Of a stretch of DNA of 64,000 nt, positions 1 through 64,000 are shown piece after piece. Made by a program: the position numbers and the translations under genes. The notes below the pieces were generated by a model. That model was not told where the DNA came from. It saw only the letters and a list, made by a program, of their open reading frames with translations, and ran no database searches. The DNA is taken from positions 4,162,905-4,226,904 of the forward strand of contig JAJEKV010000055.1 of assembly GCA_021234155.1 (NCBI GenBank). Reading direction: 5' to 3'. Every line of letters begins with the position of its first letter. The first letter of the stretch is position 1. This stretch comes from Isoetes taiwanensis (taxonomy: Eukaryota; Streptophyta; Lycopodiopsida; Isoetales; Isoetaceae).

Positions 1-142
1 CTCTTCCCACTGGGACTCGTTACGGGTGCAGTGATTGTGGAGGGCCCTGTATCAGTATGGAGCTGGTATGGGGGATGAACTCTTGTTTGTATACGGTGAG
101 GCACCGTATACGAGTAGGGGACGTCACAGATCATAACACGAA
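1..142 (-). pseudogene. Downstream remnant of small-family gene A (split by a Helitron)
   Basis: On the minus strand the host sequence resumes immediately after the Helitron 3' end at 143. If the Helitron is left out, the reading frame of the gene A start (2932-3085) continues here through a shared codon (A from the left side, TT from this side) and stays open to the window edge. The first residues after the join, around PASI-RVMI, resemble the PASACRKLTRVVI stretch of paralogue B, which supports this being the lost 3' half. The remaining residues are low-complexity and do not match B. The end of the gene lies outside the window. Confidence 0.5.
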
Positions 143-153
143 CTAGTAATGGT

Positions 154-170
154 GCCCAGCGTTGCTGGGC
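154..170 (-). other. Helitron D 3' terminal hairpin
   Basis: A perfect 7-bp stem (GCCCAGC/GCTGGGC) with a 3-base loop lies 7 bases from the terminal CTAG. The same structure occurs at the end of Helitron A (10097-10113). Such a hairpin is the usual transposition terminator of Helitrons. Confidence 0.85.
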
Positions 171-379
171 ATAATTTGGAAACCTGTAAATAGTTGGAAC
201 CTCTTTGTTCCTCCAATCCAGCTTCCTGCGAACTCTTTGTTCTCTAACCATGCTTTTTTATCCCTAATCAAGCTTCATGTTTCTTACTTGCTTTGTAATG
301 GGACACTCAATAAAGACACTTGTTAGAAGGTGTATATTAGTTTGCTCTTGTTAAGGGAGCCTCTAATATACATCCCTGG

Positions 380-493
380 AAAAGGTTGTGCTAGGAACTT
401 TAATGTCTGGCCTTCTTTGTCAAAGGTCCATATTGCAAAAGGTTGTGCTAGGAACTTTAATGTCTGGCCTTCTTTGTCAGAGGTCCATATTGC
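380..493. repeat. 57-bp tandem duplication inside Helitron D
   Basis: Two adjacent, nearly identical 57-bp units both begin AAAAGGTTGTGCTAGG. Overlapping short reading frames here are a by-product of the repeat. Confidence 0.9.
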
Positions 494-1554
494 AGAATCA
501 ACATTACATTGTAATTTATGTATTGTAGTGTTGTATGCTATATCCAATCTCCAAACTCACAATCACCAAAACGTGTGTTCTTAAGTTACATTTATGTAAA
601 ATAACTACCAGGTCCAAAACCAAGCATTGAATTTTGAATTTAAAAAGCCCTTGAGGTTTCTTCCTCATAGGCGACTTCCCTTCATTGATTTTCTAAACAA
701 TTTGGAGTATTCTAATAGATTGTATATTATAGAAGCTACCAATGACCGATAGAAAGCATTCATGCATGCACAGACCATTCATACTTTATGAGAACATTCA
801 TGCTTTATTTGTGAATTGTCAAACTAAGTTTTGTAATTGCGTTCTTACTGCGATGGAACGTTAGCAGCTCAAGTAGGAGGAAACCTGTCAAGCTTTCATT
901 TGAAAACTGAGAACACTACAAAGGCGCGAAGATTAACAAAATAATATTAACATAGGAAAATGTTCGTATAGGGACTGCATCTGGATCGAATGCATTTGCT
1001 GGTAATTTACGCACAGCTATAAAATCTATGAAGTCAATGACACATCACTTACACTTAAAACATGCTAGAATATAATGATTAAGTCATACACCAATTTCCA
1101 ATTATCCGGATCAAGAGCAAGTTGTAATTTTGTATTGATTCCCAAAACGTCTAGGCTCATAAATTATTTTGCCACAAAGTGCGTGAACACCTTGACTACA
1201 TTATCTGTTCCATTTTGATCCACAAATTTTATATGGCTAAATTGTTCATGCTAGCATTGCAATATATTAAATGTACCTTGGTCTCATGTGCTTGGTATAT
1301 GGACATCCACAAATACCCAAACTTCTATATATTGCCTAACATGGCGGTCATTTTGAATCTGGAAATCAATAAACTGAAGCTCTTGGAGTGTTCCCATGGT
1401 CAAAAAGGATTTTGATCTTTGGCTTGGGATTCTAAAATGCCAATGCATAAGCCTTCTTTGTTGAAACATAACCCCATCTCCTCGAACATAGCAACCCCTA
1501 CCAGCTATAACTTCATACCCTAATTCATGCTCAAATCACCGCTATACGTATCAA

Positions 1555-1770
1555 CATAACATAAAGAAAAAAGCAAGGTAAGAAATGGCCTGATAATATT
1601 GTGATGTATAAAGTAGAACTCATGATTCAAATGGATCTACGGAAAAGATCCAAGAGAACGAAGGCATAACATAAAGAAAAAGCTAGGATAAGAAATGGCA
1701 CGAGAATTATTGTGACAAATAAAATAGAACTCATGATTCGGATGAATCTATGAATAGATCTGAGAACTAA
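1555..1770. repeat. ~110-bp tandem duplication inside Helitron D
   Basis: Two units start with CATAACATAAAGAAAA (1555 and 1665) and share AGAAATGGC and TAGAACTCATGATTC. They have diverged by substitutions and small indels, so the duplication is not recent. No coding content is seen. Confidence 0.75.
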
Positions 1771-2248
1771 GGAATAATGTAAACTTAAAATATGCTCACC
1801 TTGTGTCCAGTTTGATCAATGATTCTTAAAGAAAAATCATAAAATGAAAAACTACTTGCCCAATGGACAGCCATAAATAAGAAAGGCATTGCCTTAGTTG
1901 GGGTGTTCATCTTTCATCTTGAGCTCACCGAATGGAGTTCCCGCAATGCAAATAGAGAATAATGAGTACGACTTACCTACCAAAGAATCTACTCCCCTAA
2001 ATTTCAATCATCTTCCGTTAAAGAAATGCATTTGTCGCTATACCTTTTTTTGCCGGATATGCTAGGGATATGCACAATGGTTACGCTTTTTTATATTCTG
2101 ACGCTGGCGGTCAAGACATACACATCAAGGCGGCATGCATGAGCCACGCGAACCACCGCATGCCACGTAAGGCATACATTTCCGGGGCACCCCAAAAGCT
2201 ATATGATGAAGCAACACGTGCAAAATATATGTTACCCGTTGAACACGT

Positions 2249-2697
2249 AGAGATGGTATGAAAGTTGTTCTCATCTTCCAAGTAAAACTTAAGTTCTGCT
2301 TTGACGCTTTGCGTATGGGGAATTTCACTACAGGGGCTCTGGTCATACCATCTCGTAGTAGAACGCTTGTAGCACCTCCGGATTGAGATATGGCCTTGCA
2401 ACCACGATTTGTACTGGCCACAAGGCAACCTTCTGTGGTGGCCATTGGAATCATAAACTCTATGCCATCAAGCTTTAATGGTCCAGCAATACCAACAGGA
2501 ATTTGCACATGCCCAATAACCATTTCACAAAGATTGCCCGGCCTGGGATGCATAATCAAATCGATATCGGAAGTGCTTTTCGGTGACTGCCAGTCAACAA
2601 CTCAACGACCCTCTTCCTCTCATTAATGGCCGCTCTTACACAATCACCCAGTTCAGCCTCTAAGGAATATGAAGGAATTTGATTTGTACTTAACTGC
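2249..2697 (-). pseudogene. HMGR: Captured 3-hydroxy-3-methylglutaryl-CoA reductase fragment
   Basis: HMG-CoA reductase makes mevalonate at the ER membrane and commits carbon to cytosolic isoprenoids. Read right to left, the similarity starts at IPSYSLEAELGDCVRAAI, passes through [15 protein letters not shown] and [15 protein letters not shown] (including the catalytic Glu of TTEG), then [18 protein letters not shown], and ends at [14 protein letters not shown]. This is the start of the catalytic domain only: the membrane anchor and the NAD(P)H-binding and C-terminal parts are absent. At least two frame changes and an in-frame stop after the SI residues show it is not a working gene. It lies wholly inside Helitron D and on its strand, so transduplication by the Helitron is the likely origin. 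Confidence 0.9.
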
Positions 2698-2931
2698 ACA
2701 GGCTAGATCTTCGTCACTATTTTCGCCCAATTTTTTTTGGCCAATCTGCCGGAAGCTAATCTCTGCGCCTCTGCAGCTTTTGTTCTAGAGCCTGGCCGTG
2801 CGTTTTTCCTTCCTCTCGCGAACCCTAAAACTTTGTGACATGGCATCATCCTCACCATCCGTTTCGTCAAATCTGGGCCGCCCAAATTAGGGCTGGGTCC
2901 AACACTTACACAATAACATTATAATATAAGA

Positions 2932-3085
2932 TTGATGCAGGGCAATGAATCTCAGCGCCCAAAGCTTTTCTTCGCAGGTAGGGATCAAGAAGAAGATGCC
3001 TGTCTAGGCAACCAACAAGATCAGAGTGGCTCATTGAGCACTTGATCGCCTCGATGTGGTGAATAGAAGAAGGCAAATAATCCAT
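2932..3085 (-). pseudogene. Small-family gene A, 5' part, interrupted by Helitron D
   Basis: The ATG at 3085 opens a frame beginning MDYLPSSIHHIEAIKCSMSH. It aligns with gene B over about 45 residues: I-x-C-x-M-x4-D-x3-C, then DPYL against DPWL and a basic RRKA against QSKA. Host codons end at 2932, where Helitron D begins; the frame then reads eight more residues of Helitron sequence to a stop at 2906. The start, the TATA position and the 36-bp TATA-to-ATG spacing are the same as in gene B. The family is unknown to me. The copy was probably intact before the insertion. Confidence 0.65.
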
Positions 3086-3120
3086 GGGAGATGAATGACC
3101 TCTAGCCCCGAATGGAGCTG

Positions 3121-3128
3121 TTTTTATA
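3121..3128 (-). promoter_or_regulatory. TATA box of small-family gene A
   Basis: TATAAAAA on the minus strand lies 36 bp upstream of the ATG, inside an ~85-bp block (3080-3165) duplicated at 3588-3675 in front of gene B. The short distance implies a 5' leader of only about 5-10 bases if initiation is at the normal TATA distance. Confidence 0.6.
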
Positions 3129-3349
3129 GTGAAGTAAAATTATTCATGTGAATTATTGGGGTGGACTGTAGCGCCATCATTGAGCGTATACAAGTATCAT
3201 GTACTCGTACAGGTATGATTCTATCATGTACTCAGATTCTATACATCACCTAATATTCACTATGCTTATATTATATATATCCTTAACAGATACACAAATC
3301 ATAAGTGCTTATATTATTATATCCTTAATGGTATACGATCATCACCGAT

Positions 3350-3592
3350 TCACTCATCATCAACACCGAATGAGGTAATGGCATTCAGCTCATAGATCTC
3401 CTGATCAGGAAGCCAATATAGGTGGATCACAACACGAGTGAGCTTCCTGCAAGCACTCGCAGGACCATCTGCTTTGGATTGCAGCCATGGATCCATCTTC
3501 ACACCCTTTATTGCGCAATCATACAGATCATTGTAGCTCATGTAGCACTTGATGGTTTGGATGTTCTCCAGACGATCAGGCAAGGAAGCCAT
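3350..3592 (-). CDS. Small-family gene B, unrecognised 80-residue protein
   Basis: An intact frame of 80 codons starts with ATG in a CCATGG context, 36 bp below a clear TATA box. The protein has no signal peptide or membrane segment. Features shared with genes A and C are an I-x-C-x-M-x4-D-x3-C block near residues 14-27, an acidic-aromatic (D/E)-W-L block near 34-37, and a hydrophobic RVVIHLYW-like strand near residues 54-61. The C-terminus is acidic (GVDDE). Conservation between paralogues on both strands, plus a promoter, argues for a real gene. I know no family with this pattern and assign no function. A plus-strand frame over the same bases is a shadow. Confidence 0.6.
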   Translation of the reverse strand: MASLPDRLENIQTIKCYMSYNDLYDCAIKGVKMDPWLQSKADGPASACRKLTRVVIHLYWLPDQEIYELNAITSFGVDDE

Positions 3593-3627
3593 GGGAGACG
3601 AATGACCTCTACCACCGAATGGAGTCG

Positions 3628-3635
3628 CTTTTATA
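3628..3635 (-). promoter_or_regulatory. TATA box of small-family gene B
   Basis: TATAAAAG on the minus strand lies 36 bp from the gene B start, inside the block duplicated with gene A. It faces away from gene C, whose TATA box lies about 170 bp to the right. Confidence 0.65.
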
Positions 3636-3719
3636 GTGAAGTAAAATTATTGATGTGAATTATTGGTGTTCATTGCCATTATCGAAAGTACCATACATGT
3701 ATATGATCCAATAATCTCT

Positions 3720-3800
3720 ATGTATATACTATCAATAATTTTGGTGAGTATATACCATCAATAATTTTGGTGGGTATATACCATCAATAATTTTGGTGGG
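3720..3800. repeat. ~26-bp promoter repeat, three copies, in the B-C intergenic region
   Basis: Three copies of a unit containing TATCAATAATTTTGGTG(A/G)G separated by TATATAC run directly up to the TATA box of gene C. Their position, the precise repetition and the divergent genes on both sides suggest a cis-regulatory array, though a neutral minisatellite is also possible. Confidence 0.75.
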
Positions 3801-3807
3801 TATAAAT
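3801..3807 (+). promoter_or_regulatory. TATA box of small-family gene C
   Basis: TATAAAT lies at the end of the 26-bp repeat array, 47 bp before the ATG at 3854. An upstream in-frame TTG at 3818 was not taken as the start because ATG gives the better match to gene B's N-terminus. Confidence 0.6.
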
Positions 3808-3853
3808 ATACATCAAATTGCCGAGTGCAAAGAACATTGGCCTCCGTCTAGCT

Positions 3854-4075
3854 ATGACGTATTCTGGTCTTGAACGTGATTCTATCACTTGCAAGATGAA
3901 TCATGAGGACTTCAAGCGGTGCCGCGAGCGAGATATACCGCTTGAAGACTGGCTCACCACTGTTGCTCTCAATCCTCGCCATTATCCTGATCCGTCCGAT
4001 GTTATCATACATCTCCTATGGAATAGAGAGTATCAAATGTTCATGATCGAAAAGGATCTGCGGGCGCTACGCTAG
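3854..4075 (+). CDS. Small-family gene C, unrecognised 73-residue protein
   Basis: This intact frame on the plus strand diverges from gene B. Starting at the ATG at 3854 it begins MTYSGLERDSITCKMNHEDF, aligned to gene B through I-x-C-x-M-x4-D-x3-C, then LEDWL against MDPWL, and DVIIHLLW against RVVIHLYW. It ends in a charged helix-like tail (EKDLRALR). No signal peptide or transmembrane segment is seen. Two whole paralogues on opposite strands and a third broken one point to local duplication with inversion. The function is unknown. Confidence 0.6.
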   Translation: MTYSGLERDSITCKMNHEDFKRCRERDIPLEDWLTTVALNPRHYPDPSDVIIHLLWNREYQMFMIEKDLRALR

Positions 4076-4749
4076 TTTACGATCATTCGAGTAATAGTAG
4101 AAAAATAATAGTACTTGTTATCTTATTGTAATCTGGTTGTGTTAGTATACAACAGGTATACATAACCTTTTGTAGTACACATAACCGTAATATAAGTATT
4201 GATGTATACTAGTATACACATGTATACATAACCTTATGTAATACACATAACCATACTATAAGTATTGAGGTATACATAACCCTCCAAGTATACTATATAA
4301 AAATTATTCCAACTTGTCTCCAGAATTCCAACTTTAATGAAACTCTGCTTATTAGAGGAAATTTGAGATCTCATTTTATCCCCATAAGAATCCTCCAATG
4401 GGCGAGCCCAAGAAAAGAAGATTTCTGGAATGATGGCTATGGTCATAAGAACTCTGTTTCTGGTTTTTAAAAACTGAACTCCTCTTTTGACGTTGGTTCA
4501 GGCCTATAATAGGCCTTAATATTTTCTCTAGATATTATGATAAAGGGTCTCCATAACCAACCCTACCCAAAGCGGTTGCTTTTTGTAAACATATGTATAT
4601 ATACATATGTTAATATGTACACCTATATTTATATCAATACAAATACTAAGCCTTCAATTAAAAAAAAAAGAATCCTCCAATGGAATGGCTACCCTCTATT
4701 AACTGCAATTAATGCAGCACCAACAACTTTATTGCTATTGTTTTTCCCC
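4076..4749. other. Intergenic region with a ~65-bp tandem repeat
   Basis: Two copies (from about 4152 and 4219) share GGTATACATAACCTT, AATACACATAACC and TATAAGTATTGA and are rich in GTATAC palindromes. A 16-base string, AAGAATCCTCCAATGG, also occurs twice, near 4387 and 4669. No gene is seen. Confidence 0.6.
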
Positions 4750-5011
4750 TATAACTTTTGATCCGCTTGTCAAAATGTTGCGGCGTTTGTTGCATTAGAT
4801 GCGGAATGAAAAGATCTTTCCAATGATATATGGTTATGATGTATTTCAATATGGTCATATGCATTAACCTTAAAAAATATGATTTTTTGCTTATTTCTTA
4901 TATATTTATATCGTAAAAGCTCTATGAATGGGTTATCACTAGATAGATCTCGTGAAGCCGAATCCATTGCTACAAAAAGTTTTTGAATCGGAGTTCGGAT
5001 CAAAAGTTATA
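4750..5011. repeat. 262-bp fold-back unit with 16-bp perfect inverted ends
   Basis: TATAACTTTTGATCCG at the left end is repeated exactly as its reverse complement at the right end. The interior is AT-rich and non-coding. This fits a MITE-like element, but I cannot see a convincing target duplication, so the family is open. Confidence 0.5.
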
Positions 5012-5129
5012 ATGAAAAAATGATACTATTAGTTAGTTGCATTTTGCATTAATTTTGCCACATAATCTTGGAATGAGATATCTTTGAGCTCTTCTCTTAT
5101 TGGACAGTTTAAAAAGCTGACATGGCATT

Positions 5130-6192
5130 TTAAGCATCCCTTAATGGGACAAAATGTGATCTCATTTTTCCTCTAATGTATATGTTGATTTCACAAATGA
5201 TCCCTCCCTCAAAAGATTGATCGAGAACCCAAGGTTTCTTACTCGTGCTATTTATGTGGTTTGGAAGACTTATCGCAATACATTCCCACATTGTTTTGTC
5301 GTTATTACGGGGCAATTTCTGCTTGAATACCATCCATTACGTTAACTCGACCACCTTCATACCACATTGCACACGAGCCAATGCCACGGTGATCCATCTT
5401 CTCACCACTCGATGTCGCCTAAAAAGGGCCAAAGGACCATTCTTATTAAATGGTTGATTGGAATCCACCATGGTGGAGTAGTACTCGCTGCACAATTACT
5501 GATATTCAATGTGAAGAGCTTTTTCACCACGTCCCACGCAGAAATGAGACCTCTTAAGAACGGTGAGGCCTCAGAACTTGGTTTCAAGCCATAAAATAGA
5601 GACCATGGAAGAGATACTTGTGCTGATATTTTAGCATGTGTGCAGGAGAAACATATGGCATGCGCTATGAGTTGGAGGCCTGGTGACTTCGTTTTCTCCT
5701 CTAAAATATTCCACATGAATTTGGCTACTAGTATTTTGCTTTGTAGGGCTAAGTCAATCATGCCTATTCCCCCTTCTTCCTTATCTCTTTTACATTTCCA
5801 CCATGCTATTTTCACTAGTGCTCCTTCCTCGTTGCCTCCCCACACAAAGCTCTGGTGGGGCTATGAGGAGAGATGAGACATAGATGTGCGTGTTGCACAG
5901 CACATGCTTCGCTACTACTATCCTGCCAGCCAGTGATAGTTTTGCGACTTTCCACCAATTCAGATGCTTCTGTAATCCTAATATCATCTCATCCCATACT
6001 TTTGTTGAAGGTACTTTAATTCCCACTGGGATTCCAAGAAGGTTAGAATACTCCCCATCTTTTATGATTTTCCACGGGAGTTGCTCTAAACACCTGGGAT
6101 GTGGTCCTTCCCCAGCCCATTGCGCCGAGCATTTCTTCCAGTTGATGAGACATCCTGAGGCCAAGGAGAAAGTATCTAACAACTGACTGGCA
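5130..6192 (-). mobile_element. LINE, 3' block (continues at 12197)
   Basis: This is the distal part of a plant LINE whose proximal part lies at 12197-16100. The two are separated only by the Helitron pair A and B. Joining 12197 to 6192 restores the order YAD-box, SNLK, LDTFS-ASG-INW of a LINE reverse transcriptase. The 3' end and poly-A tail were not found; similarity fades below about 5400. Confidence 0.8.
5402..6182 (-). pseudogene. LINE ORF2, C-terminal half of reverse transcriptase and beyond
   Basis: The first block (6182-5790) has LDTFSLASGCLINWKK, LLGIPVG, VWDEM and LSLAGRIVVAKHVL, the region after the YADD box in plant LINE reverse transcriptases. A second block in another frame (5845-5402) has MWGGNEEG, KIAWWKC and a WWIP motif. 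The same second block recurs in the LINE at 59060-60540, where NASPFLKGLL and WWIP match ASPFLRGLI and WWIP here. The frame change near 5800-5850 and missing ends show it is dead. Confidence 0.8.
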
Positions 6193-6765
6193 TCTAATAT
6201 AATAAAATTATAGTGTATGTCTGTATTGAATCTCGCCCTAGATTGGACGGCTGAGATTCAATCTGGCCACGTGGCATCATCTTGCCCTTCCACTCATTTT
6301 GTGCAGAACGCACCCATTCTTCCTTCTCGCAATGCACATCCCTAAATCAGTTGGCTTAGAGCAATGGGAGAGGCTGCAGACTATGGCGACTATGCAGATT
6401 CAGCGCACACCAAGCAAAGCAGGGTATGGGCGGTTTCTGCAGGGAAAAGCTATGGACGGCAAATTTTGATTCTTCTATTTTCTATATTCCATGTACCAGG
6501 TACGTGGCTTTTGGAAACCAATAATGGCTGTGGATAGAATGGAGGGTGGAGATGCCTTTTCTCAATTCTTTTGAGCGGTTGGCATCTCCGTTCTCCCGTG
6601 GTTCATTGCCCGGATGGCACCATAGCTTGCCATGCTTTCTGTATGGCATATACATCAATGGTTCTTTTTTTAGATATACGACGATATGCCATCGATTTTC
6701 TCAAAGAGGTGATTCTTCATCCCGAGACTCCGCAAAAAAGTTAATGTCTCTCAAAATGAAATTTA

Positions 6766-7332
6766 GGGGCTTCGAACTGGAGTCAAGATTCGCCAAAGCT
6801 CCTTTTTGTTTTTTCAGTAGGGTTTCGAAACTAAGGATTTGAACCGAAAGGGCAAATACGCCTTCATTCAAGAAGGCTTAACTAAGTCGGATTTTCACTT
6901 GAAACTCGATATAGAGCTCTCCAGGTTAGTTTTGCAATATTTTTTGCGGTTTCTTTTGATAAAAAATCTATTCTGAAGGCAAGTAGAAATTTGGATATGC
7001 ATGCATTAATACATTTTCCAGCAATCAAACAGGTTTCCTCTGATTATAGGTTCTTTGAACTGGAGTCAAGAATCGTCTAAGCTCCTTTCTGTTTTTTCCA
7101 GTTGGGTTTCGAAACCAAGGATTTGAACTAAAAGGGCGAATATGCCTTCATTCAAGAAGGCTTAACTGAAGTCGAATTTCCAAGTGGAATCGGATATAGA
7201 CCTCTCCAGGTTAGTCTTGCAATAATTATTGCGGTTTCTTCAGATAAAAAATCTATTTTGAAGGCAAGTAAAAATTTGGATGTGCATGCATTGATACATT
7301 TACAGCAGTCACACAGGTTTCCTCTGGTAACG
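6766..7332. repeat. 283-bp tandem duplication inside Helitron A
   Basis: The two units share GAACTGGAGTCAAG (6774 and 7057), CGAAAC-AAGGATTTGAAC, CTTCATTCAAGAAGGCTTAA and CAGGTTTCCTCTG. Differences are mostly single bases. No coding function is seen. Confidence 0.85.
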
Positions 7333-8417
7333 TTTCCAGAGGTGGAACAATCCCAGCTTGGCCTTACGTCGATGGTGACTGTGCTCTACAAGAGACTATA
7401 TTTCTAACTGCGATACATCTATTATGACTAATCTTGCACAATTCTTTGCTAAGAGACTTTTCTATCAGGTAAGATGCATAGTTTGCTTTTTAATTTAGCC
7501 CTAAGTGGTATTGATCATGACTCATCATGCTGATATTTGCAAAACAATTATACTCTGCCATTGTATGAATTTTGGTTTTAGGCATCCCAGTTCATGGATT
7601 TTGAAAATGCTTTAGCTTCTCAACTACGGGATTGCAACAAAGGTTAAAGGAGTATTTTACTATATTTCAGATGGTGCTAATGTCATATTAAAGTGTCTTC
7701 TGCCAATGCAAGTGTGATGATGTCAGCATTGAAATTCGTTGCAAATTGCATGAAAGGTTCAGTCTGCACAATTTCTTGCACAATTTCTAGCAAATTCTGT
7801 TGCAGCAAAAGATGAAAGTGATGGTGATCTGATAACAATGAGCTAAAGTTATAAGGAGCAATAGAGAAAGAATAAGACTTGCTCTTTATGAAGATTGACT
7901 CTGGTCAGTTTTGAGCTTGGAAACAATCACTCTTCTGAGCATGCCATTGTAAGAATTTTCTAAATTTCCTCTTAGCTTTTGAGCAGAAGAGATTGATAAG
8001 CATTCTTTTAACGTACATGTTTTACTACTCCAGGATGAAAGGCTTTTCCAGTTGGCTCTAGCGAAGGAGATCAATGCATGCCAATGGGTTGCTTAAAAAC
8101 ATAAGGACTCAAGATGTGTTCTATCTTGAAATCGTTGAAGAAGAAGGTAAATGCTGTCTGTCAATATCTTCTAGAGTCTAATTTAGTCTAACCTATTCAA
8201 TTATAGAAGCACATGATCTATTTGGATATGATGTGCCTTTGACATGAACTGCAATCCTTTCAGGATTTGTTGAACTTGGATGCAATAATTTAGCACTAGA
8301 GATGCATTATTATTGTATCTCCAGATGCCCATGCATTAGTGTGGGGACTAACATGTTCTGGTAGTCTGGTAGCGGCATGAGAGAGCCAAGTAATCAAGTC
8401 ACCGCAAGCAGCCGTGT

Positions 8418-8541
8418 ATATGCGGCTCATCCCATGTTCACTTTGTAGGGTTTGATGGAAAGATAAGAAAACATACCGGTAATATGTGCAGCTCATCCCA
8501 TGTTCACTTTGTAGGGTTTGATGGAAAGATAAAGAAAACAT
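8418..8541. repeat. ~68-bp tandem duplication inside Helitron A
   Basis: Two copies carry CTCATCCCATGTTCACTTTG and then GGGTTTGATGGAAAGATAA. The short minus-strand reading frame across them is a repeat artefact. Confidence 0.9.
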
Positions 8542-9154
8542 TGTATCATTTTTTACTTTCTCAAATACAGTGAGCAGAATGGAAAATATGCAGATTAATT
8601 ATGCCCAAACCAACAAGCAAGAGAAGTTATGTTTCATTGATGAATTTGTTTTCTTCTCCTTCCATTATGTTTTTTTTGGGCGAGCTTCTTCCCAACAGGT
8701 TTTTTGGTATATATGAAAGCAAGTTTGACCATGCACAAGTTTGACCATGACAAAAAAAGATATATTAATTTTTTGTTGCAGAACTTACTTTGCACGACCA
8801 TGACAAAAGATGACGGGTTTAAATTAAATTGGATCAATAGAACTACAAGTTCTTTCTGAGTTTTAGCACCTTAATGTACTTTTTAGATGGACAACCTTAT
8901 GTGTACAAAACAAGACCTTTTATATCTAACAAGACAAACCAGTTATATGTACAAAAATTGGCTCTACTCACTCACTCGAAAATACCTCTACAAAAATACC
9001 TATGTTGTATCCTGGTATTAAATTCCTAATCTTTCTAATTCTATATTGCTGATTAGTATCTTATAAAGCAACAAGGCTCTACTCTCTCATTCACTTTGTT
9101 TCTCCAAGCTTTTCCATTTCTTATATGTCTTGGTCATGTTGTAGTGTTTTACCC

Positions 9155-9260
9155 ACTAGATCAATATCTTCTTATTTACGTTAATGTCTAGACATGACTA
9201 TGCACATACGACTAGATCAATACTTATTTACATTAGTGTCTAGACATGATTATGCACATT
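9155..9260. repeat. ~55-bp tandem duplication inside Helitron A
   Basis: Two copies share ACTAGATCAATA, TTATTTAC, TTA-TGTCTAGACATGA and TATGCACAT. Confidence 0.8.
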
Positions 9261-10096
9261 CTAAAACTTCACTGCAATATATTTTGCCCAATTCGTTTCG
9301 TATTGCGGGAGGGTATTTTGGCAGTGGTTGACGCTATGATTTCGGTAACAATATTTTTTGCCATGTGAGGAGCTTAATTGGTATTTTTTATTTTGGGGTG
9401 GCGTTTGTGTTTTTTTAATGCCTATGTCCCAAAGGTCCTATTTTGTAAGTGCACGAGCCTTTTCTGGGTAAGTTTTTGCCTGAGGTCCAAAATGAATACA
9501 AAGGTTTGTAGCTGCATACCAATCATGGATCGCACTCCATGTCGCACAGAATCCTTTAGCCTACCCGAGGTTTTCTGAATCAAACAAATCCATCTCTTAC
9601 AAAATCATTTGACCTAACTCAGGTTTTCTACATCAAAGGAGATGAACAAATGGAGATTGAAGACAAACAAGCACAAAACTAGGAGAGATTATCAGCAACA
9701 AGAGCATGAGATTATCAGCCAACAAGAAGTTGGAGTCATGGTAGTGGTTGAGATTATCAACCAATAAGAACTTGACAAGCTGGCAGACATACACATACAA
9801 GATGCTCCTAGCTACATTGCATAGAGTTATATACTTTGCCTATAAGCTTACCTCAAACTCTACTCAGGTTAACAATATGCTCTCAGAACTGCTATGTATA
9901 CCATGCTATCCTACTTAAAGCTCTTAGAGATACCAACACAACACTATCTAACTCATTGTTCTTATAATTTTACGGTTCCCGACTAATCCCTAGCAATGCG
10001 AGACAATCTTAATATCCTTGGATATTTTTGTTATCATAAAAGGTTACTGCATACTTTCCTTATTGCGATCAAAATATTTACAAACTTTTAACTTAT

Positions 10097-10124
10097 GCCC
10101 AGCAATGCTGGGCACCGTTACTAG
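10097..10124 (+). other. Helitron A 3' terminus (hairpin plus CTAG)
   Basis: A seven-base-pair stem with loop AAT (10097-10113) is followed by CACCGTTA and then CTAG at 10121-10124. The next base, T at 10125, is already the first base of Helitron B. Confidence 0.9.
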
Positions 10125-12196
10125 TCCTATATATTAAAATTATATTGTATGTCTGTCTTGAACGGCGCCCTAGATTGGGCGGCTGAGATTCTGCTAGGTC
10201 ACGTGGCATCATCTGCATCGTTTCCAATTTACTTTTCCCTAAGGGTTTTTTTTTCGTTCGTCATGCGGGAGCAGCTCTAGGTTTTTTTTCGTTTGTGGCG
10301 GGGAGCAGCTTCGTTACTTGAAGGGATATAGCTCGGAAGGCTTGAAGATTTTTTGCTCAGTCGCAACAACATGTGCGTAGCATAAGCTTAGCTATGGCGG
10401 ACTGGATTGAAGCTTTGGGGCTGCAAGGCGGAGTATTGATTTGAATCTGCGAAATACCGAGACCTATAAAAATTAATCCGGCTCCATCTATGTTGCAAAG
10501 AGAGCCCTTCTAATGCATCGATTCTCGCAGGAGGTGAGTTTGATCCAAAAACAACAGATATTTTTCATTTTCGATGCTCCTTTAAAAGGCATGTCGACAC
10601 TTATAGCATAAACCGGAAGCATTATTCTCGCCGATTTGTGTGGCATTTGTGCTTGCCGCCCGTGAACATACACTCATTTTGTAGATATTTAGGTGTGAAG
10701 GTGGGTTCTTTAGCTTTAACCTTTTTCGCAGAGGTAATCTTTCTTTGGATTGGAGGATTAAAGACCACGAGTTCTCGGCGGGGTTTGTGAACATCACTTT
10801 CCAGCCCGGATATTTGTCCTTTCCAGCCCTCGGTTCGACGCGTCTGTGGAGGAAGCTAAAGATCCGAGCTGATCCAAAAGTGTTATTTAGATTTCTTAAC
10901 TTTTCCAAAGCTATGGCACCAAGTTGACATGCAATTTTATAAACCTAAGATTATCTTATATACAACCTTATAATGTTACTAGGTTGGTTGGTTTTGGTAA
11001 GTGAGAAAATAGGTGAGACAATGTTGGCAAGAACTTACTATGGCAAAACTCTACTTTGGTTTTCTTCTCTATGGCGGAGATTTCTTTCTCTCGCTTGCTC
11101 TATTTTATGAAGATTTTTTCTCTCGCTTGCTCTATTTTATGAGGTCGCGTGCCCTAAAGATTTATTATATGCTTTGCAATGGCATGATCGAGATTTTGAT
11201 CATGGATGTAAGATCGTTTAGAAGATTGATATTACCCAAGTTCCATGGTGCAGAAAGTCCGCCTTTGCCATGAAGTGGAGAAAAATTCAACTCCGTGCAA
11301 AGTTAAGGCCCTTCATGTATCACGAATATTGCTTTATGTGACTACCATAATGTCTACTTTGGATAATATTGCCCATATAACTTGGTATCTATATTAATTT
11401 GGATCTTCTAAAGGACATAGCTCCGCTTTGTTCTTGATCTTCCTAGCAGAAGAGACATATTGGACGTATGAGATGGATGAGATGGATAGATGCATATGAA
11501 TAGGGCATCGAAATAGATAGGCGCGATGAATAGGGCTTATAAAGATTGAAAGAAGAAAAGGAGCATGTCTACATAGGAATTGAAAGAGAGCATGTCTACA
11601 TAAACATTGAAAGAAGAAGAAAAAACGAGACTGTGGGAGAGCGACAAAGTGCCTCTAGCAGCGCTATCAAGAGGCCCTACGGGGCGTAATGTCCCACCAA
11701 TGTAGATTATGTAGTACAAGGATTGAAAGAAGAAAAACGAGCCCCGCTCCATAAGGACTGAAAGAAGATAAAGAAGATAATAAACGAGCACGTATGGCTA
11801 TTTCCCTTCCAACTTGATAGAAAGCACAAAATGATCAAAAACTACTTTACTTTAAGAATAGTCCTCATGCAAGATGCTGGCAACGGCAGTGTATAAATTT
11901 TGGTCATTTTCTAATTTCCATAACTCTAGACTGCGAAAATTAGCAACGGCAGTGTATAAATTTTGGTCATTTTCTAATTTCCATAACTCTAGACTGCGAA
12001 AATTAGACATCGTACAGTAATGGAAGGTTCACATGGATTAGGAAGCACGGCATGACAATTAGAAAAATTCCATAACTCTAGAATGCAAAAATTAGATATT
12101 GAATAGTAATGGAAGGTTTGCATGGACGACTTTCATGCCTGTTTTTGGCTTTGTCCAAATACATGGAATGCCCACCGAAGGTGGGCAATTTCCTAG
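10125..12196 (+). mobile_element. Non-autonomous Helitron B, head-to-tail with Helitron A
   Basis: It starts TCCTATATATTAAAAT directly at the end of Helitron A and carries the same GCCCTA...GGGCGGCTGAGATT box 42 bases in. It ends with hairpin GCCCACC-GAA-GGTGGGC (12170-12186) and CTAG at 12193-12196, followed by host T. The stem sequence differs from that of A, so A and B are related but distinct families. No gene is recognised in the interior. Confidence 0.8.
11880..12006. repeat. 63-bp tandem duplication near the end of Helitron B
   Basis: Two copies of GCAACGGCAGTGTATAAATT... run through CCATAACTCTAGACTGCGAA. A third, partial copy of the CCATAACTCTAGA part lies near 12068. Confidence 0.9.
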
Positions 12197-14328
12197 TTCT
12201 TTAGATTGCTCTCCTCTGCTACTAGAAACAGAAAAGAGGCATCTGCGTATTGATTGCATATCTGCTGAGATCCATCCCCCATTTGAAGACCTTCTACTAG
12301 ACCATCCCTTGAGGCCTGTAGAAAGAGCTATGAGAAAGCTTCAGCTGCTATGTTAAATAAAAATGGGGCTAGTGGGCATCCCTGTCTAATGCCTCTTTCA
12401 ATGACGAATATAGGAGAGGACTCCCCGTTGAGAAGAACAGAGGCCCGTGCGGAGTGGAGTAATCTCTTAACACTTCCAGTAAAAAATTCCCCGCAACCCA
12501 ATTTTAACAGCATTTTATATAAAAAACTCCATCTGATGCTATCGTATGCCTTAGTAAAATCCAACTTGATGTAAGCTACTTTTTGACCTTTGTTTTTAGC
12601 CCAATACATACCCTCAAAAGCTGCTGCTATATTGTGCAGGATGTTCCTTCCTGGGAGAAAACCTGACTGGACGGGGGAGATAGTTTCTGCAAGTATGGGC
12701 TTTATTTTCTCTGCCATTCCCTTTGCTATTATCTTATAGAATGCCGACAGCAATGTGATGGGTCTCCAGTCATTGATAGTACGTGGGTCTTTTCCCTTTG
12801 GAATCAAAACGATACAACATGTATTTAGCTTGGGATCCAGGTGGTCTGCTTGTTGGAAGTCTGTATAAGCTGAGAATACATCAGTTTTAATCCATTCCCA
12901 ATAGACCTGAAAAAACTCTATTGGAATCCCATCCATCCCCGGACACTTCTCTTTGTCGAGGGCGATGACTGCCTGATGCAAATCCTATAGATAATGGGCG
13001 GCTCAACATTTGGTGTTGCTCATTTATTATGACTGGAGACACCTTGGAAACCACTAACTCTTCAAACTCGTCCTGGAACGGCATACGCTTCTCACCGAAG
13101 AAGCTTTGAAAGTGATCGTGAAGAAACTTATGAAGCCCATCACAAGTTTTTAGTATCGACCCATCATCAAGTGTAATGCTAGATAATGTTGTTGACCATC
13201 TCTTCTGCTTGGCAGCCTTAAAGAAAAAAACTTAGAGCATTTATCGCTTGCCTAAGCCAAGTTAAACCTGCCTTGCTTCTGTTCTCGGCTTTTCTTAGTC
13301 TCCTCGACTTTTTAATCTCATCGAGTAATTTTTTCTCTTCTGTACCATCGTTGGGACCCGCTGCTCACGAGGGTTGTCAATTGATCAGATAGTTTGTCCA
13401 AAGATGCTCTCTCCTCTGTACTTTTCTCTCCCCACAGTTTTAGGAAATTGCTTAATATTTTGCTAGTCTTTGCCGTTAAAACCTTCATGCACGAGTCTTT
13501 TATAAATGCCGCTTGCCAAATTTCTTTGCATTTTTTGCGATAAAAGCGGACTCTTCGGATACTTGATATTCATTTTAAATCATCGTTCTTGAGACTTTTT
13601 CCCTACATTCTGGCATGAAATTACCCGAGGATTATGATCGGATATCGTATTGTCGGGTGCAATTTACTCTCTGAAGAGTTGCGGAAGTGGCGAGTGTATT
13701 GTAATTCACGTAACACTGTCATGTCTAGCGTAAGCTCTACCTCGTCCCACCCAACCATTGCACCATGTGAAACCTTTATCCCCCTCGACTCAATAAATCC
13801 ACCGGGTCTATCGGTTTACCCCACTGCTCTTTTTTCAAAACCATTAACAATGTCGGATGTTGCACCACGTACGTCTTCCGATGTCTCCACCATATTAAAA
13901 TCGCCCAAATTAACCATGCTATGTGATTACCAAGACTTTTGATTTTATGTACGAGGAGGCCCATAGTGCACCTCTTCCCCTAGGATTGTTATGCGCGTAA
14001 ATGTTTAAAATTCCCCATGATTGGTTGTTCTGCTGCCACACTATGATGGACCGCCTTCCAAATCTATCCGACATAGATGTTGTCACCTTAACCGTGTTTT
14101 TCCATGCGATTAAGGTACCTGCACTAGATTTTTCCTTTGCCGAGACAATTCCAACATACTCATTCCCTATTATTTTAAACAGAACATCAGCTTCCTCCTT
14201 CTTACACTTGTGTTCTTGAAAGCATATGATATCCGCATTCACTCTCTTTAGTGCTAGTGAAAGCCCAAGTGCTTTTAAACTCAAGACTTTACTCCTCTGA
14301 TATTCCAGCTCACGATTTTGAAATTCAT
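12197..14328 (-). pseudogene. LINE ORF2: endonuclease and N-terminal reverse transcriptase
   Basis: The ATG at 14328 opens MNFKIVSWNIRGVKS, the classic start of a LINE endonuclease, then ADIICFQEHK (catalytic Glu) and GDFN near 13900. The reverse transcriptase block at 12981-12328 shows KCPGMDGIPIEFF, VLIPKGKDP, RPITLLSAFYKI, QSGFLPGRNI, KLDFTKAYDSI and GIRQGCPLAPFLFNI. The catalytic YADD box is degraded to a YADA-type stretch around 12250. Frame breaks between 13000 and 13900 show that it is inactive. Confidence 0.9.
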
Positions 14329-14339
14329 TATGAGTTTTA

Positions 14340-15936
14340 AGAGTATGTCCAACACCTCTATTTTCCACATCTAGTTTCCCACCACCAGCGGGGTTGCTAA
14401 CGGAGGGGGCTGAGGCTTTTTTTCTTTTCATCTCACCCATGCTGTCTACATACACATTTGCATCCATCTTATTCTTCTTGCCTATTAGAGCGAATGGGTT
14501 ATCCAACATTTCCACGTCATCTGCTGCAACTATTTCTGACCCTTCGAAGTTATCCTTGTGTATCACCAAAGCCATTTTTGGGTGCCACATATCCCGTGTA
14601 TCTTTGCCTGTTGTACCTTCAGGCTCCCCCTTCTCTACAGAAGTATATTTAGACAACGACGACAATGGCTGTGGAACCTCTGTAGTTTTTAAGGCCACTG
14701 TGTTTTGGGAGCCTCTGAACTTCCTGACAATATTTCTAGCTCTTGTACTGTGTTTGGAGGCTACCACTTGCCACTGACCCTCCCCGATTGGGATGTCCTC
14801 TTTGGATTTTGGTCTATTATGAGGCGTATTTTCAAATATATTTTCAGGAATGGGTGAGAATGAGGAGATGGCAGCAGTTGTTTCTATAATGGGTGTAAAT
14901 GGAGGGGTGACAGTACACTGGAGAGGTTGAAGTGTCACTTGACTTGTTTCTTTATGTGGAACACCAGCCGTAGCAACATGTTCCTGCTCTCTATCTTTGG
15001 CCCTGGAGGCAATGTTATCTTTGGCACTTGTGTGGTCTGACTTGAATACGCCTTCTAGCTCTAAGTTGGGGAACATCCTCCTTATTTCCCATCCATTTAT
15101 GAGCTTAAGTAAAAATTTGAAGCAACACATTCCGCTTTTTACTGTCACTCCTTTAGGGATGTGTGAGTTTGCTGGGATAGCAACACAAATTCTAGGCCCC
15201 TTCGCAATTGAATGTGACACGTATGAGCCTAGTGTGTTAGCAATAGACTTTAAGAACTCTGGAACTAGCAAGTCTGGTGGTAGATCTTCTATTTCAAACC
15301 AACATGGGATTTTGATAGCAGAGGTTTGTTTAGGAGAGAAGCCTGGCGTATAGAACTAATACAGAATAAAGTCTCCTGCAAAAGGGTCTGCTGCTCGGGC
15401 AACTAGCCTATCTAGTTGCCCAGTGCCTTAAGCGATTGGTGTTGGGGCAAACCTAACCTCTTCAAGTGTGTTGATAGCCATGTGCTTAATCTGCGCAGGT
15501 CCAAGAAGCCCCCTGTTAAAAAGCCTACAACTGAGCGCGAGATCAAGCTTTCTAAATACTTTTTATGCACCTTGTGATTGATTTCTGCCACTGGAAAATT
15601 ATCTTCTACCTCCACAACTCTGTTGGTGCCAATGGCCGTTCCTGGTTTAGTGCTACTATTTTTTGTCCCAAGGTTCTGAATGAGGCCCATCTCAACCATT
15701 TGAAGCGCCTCTGTGACTCTTGTGCTTCTATTCTTATCTTGAATGTGGTTTTGAATCCATTCTGAAAATCTCGGCTTATTTACTACTTTCACTGAATCCT
15801 GTCCTTTCCACGCTGAAGCTTTTGGATGACCACCTATGCTTTCTGTTGCTACTTCTTTCATGGTTGAGTCTGATGTTTCTACATCAGTGGATTGTTTCTG
15901 CCCTTTGACACTAATTCCTGCCTCTGCTCCTGACAT
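14340..15936 (-). pseudogene. LINE ORF1 (nucleic-acid-binding, DUF4283-like)
   Basis: ORF1 begins MSGAEAGISVKGQ at 15936. After a frame change near 15400 it continues with CWFEIEDLPPDLL, IANTLGSYVSHSI and AKGPRICVAIPANS, which resembles the DUF4283 region of plant LINE ORF1 proteins. A long polar, Ser/Pro/Thr-rich linker follows, and it runs in frame toward the ORF2 start. The usual CCHC knuckle was not found. Confidence 0.7.
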
Positions 15937-16100
15937 TGAGTTTTTCAGTTATTTGATAGCCCCAAAAGCACTCACGCATGCAATGGGAGCCTGATCTTCC
16001 CTTCCTTTTATCATCTCTGCTCCATTTTCGTTTGCCCCTTTTGGGGAGTGGTCTATGCTATGTAAGACAGAGATACTTGTAGCTAGGCTAGAACACTTAT

Positions 16101-17418
16101 GAAACGGACTAATGGATTGGTTTACCTCTTGCAGTGCAGAAGCCCCAAATTTTGGATAGGATTCGTTGAAAGCCCCTTCGACTGGGGAAGGTCTACGGGG
16201 ATCCCCAATGGCCTGACTGGTGACTGTTGTCCTGCCCTGGGCTGCGGTAGAAGGGTGAATCGGAGGCCCTGTACCTCCGTTGAAATCACCTGGGTCGAAC
16301 CCAGGCCTATTACCCTGTCACTGTTCGCAATTAGATATGCAATGAGGACATTCCATGATAACTCTAGATTGAAATTTACTTTGGACAGAGTGGAAGAGTT
16401 CTAACAAGAACTAGATATGTACGATAGCCTCACAAGACAACATGCAAAGTGGACACACAAATGAATTGGTACGAACATGTCAAAACTTCACAAGTTGTAT
16501 TCAAGATTTAAACTTAAACAAAGCTATTGCCATGCAATCACATGGATTGCCCATCGAAGGTGGGAATTTTGTAGTCTTTAATAATTTTAGGGTTTATGAA
16601 GATTTAGGCCAAATTTGGTGAGGTGGCACTTTTGATAACTAGGTGGTGATGTCATTAATTTGGTTATGTGATGGTGACATGGCATTTGACCTTGTAAGCA
16701 TAGTTTGGTCTTGACATGGCATGATTTTGTTTCAAGGAGCATCTTGGAGATCCAGTCTGGATTACCAATTTTGTTAAAGCGCCAGAGGAGTTGAAGTTGT
16801 GCTTGAGCTATTGCAATACGGGATACCATCAACTCGGATGGAATTTTATCTTATGGAGCATTATAATTGATGTTTAGAGCTCGACAACGAGGTTATAGGG
16901 GGACTTTCTTTGCAGTTGTTTACCCAACCTCACCATCCATTTTTTTTTTGAGGAATGACACCGGCCACTTCTCTTGGAGCCGCACAATTAAAGGTGGTGT
17001 TCACAAGGCCAATGTTAGCTACTAATCCATCAGTGGAGCCTCACACAAGAGTAACCACGTCCTTCGCATAGATTCTGAGTTTACCAGTTGAAGAGCAGTC
17101 GCTGCCTATCTTGAACTATAGAAGATCTTTAATAGAAGCATGTGTTCTCACCTTGGGTTCCTCACTGGCTTCTAGGTGTCATCATCTTTGTCTGCCTTAC
17201 ATCCAAAAATATACCGGTGGATCTCACTCTGATGTCTTAATGCCCTGGAAACTGAACACTCTAAAAATATTATCCTTGTACATCATTGTCCTATTTCCTT
17301 CAGTGATTCTAAAATTTGCTTTTTCCTTCTTCTTTTTTTCTCTACGTGAGAATTGACGAACTCTAAAACTTCCTCCTCATGGCTCTCAGGATCATTATGC
17401 AGAGGGACAATTGTCTTG
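16101..17418. other. Mostly unassigned, with a Helitron-like hairpin end at 16549-16574
   Basis: GCCCATC-GAA-GGTGGG followed by AATTTT and GTAG|T closely resembles the Helitron B terminus (GCCCACC-GAA-GGTGGGC, AATTTC, CTAG|T), with the same ACATGGA(A/T)TG lead-in. It is probably a decayed end of a second member of the B family; its 5' end was not found. The rest shows no gene I can support. Confidence 0.5.
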
Positions 17419-17733
17419 TTAGCAATTCCCATCCCCTCTAGTTGCATCCTCCTCAGTGCCTCCCTCCCTCAAGTTTTTTTCATAAAGGATGGGCATGGAT
17501 AATGCTAACAAGGGAGTACAAGGTTGTCCATTTCCAGTAATCCTCTTCAACATCCTCTTCCCCTTCATTTTCTCTAAGAGTTGCTTGCTAGGCCGAGGTC
17601 CCTTCACCTCTAAATATGGTCCATGTTTCTCTAAATGCCTCTGCATTCTGCCTTGCTCAATACTAGACCATGTCCAACCAAAGAATTTGGAGCAATATGT
17701 GGAATCCAACTTGCAGTAGAGGTAATGATGCAT
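17419..17733 (-). CDS. Unrecognised open frame, possibly part of a decayed gene
   Basis: 104 codons, basic and fairly rich in K, R, G and P. Upstream on the same strand (to about 18000) the frame looks coding-like but contains stops, which suggests the remains of a longer gene. No domain is recognised. Confidence 0.2.
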   Translation of the reverse strand: MHHYLYCKLDSTYCSKFFGWTWSSIEQGRMQRHLEKHGPYLEVKGPRPSKQLLEKMKGKRMLKRITGNGQPCTPLLALSMPILYEKNLREGGTEEDATRGDGNC

Positions 17734-20228
17734 CTTCGAATTTGTCCCAGGCTACTTGCCATCACCCTCTAACTCATTTAAGTCAACTTTTGTGCCCTCT
17801 GCATCCTGTATTGTCTATGGCTCATCAACCTACATTGTCTGGCCTCCCTTGACCCCCAACTCTTCCCTTTTCTTCCTCCCCACCAATCTTGTTTTCGGTA
17901 CTTCCAATTGCATAATCTGCACCTCTTTAGTGGGAAACGTCTCTAAGGGTCTTCTCGACACACAATCGTGTGGACGGGGGTCAATCTGATGGTGATCCCC
18001 TTTTGCTTGGTCGACCTCTTCAAGTCATCCTTCCGTCCTAATAATTAAATGCCCTTTCTGCCCCCCGCCCCCTCAGCCCCTCCCTCCCCCCCCGGCTTTC
18101 CACGATTGTCGAGGCAACCCGTCTAGCCGTTTCCCTTATCCTTGGTGATTCTGACTCAATGCTGGAGCTTGCTTCCAAGTGTGTCTCTTAATCTAGCCCG
18201 CCAGTTGCCCTCGAATAGATAGTATCTCTCGAAGCTCTGGGATCTAATGTATGAACTTATATGTGGTGGCTTTCGTGACTTACTGATGGCGATATGCCTA
18301 CTGGACAATTAAGACCTGGTTAAGCGAGCACTCAAAATCCCTGGATGTGCACAAAGGTCCCGGGGCAAAACTACAATGGCTTAAGACAAAGTTGTTGAAA
18401 CTATGGTTAGATGATAACTCGTGTAACTAGTTCTCTATCCAAGTTTATCCATCCGTTGGATGGACCAAGTGCAGCCATGCCACATGAGTTCAATTTTGAC
18501 ATCATTGTGGACCATATCATGGTTCGAGCTACCCATATGGATCTGAGTGTCGATAACCATATGCCCAAGGTAACCCCATAGCTAAGGGGTCGGTTGTTCA
18601 AGAATGTGTTGTTTTAGAGATAAGGTACATTTGGGTGGAAGACGAAGAATTAGAATCCTATTTTCTCGCAGAAGTGACAACGTTTTTGAATGAAATGAAA
18701 AATTGGCTTGCTGGTTTCTATGCACGTATCTTTGGAATCTTGCTACATGCAAGAACCTTTAATCTATGAGGGCCATATCCTTTACTTGAAAGTTGTAATA
18801 TGGAACTGCTAAGCTATCCATTGGCCATATGATTCACTTCATCTCCAAAAGGACTATCTTTACTAGCTTCACTTTACATGAATTAAATGCTTTTCTTTCC
18901 AAGCGTCGACCAAAATTCACCCCCCATGAACATAACATATGTGTGAGTCGGTCCGAGGTCCAATGACATACATTGTGTTATATCTTGCACGATGGTGGAA
19001 CTTCATGACACGATTGCATGGTGGTGGGCTACCTCTTAGAACTAGCTAGTTCACAATGAACTCTCCCTAGCATAGGTGTCGAACCATTGCATCTTTCATG
19101 GATTCACAATTTCCCTTAGATTTGACAACTATGAATGCGCACAATCCTCTCTACTATTTTCCGAACCCTTCAACTCGAACTCTTTTATGTTGCTCGAACT
19201 CTCGTGAGAATATCTCCCCACCGCTGTGAATCTGTAGTAACCGATGGCTTTTTGTCGAGAAGCGAGGCCCTTCAAGGGCTTAGAAATGGTGCATGAAGCA
19301 AAATGATTTTGCTTCCCTTTGGCGATGTTTAATTCCTTGAGGAAAGAAAGATTAACTAGAAGTACATCAAGAAACTCAAAGCCTATTTTGATTTGCTCAT
19401 AATATTGCGTATAAGGCTTGGCTATTGTCTTGGACGTCATGAAGGATTTATTTTTTTTTTATTTTTTTTAAGAATGACAAACTTTTTTGAAACTCCAAGC
19501 CAAAAGCAAAATACAAATGCCTTCCACCAATAGGAGAAAACAAAACTCTCAAAATGGTCAATCAAACGATCGGCGCTTTGCAATAAAAACCATGCTTAAG
19601 ATCTAGCATTTTGGAGAGCCTTCTTGCTATTAAAATGGGAGTAAAGAAAGGGCATTCAATTCAAGGTTGTTGCAGTCCTAAAAGGCATGTTTTCGGAGCA
19701 TTCAAAGGCATGCTTTTGGACTACTATTGATTAGAGGTCAAGTGCTTTGGGGAGCTTTGCTCGTCTGCTGGCTGAAGCACAATTACTTTTGAGATGATTG
19801 ATCTAAGGATAATAACATGCCACCCAAAGGGCTAAAGAGTGGTACACCCAACTTCAAGTTCTCCACTATGTGTGCTCTCCTTGGCTAAATTCAAATACCA
19901 AGTTCAAGGGATGCTTTTTTTTTTCTTCGCATCATTGAAACTGTGTGGATAAAATAGGCTTCTTTGTCCCTAATGAAAGCTTTCATTGTCATTGCCCCAA
20001 CTTTACTGCACCAAAAGGAGACATGTTCGACGAGATATGACATGTGCAAGAGATAGACAATGTAAGAGTCGAGGTTTCGATCCTAGGCAAGGCGGACAAA
20101 ATTATGATTAATCTCTCAATCTCAAGCTCTTGCCAATCTGACTTGGACGTATGTGTTGCTAACATTTATGCAGACATGTCATCAAAAGGCACTGTTGAGG
20201 CAATCTCTGCCGTTTAAACATTTTCAAG
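17734..20228. other. Unassigned region
   Basis: There is a C-rich patch at 18060-18095 (runs of C on the plus strand). A 103-codon minus-strand frame (19129-19440) gives no recognisable protein. I see no gene, repeat array or element end that I can support. Confidence 0.3.
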
Positions 20229-20600
20229 GTGTACGGCGGATACGTGGAGTTAATTCATAATTTGTTTCTTTGTTTTCAAAAAGGCTCTTTCTTCTTAGTA
20301 GAAGAATCACCTAGCGAAAAAAACAGTTTGCGAATATTCAAATGTGGACTGCAAATTTCTCAACTGGTACGAATTCACATCAGTTCAATGACGAGTGTCA
20401 CTGCACATGAGCGTGTAGAATGGATGCCGATCCCAAGAGAGAGATTTATTTATCAAGCGAAAGATGCCTCCGAAAAATATAATTTCGAGGGATCCAAGAC
20501 CTGCCCTTGCCTTTATTGCTATCTTAACGTGGCAATGAAAGGCTCGAATCTTTTTTATCTCCACGAATATATTCGACAATCAATCAACTTTAGAATCTGA
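20229..20600 (+). CDS. Unrecognised 123-codon frame with a CPCxxC motif
   Basis: An open frame with one noticeable element, GSKTCPCLYCYLNVAMKG followed by a His-containing helix (FYLHEYIRQ). The CPC-x2-C ... H arrangement recalls the transposase-associated zinc-binding domain of CACTA elements, but the match is short. It may be a transposon relic. Confidence 0.25.
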   Translation: MYGGYVELIHNLFLCFQKGSFFLVEESPSEKNSLRIFKCGLQISQLVRIHISSMTSVTAHERVEWMPIPRERFIYQAKDASEKYNFEGSKTCPCLYCYLNVAMKGSNLFYLHEYIRQSINFRI

Positions 20601-20791
20601 ATACCTGAGAACTCTATAGTTTCTTGGGGTTTCTTATGATATTTCAAGCTTTAACTTCTAATCCTTGTGTTAATTAGTCACTATATATATTTTCTTGGTT
20701 TTTAGGATAGGAAGTCCCATATATGTACTCAAGTTTGCATCTCAATCCAAAAATGTAAATAGAATTCCCATTCTTAAACCAAAGAACGCTT

Positions 20792-21520
20792 GATCATTTA
20801 CTGAATGCTTGATTTAGACAATTGAGATCCAAGTGATTTACTCAGATCAGGTGCCTTATTTAGTCAAGACAACAACAATGGCTAAACTCTCTTACACTTG
20901 TAGTTACTTGGGAATGATGTTATGGTTGTTTAACGCGGACCAAGTGCGCGATGGTTTATCAGGAACGCCAATGCCCAAGTGGTTTAACTAGGATCGTTTA
21001 CTAAAGGCTTGACTTGGACAATCGAGATCTAATTGGTTTCACGCAGACCAGGTCCCTTGGATTCAACCTGGACACGGAAGCACTAGTAGCTCAAGTTAGA
21101 CCATTCCCACCCGCAGTTAAGTTGGACAGGATGCTAAGATGGCTTAACACGAACCAAGTGCGCAGTGATTTATCACGAACGTTGATGCCAATTGGGACCA
21201 TTTACTGAACCTGACTTGGACAATCGAGATCAACTCGGACCAGGTCCTCAAGTTTAAAACAGACAGCGAAGCAATAGTGACAAAAGTTTAGCCCATTCCC
21301 ACCCGCGATCAACTTGGATACGATGCTAAGTTGGTCTAATATGGATCAAGTGTGTGACAATTTATCATGGACATAGACTCCGAATTGGTTTAACTGGGAC
21401 CATTTACTAAAGGCTTGACTTCGATAATCGAGATCCAATTGGTTAACTTGGACCAAGCCCCTCAGGTTTAACATTGGCACCGGAACGATATGGAATACTC
21501 AGACCATAGCTCGGGCTCAA
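20792..21520. repeat. ~200-bp tandem repeat, about 3.6 copies
   Basis: Units start with GA(C/T)C(A/G)TTTACT(G/A)AA followed by CTTGA-TT-GA-AAT-GAGATC at 20792, 20992, 21196 and 21398 (spacings 200, 204 and 202). They share ACCAAGTGCG, TTTATCA-GAAC and CCATTCCCACCCGC. Copies are diverged, so the array is old. Confidence 0.8.
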
Positions 21521-21880
21521 AGCCACGTGGATGTTCAGACGCTTCTCCTAGCTTTAGTGGATTCCACACAACCCAGTTTGCAATTTTGGCGACTTCTTAG
21601 ATTTGACTACTTCACTCGCTACGATTATTTTAACATGTGATTTGCCACCCACGGAGTGGCATGCATTTAATGCGGACCTGGCCACGATAACTGTGTGACA
21701 GATGGTCCGAGATAAACCATTTGAACTTTGTGCAAGTTAACCCATATGGGTAACGACAGCGCCAAGTTCATGGGGCACATGATCCAAGCAGGGTTCGAAA
21801 TTGGGAGGGGGGGGAGGCTACCAACCTTAAAAATCCGGCCAATAAAAGAAAAATCGTTACTTTTTAAATTTGGTCGGAAC

Positions 21881-22339
21881 CTAGTTCCTTCCAAAAAAAT
21901 ATGGAGGCAAATGTTCGTTACATGGTGCAAGGAAGAAGGAAAAAAATCCGGTCTCACGTGGCAGGAGGCGAGATTTTATTTTTTTTTTTAAATGATACCT
22001 AGACATATATAACAGAGTGTAAATTTTACGGGTTTTTTGGCAAAGCACACGCACTGATGCCCCTGCCATCATAAAATCTGCCAGCTCCTTGTTAAATTCG
22101 ATTAGCTCAGCTTCTTCAATAGGGTTGGGCGCTGCCTTTGCCGCCAAGAATGAACGCAGGCAAAGAATGAAATACAATTTTGTATTACCTCTGTAAAAGA
22201 AAAAAGGAAGTTGATTAAGGATAATAGCTATTGCTAGAGGTCGAAATAGCATGAGAAGCCCCCATTTTCTTTGTTTCCTGATATTTTCCTCTGTCTTTGA
22301 TCCCAGAGGAGCTCCACAGCAGCCACTAACTAGAAACAA
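21881..22339 (-). CDS. Unrecognised 152-codon frame
   Basis: An open frame just upstream of, and divergent from, the hAT-like gene. It contains a hydrophobic stretch (LLMLFRPLAIAIILNQLPFF) that could be one membrane segment and an acidic helix (NPIEEAELIEFNKELADF). No family is recognised; the C-terminal part looks non-coding. Confidence 0.2.
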   Translation of the reverse strand: MFLVSGCCGAPLGSKTEENIRKQRKWGLLMLFRPLAIAIILNQLPFFFYRGNTKLYFILCLRSFLAAKAAPNPIEEAELIEFNKELADFMMAGASVRVLCQKTRKIYTLLYMSRYHLKKKIKSRLLPRETGFFSFFLAPCNEHLPPYFFGRN

Positions 22340-22378
22340 TATGGAAAATATGAGGAGATATGCCCTAATATCTTAGAT

Positions 22379-22570
22379 ATGTTCAAGAAGATGAAGGAAA
22401 AAGATGGTGAAGGAAATCCTAAACCCGATGAAGATGCAAGTGAGGGTGAAGATAACGGCAATGAAAAACTATTGTTTCAGTACAAAGAATGAAGACGTGG
22501 GTATGGATGCGTTATGATAAGGAGAAGGATGCAATACTTTGCAAAACTCGTGAAGCTTTTGCCATTTTAG
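22379..22570 (+). pseudogene. hAT-like zinc-finger gene, exon 1 (block 1 of 4)
   Basis: An acidic N-terminus (DEDASEGEDNG) is followed, after one frame change, by WVWMRYDKEKDAILC-KTREAFA, the start of a TTF/BED-like zinc finger found in hAT transposases and their ZNF862-type host relatives. The exon ends with ATTTTAG|GT at 22570. The intron phase fits exon 2 at 24225, completing LASGAFTRGGSRNFK and a distal H-x4-H. The frame change means this copy, as read, is not functional. Confidence 0.7.
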
Positions 22571-24224
22571 GTTCTCTTTATGTGACGGGCCTGGCCAGTT
22601 AACCTTTATGGTAACTGGAGATCCCATCAATCTCGACCATTGGATCTGCTTAAGCTTAAAAACTTAAGAAATTAGCTCATGCATCCGCAACAATAACACT
22701 TAGGTAAAGAATTTAAGCTTTATATCAATATCCCAAGGTCCCAAAAACTATTCCCCCATAACCAATAATAATATTATCATGCTACATCCATTAACTTAGC
22801 AATTATAGTTTCAACCAAGTTCTAGTAATAATCAACAAGTTTGTTTATTTGCAATCCAATTCCTACTATTGCCTTCCCAAAGCTTAGTTACACTCTAGAG
22901 CCTCTTGCACGTCTGCTTACACCATCAACAATGGGGTTAGTCACACGGACTAAGTGGAGATCGGGGATCTAGGATGTCTAGCATCAACAATACAAAGCAT
23001 TAACCTAGAACAACAGCCTAACTTTACCGTAGCCTCGCCCCTGCAATCCAAGTAACTAGTCCAACAAGCATGACCAATGCGACTTAATTCCAACAAAGAA
23101 GACCACAAATAATAACCAAGCAATCATAGCATCAACATTGCAACCAATATCCCTCTGGTCTCGCAAGGTCAACTCGGGCCGTCGGGCCGGTGACATAGAG
23201 GCGGGTAACCACGCGTGTACACACCCATCCACGCTGCGTCCAGCATTGGAGGACCACTGTGCATGACGTTGTACCATACGGTACCAACGCCCAATGTTCA
23301 AATAATACCATTTACATAGCACTGTGCAATAACCGCGAGTCTAGACCATCGCACCTAGACTCCGGCCCCAGAGGTCTATATCAAAGAATTATACTACACA
23401 TAGATCACAATACTATGAATTCCACCCAATATCAACTAGGCACATTTCCATATCAAATTTACCTTAGAAATTCCATAATTTACACCTCATGCAACAAAGG
23501 AAATCCAGTTATACACTCGTATAAACATTACTATCTCTACCATGCAACATGCAATGCCCGGTGCTTAAGCAAAATACAACCTTCACTAATATATTATTAC
23601 TTTTAACTAGATCAACTTCCTTCATAAAACTATAACCTTAATGACGATGGCTTCCATAACCCTGCTAACTAGTTTATTAATTCCTGCACCCATTCCCAGC
23701 TAGTAATACCCCTAACATATATTTTCCCTTAGATATACAACTAGCTACCTTGTTAAACTACACATCACGTAATCATAAATACTAGAAAATCCCAGGTGTA
23801 AAGGCTTGATCCCCACCGAAATCCCGCTTTTAGCTTCTTACGCTCCCAAAGAACGCTCCCAGATCTTTGCACGCAACTCGCTCCTTCAGCAATCCATCTG
23901 CAATCTATCTCCTTCCGAATGCTTCACCATCACATAAAAGCATGGAAAGCTCCTTCCCAAGAAATCCAGAATAATATTGTTGCGCTTATATAACCTAGCA
24001 ATGCCCTTGCATGCATGCATGCATGGACACATTGCATGCATGTATTCCTAGCACACGATCATTTATTTTACCATTGAAAATACTTACATCTTAATGTTGG
24101 TGCTAGGTTGCTAGGTCCGTTACACTTTAGCTAGCTAAAGTTCTTTTACCATTATGATGTTCTTAGTTCTCTTGGTGTATAAATATACTAGTCACTACAT
24201 TGATAATAGATCTCTTACTTGCAG
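22571..24224 (+). other. First intron of the hAT-like gene, expanded by a solo LTR
   Basis: It begins GTTCTC and ends TTACTTGCAG. Without the LTR and one copy of its target duplication it would be only about 105 bp. Confidence 0.7.
22581..24124 (+). mobile_element. Solo LTR
   Basis: A 1,544-bp unit with ends TGTGACGG...CCGTTACA, flanked on both sides by CTTTA (22576-22580 and 24125-24129). TG...CA ends with a 5-bp target duplication and no internal coding region are the marks of a solo LTR left by recombination. The strand is not certain. It lies in an intron. Perfect target duplications suggest moderate age at most. Confidence 0.75.
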
Positions 24225-24780
24225 CAAGTGGGGCTTTTACGCGTGGAGGAAGTAGAAATTTTAAGACATCGAGTTTTTATGATCATGCGACCTCAAAAAC
24301 TCATGTTGTGGCAGAGGAAAAGAAAGCAAATGCCGAGAAGGTAAAAATGCCAATCATAGAAGGAGTGCAAAAAATGCAATCTAGTGTAGAAGGAGCTGTG
24401 CTAAATATGTTTAGAGCGGCTTATACAGTGGGTGTGAGGTGCTAGTCATTCAATGATTATGAATATGTAGTAGACTTGATTGATATGGTAGGCTGCTCTG
24501 CAATAACTAAACAGTTATATTTGAATGACGATGGATGCCAAGGTTTTATTGCTTGTATTGGGGACAGCTTGCACTTATCTATAATTGAGGAAATGAAACG
24601 TAGCCCCATTTTGATGTGCAAGTTGATGAGTCGACGGATGTGGCAACTCAACAGCATTTCTTGTGTTATGTGTCACTTATTTGGAGCATGGCGGCCAGCT
24701 AAGAATAAATTGTTGACAATTTTGAGGGTGAATAAAGCTAATGCAGTCACATTACATGACTCCTTTAGTAAGCCATCTTA
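24225..24780 (+). pseudogene. hAT-like gene, exon 2 (block 2 of 4)
   Basis: It continues the zinc finger (RNFKTSSFYDHATSKTH), then AEEKKANAEKVK, then, after a frame change, GDSLHLSIIEEM and a VDESTD motif with ATQQHFLCYVSLIW near 24620-24680. DESTD is a hallmark near the first catalytic Asp of hAT transposases. The block ends where Helitron C begins at 24781. The next part of the protein is at 39532. Confidence 0.75.
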
Positions 24781-26349
24781 TCTTATATTATAATGTTGTG
24801 TAATGGACCACGCCCTAAAATAGACGGCCCAGATTTTGAGTTGAAATTTAACGGTTCAGATGTCTACGGGTTTCTTTTCTTCTTCTCGCTATATCGATTT
24901 AGGGCTTAAGGTTTTTCACCTTCTGACTAGCGATGGGCTTCTAGCAGCGCAGGGGCTTCTAGCAACGAGTTCTCTAGCCTTGGAAAGCGGCTCTTAGCCA
25001 TGATAAAAAATGACCGAATGAGGAGGAGTTTCAGATTTCTAATTTCTGAACTCTTCATCTGCGAATTAGCCCTTCTCAAAGAATATAGGTTTAGGGTTGC
25101 TGAATTCTTCATCTGCAATTTTTAGAGAGTATGTAGATGCTCCATTGCTTCATGACAGCGGAGATTCCAGACAAGAAAGCCCATTTCTGGAATTTGAGAA
25201 GCATCTGGATAGCTGCAACAGCTTATTTTGATTTGCTTTAATAACAAGTAGGCGATGTTCGGAAACGGATTTGATGCTCGGTTTTAGGGTTTATGGCCAG
25301 TGCAAAGAGGCAAAAAAGGGAAGCAGTAGTCAAGTGAGTCTAAAGTGGTCGAATTTCATTTGAGTGGCTGGATATGCATGAAGACCTAACCAGACAAATC
25401 GCCGAAGAAGGTAGATCCCTAACACCTCTGTTTATTATTTATTGTTATTTGGATGGGGCTGCACATGCAAAATGTAAGGATGCTGGAATATCCGAGACGA
25501 CGAGGATAAATGGGTTCGTTTCGTTGTAAAAAGAGGCAGCATGGTCATTCTTCCACCCAGAATGGTCCATTGTTTTACGGTCGATCCAAAACGAATACGT
25601 CTAGGACCGCTCCCTGGAGCTGCCTTGCACTGCTCTTGAAGCTTTTTAAATTTTTCTTCTTTCATTGTCTTCAGTGATGTCTTTTAGCTTCTTAACAGAG
25701 GGCAGCAATGGAATTAGTGTTGCAGTAGCATCATATAGCAATGGCTAATTTCTTGGGCTTTTTGGCCGGCCAGAAAACATTTGGCTCAAGCAGAGCATCC
25801 TAGAAAGCATCTACATGCTTCATTTCTTCTATTGAGCACTCGTTTCATTTGAGCTTGATGATTGCGTGTAAATTTTGTAAGGACCTAAAAGAAGTGCCAT
25901 ACTTTGCTCTAAAGCATTCACTTTTTAATAAACGTCTCGCAAATTTGATTCCCGAATTACGTGATTACGCTTTGCAAAAATCTAATAGTTTAATTGTGAG
26001 CGGGAGTGGGCTCGAGCAATTCCAAGATGTTGGGACACAAGGCTGGAGCAAATAGCTGGACATTATTGAGAATATAGTGATTCCTCCTTTTTAAGGTATT
26101 CCCGCACAACACAGAACCGATTCTTTAACAACACAGAACTCCCCGTTTCAGCAATATGAATAGCCGGATAGCCGAAGCATCGGCTACCTAAGCTCTCATC
26201 TGGGCATTCAGAACAACATATAGAATCGCGGAAGCATGATTCTGATTTTTTCAACAAAGAAAAACCCGCGTAGGGTCCATATTGAATCGCGGTTCCTCTC
26301 TCTCCTTTGCGTAAACTTGGTTCCTCTATTCTTCCCTGTTACTCTTGCC

Positions 26350-27391
26350 CACAGAGAACGAATAATTTGTTCGAATTGTGCATTTTGGGTGAAAAGCGTG
26401 ATCAAGCGAGCAATGCCACGTGATCTTACCATGTTAAATTGCATAAAAATGGCATATTTGGCATATTTGAATGTTATTTGAAGATGTAACCTTGAAGGAT
26501 TTATTTTTATAATAGTGGAAAATATGGGAAGCTAAGAAGAGCATATTTATTTAATCTAACGGTGGAGATTTATGGAAAACTAATGGTGGAGATCAAAAGC
26601 CCTATTTGAATTGAATTGAAAAGGCATAAGGCAAAAAAAAAAAAAGGTTACTGGTTGAACGAGCAGAGGAAGAGCCGAAAAGGAAAGGAGAGGGCCCAAT
26701 TCACCAGAGCGAAGGCATTGGAGAAGTCACGGATTTAGGGCGTGAGATCGGATCCCAAGAAGAGGCAAATCGTGATCATTTGGGAGTATACCCGGTCGGT
26801 GCTTGGGCAAGAGTTCCAAAACATATCGAGCATTCCTGATTCGAGGCGGACCATCATTTGGAGCAGAGCAGCATCCGAAGCCATATCCGACCAGATAAGG
26901 TACAGACATAGCAGATTTAGGGAGGCCGACCATTATTTTGTTAGAGAGCAGGAAAAGCAGAAGCATATCAGAGCAGAGCATTCCAGGGGAAGATCCGACC
27001 ACAACAGGAGGAGCGAGTCAGGTGCGAGAACATGTATGTAATCATGTCAAGATCTTCTGATACATTTCGTGGCTGTTTATTCATGCTCAGAGATAAGTCT
27101 ATCAAGTATTCTGCTATTCAATTTTTAAAACTATGAATGTGATTCTTATTGTCAAACTGCCTGTGATTATGTCTTGTTTATGAGATAAGTGCTATGGATA
27201 TTTGGTGTACTCAGATCTGAAACTATGGAATATAACTCTGGTTCATTATATATTACTTGTTATGAAATGTTTCCTGTGAATCTTTAAATCCTTATAGCTA
27301 TATATCTGGATACCAGGGTTCAATTCCCTGTGTATTGATAATGAATTATCTGCTGGCTATATTGTTCCTACACACACGAAAACCGTTTACA
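26350..27391 (+). repeat. 5' LTR of the Gypsy element
   Basis: About 1,040 bp, repeated at 35986-36993. It is followed by a likely primer-binding region. The 5-bp direct repeat TTGCC lies just outside. Confidence 0.85.
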
Positions 27392-27656
27392 TGTTTGGTG
27401 GCTTCGGACCAGGGCTTAGAGTGGCGAGATTATCTCATGCATAAACTTTGCATCCGGAAAGAACCGGAATGATTAATAATTATTATTTGCTTGTCTGTTG
27501 CTTGCATACTTGCTTCTGAATAAATTATGTTAAAAGATTGAAAGAGGGGAAAACTTCACTGGGAATAGAAAATGGGGATTGAAGCGCCATGCTAAACAGA
27601 AGAGCGAGAGTGCCACTGTTATAGATGGGACATGCCACCCATATAACCTGTGATGT

Positions 27657-29200
27657 ATGAATCCATCATTCACTAAAGAGCAAAGGGAGAAGCAAGCTCA
27701 ATTAAGACAAGAGAGATATAATAGACGCCAGCAACAAGAGGAGGAAGATCTTCAGTTAAAAACACTATTCCACAGGACTAGTCATTCTGAAAATCACCAA
27801 AATATGAGCACATCAATCATCCAAATCAAGCCAAGCGCATGCGCTATGGCACTTTTGGTGGTCGTAGGAGAAAGACCACGATGCACATGTTAGCCATTTT
27901 CTTACGGTGAGTGAGGCAAATCAAGAGAATACAAACACGCAGGCGATTAAGATGGTTCCCAGCCACGTTGATGGGTGGAGCTTAGTGGTATCGCCACTCA
28001 TTGAAAAATACCACTTATGCTACTTGGAAGGAATTGGAAGAAGCATTTCTAGAAACTTTTAGACTGCGGGGTTTATAGATAGACCCGGATGACGAGTTAC
28101 AAGACTTCACCATGTTGCCAAAACGAGTCTATTCAAAGTTATGTTAATAGATTTCGTAGACTCTTGGGTAAGAAACCTAAACCACCGGATGTCGAATATC
28201 AGTTAGATGGTTTACTAAAGGACTTCCTAGCCACATGAGCTTTTATGTAAAATGCAGTCCCCTCGTCCTTAGAAGCACAATTAAAATTGCATCCCAACTA
28301 GAACTGGCGGGGGATGAATTATATGAGAAACCCACAAATGAATGCTAATATGACAAGCATCCCTAGTTTCTATGCGCCAATGGGGCAAAGTCTTTGCTGC
28401 TACACCTAATATTCGGACATACATGTCCATTATGCATCCCCTCAATTAGTTGATTATAGTAGAATGCCTTACGGAGCAACTTCTAGAGGGTTGGTGCAGC
28501 CGCAAATAGCTCCAAATCAGCCTCCTATATCTGATCTTCAGACAACTATTAGGCAAACTATTGATGAGGTCTTGAAAAAGGAGTTGAGTAAGCAATTATC
28601 TGCAATTAGAACACCTCGTAATTTAGAGCCCAAGCCCCGTAGAAATGTATGGTGTGTTCAATGTCAAGGTTATGGTCATTTTCCCAATGAGTGTCCTTTG
28701 ACCAAGCCTAGGACATGGTGCAATTATTGTAGTAGGAGTAACCATAATGATAATGACTGTTATTTCCAGCAAGATAGGAGAGTTGATCCAGCGAGGACAA
28801 ATGTGAGACCTGTTGTCTCAAAACCATCTAGTACACCTAGCTATTATATCCAACCTGCTATGGTAGATGGTGGACAAATGCCATTTAGTTCTGTTTATCT
28901 TTGCTAATCCATCTACACAAGGGAGAAATAATACACCCAATAGGTTCTCAAGGCCAGCACCAAGACAATCAAGGTCCCAACAACCTATTAGATGTTTCAG
29001 ATGCCAGGAAGAGGGACATATAGCTCCTAATTGTCCCAATCCACGAAAAGAAGTAGGTTTTGAACCTGTGTGTGGCATTTGCAATACCCAGGGGTTACAC
29101 TCACAAGATAGGTGTCCACATGTATTGCCACCGCGATCTATGGAAAACGGATCTAAGGGGAAAGAAAAATCCTTGACTCTAATTTATGTGAACCAATAGG
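27657..29200 (+). pseudogene. gag region of the Gypsy fossil
   Basis: Capsid-like sequence in the first half is followed by zinc knuckles of CCHC type. Three fit C-x2-C-x4-H-x4-C (around 28650, 28720 and 28995) and a fourth, slightly longer one lies near 29070. Several knuckles in one gag are more than the one or two usual in plant Gypsy elements. The region is broken. Confidence 0.8.
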
Positions 29201-29589
29201 GAAAACTCATGCCCTATCTATCAGATGCAATTGAATCCTAATAATCAGAGAAGGAGTAGACGTGTGAGATTCGAAAAGCCCGAATTTTTAGGATTAGGTG
29301 ACACCCAAGACACTCCCAAGGAGACTTTGCATGACACGCCCACATTTAAAGAACTTAAAGGCATTATGGATGCAGGAAACTCCTCTTTTCCAAATGAAGG
29401 AGTCCGAGAGCAACTTAGGAAACCAAGGAGTAGAAGGAAATACAAAATTAATTCTGAACTTTCTAAAGACACTATGATAATTGCCTGATTTAGGTTCTTT
29501 GAGCAAATGTTTTAGGGAACATTTGTTGTCTTTATGGAAACCTATTCAGCTCGGACTCATTAACCAAGTCCATCATATCTAATTCTATA

Positions 29590-31195
29590 AGGCCCTTTTT
29601 GCATTTGATAACCTTCCCTTTGCTCTATCCTGCATATCCTTTTTTCCTCATTTTCTTACACACTTTCTTTTTTTCCCTTTTCTTATTCTCTCTCTTTTCT
29701 TTTCTTTTCTTTTTTACCCTCTTCTCCCTCCTCTTTTCCTTCCTTTTCTCCTTCTCATTTTCCTTTCCTTTCCCTTTTCCCTTTTTTTTGGATTTTTCCT
29801 TTTTTTTTCATCTTTCTCCACCCTTCCCATTTTCTCATGCTCTTTTTTTATTTTCCTTTTCCCATTCCTTTTGCTTTTCTCTTTTCCCTTCCCTTTTCTC
29901 ATGCCCTTTTTGCATTCCCTTTTCCCCACCTTTTTTTTATGTTTTTCTTCCTCTCCTCACCTCTTCTTCTTTTATCTCATGTCTCTTTTCCCATTTTTCT
30001 TCTTCCTTTTTTTCTCACGCCTTTTTCCTTTCCTTCCCCCTTCCTAGCCTCCCTTTTTCTTTTTCCCTTTCCTTCTTTTTTTTTTATCATTTCCCCACCC
30101 TTTCCTCTTTTCCCGTGGCCTTTTCCTCTTTTCCTTCCCCCCTTCTAGTTTCTCTTTCCCTTTTGGAATTTCCCTTTCCCTTTTCCTTTTTTCTTTTTTC
30201 CATGTATTTTCCATTCTCTTTTTAGCCACTTTTTTTTTTACTTGCCTTTTCTTCCTTTCCTACCCTCTTCCCCTTTTCCCCATCCCCTATTCCCCTTTTT
30301 CTTTTTCTTTTTCCCTTTCCCCATGCTCTTTTAACCCTTTATTTTTACCCTTTCCTCACCCTTTCCCTCTTCCAGGGATTTATAATGCCCTTTTTTCCTT
30401 CCTCTTTTCCATTTTCCTCCTTATTCCTCGTGTTCTTTTTTTTCTTTCCCCTTTCCCTTTATGCCTCCCATTTCCTTTTTCCTTTTCCTTCTTTTTTTTT
30501 CATCCTTTTCTCTTTTTCCATAAGAAATATCTTTTAAGGGAGGCACCCTTTTTTTTTCCTTCTCTTTTCCTTTCCATTTCCCACACCTTTTTCCATTCCA
30601 TTTTTCCACCTTTTTCCTCCTTTTCCCACCCTCTTCCCCTTTTTCCCTTTTCCTTTTTCCTATTCCATGTTTTACGTTCTCTTTTGCTTTTAAGCTTTTC
30701 CCTTTTCCCTTTTCCATCTCTTTTTTCCTTTCTTTTTTTTTTCCTCAATATCTTTTCCTCTTCTGTGCCACTTTCTCCTTCCTCTCTCATTTCCCTCTCC
30801 CTTTTCCTTATGCCCTTTTCCCCTTTTTTTGAACCTTTTTTTTTTTTCCTTCCCTTTCTATTTTTCCATGCTCTTTTTTTCTCTCTCCATCATTCTTATC
30901 TTCCCTTTTTTTTCCTTGAAGAACTACTCTTTTTAAAGGTCTTCACCTTTTTCCCCGTTGCTCTATTTTTCTTCCTTTTCCTCCCTTCCCCTTTTCTTTT
31001 CCCTTATTAAATCCTCTTCCCCTTTCCCCCTTTTCCTTTTCATAGTGTCCTTTTTCCTTCCTTTTCTCCCTTTCTTTTTGCTTCCCTTTTTTTATGCTCT
31101 TTTTCCCTTTCCTTTTGAATTCTCAATCTTTCCCTTTTAACCCGTGCCTTTTTGCCTCTCACTTTTGCCTTTTCTCTTGCCATTTCCCTTTCCTC
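29590..31195 (+). repeat. 1.6 kb polypyrimidine tract between gag and pol of the Gypsy fossil
   Basis: The plus strand is almost entirely T and C, in short runs such as CCCTTTTCCC, broken at intervals by motifs like CATGCTCTTTTT, CATGCCCTTTTTGC and TATGCTCTTTTT. Their recurrence suggests decayed tandem amplification of a unit of tens of bases. The long open frames in it (for example 29599-30225, nearly all F, S, P and L) are compositional, not genes. Confidence 0.9.
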
Positions 31196-31339
31196 TTAGA
31201 GATGTTAGCATGGCCAATCATGGTAGTGGGAAGTTGATGATAAATCTAGTCCATGCCTTGAATGCAATCGCCATGATCTCAACTATTTAAATTAGGGTTT
31301 GATTCAAGACATACGCTAAAACTTTTATAATATAAGATG

Positions 31340-34300
31340 CCTACTTATGATATATTGGCTGATTTAGGTAATATCAGACCTACTATCACTTTTACCCAAT
31401 TATTGTCATTATCCCCTCCATGTAGAAAGGAAGTGGCTGCGGCTCTACGATTGCAAAAGGACGTATCTGTTAATTCCATATGGCCCTCTTTGTTTGATAT
31501 GAAATCGCCATCGTGCATGTTGTTATAGGGGATATAGGGCTGGAGATTATTGCTTGGATGTGATTGATGGCCGGATCTGGAGTTAACATTATGCCGAAGA
31601 AACTCTTCAAGATTAGACTTACCCCGCACCTTCTCCTGTCTATTTTAGAGTAAGGATGGCTGATCGGAGACGAGTAAAACCTTTGGGCATGATTACCGGT
31701 TTATAAAAACCATGATTGCAAAATCTTGTGTTCTATGTGGATTATGTAGTTCAAAGCTACCACCACAAATATGTTCTTATCCATTATTATTAGGGCCGAC
31801 CATGGTTGTTGGGGGCCAACAGCAATACGATTGGCATAGAGGAATTTTAGTTATTGGTGATGGAAATAATAGGGTGGAAATTAGAGTGAGTGAAATGCCA
31901 AAAATTTGCAAATTGAAGTAGAATCGATTCCAAAGGATTTATGATAGTGATAGTAGTGATGACGATTATAATGCGATAGTGCATATGTGAATGTAGCATC
32001 ATCTAGTGAGCCACAAGAGGATATGACCTTGAAAGAAGAAGGTGTGTACGAGTTAATGATGACGCGATTGTAGATCAACGGAGGATACAATTCTAAATTT
32101 CATGGGTGTTATAGATGTTAACCAAGTTGAAGTGGAGAAGGAATGTGAAGAAGAAGAAGAAGATATTAAACAAGATAAATATCCTGATTATTTCACAAAG
32201 TGCACAATTCAAGAGATCAAGGTGGAAAAGAAGCCCATGAAATTAGTCAATATGAAACCTTCTCACAACCTCCCAAGGTGCAAGAAATTAACCTCGGGAA
32301 AGGAGGAGAAGTAAAGACAATAAAGTTAGGGGCTAATATCACCGGGATTTGTATGACAATTGTGTTGCCTTATTTTCAAAATATCAGGATATTTTTGTGT
32401 GGTCATATGATGATTTGAAGGGCATTAACCCGGCCCTTATGTATGCATAAGATTGAGCTCCATGATAATGCTAAACTCAGAGTGCAAAAACCTTATAGAC
32501 TTAATCCTAAATTTGCCAAAGCGGTTAAGGAGGAGATTGATAAGTTGCTTAAGGTTGGCTTTATCTACCCTCAAGATTATAGTGAATGGGTATCACCTAT
32601 CGTGTGTGTTTATAAGAAAAATTTAAAAATACGTGTATGTGTTGATTATCGAAAAGCTTAATGATGCTACTCGAAAGACCATTTTCCTATTCCCTTCACC
32701 GCATGAAGTGTTAGATGTTTGAAGGGGTCAAGAGGTTTATTCATTTATGGATGGATTCTCGGGATATAACCAAGTATTGATTAGACCCGAAGATAGGAGA
32801 AGACAACATTTGTAACTATTTGGGGAACTTACGCTTATCGAAAGATGCCCTTTGGTTTATGTAACGCCCTCGCTACATTCCAAATGGTTATTACGCAAGC
32901 CTTCAAGGAGTTTGTGCAAGACTTTATGAAGGTATTCTTAGATGACTTTGCTTTGGTTTGGATCCTTGAGTTATCATTTGAGTAAGTTGGAGTTATGCTT
33001 TCAAGCGTTGTAGGGAATTTGGAATCTCCTTGAACCCTTAAAAATGTGCTTTTGTGGTTACACATGGTGTTTTGCTAGGTTTTGTTGTATCGATACATGG
33101 ACTTCACGATTGACCCACACAAAACTTCTAAAATCCTTTTGATTTGCAAAATTTATCCAACGAGTGTTAAAGAGTTGCAAGCTTTTTCTAGGGCACGTAG
33201 GGATATCATAGGCTTTATTGATCATTATGCACAACGAGCTTTGCCACTTACTAAGTTATTGCGAAAATCGAAGGAATATGATTGGAATGATGCATGTCAA
33301 AAAGCATTTGAAGAACTAAAATTAGCCTTAGTTAAATCACCTATTTTAAAGTCTCAGATTGGTCTAAAAGAATTCCATGTGTTGATTGATGCATCAAACT
33401 ATGCTATAGGTAGCATTTTATGTCAAAGGCTGATGAAAAAGAATATTGATCATCCCATATTCTATGCAAGCGGCAATTAACTAAAGCCGAAAGGTAACTA
33501 CTCTACTAACAAACGGAGGCACTTGGCATGATTTTTTCGATCCAAAAATTTAGGCATTATCTCCTTGCTAATGAATTTGCATTTGTTGTTGACCACCAAC
33601 CTTTGAAGTATTTGATCAACAAGCCTTGCCGCCTGAAGGGAAGGATTGCTTTCGTTGGTTGTTGTTAGCATGAATTCAAGTTCAATTGTTGTACGAAATG
33701 GGAAGATACATTCAAAAAAACCGATCATTTGTCAAAATTTCGGGACCAAAAGAAGAAGGAGATATTCAGTTGTTTGCGGATGAAGTACTTTTTTCTCAGA
33801 GAAGTCAGACCCAATGGTATGAATCTATTGCATCCTTATTTATCTACAGGGAATTTCGGAAGGTATGAGTGTTGTTGGTAAAAAGCGATTAATAATTCAA
33901 TCAAAGCCATATACACTTGTTTGCGGGTCAATTATATAAATTAGGTCATGATGATGTGTTGAGACGATGCATAATGCCACATGAAATTAGAGCGTGTTTG
34001 CAATCATGTCATGATGGACCTAGTGGTGGGCATTTCTCTATAGATACTACTATTAAGAAAATTCTTCAAAATTTGGATTATGGTGGCCTAAATTGCATCC
34101 TTGATGTTAGGGAGTATATTAGACATTGTGATGTATGTCAAAGGGTGGGGAAGCCTTCTACCGGAGACGTTATGCCTTTACATCCAATAATGCCTATTTT
34201 GCCTTTTGAAAAATGGGGAATGATTTTGTAGGACCAATCAAGCCATCCGCTATGCATCTTGGTAATAAATATATTTTGGTTTTATGCTGACTATGTTACC

Positions 34301-34900
34301 AAGTGGGTGGAAGCACGCGATTTAGAGAAGACGGCTAATAATGTGGCTATATTCTTGTACGAAAATATCATAACTGCGTTTTGGCTGCCTTTGGAATTGG
34401 TCAGCGATAGAGGTAAGCATTTCCTTAATGATACTATTGAAGCTTTAACTAATAGATATGGGGTGAAACATAGAAAGACAACTCCATATCATCCACGCTA
34501 AGAACGCCGTGGTGCGCACAAATAAAACCCTATGTACCATAATTACCAAAATTTGTAATGCCAACCGCATTTGATTGGGATAAACGCCTTTTTGATGCAT
34601 TGTGGGCCTATCGATTACACATAAAGTTACAACAAATGCTACACCTTTTAAATTAGTATATGGGCAAGAAGCTATAGTTCCTATTGAGTTAGAACTCCCA
34701 TCCTTGAGAATTGCTATTGAACATAAATTAGATCGATGGTAGTTTGCAAAGCAAGATTAGCACAATTAGAAGCTCTTGATGAAAGCGCACTATATGCTTA
34801 TATATCACGGGAAGCAATTCAACAACGCCGCAAAGCATGGTATGATCGACATCGAAACAATAAACACCGATAAAGGTAACTTAGTTCTACTTTATGATAG
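31340..34900 (+). pseudogene. pol region of the Gypsy fossil
   Basis: Parts in order: a protease-like DGGSGVNIMP stretch near 31570, reverse transcriptase (about 32440-33070), RNase H (about 33080-33700), the HHCC zinc-binding segment of integrase (about 34010-34150) and the integrase core (about 34190-34900). RNase H before integrase marks Ty3/Gypsy rather than Copia. The region is broken. Confidence 0.85.
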
Positions 34901-35985
34901 TAAGCATTGGAAGAAACCGTAAACTTCGGGATGTAAAGGTCCTTATATTGTTAAAGAAATATACGATAATGGATCTCAGATTACTAAAAGATTTTGCAGA
35001 AATGAGCTTCCCACACGAAAGTGAATCCGTATGAGACTTAAAGTGTATCATATGCGAACAACTAGCGACCATTCTTCAAATAAGGTGTAGTATTCATCGG
35101 GACGATGAATAAATAAAAAGGGGGGTAGTACTATATTTGAAAAAAAAATAAAAAAATAAAGAAGAAATAACAAATCATTTTTCCCCCGATAATCCATCGC
35201 TTTTGTCTTCCATTGCTATATCAAATTCATCTCATTTTCTATTCTCTCGCTTCACATCAATCCATTAAGACTGCCAATCACCTCCGCATCAAGGCAGCAT
35301 CTTGTTGTTAACTATTTTTGTTTCCATTGACAGGTGCATTTGCTTTTTCTCCATCAGAATCAATCCATTTCATTGTACACTCATCCACCCCATTCAATAC
35401 ATCAAAAGTTCCGCCATATAAGCTTTTACCACCAGCAATTATTGTACTAATTTTTGATATTATTACCATGACGGGTCATCCGCTTTTCTCCGTGATTATT
35501 CAATTCATTCATCTACACTCATTCATATCCTTCAACTCATAAAGTCTTTGTCGGCTTCACCATCTTAGCAGCCATATGTTCTACTAACGTTGTTTTCGCT
35601 GCAGGAGCATCCTTTTTTCTATCATTTCCTATTCATCTGTTTTTTAGTTAGCCTACCAACCATGACCACTGTTTCTTTACCATTGTTTTTCCATTTCCCA
35701 TATTGCTGGCCATTTTCCCATCCCAGCAAGTCCGTGTAGTAAAAGAGTCCAATAAACAAATAATCCAAAAGGTAGAAGGAAGAGTGGGGGGATGGAGCGC
35801 CATCTTGAGGATTGCAAAGAGAGAGAGTCCCGACCTGATGGGATTTTGCCACCCTTGGAAGTATTTTATATTCTATGAAACCATAGAATCGCCGATGGAG
35901 GCAATGGTTTGGAAGAAAATATTTTGATCATGAAGAACTATTTTGAAGAACTCGTCGGACGCCGAAGTTTTTGTAAGGGGAATAA

Positions 35986-36993
35986 TGTAGAACGAATAAT
36001 TTGTTGAAATTGCATTTTGGGTGAAAACGATCAAGCGAGCAATGCCACGTGATCTTACCATGTTAAATTGCATAAAATGGCATATTTGGCATATTTGAAT
36101 GTTATTTGAAGATGTAACCTTTGAAGGATTTATTTTTATAATAGTGGAAAATATGGGAAGCTAAGAAGAGCATATTTATTTAATCTAACGGGGGAGATTT
36201 ATGGAAAAACTAATGGTGGAGATCAAAAGCCCTATTTCAATTGAAAAGGCATAAGGCAAAAAAAAAGGGTTACGGTTGAACGAGCGGAGGAAGAGCCGAC
36301 CCGAGGAAAGGAGAGGGCCCCACAGAGACGAAGGCATTGGAGTAAAGTCACGATTTAGGCAGGAGATCGGATCCCAAGAAGAGGCAAATCGTGATCATTT
36401 GGGAGTATACGGATCGGTGCTTGGCAAGAGTTCCAAACATATCGAGCATTAGGATTCCCGAGCGTACCATCATTTGGAGCGAGCAAAGATCCGAAGCCAT
36501 ATCCCACCGGATAAGGTACGACATAGCAGATTTAGGGAGGCCACCATTATTCTCGTTAGAGAGCGTGAAAAGCGTAGCATATGAAAGAGCATTCCGGGGA
36601 AGATCCGACCACAACAGAGGAGCAGAGCAAGCGCGTAAGAACATGTTGCGAATCATGTCGAAGATCTTACATTACATTTCGTGGTCTGTTTATTCATGCT
36701 TTCAGAGATAAGTCTATCAAGTATTCGCTATTCAATTTTAAAACTATGAATGTGATTCTTATTGTCCAACCGCCTGATTATGTCTTGTTTATGAGATAAG
36801 TGCTATGGATATTTGGTGTACCGGATCCGAAACTATGGAATATAACTCGTTCATTATATATTACTTGTTATGAAATGTTTCACAGAATCTTTAAATCCTT
36901 ATAGCTATATATCGGATACCGGGGTTCAATTCCACAATATTGATAATGAATTATTCACTGGCTATATTGTTCCTACACACACGAAAAACCGCA
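35986..36993 (+). repeat. 3' LTR of the Gypsy element
   Basis: Starts TGTAGAACG after a purine-rich AAGGGGAATAA tract, matches the 5' LTR along its whole length and ends CA before TTGCC. About 900 bp of non-coding sequence separates it from pol. Confidence 0.85.
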
Positions 36994-39109
36994 TTGCCAT
37001 CCTCAGATCTATCCTTTGCCTCTTGCTACCCATGAAAAGTAATTCGTAGCCCCGAGTTGTTTAGAGATACCTTGATCAAATTCCATGCTTCTCTGTGGGG
37101 AAAGTTTACTTGAGTGCATGCAAACCAATCTATACAATTATTGTTCATTTCTTCTTGCTCACATCACTTTTGGCATGTTTTTATGTTTGCATGGTGTGCG
37201 ATTCTAAGGATCTGGGAAACACTTAGACCAGATCTCCCTTTATCGGCGTTACCGATCGCGGAGGATTGCAAAGCAGTAAGATTTATATGCAGCTTCTTTA
37301 GTTGGCATGCTGTCCATTTTCTACAAAATAATTGTGCTTCTGCCACCCATACAACGTGTGTGTTTCAAATTTTTGATATGGGTCGCTTTGCTATTGCCAT
37401 GCAAATGAGACTTATTAGACCTTACCGCTTTTCGAACCATGTCGATGCATGCACACTATCTTAACGAATAAATATTAAGATATAGCAAGGTATGGCGATT
37501 AACAATCTACCGTGAAAGACTCTCTCGAATGCAAGCATAATAAAAATACAAACATGGAACGATGTGGTCGAGTAAAGAAGTTGAAATAGACCTCATTTTT
37601 TAGAACATGGTTAAAGAAAAATATGTGCTTTGACATTGTCAACGATTTGCCATATTTTATAATGAGTTTTGCATATGCTTATGTGCAATAGAAATTTCTA
37701 AATGTCAACATTAATGCTTACATGTATTTATACGTAGAATTCAAGGGTGTCAATTTGTTTTCCAAATAAGTGGATTGAAGCTATCGAATCCCATTGCCGA
37801 ACTAAGCATGAAATATGCTAGAAGCGAGGAACATTTTCAATGAATTGAGCCTACAAGACTTGAAAATGGAGCACTTGCATCAATTAATTTGTGTTTGGTT
37901 GCCTTCGTGCAAAATTGATTTTATGGTCCAATCTTACAAAATTGCATCTATCAAATATGAATCAGAAAGTATCATGAAAAAGCAAGTTCTATAGATATAA
38001 AACCTAAATTGCAAATCAAACACACAATCGTTATATTAGAAAATGCTCTTTTCTTCTCTCTAATCATCTACATGAACCCAAACTATGCAACAAATTATTA
38101 AAGCTAACATCATTCCTAAAGTATTATTAAAGGAAGGAAGGAACGAACCCAATCGGGTTATGGGACCGAATTAAACAAAGGGGCATAAGCCCTAACAGAT
38201 CGTGAGAGGGTCAAGCCCAAAAGTAGAACATGGGGTCCAAGCCCGCTTCAACACGTAAATAACCAAACCGTAATCCAAAACAAAAGAAATACAGAGCTAT
38301 ACAAGAAGTGCCCATGGATCGATGGCCACCGATCTCAATGATAGCTTGACTCCTCCCTATAAACACTTCACTTCAGGGGCGCAGCCTCTCGCATTTCCCA
38401 CGCAACTCTTCTTTCCGCCTACGAGCCGTGCCGAGTCAAGTCTTCCTGATCGAGAAGGTGGTTCCTTTCAAAATGGCTGCCATGTCGCAGATGCACCGGA
38501 AAGAGCATCTTGAAAGCGCACCAAGAGGTGACGAGGACGGCCGATCAAGATCGCTCCAACCCGCCGGGCCGAGACAATACCATGTGCTTGGATATGCATC
38601 ACCGGGTAAAAAACGGTGCGGGCCTCATCTGTAGCAAGAGAATCACCGCGTCTCCGAATACCCACAATACGTAGGTTCAAGTATGCATCCTCGTGCAAAG
38701 TATGTGTGGATCCTCGTACGCTGTCATCATCTTTAGGCATATCATTCACATGGTCGGGCCCAGTATGCGGGATCCATGTACTCGCTATCAGCCTCGTGCA
38801 TATCATTCACATGCTCGGGGCGCATTGTGCTAGACACCTCGAAGGCGAGTACTATGATCTACCTCATCGTGGCCCACGATTGTAGCAACAACTCTAGAAG
38901 CCGCACCCGTGACTTTGTAAGGGTAACCGAAAGCGCATTCTTTGCTATGACAAAGGATGGGAGAGCATACCGCCTGTGAGGCCGGGGCTAGGATATCCGG
39001 ATGCGTGAAGTTCATCCGAAAGCATCAAGCCTATCTAGCGCCGCATTCGTGGACGATCGAACCGGGTTGTGGATCCGGGCGACGAATAGGGACCCAAAAA
39101 GGAAGGGGA
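36994..39109. other. Right arm of Helitron C, unassigned
   Basis: 37000-37340 has normal CAG/CTG content, while 37400-38060 and 38500-39100 have very little. 38300-39060 is more GC-rich than its surroundings and contains a near-repeat, CATATCATTCACATG, at about 38738 and 38798. It could be a captured host fragment, but I recognise no protein. Confidence 0.35.
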
Positions 39110-39284
39110 AGCTAACATCATTCCTAAAAAGTTCACATAGGCGTATCTATATTTGTTGCCCAAACATTGCCTAGCAATTTGGGCATGGTTTCTTAAAGCT
39201 AACATCATTCCTAAAGTTCACATAGGCGCATCTATATTTGTTGCCCAAACATTGCCTAGCAACGTTGGGCATGGTTTCTTCTAA
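39110..39284. repeat. ~87-bp tandem duplication with an internal palindrome
   Basis: Two units start AGCTAACATCATTCCTAAA and contain GCCCAAACATTGCCTAGCAA followed by TTTGGGC or CGTTGGGC, an imperfect hairpin. A partial third start occurs near 38099. The hairpin lies 250 bp before the Helitron C terminus and resembles a Helitron end hairpin. Confidence 0.8.
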
Positions 39285-39531
39285 GCTATAACGATATCGA
39301 ATGTAAGATCCAAGTATCAAATACTACGCAAATTGAACAGAGTTATGCATATTTAAATAACCTATAATATCAAGCAGGAATGCCTCACTTTTACATATGC
39401 ACAATAACAAATTACAATTACAAAAATAAGAACTATAAAGCGAGCATATTTTGGGCACGATTTTTCGCATTATGACAAAAACATTTAAGATTCTCAACTT
39501 ATGCCCAAAGAACGCCAAGCACCATTACTAG

Positions 39532-40107
39532 TCTTAAAGAAGTGGTCTTGATATAAATCTAAGTTAATGGGATTTGGATCTGATGAGGGGCATCTACAAT
39601 GGTAGGAAAGAAGAAAGGGGTCGCTGCTAGATTGAAGGCTTCACATCCCTCTATGACTAGTATCCACTGCATTGCTCATCGTACAAATTTGATCGCAAGT
39701 GGATGCGAATGGGCCGGATATGAAATGGATAGAAGATATTGAAACTATGGTCAATTCTATTGCTTCTCATTTCCTCGCAGCAGCCTTAAGGTTAGAAAAA
39801 GTTGCAAGAATTATTGAATGTTTACTCGTGTGCAGCTTTAAGATTGAAGGGATTCAAGAAACACGTTGGTTGAGGCAGGCATAGTGCCATTGCTAAGCTA
39901 TGTGAGGATTTGCCCAATGCTAGAATATTCAAGGGTGGAAAATCATGATATATTTGAAAAAGCTTGCTGATTTGAAGATGATCTACCCCACGCACTTTTT
40001 GGCGGACAATCTTGGAGGTCTCACAATATTAAGCAAAATGTTTTAAGCTCGTGGTGTTGATATAACTGTTATAGTAGGGCATATTACAAACAAGTATTAA
40101 ATTTATT
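39532..40107 (+). pseudogene. hAT-like gene, block 3 of 4
   Basis: It resumes directly after Helitron C with KLMGFGSDGASTMVGKKKG, then AARLKASHPSMTSIHCIAHR, the catalytic-core region of hAT transposases (GFGSDGAS, HC-AHR). It ends at the 9-bp target duplication (40099-40107) of the Mutator-like element. Frame changes are present. Confidence 0.8.
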
Positions 40108-43100
40108 CATTAGGGCGGATTTGGGGGTCTCAAATGGCCCATAACTTGATGCTAGAATTTAATGCCATGTTTCGCGACCAATGATGTTTATGATTTTTTC
40201 CAAAGTCGATAGTTGGCAAGTAGAAAGAGGAGCAGGCTTACTTGGCATCCACATGGCGAAATTTCATAGGACATGTTTGTGCATTCATTGCAACCACATT
40301 AATGGCCCGGTTTTTTCGAAAAATCGTATCACTGACCAAAATAATGGCTATTTTTTTTCATCAGTACACATGCCCATGCACCACTAAACCAAATTTTATC
40401 AAATTTTGGCACCAAGATTTCCATTGTTCACATTACCGCTTTACGCATCCTTCTCCGCTTTCACTCTTCATTTGGAATCAAGTCTCCAATAGTGTCTCAA
40501 GTTTTTTTGTGGGGCTTAGCATAGAGTTAAGCAACAACAACGCGAGGCGATGTCGGACAAGCAAACGATCGCTACATGCCATGTTTTTACTTCACCCAAT
40601 TTTTTTCATTCTCAAGTTTTCCTACTTTTCACTCTTTTTTCATTCATTGATGTTCTCGCCATTCATTCTTACAATTCAACGAATCGACCAGATCTCTAAT
40701 TGCATCCATCATTGCTCTAGTATTCTACATTGCTTCTTCAGCTCATCACTTACAAAACAATAAAGGCATGATTTGGAAGGATATCTATCCATAGGCTCGT
40801 GGGTGAGAATGCTATCCTTAACGAAGGGTGACTATGGAGTTACATCACGGAGCTTACATTCATACACAATGAATAGGTAGAACTATAGGGTTCAAAATAA
40901 ATGCTATGGATAGTATATGGCAAAAAAAAAAAAAGGGGGGGGAGGATTTGAAGAGGAGGATATTTGCAAATTTGCATGGATCACACCATGCTTTGAAAAT
41001 GCATATGCACTTTGTAAAATGTAGTGAGATTTCGCCATGTGATCCTTTTTGGTTTTTTTTCTTCCCTCTTCTTGATTTATATTCACTCACCGAATCAAAT
41101 TTTTCTTTTGGGCTATTTATCGATGTGGGGGATTTGAGACTAGGGAAAAGCATTATACTTAGCATCGTTGTTGTCTAACATATGGACATAAGAGACATGC
41201 TTTTCCAAGATATACATTTAGGGCAATGGGCATCTAGTTTTACGCTTGTAAAGTGTCACATATGGAAACATTGTTAGGTTTGATAAAATAACATAAAAAT
41301 CTTATTTAATAAAGCTTTGGTTGTTGGTAAAGTGTTGGCTTATTGATTAAGTGTTTGTATTTTGCTTTGGGGCCCTTTTGAAAAAGTTTAGTTCATAAAA
41401 CATAATATAACTTGAAATGATACATATTTTATATGCAAATGGGAGACTATTGATGAGGACTTGGTGTTATTATCTATTGACAACAAACAAGAAAGTGGAT
41501 CACACCATGCGAATTTAGTTTATTCCAACCTTTTTAGCTTATACAAAATTCGCTTGGTGTGATCTTTTGGAAAAAGATGACTTCCTATAGTAAAATTACT
41601 TTGGTTATCTTTTAATAAAAGAAATATATATGTGTCTTATTTGAAGTTAAGTGTATGTGACGGCTCATTTATTGATAAAGTGTTTGCTTTTGAAAAGGGC
41701 TAATAACTTTATGTACTACTAGAGTTGGTAAAGTATTTTAGATGCAAAATAGGAAGGGTACTTGTGTTTAAGTTTAATTTGACAACAAGCAAGAAAGCCG
41801 TATCACACCACGTGAAAATGATTGTGTTTCTATTTTTTTTTGCATATGTATTATTCGGCTGATGTGATCTTTCTTAAAAAAAAAAGATATGCTCTTTGAA
41901 AAGGACTAATAACTTTATGCACTTGGGGTGGTAAAGCATTAAATGAGAAGGGGTACTTGTGTTTAATTTTAATTTGACAACAAATAAGAAAGTGGATCAC
42001 ACGATCGCTAATTTAGTGTGTTCCATTTTGTTGCATATGTACTATTCGGTTTGGTGTGATCCTTCTTGAAAAAGAATATGCTCTTGAAAAGGATAATGAC
42101 TTATGTAATTAAGGGTGGTAAAGCATTCTAAATACAAATAGGAATGAGTGTTTAATTTTAATTTGACAACAAATAAGAAAGTGGATCACACCACGCTAAT
42201 TTAGTAGGTCCCTTTTTTGTTGCATATGTATTATTCGCTTGGTATGATCCATCTTGAAAAAAAAAATAGCTTTCAAGTAAAAGAAAAGAAAGAAATATCT
42301 TATTTAAAGTGTAAAGTGTTAGTATGTAAAGTGTTGGTTTATTAAAAAAGGTGTTTGCTATTTGAAATAGGCTTAGAACTTCACATGCAAATGGGAGGCT
42401 ATTGAATGGGTACTTGTGTTTATAATTTAACAAAGAAAACAAGAAAGTAGGTCACGCATACACGATTTGTTATGTTCCATCTTAATGTTATGTTATACAA
42501 AAATAACATTAAAATATGTTTTAAAAAGTATAAGTAAAATACTATTTGTTTACGCTTAAGTTGTAAGTTCAATATTTATGTTTCTATTTACTTTTTTTTA
42601 AAAAGGATCACACCAGCGAATTTCTTATATGCAATTACTTCACGATGAAGATTTCGCATCATATGATCCTCTTTAAAACAAAGATGGCTTTGACCTTCAA
42701 TGTTCATAAATTTTATGAATGTTTGCATATAAGAATGTCACATATCATATTTTCTTAAAAAATGGTCATCAAATGGATAAGTAGTCAAAGAGTTCTTCTA
42801 CTACTTAAAGAGTTTGAAGACTCATTTTGCTATAATTTAAATAGCAATAGATTTTTTAAAGGTATCTCATAGAAAAGTAGTCAAAGACTTCTTTGTATTA
42901 GAGGTATCTAAACACAAACACCATAACCTTTGTACTTCAAGAATGTATAAACCCTTTGCATTGCAAAGTATAATGTCATTTATTAGCATCTTCATGGACA
43001 TTTTCCCTTCCTTAAAGAGGTACTTCTTTGATCGATGCTATTCCAGTGATCTCCTCCTCTTCTATTCTACAACACAATAAGTTATTTTGCATAGCTATTA

Positions 43101-43747
43101 ATCATATCTCCATTCTCATATATCTAAGAGGGACTATTTTTCCTCCAAAAAGATATGCCCCTTTTCGGTTGCTTCTATGAAAAAGCTACCTTGATGCTTA
43201 TGGGATTTCTCCATGCCTTGTTCACTTCATAATTGTCCCATTTCTAACAAAACCAAGTGCATGCGCCTCGAGGTGCATGCACCTATAGTATATGCATGTA
43301 ATCGAAAAGCATCCATATGAGCTTAAATGATTTTGTTAGGGGCTTCCACAAACCTCTTTGCATCTTGTTCTTTGAGATGTATTCGCTATATATATGGGAA
43401 CAAGTCCTGATAGAGCATCTCAAGCTTGTTTCATTCTCAATGAGGAATGGATATCATCATCGCCCTCCTTTCAACATCAACCATCACTTTTTTATATTCA
43501 AATTCCTTTGCCTCGTGAATGTCAATAAGCCATCATTATTAGTCGAGTCGCATGGTTTAATGCCATAAATATTTTTTATTTGTTTCTAATATGTGAAAAT
43601 GGGACAATAAATGCGCAATCTCTCGAAATCCGTGCGAATCTATAACTATGAAGGGTAGGTAAACTACATGGCATTGGGGAGAAGAATCGAATTGACGTGG
43701 AATGGCTCTTACGAGGCCATTTTGAGACCCCAAATCCGCCCTAATGC
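40108..43747. mobile_element. Non-autonomous Mutator-like element (MULE)
   Basis: Inverted ends of about 33 bp, CATTAGGGCGGATTTGGGG-TCTCAAA-ATGGCC (left 40108, right 43746 reversed), with three differences. Flanks are AAATTTATT (40099-40107) and AAACTTATT (43748-43756), a 9-bp duplication with one mismatch, as expected for Mutator. No transposase is seen in 3.6 kb. The interior holds an array of palindromes. It interrupts the hAT-like gene between blocks 3 and 4. Confidence 0.75.
40978..42671. repeat. Array of six ~70-bp hairpins inside the MULE
   Basis: Units at about 40978-41045, 41498-41565, 41797-41871, 41994-42062, 42183-42250 and 42605-42671 have left arms like GGATCACACCA-GCGAAT and right arms like ATTCGCTTGGTGTGATCC, so each can fold on itself. 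Units 3-5 are separated by about 190 bp of similar sequence (GACAACAA-AAGAAAG, TTGAAAAGG-TAAT). A weak seventh left arm lies near 42450. Confidence 0.8.
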
Positions 43748-44556
43748 AAACTTATTACATTGCTGAGCCTGAGTCAGATTTGAATGCAAGTCAACATGAT
43801 TCAAAGGGTTATCCCATAGTTCCTGATTATGGTCCTCCAGGTGGCTGGCTAGCGGCCTTAAGAACTTCCATACGTGGAGATGAGTATAGAACCTTCAAAC
43901 TATCAAGGCAAATTGATGGGACAGATTTGGAAGTTGCCTTAACACATCAAAAGGCATATGCAAAGGCTGTTTGTGAGTGTTTGCAAGTCAGATTTGAAGA
44001 CACATCAATAATAAAGAATTTTAATATTCTATCTCCCTTACTTATATCAGGGGCTAGTAGACCAAGAGAATTTGGTGACGATGGTTTAGAAGAATTAATT
44101 ACCTTTTATGGAACACCAAAGAAAGTCAAGGGATCCGAGGAGAAGACCTCGCCTTTAATTGTTGCGGATGTGTTAAGGGCTGAGTATGCAGATTATAAAA
44201 TCCATACTTTAGTAATTGACAGCATAAGAGCATGGAAGATGTTTGTGCTATGATCGCTTCAAACCAAATAATTGAGGTACGTTTCAAAAACATCCTGACG
44301 TTGCTTCAAATTTCTTTAGTTCAATGTGCTAGCAATGCAATTTGTAAAAGCATATTCAACCATAAAACTAACATCGAAACAAGAGGACGTCCATTGATGG
44401 GAGTAGAGAGTTTAATGCAAGTCTTTCCATTGTTGTAAATGGACCTGGTAAAGCAAGAGACTTGCTTCACGAAGAGTAAAGAATTGTGGAAAAAGAAGGT
44501 TGATAATCGAGGTCGCCTTATATATAGTGGTGAGCCGCTACTTGTAGGCTTCTGAT
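43748..44556 (+). pseudogene. hAT-like gene, block 4 of 4 (C-terminal)
   Basis: The open frame 43744-44253 has LSRQIDGTDLEVALTHQK, FNILSPL and FGDDGLEELITFYG, the helical insertion region of hAT proteins. In another frame follow SMEDVCAMI, FKNILTLLQISLVQCASNA and STIKLTSKQ, which match the C-terminal dimerisation domain (F-NLL-L--I-L--P-SSA-CER-FS) with the catalytic-Glu neighbourhood decayed. It ends near GPGKARDLLHEE. As read, the gene is a relic of a hAT transposase or a domesticated relative. Confidence 0.75.
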
Positions 44557-45373
44557 AGTATTGTAACATCCTGAAATTTTGCTATGTTTCTTCTATGAAA
44601 ATATGGAGGAAGAATATGCTTTTAGCTATAAAAAGACAGATATCTAGTGGGCTATCTATGTACTACCCACACAATTTTGTACCTTATGTATCTTTTAATA
44701 ACAGACTTGTTTTGTTTTATTAGTGGTCTAAAAGATGTATTTTGACAATATCATAATGTTTAGATACCTTCTAAGTCTGATTGAATCAGCAAATTTCTGA
44801 GGATTCTCGACAAATAGTAGGATTTACCGAAAAGAAAATGAAAAAATCCGATAATCATATATTGAAGAAGGCATTTTTGCTGGGGAAGTAATTTCCCAAT
44901 TTCGACCCTAGGTCCAAGTCCACACTGGGCGGGCGTATTGACCGAGCTTAACCCGCATAGTATTGACGTTCGAGTACCTGGTGCCTCTGCAGCGGGCCTG
45001 AGAGTTGCGGCTTCCCAACGGGCTGGAAATTCTAGATTCAGGACAGAGTCAGCATATTTTCAGCTCCATCAGCGCCACCATCGAGCATATCATCATGCAT
45101 CGAAGCTTCTCCTAGATTGCATACACATTTAAAAATCTATACATTCTTTGAAAACTGGGCGAATAATTCCTGTTTAATTTCATATCTTAACTTTGAAACA
45201 TATATCATTTTTCATTCAATAATTTCCACAGCTCTAAAACATAGAATAACCCTCTCTTCCTCTTCCTCTTCCTCTTCTTCCTCTTCCTCTTCCTCTTCCT
45301 CTTCCTCACTGCTCTAGTCTTCCCCCTTCATCTTCTCCACATAACCTCATATCTCGATGTGCAGATACAGTCC
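44557..45373. other. Intergenic region with a (TCTTCC)n microsatellite
   Basis: 45252-45307 is a TCTTCC/CTTCCT array of about nine units with one slip, lying about 65-120 bp beyond the stop codon of the ABCC gene, possibly in its 3' untranslated region. No other feature is seen. Confidence 0.7.
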
Positions 45374-46430
45374 CTAAATATCAAGGGATTTGTAATAATT
45401 ATAAATGTCAAGAAAGAAGTCATGTACATGAGGTATGTACTCTGATGAAATCATAACAGCTGCTAGCTGCTTGTTATGCTTGACTGAGAATTCGCCCCAA
45501 TATTCTGCAACAAGTTTGGAAAATAAAGATGTCTTTGACTGCAAAAGCTTAGTTGGTTGGTCAAACTCGACCGCTAGACCTGAATGAATAAATAATGGTT
45601 TTCAGTGAGTAGTTCAGAAATTTGTTAACAGCAGCATCACTTACCATCTCTCAAAGTTAACACCATATCACTGTCAATTACTGTTGGTATACGATGAGCA
45701 ACAGTGATCACTGTACACTCTGAAAATTCTTCTCTCAACACCTTCTGAAGGACTGCATCAGTAGTGTTATCAATTGATGCAGTTGCCTCATCTAAAACAA
45801 GTATGCGGCTGTGTTTTAAAAGGACACGCCCTAAGCAGAACAATTGCCTTTGTCCCACACTCCAATTTTCACCATCATCTCCAACTGCATCCGCAACTTA
45901 TCACGATTAGAGAATAAATAGTATAACCTACATCATCAAAGGCATGAAGCATTTTTACCATAAGCATTGAGTTGCTCTTCCTTTCCTCGAACAATATCAG
46001 CTAATTGGCATCTTTGCAAAGCCTGCATAAAAGATGTCATATTTTAATAACAATGCATACAAGACAGCAAAGAATCAAAATACATTATCACAATAAAACA
46101 ATGTTATTGAAATCATTTACCACACACCTCCCAAATCTCTCCGTCTGAATGTTGACACAAAGGATCAACGTTATACCGAACAGTTCCACCTAATACTGGA
46201 TCCTGAGGAATTATGCTGAGTCTAGAACGTAAATCATGAAGTCCAATTGTAGTAATATCAAGACCATCAATCAGTATACTTCCACCAACTGGTTCAACCA
46301 GACGAAAAAGTGCAGCTATCAAAGTTGACTTGCCACTTCCAGTTCGCCCCACAACCCCGATCCTTTGGCCTCCCTCAAATACACATGTGATTCCATGGAG
46401 GACTAATGGTGAACCTGGCTGATACCGTAC
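45374..46430 (-). other. NBD2 and C-terminus of the ABCC gene (intact exons)
   Basis: Four exons with consistent phases: 46430-46128 (Walker A and [11 protein letters not shown]), 46022-45959 ([11 protein letters not shown]), 45884-45645 (signature, Walker B, switch His of TVITVAHR) and 45579-45374 ([10 protein letters not shown] to the stop). One residue is short after IIPQDP ([10 protein letters not shown]) compared with the usual six-residue stretch. The last exon is longer than usual, ending [13 protein letters not shown]. Confidence 0.9.
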
Positions 46431-49400
46431 CTGTTCTACCAACAAACAATTTTGAAATTATAGAAGACCAATTAAGGCACATAATTCTATATGCATTAAC
46501 ATAGAAATGATACTAACCTGCAAGTTCCATAGTTCCACCTTTCCTTTCAGTGGCCAATGCAAGGGAGGTCTCTTCTCATCAACTATGGCCGGTGCTTCAC
46601 GAGGCAATTGCATATATTGCTTAATTCTTTCAACTGATATAATATTGTTGGCCAAGATACACTGGTTTTGTATACTGAAAACCATCGAAAGATTTAAAGA
46701 AAGACCATAGCTGATGGCCAGTCCAACAAATCCTACAAAGCAATTGCAATATTGTTAGATGAAACTTAACTTCCCAACATCGGTTACCATCCAAAATTAC
46801 CAGGATCAATTGAGCCAGCTGGAAGCGAGACCATTAAGAGAGCAGAAGAACAAACTATCATAGCAGCAAGTGCTTCAAGACGTTGAACAAGCCATTCACT
46901 GGCTGCAAAGCTATGAAAAAATGGACTGGAATTCGCGCATCCACTAGATGTAATGCACGACCCATGAAACGATCTTCCATTCCGAAGGCCCGAATTGTAG
47001 CAGCACCCGATACAGCTTCACCAAAAAAATTCACAATTGGTGATTTTGTTGTGCCATTTAGCCTCATTAATTCCCGCGCAGATGATAGGTAAAAAAGCTG
47101 ACAATGGATAAGCAAGTAAGCAATCTCAACCAACCTTGACAACAAATTCCTTTCTAAGGAAGCCATCATCTATTATAACTTTACATTTTATACACCCATG
47201 CCCAAAATAATGGCCATAGAATTTTCCATAATTGAGCTCCTTTTAGTGGTTGCTCTAGGGACATCAATGAATATTTAAGATAGGAAACCATTTACCACGT
47301 TGTTAGCTATTTCAATTGCTGCTTTTCATCTTAATGTTGAGTAACCCACAAGAAAATGTTTATTGGAATGTTCTGCTAAGGACTTTAAGGAGAAACATTG
47401 ATTTGGCTTTGGTATGGCAGCTGCTGAAAGCAGAAAGGGGCTGCCATGAAAAATTGAGATGAGAGCTAGTATTAAATGATGCTCGTACTGGAAAGGATCC
47501 TGAAAGAAACTTATAAGACGAAGTTGTGAATTTTTATGTTGTTGCAGCCTAATGGAGAACCGCTGTAAGTGATGGAGAAGGTGTGGAATTTTAGTTCAAC
47601 CACCATTAGTCTCTCAGTTCTCTTTGGGCCTTTTGAAGGTTATATGTATTACAAAGCACTTCAGGAGAGAGAAGATCATGCCACTCTTTAAGGAGTTGGT
47701 ATATAAACAAACCTGCAATTTCCTGTTTATGAATATTGTTGGAAGAATCACCACTAGGATTGGCCATGTGACTGCTGTTGTCACCCCAAGGTTCGTCAGT
47801 GCATTCAATGATGCCGCAATTGAAAAGATGAAGTTAAAAGGAACATCAATATCAACGATACTGAGATCCACAGATAGCTGTCCAAAAACAAAAAAAACAT
47901 GCTATACCATCCAGTCAAATTTAGTAATGTGCTGTAATTTTAGCATATAGGACTTACTCGACTTAGTATCCCACCAGTTGGAGTAGAATCAAAAACTCAT
48001 AGGGCATGAAATAAAGAACTTAGAGTCTCCAAAAAAATGATTTTGAAGCAGCAAGGCCCGTGAAGCACAGTAAAAATCGCGACGGACTAGGAGCATGGAT
48101 GCAGAGCCCATTCCAACTATTGCATACACTTCAATTAAGTAAGTTGTGCTTGTAGCTGGATTTGCAATCTCAGCTGCCAACCACCAATTTGACACTAGCT
48201 GTCCCGCAAGAAATATAATCTGGCTCAAGACTGCTAAACTCCCATATAAAAATCCATGTGCCTGCCTCTAAATAATCAAGATAGGGCTTTGCTCCTGTAT
48301 CTCCCACTTCTGTTTCCTCCTCCTTGTCAACTGTTCAGCATCTGGTGCAAGAACTAGCTCCCTATGAGAAGCCTTGCTACTGAGCTTTCTTAATAGACCC
48401 CCAATATTACCAGATTTAACTTCCACTCTGGCTGGTTCCCTTTAGTGTTCCCATCACATCATTATGCGATCTACGAAGTTCTTCAAATCTACTACCTTCC
48501 ATCAAAAGCTGATTGTACTTTCCAGCTTGATGAATTTCTCCATCTTGCATTAACTGCAAGCTTCTTGAAAATGTTAGATGATGTGCTTCAAACGTGAAAG
48601 ATATCCTAACATGTAAATGAGTTTTGATCTTACCAAAATAATATCAAAAGCTGGCAGAAACTCCACTTGGTGGGTCACCAGAATTATAGTCTTCTTTAGA
48701 CAACATTCCCATGATACAGTTCTGTAATACCAGTGCCTAATTAAACATGCTTCTAATCATGCAAAAACGATCATCTAAATGTTAACAGGGCACCTTGAAA
48801 AGGGCAGCGGCAGTATGAGCATCAACAGCACTGAATGGATCATCGAGAAGATAAATGTCGGCATCCTGATATATGGCACGAAGCTAACTGAATACGCTGT
48901 TTCTGGCCTCCACCATGTTGAGCCCCTTTCCCCTATTTCAGTAAGATCACGGCACGGAAAACTTTCAAGATCCTTATCAAGTGTGCATGCCTTTAATGTG
49001 TTATTGTATCGAATTTTGTCCATTGGCAATCCAAATAGTATATTGTCCCTGATAGTCCCACATTCAATCCATGCTATTTGTGCAACATAGGCAACTCTAC
49101 CACACAGTTTAATCTGATAGAAACATCAAAATGAGTTGCTCAAATACATTTTGAACTTGTACAGATACAATAAAGATGCACGTACCGCCCATTTAATTTT
49201 TGGCACCTCCCTAGAACAGAAAGAAGAAGTGTTGACTTTCCAGAACCGACTTCTCCACACACTGCAAACTTTCACCATGCTTGACTTTAAGATTTATATT
49301 CCTGATGGTAGGTTTAACAGCTTTAGGATCCCAACTAAGAATCCATTTTTAATTTCAAGTGCAAAATCAAAAATTTCCACTTGAGTTCCTACAAACTGCA

Positions 49401-51134
49401 TCCTTATCCAATTCATCTTCCTCGAGAAACCTGCAAAATACGAACAACGAAACTTTAACCTGAACTACAACTGCAATAAGATCTGAACTGTACCTAATAG
49501 GATCCTGATAATGCGAATGTTGCAAGTGCAGTAAATACGCTACTTGCAGTCAGTGGGATTCCCATTAGCCAGCAAGCAACAAAGTTGATGTTGCCACGCA
49601 ACAGGAGAGAACCAAAATATCAAAGAATTTAATGACTTCCTAAACTGCACTCCAGATAGCCACTTCAGCTCAACTTTAATACGAAGATTATCTATTGATG
49701 TCTTGAAATGGTCCTCCCATGCTTGTAATTTTAGAACTTTCATGCTTTTGAGGGCCTCTGATGTAGCCCTTAGTCTTTCATCCTGAGCTCCATAAGTCCA
49801 CTCTGATACCCTCTGCTGCAACCTTGCTAATGGGGAGTTAAGAAGTACAGCAAGGATGATTACAGACAAGCCAGCCAATGTTGCCCAGCCTACAGATATA
49901 AAGAGAATGCACAGGGCCAAAAATATTTGTAAAGGAGTTGTCCACAAGAGATGTATCCAGTAAGGAAATTCACCAATTCGGTATGCATCAACTGCCATAT
50001 AATTGAGGATCTCCCTGCTGCATGTGACTGCCTTCCAACATTTGATAGCTTCAGCTCCTTCTCGCATACACAGCTGCAATTATTATTATGAACGCATTTG
50101 CATACCTACTCTTCTTACTGCCAAAGTACCACTGCCTTTATGATAAGGACTCCACCATCTTTGCTAAAAACAGTGCAGCCACAAGAACAAGGCCTTCACA
50201 TTTAAAAAGCAGCTTCCCATTGGCACATTTTACAAATCTATTTAAAATAAGCGCCCAGCGGACACCGTTGTACACTTCAGCAATGCACATGTACCGCTAA
50301 AGCCAAGGCTTTTCCAATAGCAAGATGCTAAAGCCCAAAATACAGAATGTTTGGAGGTAGTAGTTTTCTGGTTGTTCCACGCCATCGTAAATGAAACATG
50401 CGCTGTCTCAGCCAAATCAGGTCCTGCAAGTCTAGGCAAATCTGATAACTTCAAGGGCTTCTTGAACCTTGTGTCAGAAGGGGATTAAGCCACATAAATG
50501 TCATGCATTAAAAATTCCCGCATGTGCAAATGGGGTTATGTTAACACTAGAAACATCATGGGTGCCCAAAAAGGGTTCAGAGAGAGTAGTGTCTGGAATA
50601 ACATTCTGTTTCTTAAAACCAAAGAATAGGAACAAACCACAGAGAGGCCAGCTCAGAAGTATAAGGCACCCTTCAATAGAGAAGAACCCATATAAGATCA
50701 GGTTGATTAAGGTTAATGTAACCTGACATGTGCAAAACGCGAACATTGATATCCACCATATTTGTGTAATTCTTTGAAGAACTTTAGTTGCATTGATAGT
50801 TAGAGTTAAGGGTGTGACCATCCAGGCTAAGCCTTGGACTGTATAGGCCACAATCTCAACTATATGAGTGTTGGACCAATTGCCAGGCCTCCAATGCCCT
50901 AGGGAGAATCCGACCAGAACGAAGTATCCCACACATGCTCCTAAAAGCGCAACAATGATATGCTGAGGAGGCCTATTGTTGAAGATCCTGTTTATTGCAT
51001 TTGATCTTCTTTTGTGCTGTAAGAAGTGACAAGAATGCCACAATGAGGACTATATATGTCCCTGACATTAATGCACGCATGACACAGGTTGCTCTGCATA
51101 GGGCCCCGTCCTCTAGGCTTCCACAAAACTTCAT
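45374..51134 (-). CDS. ABCC (MRP)-type ABC transporter gene, ABCC10/ABCC14-like
   Basis: ATP-driven exporter family of plant membranes, often vacuolar. From an ATG at 51134 the order is TMD0 (51134-50500), TMD1 (about 50490-49540, with [16 protein letters not shown]), NBD1 (Walker [10 protein letters not shown] near 49230, GERG-GGQKQR near 48930, Walker [14 protein letters not shown]), TMD2 (48260-46520) and NBD2 (Walker [10 protein letters not shown], signature WSVGQRQ, Walker [13 protein letters not shown]). Exons I can place: 49113-48794, 47877-47713, 47097-46801, 46732-46518, 46430-46128, 46022-45959, 45884-45645, 45579-45374; introns mostly 65-105 bp with GT-AG. The LSIVD, NGTTKS and [13 protein letters not shown] blocks point to ABCC10/14. 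NBD2 exons read through cleanly; upstream about ten frame shifts or stops occur, some at CTG/CAG sites. Either a young pseudogene or a real gene with base-calling errors. Confidence 0.85.
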
Positions 51135-53249
51135 CCACAATCCTATTTCAAAAATGAGCAGTCAATGAGAATGAAAATGTATTTCAAAACATAGCACTCT
51201 CTGGAGATGGTAATCCTTACCTGCCATCTCTAACAGGATTTGTCTTTAGGACTAAAACGCGGCCAACCATAGATATTTTTCTTGTCAGAGTTTGCTGATT
51301 TTCATAATGCTCTTGGCAATGCATGCTAACAATCATAACACTAACATCAGAAACCCAAATAAAGCACTTGATACAGCTTACATTCTTCAAGAGAAAAATT
51401 ACTTACAAGCAAGTGGAACAAAGACGGTTCTTTGTCGTGGTGATTTCATCCGAGTGCCAAATGTGTTATCAGAATCTGATCAGAGTTTTTAGTAAATTCA
51501 AATAGATATCTCCAGGATAAAGATGACACTTTTGTAGGAAGAACGTTTAAAGCAGAAAACCTAAGTAACGTTTTGATCGAAGCAAATGTATAGAAGTTGC
51601 CAAAAATGCTTTGGGCACCGTGCTTTTGTCGACATTTGTTCTGGTTCTCAAGAAGCTTCGAAAGGATCTCTTTTGCTGTCTGACGAGTTCATTTATGTGG
51701 GATTCTTCCATCGATGTCGTTTTCGCTAAAAAGAAACTGTGCCACCTATAAAAAGTGTGTCGTTTGTAAAATAGGACGCAACTATAAAACAATGCAGATT
51801 CTTACCTATTTTAGGCATTTGATTTATGCTCTTCCTTCGGGGAGAAGATAAGATTATGATGGCTGCTTCGTGTTGTAGTAGGCTATCATTTTTTTTTTAA
51901 CGTCATCAATCTCATTGTTCAATTTTATTAACATGTTAAAAATTGAAGACAAATGATGACGGGGTAACCATGACCGTATCAAAATTTAAATATTATTATT
52001 ACTAGTAGCCTAAGGGTGTGTGGCATGCGATATATGGAGCGATCCTAGCCATCCAGTGGTCTCTCAAGCTAATTGGTTGTTGTCGGTCATCCACGTGTCA
52101 GATTTATAGACCTATTACTCATGCTATTGATATACGAGACTATCCACATCGTTCAACCATCCCAGATCGAACGACATGTAAGGACGGTGTAGATGTGTGA
52201 TATCACCATAGACATTAATGAAGTTGGGGCATTCTCGATCGTCCATATGTCAGATCTAATGATATAATTTGGCATCGTATGCTCATGCTATTGATGTATG
52301 GGGCTATCTACATCGTTCAACCATCTCAGATCTGATGGAGGTTGAGATTGTGTGCTAAAATTACTAACTCTTGCCAGACGGCTGAAATGTTATGTAAGTC
52401 TTAACCGCATGAGCAACCACCTCTCACACCTAACATACGCCGAACCCCAAAGCAAAAGTTCCTAAAAATAGTATCTTTGCCGATAATTCTAGAATGTCCC
52501 TGAGGTTGATTAATAGGCGCTGACTAGTTAATATAAAAACAAAAGATTAAAAAATAGCAACTTCGTAACAACTAGCTTGCCAAAAATACTTTGAAATGTC
52601 ACCCAAACTTGCACTATAAAAATGGCATAATTCTAATTACCTTTCACATGCCCTCCTTTTGCGCCAACCCCATCAATACTTGATTTGTATAAATATATAT
52701 TTGTGTTGACCACGGTTTTGAATTTAACTCTAATGCTTTATAGGCCGATTGCCTCCGCGACGATAAAAGAACCTTTTTTCTTTCCTTCCTTCCTTTGAAT
52801 TAAATGATTCAAATTATCTAGATTTTTCACTACAAACAAATATTCATTTGTTTGACCACGTGATATAAGATAGCAAGGTCGCAGGGTGCAAGACCCTTTT
52901 TACCATGAAAAATAAAGTCTCTAGGGTATGTCGCCATGTTCCACGATTTAAGAGGCAAATTGGCCCAATGCACACCGAATTTCACGCATCCCTCAATCCA
53001 CAACTAATTTGATACCTAATGTTGTCTCAGAATAACTTTCCAAAGACATGGACACCAAAAATATCGCTAGAAAGTTATGGTGCCTTAAAGCAAGGGGTGT
53101 GTAGTCCACAAATACAGGCCCCTAACCATACCGCTGCGGGTACCCGAGGCCACCTTTCATGGTTATTGCCCGCAGACGCCGATAAGTGCCACCTACGCGC
53201 TCTGCCGCCATACTATCGAGGTACCGCCAACGGGCCACCGCTTGCCTTT
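51135..53249. other. Upstream of ABCC; unassigned, with a diverged duplication
   Basis: 51900-51961 has inverted CGTCATCA...TGATGACG flanks. 52085-52335 holds two diverged copies sharing TCATGCTATTGAT-TA, CTA-C-ACATCGTTCAACCATC and CAGATC, about 170 bp apart. A short minus-strand frame at 51547-51792 is not recognised. No promoter was assigned to ABCC. Confidence 0.4.
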
Positions 53250-55489
53250 TAGCCCCTCCTCCCAAAAATTCGAAATGATTTTCCACACCGCATCCCAACC
53301 GCATCCAAATTGGTCCCAACATTCTCCGCCCTCATCCGTAAGAAAGGTAATTTGGCTTTTAAAAGGCGGATTTTTGAAATTTGAACCGCCGTATGCTAAG
53401 GGGCATCATTACGCTACTAGTTTAAATTGAAGGCTCGACCAGCCACTATTCCATTCCGCTCAAGCATCCGGGGCCGGTTACCGGAGGTAAGCTATCGATC
53501 GCTGTGTTTTTGGTGTCGAAGTCGCCATCGATTTCGTGCATTTTTCATTGCAACACGTAAGAAGTCGCCATGAATCATGCGAGAGAACCAGCTATCCCGG
53601 GTCGCCCTAGGTGGGACGCCGTTAGGGTGGCGGCTCGATCCCAAAAGAAGAGGGTTTCGCCTCTTTCGAAGCGCCTCCCCTCGCCTCCAAGCTAACTCAA
53701 CACTTCAACGACTCCTAACAGTTTCAGGGTTAGGAATTGCTTAGTAACCCCGGCTGAGATTACTACACCGTGGGTTCATCCGTAGTGTAGAGATTTCGCC
53801 TCGAGATCGTCCCGTGTTGAGCTGGCTAAGTCCGCTTAAATCTCATCCCTTGCCGATCGCGGATCACGTATGAGACCAAGTGCTCTTCCGTGATCCCCTC
53901 GGGTTAATAAGCTACAGCCCCTTTTGTACAAAAAGGCCCTCCGACAATTCCTCCTCCCTTCCTTTTGGTTTATGTTAGAAACGTTCTTTGGGCTTATTTT
54001 GTGAAGCCTCGTGGCTAAATTTTGTATGATCAAAATTTTGTATAATGCATTGATCTTCCGACATCGGCCCTATTGGTTGTGTTGATTACTTAAGCTATTT
54101 GTGTGGATGACAATAATTGTGTCAGTCCATGCCCCATATTGGTAAAGGATTGGGAAATCACAAAACAATAAAATTATGTACAATGAGTTCACTCAATTCA
54201 AGATGTTGTCGACACCTTTAATTGTCTTGGGTTTCATCCAAGTCTTCGTGATATCCGCAGGCATATTGTCCGTTAATAGCAGAGCCAAATAAAATGTAAA
54301 CTTAAAATTAAGAGTGCAAGGAGAACGAGCATACTTGACTACCAAATAGTGTAGCTATGAATGAGGTCCCTCTAAACCTTGAGTCTACTGGTTTCATGAG
54401 CCATCTCAAAATTTCTCCATATTCTTGCAAACCTCCATATTCTTATGGAGTCGGGCAAGTCCCACCTCTTCAATGGGGATTGAGTGTACCGATTGGGTTT
54501 GCTGTGTCTAACTAGAGGTATGCAACCCTCAATGCTTACATTCTCCCCATGTCCAAAGATCACCGAAAGGTGATATGTGTCATCTAAACCCATGACGACT
54601 TGATGGTTGTGAGTTTAGGTCTACACAGGGACTAAAGACACAGTTTGTGCTTTTTGGTCAATACCCGAAGCACGCCCGGGATTGTCAGAATGGCTGCCCC
54701 AAGTGGGGTCGGGACCGCCCCTAAGTGGACTCAACCCCTTACCTCATTCTCAACTGCCTCACTTGTAACGCTCTTGTCTTCACCTCACTCAATGCCCTTG
54801 AAAACCAAAAACATGCCACTCTAGACATCCCCTTGATACATAAACTCCCTTTAAGCCTTTATAAAGACTTTGCGCCTTCAAATGTGATCAGCTATCTTCA
54901 TCCTTTCTCTCCTCCCCGCTATAGCCCTGTATTCTGCAACCTCCCTTCGCTTTCAAAATTCTTTCCTCCTGCGCCTCCACCTTCCTTTGCCGCCACCGCC
55001 TAATTTTAGTTTCGCCTCTCGCTTTGTCCGTTTCGCTTCCTCAATGCCTCGCGTAAACTATCACCGATATAAAATCCTTTTCCCATATCTCGCAAAGCCC
55101 CTCTTCCTGCCTCATGGTCTGCGGATGGTCGCGACACATGTTTGAGATGGTTCTTGCAGACATCAGCCCATAGACCCCCAAATATCATGGGACATGCACT
55201 GGAATTTACGTGAGCCCGAAAGCCATCATCGCAGCAAAGATCTTCATCACCAATTTCATGTGTATGTTCCATTATGCACGACATTGTGGCACATGCTCAC
55301 CAAAATGAATGTGTGGCTTTGGTCATTTTTGGTACATCGTGCTTGAAGTTGTCTAGGTAAGGCCTTCCATAGTCGGGTGCACTTCTACCACAACCCTTCC
55401 ATTGGTGCATCTCGATGGTACTTTTCTCCACCGCCATGGCCTCTCAGAATGTCTTCAACATGCACCTCCCAAACCCGGTAACATTCTGG
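53250..55489. other. Unassigned region, CAG/CTG-poor
   Basis: No protein similarity is recognised in either strand. 53440-53900 is GC-richer with runs resembling a decayed coding or leader sequence. Short frames at 54725-55003 (plus) and 55006-55284 (minus) have no recognisable domain. Confidence 0.3.
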
Positions 55490-56000
55490 CTCGGCCTAAC
55501 CTTTTTTCCTGGTCAAAGGCCGTATACCGCTGGCTCTAAAACTCCCGCTTTGATGTTGTGTTAGGACCACATGCAATTGATTTAAATCAATTTCGCTATT
55601 CCTCCCTCTTTGCTTTTGCACTCCCTTTGCTAACCACATGTAGACATGCCCCAAGCCTTCTCGAATGATGCCTTGAAAAGGGCAAAGCATGCCACATCTA
55701 GAGGTTGAAGTCTATGAGACATGTGTGTGCAATAAGGCAAAATGAATGTCCCTTTCTCTCTTGCCGCCAATATGACTTTCTAGGATCCATATGGTCTGCA
55801 ATGACCATCCAAAATGATAAAGTGAGGCTGATCCGGGATACACCACCGGGACGCTTTGCCGCAAATGTGACAGCCATGATTTAAAACAACTCCCGATGTC
55901 ATCCAAGCCGAAGTCCGATAGCCCTAATGGCACCCATTTCACATCTTGCAATGTTGTCCCGCCATTCGACACCTTTTAAAAATGTACATGTTGGGATCCT
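55490..56000 (-). pseudogene. pogo/jerky-like (DDE_1) transposase fragment
   Basis: Read right to left: a stretch with HFIILDGHC (the second Asp region, usually LDGHGSH) near 55810, then LPYCTHMSHRLQPLDVACF near 55700 (family pattern LP-HTSH-LQPLDVG-F), then SGSFRASGIRPLTRKKG near 55520 (family pattern AFR-TGI-PLNP). These are the usual C-terminal landmarks of the pogo-type DDE superfamily, in more than one frame. The N-terminal DNA-binding part and the terminal repeats were not found. Confidence 0.6.
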
Positions 56001-59000
56001 ATACCCTCAAAGATTAATACATACCAAAATTGTAAACTAATCCCTCATGTTCATGATGACCTCACTCACCCCGTTCCCCTTCCTAGCTATGATTTTCAGC
56101 CCCCTTCACTTTCTCAGGAATTGGTGGGCTTCACGGTTACTACCTCCCTCATTGAGTAAATTTTTGTTAATATTTAGGATCATGTCTCAAGAATCCACAC
56201 ACGTATTAAAGCCGCCATTTTAGAAACAAAGCCCATTGTTAAAGGTGAAAAGCCAAAATTTTATGAAGATGAAAATTGAGCATTGGGATACTAGGGGATT
56301 GTAGATTTTCATCGAGGAGAAGAGCCGATGAAGAACTATAACATGTATTATATTTTGTGGTTTAAAGATGGAAACGTGTGTAAAAGGCAATCCTTCTTTT
56401 TTTTCTATTATTTTTTCTTCAAAATGCTGCCTTAGTGTCAAACCCGGAGAACACCTTGAACTTCATCAAAACCTATTATCCGCTAGATCTCAAAAAATGA
56501 CTATTTTGACGACATGCCAAGGACCGGATGGAATCAAGATATTTCTTTGATTTTCTAGAAGCTTTTTGATGAAGGGAATGCCATCAATTTTGACTTTGAT
56601 CTTCGCCCTGCTTCAGAAAAACGTAGCATTAATTTGTACCTAGCAAGTCGAAAAGAATAAAACTAATGATATACAAATAAAAATGAGACAAATTCTTGTT
56701 CTTGCTCGATGTCCAAAATTTACTCACTGCTCCACATATCCATACGATCCATCTACCCAAATGTGTTGGATCTAACGCTGCTCATATGTTACCGTGAAAA
56801 CACGAAGACAAAATTGGTAAATAGTGTGACTTGCATGTTCTTAGCCCTAACTTCCTTTCTTTTTATTTCTTTAAGCATCACAACAAGAAATGTTTGTTAT
56901 ATTGACTCCCGGAAGATGAGTATGGCATCAATAGCATGAGGACCTGCCTTGCCACAAATTCCACACCTCGGTGTAAAACAACCATAGAATAAGCCGATTA
57001 AGTTTCGTGATGACAATTCTCCGGCCATTTGTAAGACCACAATGATTATGGAACATTTTGTAAGTTATATTCAATATAGACGTTTTGAAATGGAGACCCT
57101 CGTGTCCGCCCAAGTAGCAACTACATGGGGTGGCATCCAATATAAGATGCAATTAAGCATTTCTCGTGCCTTACCTCTCATAGGTGACGGCCCGTGCAGG
57201 CCACTTTTGAATCTTGATTGAACTATAACCACCATCATATTAGCTTTTGATGAACATATTTCTCGACTTGTTGCACAAAAAAAATCCATGGGGAATTGGC
57301 TCAAGAAGTATTAAAAGAATGCTAACGCTAAGGGGACACCTTGAGATGGTGGGGTTGGGGTCAAGCTCATTCACCCAAGCGACAAAACTAGTAGTTGGCA
57401 AATTTCTTTTTTTTTTTTTTGCTTTTGCTTTTATGAAGAAACAAGAACTAATTTTAGATAAACCGACAATGATTGCATTTGCAGTTCAACCATCATCGAC
57501 ATTAGAAGATAGAAATATTAGGACTTCTTCTATTTGTATCGAGAAAATCCGGGTGATTTGATTTGAAATTACCAAGGCCATTTTTATAAGCCCCTCTAAA
57601 GTGATTAGTATTATTGTAAAGACTAGCGTACCGTACAGCACTACTATTGCTTTTAGGTTTCTCGGATAAGGTTCTCATTTTTTTTGAAGAACGGTTTTAC
57701 TTCATATTATACACTCAAAATATTACAAAGTACTCCGTATAAGAAATGCCCCCAAGCATCAATCACTTTTAGATGATCACTCCATATTGGAATTTTAATA
57801 CTATCGCCAATTGGAGATCCAAAGCAATTATACAATCCTTTAGGAATTTCTTGAAGCACCACCACCTGAGAAGAAATACGCTTTATCATAAAGACCTTTC
57901 TTCGCCCGCCCATACACTCCATATTAGCCAAGACTTTGCCATGTGAAATGCAATCCTTTAGAAGCAGTCCACCGATTTGATAAATACCAAAAGAAAGTGC
58001 CGACCATCCAAAGATACTCCAAAAAAATGCAGCCAGACCTAAAGACTACTCAGCCAAGACAAAATAGACAGTGTCTAATGTTTCAATGCACTGCTCAGAC
58101 ATTGGGCAAAATGGGCTTACTCCCGGCTTTTAAAGCGATGAACTATCTTATTAACTCTCAAAGAGCTGATGAATCACTCACCAAAGTAGAACATTTACCT
58201 CCAAAATATAATCCAAAGGTAAAGGTTCTCATTCTTTTTGAGTTATCTATGTAACAATATCAAATTTTGTTATGTCAGTCTGATATATTTTAATATATAT
58301 AAACCCTTGTCCTTTTACCTATTTTGAAGGTGGTGTAGAAATTAAACATTCAATGCAATAATTTTTACCAACCACAACATAGACCGCACAAAGGTTCAAT
58401 TTCATCATCACTATAATCGAGTGCTTCTACAAGGTTTGTTATAAATACGCATTTCTTTGATGATGTTGCTTTTCGTTGCATCCAATAGCGCTATTGCCTC
58501 TTTTCCAAATGAAACTCTAGCATGCATGTGCAAAGATAAACAAAAATACAACAAAAGTCTATTTTGCTATTCAATATAGTAGCGTTTCTATTTAGCATGC
58601 CCAAGGTCATTGTTGTGAAATCCCATAGCAGCTAGATGGAGATGGTGACAATTGGCTGGTGACATGCAATTGATAACAAAAGGTACACCTATCTAATCCA
58701 TTTATTGTTCTTAAAAATTTACTCCTTATTCATAAAAAGTCCAGCAACAAACAAATTAAAGAGAATATTAGTCCGGGACGAAAGTGTACATTGAAAACAG
58801 ATGTACCATAAAACATGTGTACATGGGTGTATAATGAAAATATATTTACACACTTAAGAATCTTACAGCTTTCCAAAGCCAAGTTGCTCTTTCCTTCAAA
58901 TAAGCTTGGAATGAACATATTAGAGAGAACATTGTTACTCATGGAGTTGAAAATAAGATGTCGGAGAAGCGGAGTTGAAAATAAGACGTCCGCGAGAACC

Positions 59001-59059
59001 ATATGATTGGGACGCCAATTACATAAAGAAAGATGAGAACAAAAATAGATTCTTGGCAC
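56001..59059. other. Unassigned region
   Basis: A pure T run lies at 57410-57420. Small open frames (for example 57943-58254 plus) show no recognisable protein. Part may be decayed transposon sequence belonging to the transposase fragment on the left or the LINE on the right. Confidence 0.3.
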
Positions 59060-60540
59060 ACATGATATTTTTTTTTGTTGAAGGACATCGACTTTTATTC
59101 AATCAAAGAGTCAAATACAAGTATAAATGCAGCAGACAGGAATAAAATCTCAAATGATAAGCCGAGACCCACCGAAAGTGAAGCAACCGCCTAAAGCATA
59201 AGAGTGCACATCCAAATACCCTCAAAATCAATCGCCTTTGCGAGGGGCAAGTGAAGAACAATGATACGACTTTACAATGTAACCTTGAGCTTCTTGGAGA
59301 ACACGATTATCCGCCACATCCGCATCCTTTGAAGATTACCAATCTTCGCCTTTTCCAGATAGTCCAAAGCAACCATCCTGGCAAGCTAGATGAAAAGCCC
59401 GGCCTTGTAACTCCGTCCGTGTACTTGGGTAAATTGCCAAAAGCAGCTTGTTGACTTGTTAGTGAAACCAAAAAGGGAAACAACCAGTCCCATACCGCCT
59501 AAGGTGTTCACACATGAAAAGCAATGCTCAATGGTTCCAGATCCACGCTTGCATACCGGATAATCCATTTGATATTCTAGGTTAAACTTATGGACAAGAC
59601 ATTAACCCGCAGACACCTATGAAGAATCCACCAAAGAACTCGCCACTTTAGGATGAAGTAGCTTGTCCCATGCCCAAGACCACACCTTCTGCCATTGAAG
59701 AGGAGGAAGTTGAAGAGACCACTTATTAGACGGAGGAAGAATATCAAGATCAAGCAAACAACCGATACATAGAGTTCACAAGTTTGCACTCCTTAATTTC
59801 TTCATGACAAACCCATACCAAAATATCTTCTTGGTGTGGCGTAATAGGTCAGAGAAAATCAGCAACTTTTGCCAAAGAACTCTATCCCATCGCCCCAATA
59901 GAAACTTTAACCCAAAAAGCCTCCCATGTCGAAGAATCGGCTCGAGTCATACCATGTCGCAAATAGTTAAGATTCCAAAGACTTTTCCAACGCCTTTGAG
60001 TCAATGGGTGCATCAGAAAAGCAAAAAGTGGTTGATTGTCTACCGTAGGGATCCACCAACAAGGTGCGCCAACTGCATACGCCAGCCTGGACCGATGTGA
60101 AATAAAGTTTTGATCGCGGTGCCGTGAATCTAACAATCCCTTTAAGAATGGAGAAGCATTATGATAAGGCCGCAACTCATAAAATAAACTCCATGGAAGA
60201 ACAGTTTGAGTGTGACTTTACCAAAAGGGATACAAGAGGTAAGAGCCCGTGCAATAAGCCGTAACCCGTGAGAATCATCCTTACCTACGGTAGAAACCTT
60301 TACTCGCAAATGGAAATCATTATGCCCAAACCTCCAAGCGTTGGACTTTAGGTTTTATACACTTAGACCATGCAACCTTCACCACCGCTTTATTTCCACC
60401 CTTATAAAAGTTTCTAACAACACCCACAATCTCCTGAAACTTTGAGTGGGAAGCAAGAATGGCAGAAGCCATATAGACATGTGTGTTGCTTAAGACATGC
60501 TTAGCAACTGTTACCCTTCCAGGCCGCGAACAAAAGCCTC
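59060..60540 (-). mobile_element. LINE fragment, 3' part, second copy
   Basis: Minus strand. Near 60530-60330 it reads VAKHVLSNTH-VYMASAIL and KVAWSKC, matching VAKHVLCNTHIYVSSLL and KIAWWKC in the LINE at 5402-6182. Then come NASPFLKGLL and WWIPTVDNQ (60175-59882), and a zf-RVT-like tail with VCKRGSGTIEHCFSC near 59560-59480 (C-x2...H-x3-C). A run of A on the minus strand at 59067-59077 may be the poly-A tail. 5'-truncated and frame-broken. Confidence 0.75.
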
Positions 60541-62954
60541 ACATATGTTGTCTGCAAGAGCATTACGATGTGGGAGCATTAGGACACACCATATAATGCT
60601 TTGTCTATCAGTTTTACTTTGTGTAAGTATCATCTCTTTGTATGGGATGTGTCACCATTAACTTTCCACAAAAGTATTGTAGCCATAATTATTTCCTGAT
60701 GCACTCTGTGTGCAAAAGAAATTTGAGCCAATGCAATAAGAAAAACTATATTGTAACTACACATATCTATAATCAATTCGTTAAAGCATTTTCTGGACTT
60801 GTAGAATAGATGCAAGAAATCTTAATTGTGTTTGCTGTGCAGATCTAGGTCTCGAATTTTTACTGTAAATGCTTAAACGCAATATTGGATGACCATGAAC
60901 ACACACTTTACATTGCCAGAGTTTGATGCAACGTTTGACCTAAATCTAGTAGTACAATTGTCAAATTTAGTATTTCACATCGCGGATCGACGTAGCGACA
61001 AAACCAAGCTCAAAATTAAAGATTACAATCATATTGTATGGGAAGAGTTAGCCTTCACCAGCCTTCACCATGCTGCATATAGCTGAAAATATTGCACTTC
61101 GGAATACTTGATAGACCAAGCCGTTAAAGACAACAGACAGTTTCAAATCAAATTATCCCACTGTTGTATACTACAGGATTTTATCATAAATGACAAATCT
61201 ACTGGTTTGCATGAAATACAGACATACGTAACCCACTGCTAGAACTGGACATCAACAGAATAGTGGATATTCTTGCACGCATTTGCACATGCATCCAGCC
61301 ATGGAAAAGAGATGTCTAGCATGCCTTCAACAAAATGAGATACCTGCATGAATGCCTATAATTAATTCAATAGAAACTACACTTCTTCCATTGCTATAGC
61401 TCTTCTTTCTGGTCGTCCCATAACCAGATGATCATTTCCCTCTATTAAAGCCGTTTTGTAGGTTGAGAAAAAATAGGACCTGTATAACTTTTATTTCCAA
61501 GGCATGCCTTCCTACATGCAAGCTTTATTCGAGGACTATTAGAACTTTATTCAAGCTATTCTAATGCAACCTTAGATATGCTGTCTAAAATCATACAATA
61601 CTCCGGCTTGCTTTCTTAAAGGTTGGATCCTTGGCAACCCATATTTTAGACATGACATATCTTAGACATCGTAAGGATATTTCCCAATCTAAGGTTGATA
61701 TAGATGCATCCTCCAATAATATCTAAGATCTATTAACTGTCCGTGTACTATACACAAAGGCCTATGCAACCTTATCTGACCTCATTAAACTATTTGTCTC
61801 TAATACACCATGGCACAAACATAGAATAGAATAGAATATGATTTTATCGTCCACGGAGACCAACTGGCCTATGGGACCCAAGTACAACATTGGAACCTTG
61901 CTAAGATGCTGAATATTCAAAGGCACTATGTGGCATTAGAGCCTTGATACTATGATCCGCTTAGTGGCCATGAGTACTTGGATATGGCAAATAAATCTAC
62001 TGCTATAGGCAATAATGTGATAACATGAATAAATGTGTGCTATATATTCTCAAAGATAAATATTAAATGCAGGTCATATAAAACCGGATCGGAATAGTAG
62101 AACTACTACCACTAGAGCAGATCGTATGTGTGTGGCCGGTTTGAAGCTAGTCTTAAGCGACTGGATATAGATTGCATTGACCTTTATTGCCTTTTGCTAG
62201 CAGAGAGAGTGGATGCACATGTTCCATTGAACTTACAAGTGAAGGAGATTACTTTGACCGGGTCAAATTAATAATTGGGCTTCAAGGGTCCAATTTTTGT
62301 AATAATTATAGGTTGGTGAAATGAAGAAGCCGGTGTAAGAGGGCAAGACCTTGGCCTGCTCGGGATGCCAACATCAATAACCTCCAGAGCTCATAACACG
62401 ATTACCAAATTAAACGGGAGTGTTGCATCACTCCCCGCTTCAAAGATTCCCTTTAAAAAACACCAAGTTTCTAAAATAAGCCTTTTTTTAGTTGTTAAGA
62501 ATTTCTAGAGGTTTGCATTTTTTTTCATGCCATTTTGGCCCATTATTAGATCTAAAACTTTGTACTTATGAAACACAAATCATAAAAATAGCAAAATTTA
62601 GGCATAGACTTGAAGAGATCGAAGCATTACAAAAAACAAGCACCGTAAATAGAAAGGAAAAAAAGTACTATGTTTTTAATAAATTGTTGTACATCAATAT
62701 TGAAGATTCATTGTAATAAATAATGATAATTTTAATATCACGAGAGTCAAAGATCTACATCATAGTCCTCCTCATTCTTTTCCGCTCTCTCGCCATCTCG
62801 CCCTTCTTCTCTGTTTCTATCTCGCCCTTTACCGGGGACTTGAGTTTTGTATCCTCTTTGTTCTTCGGAATGGTAGCTAAAGCTACTTTTTAAGCTCTGA
62901 AAGGTTGCCTCATCGCCTAGTGAGCGGAGAATGGAGGTTGTATCTCTCAGGACG
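60541..62954. other. Unassigned region
   Basis: No gene, element end or long repeat was recognised. There is a short GAATA repeat at about 61824-61840. AT-rich throughout. Confidence 0.3.
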
Positions 62955-63990
62955 TTAGTTTAGATAATCGATGAAGACTTGGCCCCTAACTCCCCGATTT
63001 TCATCCGGTAAAGTAGGTAAAGCGTACCCATCTTCACAAAAATGCACGACCTCCTTATCAATATCCACTACCGCAATTCGGCCCTTCTTAAGTGCACATA
63101 AGCGATAGTAGTACGGAACTCGGAAAGCATCATTTACCCAATCTCCGGACGAGAACATGTCCGAGAGATGGTTGATGAGCTTTGTGGTTTCGTAGTGATT
63201 CACAATCCCGCTTTGTGCACTTGGGTCCCGCAATTACGAAGACCGCTGGAAACTCTAGGACGCTTGAAAAGTTTTGACAGCGCGTTGTTAAAGTGATCCA
63301 TGGTCCTCTTCCCATCAAAACTCCAATAAGCTACATGAAGGTACTCTACCTTTGCCGAAGCAACCTTGGTCCTCCACCATGGTAGTTGATGTTCGCTTTG
63401 TACCTAGTGAAGCATATAAAGTGATATTAGCAAAACAAGAAAACACTTCAAAAACCAAACAGAAATACTATTCGGAATACACACTACGCTATTAAAGAGA
63501 AAAGTAATTGTATTCGGAATAAGACTCCTGCATAAGGTTTTCATATCCCGCCCGGAACCGGAGAACCAAAGTGATTTTTGAAAAGCCGATTCCACCAAGC
63601 CGACCGCATGCTCGAATGGAACGTAACTAAACGCCAATGTTTGGCCGTTGAGATCTGCTTAATTCCTTCAATAAAAGCATTAAACTCAGAAAATTTGAAG
63701 GGTCGGTCGTCAGATCGGCCGCCTTTTTGAGCTTAAACCCATAGGGAAGATCAGCAATAACCAAAGTAAAGTCCTCGTGGCTTAACCGCTCCGACAAGGT
63801 TCGTGCAATCACCATGAATGATTGAATATAAATTGTTTTGATCAAACATGCGGAATCTCTAGTCGGATGGTTTACGGCTCCACCGTTCTTCTTTCAAATA
63901 ATCCACCTCTTTCCGTCTTTGTTCTAACCAAATTCATAAAGCCCTCGGGTAGGTCTTTATTTTTCTTTTTGTTCTAAAAAAAACAAAACA
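62955..63990 (-). pseudogene. Amino-methyltransferase-like gene (N6-adenine or N4-cytosine type)
   Basis: Read right to left: SHEDFTLVIADLPYGFKLKK near 63790-63730, resembling the DPPY catalytic motif IV as ADLPYG; a middle block (TAKHWRLVTFHS, then HVAYWSFDGKRTMDHF near 63330); then ETTKLINHLSDMFSSGDWV-NDAF near 63180-63115, resembling motif I, followed by CALKKGRIAVVDIDKE and a stop at 62955. Motif IV before motif I is the order of beta-class amino-methyltransferases. The glycines expected in motif I are not readable and several frame changes occur. The region is CAG/CTG-poor, so errors may contribute. The 5' end may lie outside the window. Confidence 0.45.
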
Positions 63991-64000
63991 ACAAGCCAAG

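Follow-up and report, generated by a model that had tools for sequence, protein, structure and literature searches.

The window analysed here is a stretch of 64,000 nucleotides of the Isoetes taiwanensis assembly (contig C1062:4162905-4226904; the assembly comprises 1,658,258,908 bases in 1110 contigs). It contains a gene stretch, an AT-rich repeat and an insertion of about 10.65 kb, and part of it recurs on a second contig, C1078. A search of the window against Rfam gave no matches at gathering scores. Throughout, CAG and CTG were counted together as CWG, and the expectations come from a first-order Markov model with 2000 simulations. The features to which we refer are the following, none of them assigned to a strand.

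24836..25578: little-altered stretch adjoining the following one; of the 27 CWG in the C1078 copy, 22 are kept; 14 mismatches and 5 gap openings at 96.9% identity
25619..26340: second stretch of probable miscalls, beyond the 10.6-kb insertion; 14 of the 35 CWG of the C1078 copy are kept
36994..39058: best-resolved part of the probable miscalls; 12 of the 69 CWG of the C1078 copy are kept (a figure that depends on the aligner settings used there), with long identical runs between the sites
36994..44048: collinear stretch, inverted relative to C1078 6,077,704-6,084,803; 93.05% identity, 203 mismatches, 208 gap openings
41101..42600: extreme core, with a single CWG where 24.9 would be expected; lies in an AT-rich, high-copy repeat that contains sub-repeats
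45000..51000: gene stretch serving as composition control, labelled ABCC in a preliminary description of this DNA; 205 CWG against 199 expected

The region 36994-43700 harbored 41 CWG against 153.1 expected, and none of the 2000 simulations gave a count as low. CWG was the lowest of the 32 strand-paired trinucleotides in this region (observed/expected 0.27), and CCG stood at 0.88 of expectation. The preliminary description had reported a single CTG and no CAG in 41101-42600, where tens would be expected, and our recount was identical (0 of 2000 simulations as low). The neighboring intervals that it had called nearly empty contained 1 CWG against 13.3 (37400-38060) and 5 against 18.0 (38500-39100). 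Its remaining low intervals were low as well, with 1 against 7.6 at 32440-32820, 7 against 15.4 at 53250-53900 and 8 against 22.6 at 62950-64000; these three are repeated sequence, judged here by CWG counts. The two segments described as normal were found to be nearer normal at 37000-37340 (7 against 10.6) and normal, in composition only, over the gene stretch. The end of the window, 62900-64000, is a very high-copy repeat with 1065 candidates; 40 were scored, and the other copies among them are 84-91% identical. CWG loss is moderate here, and CCG/CGG is raised at 63001-64000.

To place these values in the genome, a random sample of 20 loci of 10 kb each was placed by hand at round coordinates on five contigs. 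Five of the loci, including the sole one on C942, were wholly masked and another was half masked, which left 145 windows of 1 kb. In this sample, CWG observed/expected had a median of 0.63 and a 5th percentile of 0.29, and here too CWG was the lowest of the 32 strand-paired trinucleotides (0.67). Of the sample's composition figures we rely on the trinucleotide ratios, since masked N entered its base composition and dinucleotide ratios. The seven windows of 36994-43700 ranged from 0.06 to 0.41, the two core ones lying below all 145 random windows. With a sample median of 0.63, the region stands at the lower end of a depletion that runs through the genome. The depletion announced in the preliminary description is thus sharp, but it is regional only in degree.

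Pieces of C1078 within 6.066-6.086 Mb match 24.8-26.3 and 37-54 kb of the window in inverted order, a synteny that rests on the compared pieces. The C1078 region is without the 10.65-kb insertion and could be either a duplicated segment or a second haplotype that was retained. For 47000-48500, part of the gene stretch, the search table gives 98% identity with the C1078 copy. By eye, the alignment of 36994-44048 consists of long identical runs, and many of the differences fall on a CAG or CTG of the C1078 copy. The alignable near-identical sequence amounts to 8.6 kb, in which the C1078 copy has 190 CWG. The window keeps 69 of them, reads a deamination-like form at 10 and shows other forms at 111 (CGG, C-G, ACG or indels), 58 of these 111 involving indels. 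In the reverse direction, C1078 keeps 69 of the 92 CWG of the window, with other forms at 18 and deamination-like ones at 5. The alterations followed recurrent rules, which from the C1078 copy to the window read TCTG to TCG, CAG to CGG or C-G, and CCTG to CACG; TCTGA became TCGA five times, TCAGT became TCGGT four times and TCTGT became TCGT three times. A CG absent from the C1078 copy appeared at 66 of the 121 altered CWG sites. The corresponding figure for other altered trinucleotides was 174 of 1028, a set many members of which must overlap with the CWG events.

We then classified the 283 difference events between the two copies. Ninety-seven fell at CWG that C1078 alone has, 22 at CWG shared by both copies and 10 at CWG that the window alone has. 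Differences touching a CWG of C1078 thus make up 42% (119/283), although CWG neighborhoods cover 18.5% of the bases. Homopolymer-length indels, the other error class seen alongside, account for 43 events. The remaining 111 involve neither CWG nor homopolymers; some, such as CAT to CGT, resemble errors at other cytosines, and part may be real divergence.

Two causes had been put forward in the preliminary description, namely, systematic long-read miscalls at methylated CHG, to which it leaned, and decay of methylated sites. Deamination of methylated sites in plant repeats would deplete CWG in such sequence, and its products would be C-to-T changes without indels. A true decay would have converted methylated CAG and CTG to TAG, CAA, TTG and CTA over a long time in silenced repeats. 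The 10 deamination-like sites among the 121 would fit such a history, as would the 896 occurrences of GCTTGG, the C-to-T form of GCCTGG, in the arm motif of the core repeat and the fact that CWG is the CHG context for which, in the part of the study available to us, CMT3 alone is needed in Arabidopsis and Physcomitrella (PMC5221884). However, the other 111 altered sites have different forms, and the 58 with indels are at odds with a process that predicts none. In the core, CTA/TAG and CAA/TTG stood at 0.95 and 1.00, and over 36994-43700 they were slightly raised, at 1.13 and 1.02; the suggested check for an excess of these trinucleotides in the core therefore turned out in favor of miscalls over decay. 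Moreover, CG is not lost alongside CWG, since the two observed/expected ratios gave a rho of -0.38 over the 145 random windows and of -0.26 over the 64 kb of the window, and rRNA units are altered similarly (see below). Decay is therefore very improbable as the cause, and for the aligned part it is contradicted by the sequence comparison.

Further copies were found at other loci (L002 to L007). Within a shared stretch of 657 bases, L003, L004 and L005 kept 17, 16 and 16 of the 18 CWG of L002, and the window kept 5. Trinucleotides away from CWG were kept to 0.978, 0.948 and 0.905 in L003, L004 and L005, respectively, and to 0.940 in the window. The window shares ATGCAAATGAG with L006, where L002 to L005 have ATGCAGCGAG, and L006 is another depleted locus, with CWG observed/expected ratios of 0.52 and 0.36. 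When the window was compared with L002, the kept fraction was 0.36 for CAG and 0.37 for CTG, and the next lowest was CCG with 0.52 (n = 23), a value that includes neighbors of altered CWG. With CCG as the next least-kept trinucleotide, the effect extends beyond CWG, and other methylated contexts may suffer as well. A study of four angiosperms states, in the part available, that methylation of CCG in heterochromatin is 20-50% lower (PMC5221884). The 10.65 kb at 26341-36993 are missing at the matching joint in L002, L003, L004, L005 and L007, where about 8 bases separate the flanks corresponding to 26340 and 36994. This insertion is probably a mobile element; inside it, 32400-33400 is high-copy (234 candidates, 40 scored).

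As an outside yardstick we took the rRNA genes, which are under strong constraint, so that letters altered in them are likelier to be errors than mutations. The 5S sample was a 4-kb piece of one tandem array with 11 units (L042, C13:286000-290000). In these units, CCCATCAGAAC was intact in five and read CCCATCGAAC in six, and TACTGGG was intact in three and replaced by TCTTGGG or TCTTTGGG in eight. The site ATACCAGC was intact in six units and the fourth CTG site, GTGCTGCACC, in eight, the latter being a point against the miscall explanation. Neighboring units of the array range from intact to carrying many alterations. For 5.8S, we inspected 6 of the 40 genes listed, the best-scoring one (L044) and five lower-scoring ones. 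GCAGCG was found only in L044; L043 and L046 read GCAAAT, L045 GCCGCG, L047 GCAATG and L048 another string. Similarly, L043 and L046 have GCGTAA where the other four have GCAGAA. The change from GCAGCG to GCAAAT recurs in the window, L006, L043 and L046. Some of the altered rRNA units may individually be pseudogenes.

The position of the indels at CWG might also be taken to reflect a real mutational process that cuts symmetrically methylated CHG on both strands and leaves small indels. Such a process would have to leave the sequence between the sites intact and spare near-identical neighbors, and it would have to strike 5S and 5.8S genes and yield one and the same string at separate loci. We regard it as extremely improbable.

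Overall, we consider it highly likely that the CWG loss reflects systematic nanopore miscalls at CWG that were probably CHG methylated, left in place where Illumina polishing failed. Miscalls are favored over decay because 111 of the 121 altered CWG are not deamination products and 58 of these carry indels, and because the core shows no excess of TAG/CTA or CAA/TTG and rRNA genes are altered likewise. The leaning of the preliminary description is thereby supported as far as the miscalls are concerned, and the methylation itself is our deduction. In agreement with a miscalled motif, the differences concentrate at CWG (121 of 190 altered), the motif is present elsewhere in the assembly, with L003 to L005 agreeing with L002 at 16 to 17 of 18 CWG and intact 5S units standing beside altered ones, and homopolymer-length errors occur alongside. 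The explanation is supported, on sequence comparison, where a CWG-bearing copy could be compared, that is, in 24.8-26.3 kb, 37-41 kb and part of 43 kb. Much of the CAG/CTG loss thus seems to be a sequencing artefact of an older nanopore base-caller and not biology.

The available part of the genome paper describes R9.4.1 pores, base-calling with Guppy 3.1 flip-flop, assembly with miniasm and racon, polishing with pilon and Illumina reads, and gap filling with LR_Gapcloser (PMC8566536). On this basis we propose the following course of events. The affected cytosines would be methylated in the CHG context by a CMT3-type methylase. A caller trained without native plant DNA would have known methyl-cytosine mainly before G, and for this reason it would have tended to write CG at methylated CWG. 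Consensus polishing with the same reads would have preserved the error, and pilon polishing with Illumina reads would have mended the genes and some other copies but not the repeats or gap-filled stretches. The outcome would be a CWG-poor text into which false CG and spurious indels had been introduced outside genes.

A nanopore error that depends on sequence context without methylation, left behind by patchy polishing, would look like methylation-driven miscalls. The homopolymer indels indeed point to poorly polished sequence, and the units within a single tandem 5S array are not all in the same state, which would suit this reading as well. However, we know of no such nanopore error at unmethylated CWG. 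Moreover, in the part of the report available, the case on record that shares this motif core involves Dcm methylation (PMC6591954). We therefore think an error of pure sequence context quite unlikely.

The core repeat calls for a separate judgment. The C1078 copy of 41100-42700 is itself poor in CWG, with 5 against 29.3 expected. Since both copies are poor (1 and 5), part of the core depletion may be real and miscalling may not be its whole cause; either both copies were miscalled alike or the repeat family may be truly CWG-poor. Sub-repeats lie about 190-300 bases apart in this stretch, with arms like ATTCGCNTGGTGTGATCC. Genome-wide pattern counts of the palindrome-arm forms gave 1339 for GCATGGTGTGATCC, 896 for GCTTGGTGTGATCC and 174 for GCCTGGTGTGATCC, and the forms recur at similar spacings among the matches listed. 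This suggests that they are different genuine sub-repeats, and our case for miscalls leaves them aside; the earlier argument that indel variation among the arms favors miscalls is thus weak.

A mixed cause, compatible with the miscall explanation, would confine the miscalls to 25.6-26.3 and 37-41 kb and leave the core at 41.1-42.7 kb truly CWG-poor by its family sequence. This would agree with the low counts in both core copies against the 25-29 expected, with the 1339 and 896 occurrences of arm variants devoid of CWG, and with the 92-97% identity of the full-length core copies among the 40 scored of 1321 candidates. On the other hand, wrong strings recur at separate loci and the family is high-copy, hence hard to polish, so that two core copies could be wrong alike; gap columns (37) also outnumber mismatches (18) between them. 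We give this mixed cause a little less than an even chance. It is unlikely, in our view, that the core family is truly without CAG/CTG and free of a deamination signature because copies lacking CMT3 targets escaped CHG silencing and spread, the surrounding miscalls being a separate artefact that marks CHG-methylated copies.

The plants used for the assembly were grown under water, and contamination was reported, according to the available text (PMC8566536). A plastid control, in which an rbcL stretch of contig C1052 was compared with C840 as the host plastid (89.5% identity), was dropped, as the comparison is probably one between organisms. Contig C840 (34.5 kb; L035, L036) carries by eye a plastid set of frames with a non-land-plant look, which we take to be ndhC-K-J, atpE-atpB, rbcL, accD, cemA, petA, a tufA-like frame and ribosomal proteins. 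With its tufA-like frame it presumably represents a green-algal plastid, for which reason the control was discarded, and C840 is probably an algal contaminant remaining in the assembly. C1052 harbors open rbcL (512 codons) and atpB frames at 5.40-5.42 Mb (L037, L038) inside an 11.4-Mb contig, and these would represent a nuclear plastid insertion or a misassembly.

The CWG loss is mostly not a real biological feature, and it is useful as a warning about the assembly. Outside genes, spurious CG dinucleotides and indels and an inflated divergence could mislead studies of the Isoetes assembly that count CHG sites, measure repeat divergence, date insertions, or tally pseudogenes or rRNA variants. 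The same hazard perhaps exists for further plant assemblies that relied on base-callers of the same period. Conversely, the error pattern may offer an inexpensive trace of CHG methylation in plants that lack a methylome.

In the titles and abstract openings that we found, no CWG footprint in plant assemblies is described, which is not proof that it is unpublished, and the word CHG is absent from the text of the Isoetes taiwanensis genome paper (PMC8566536). A loss of accuracy on native plant DNA is known: in their available parts, Ferguson et al. 2022 (PMC9749173) and a review in J Exp Bot 2020 (PMC7501810) state, as we would for Isoetes, that plant methylation on which a caller is untrained lowers accuracy. 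Unlike our analysis, neither names a CWG footprint or a CG-writing pattern in those parts, in which the former has no match for CHG or CAG and the latter a single one for CHG, as a methylation context. Deamination decay in plant repeats differs from the present case in predicting C-to-T changes only, compared to 10 of 121 sites in the window. The closest known system is the Dcm case of Wick, Judd, and Holt (2019), where, in the part available, about 70% of the consensus errors of a Klebsiella genome lay in Dcm motifs with the then-current default ONT models (PMC6591954). Unlike that case, Isoetes presents a plant nuclear genome, sites that are CAG/CTG at large rather than CCWGG, a pattern that varies patchily from locus to locus although the assembly was polished and published, and a methylation that is presumed. 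Nevertheless, the available account of the Dcm case has the same elements, with errors at a 5-methylcytosine motif of the methylated CWG type (CCAGG/CCTGG), an accompanying homopolymer class and default models untrained on the modification (PMC6591954).
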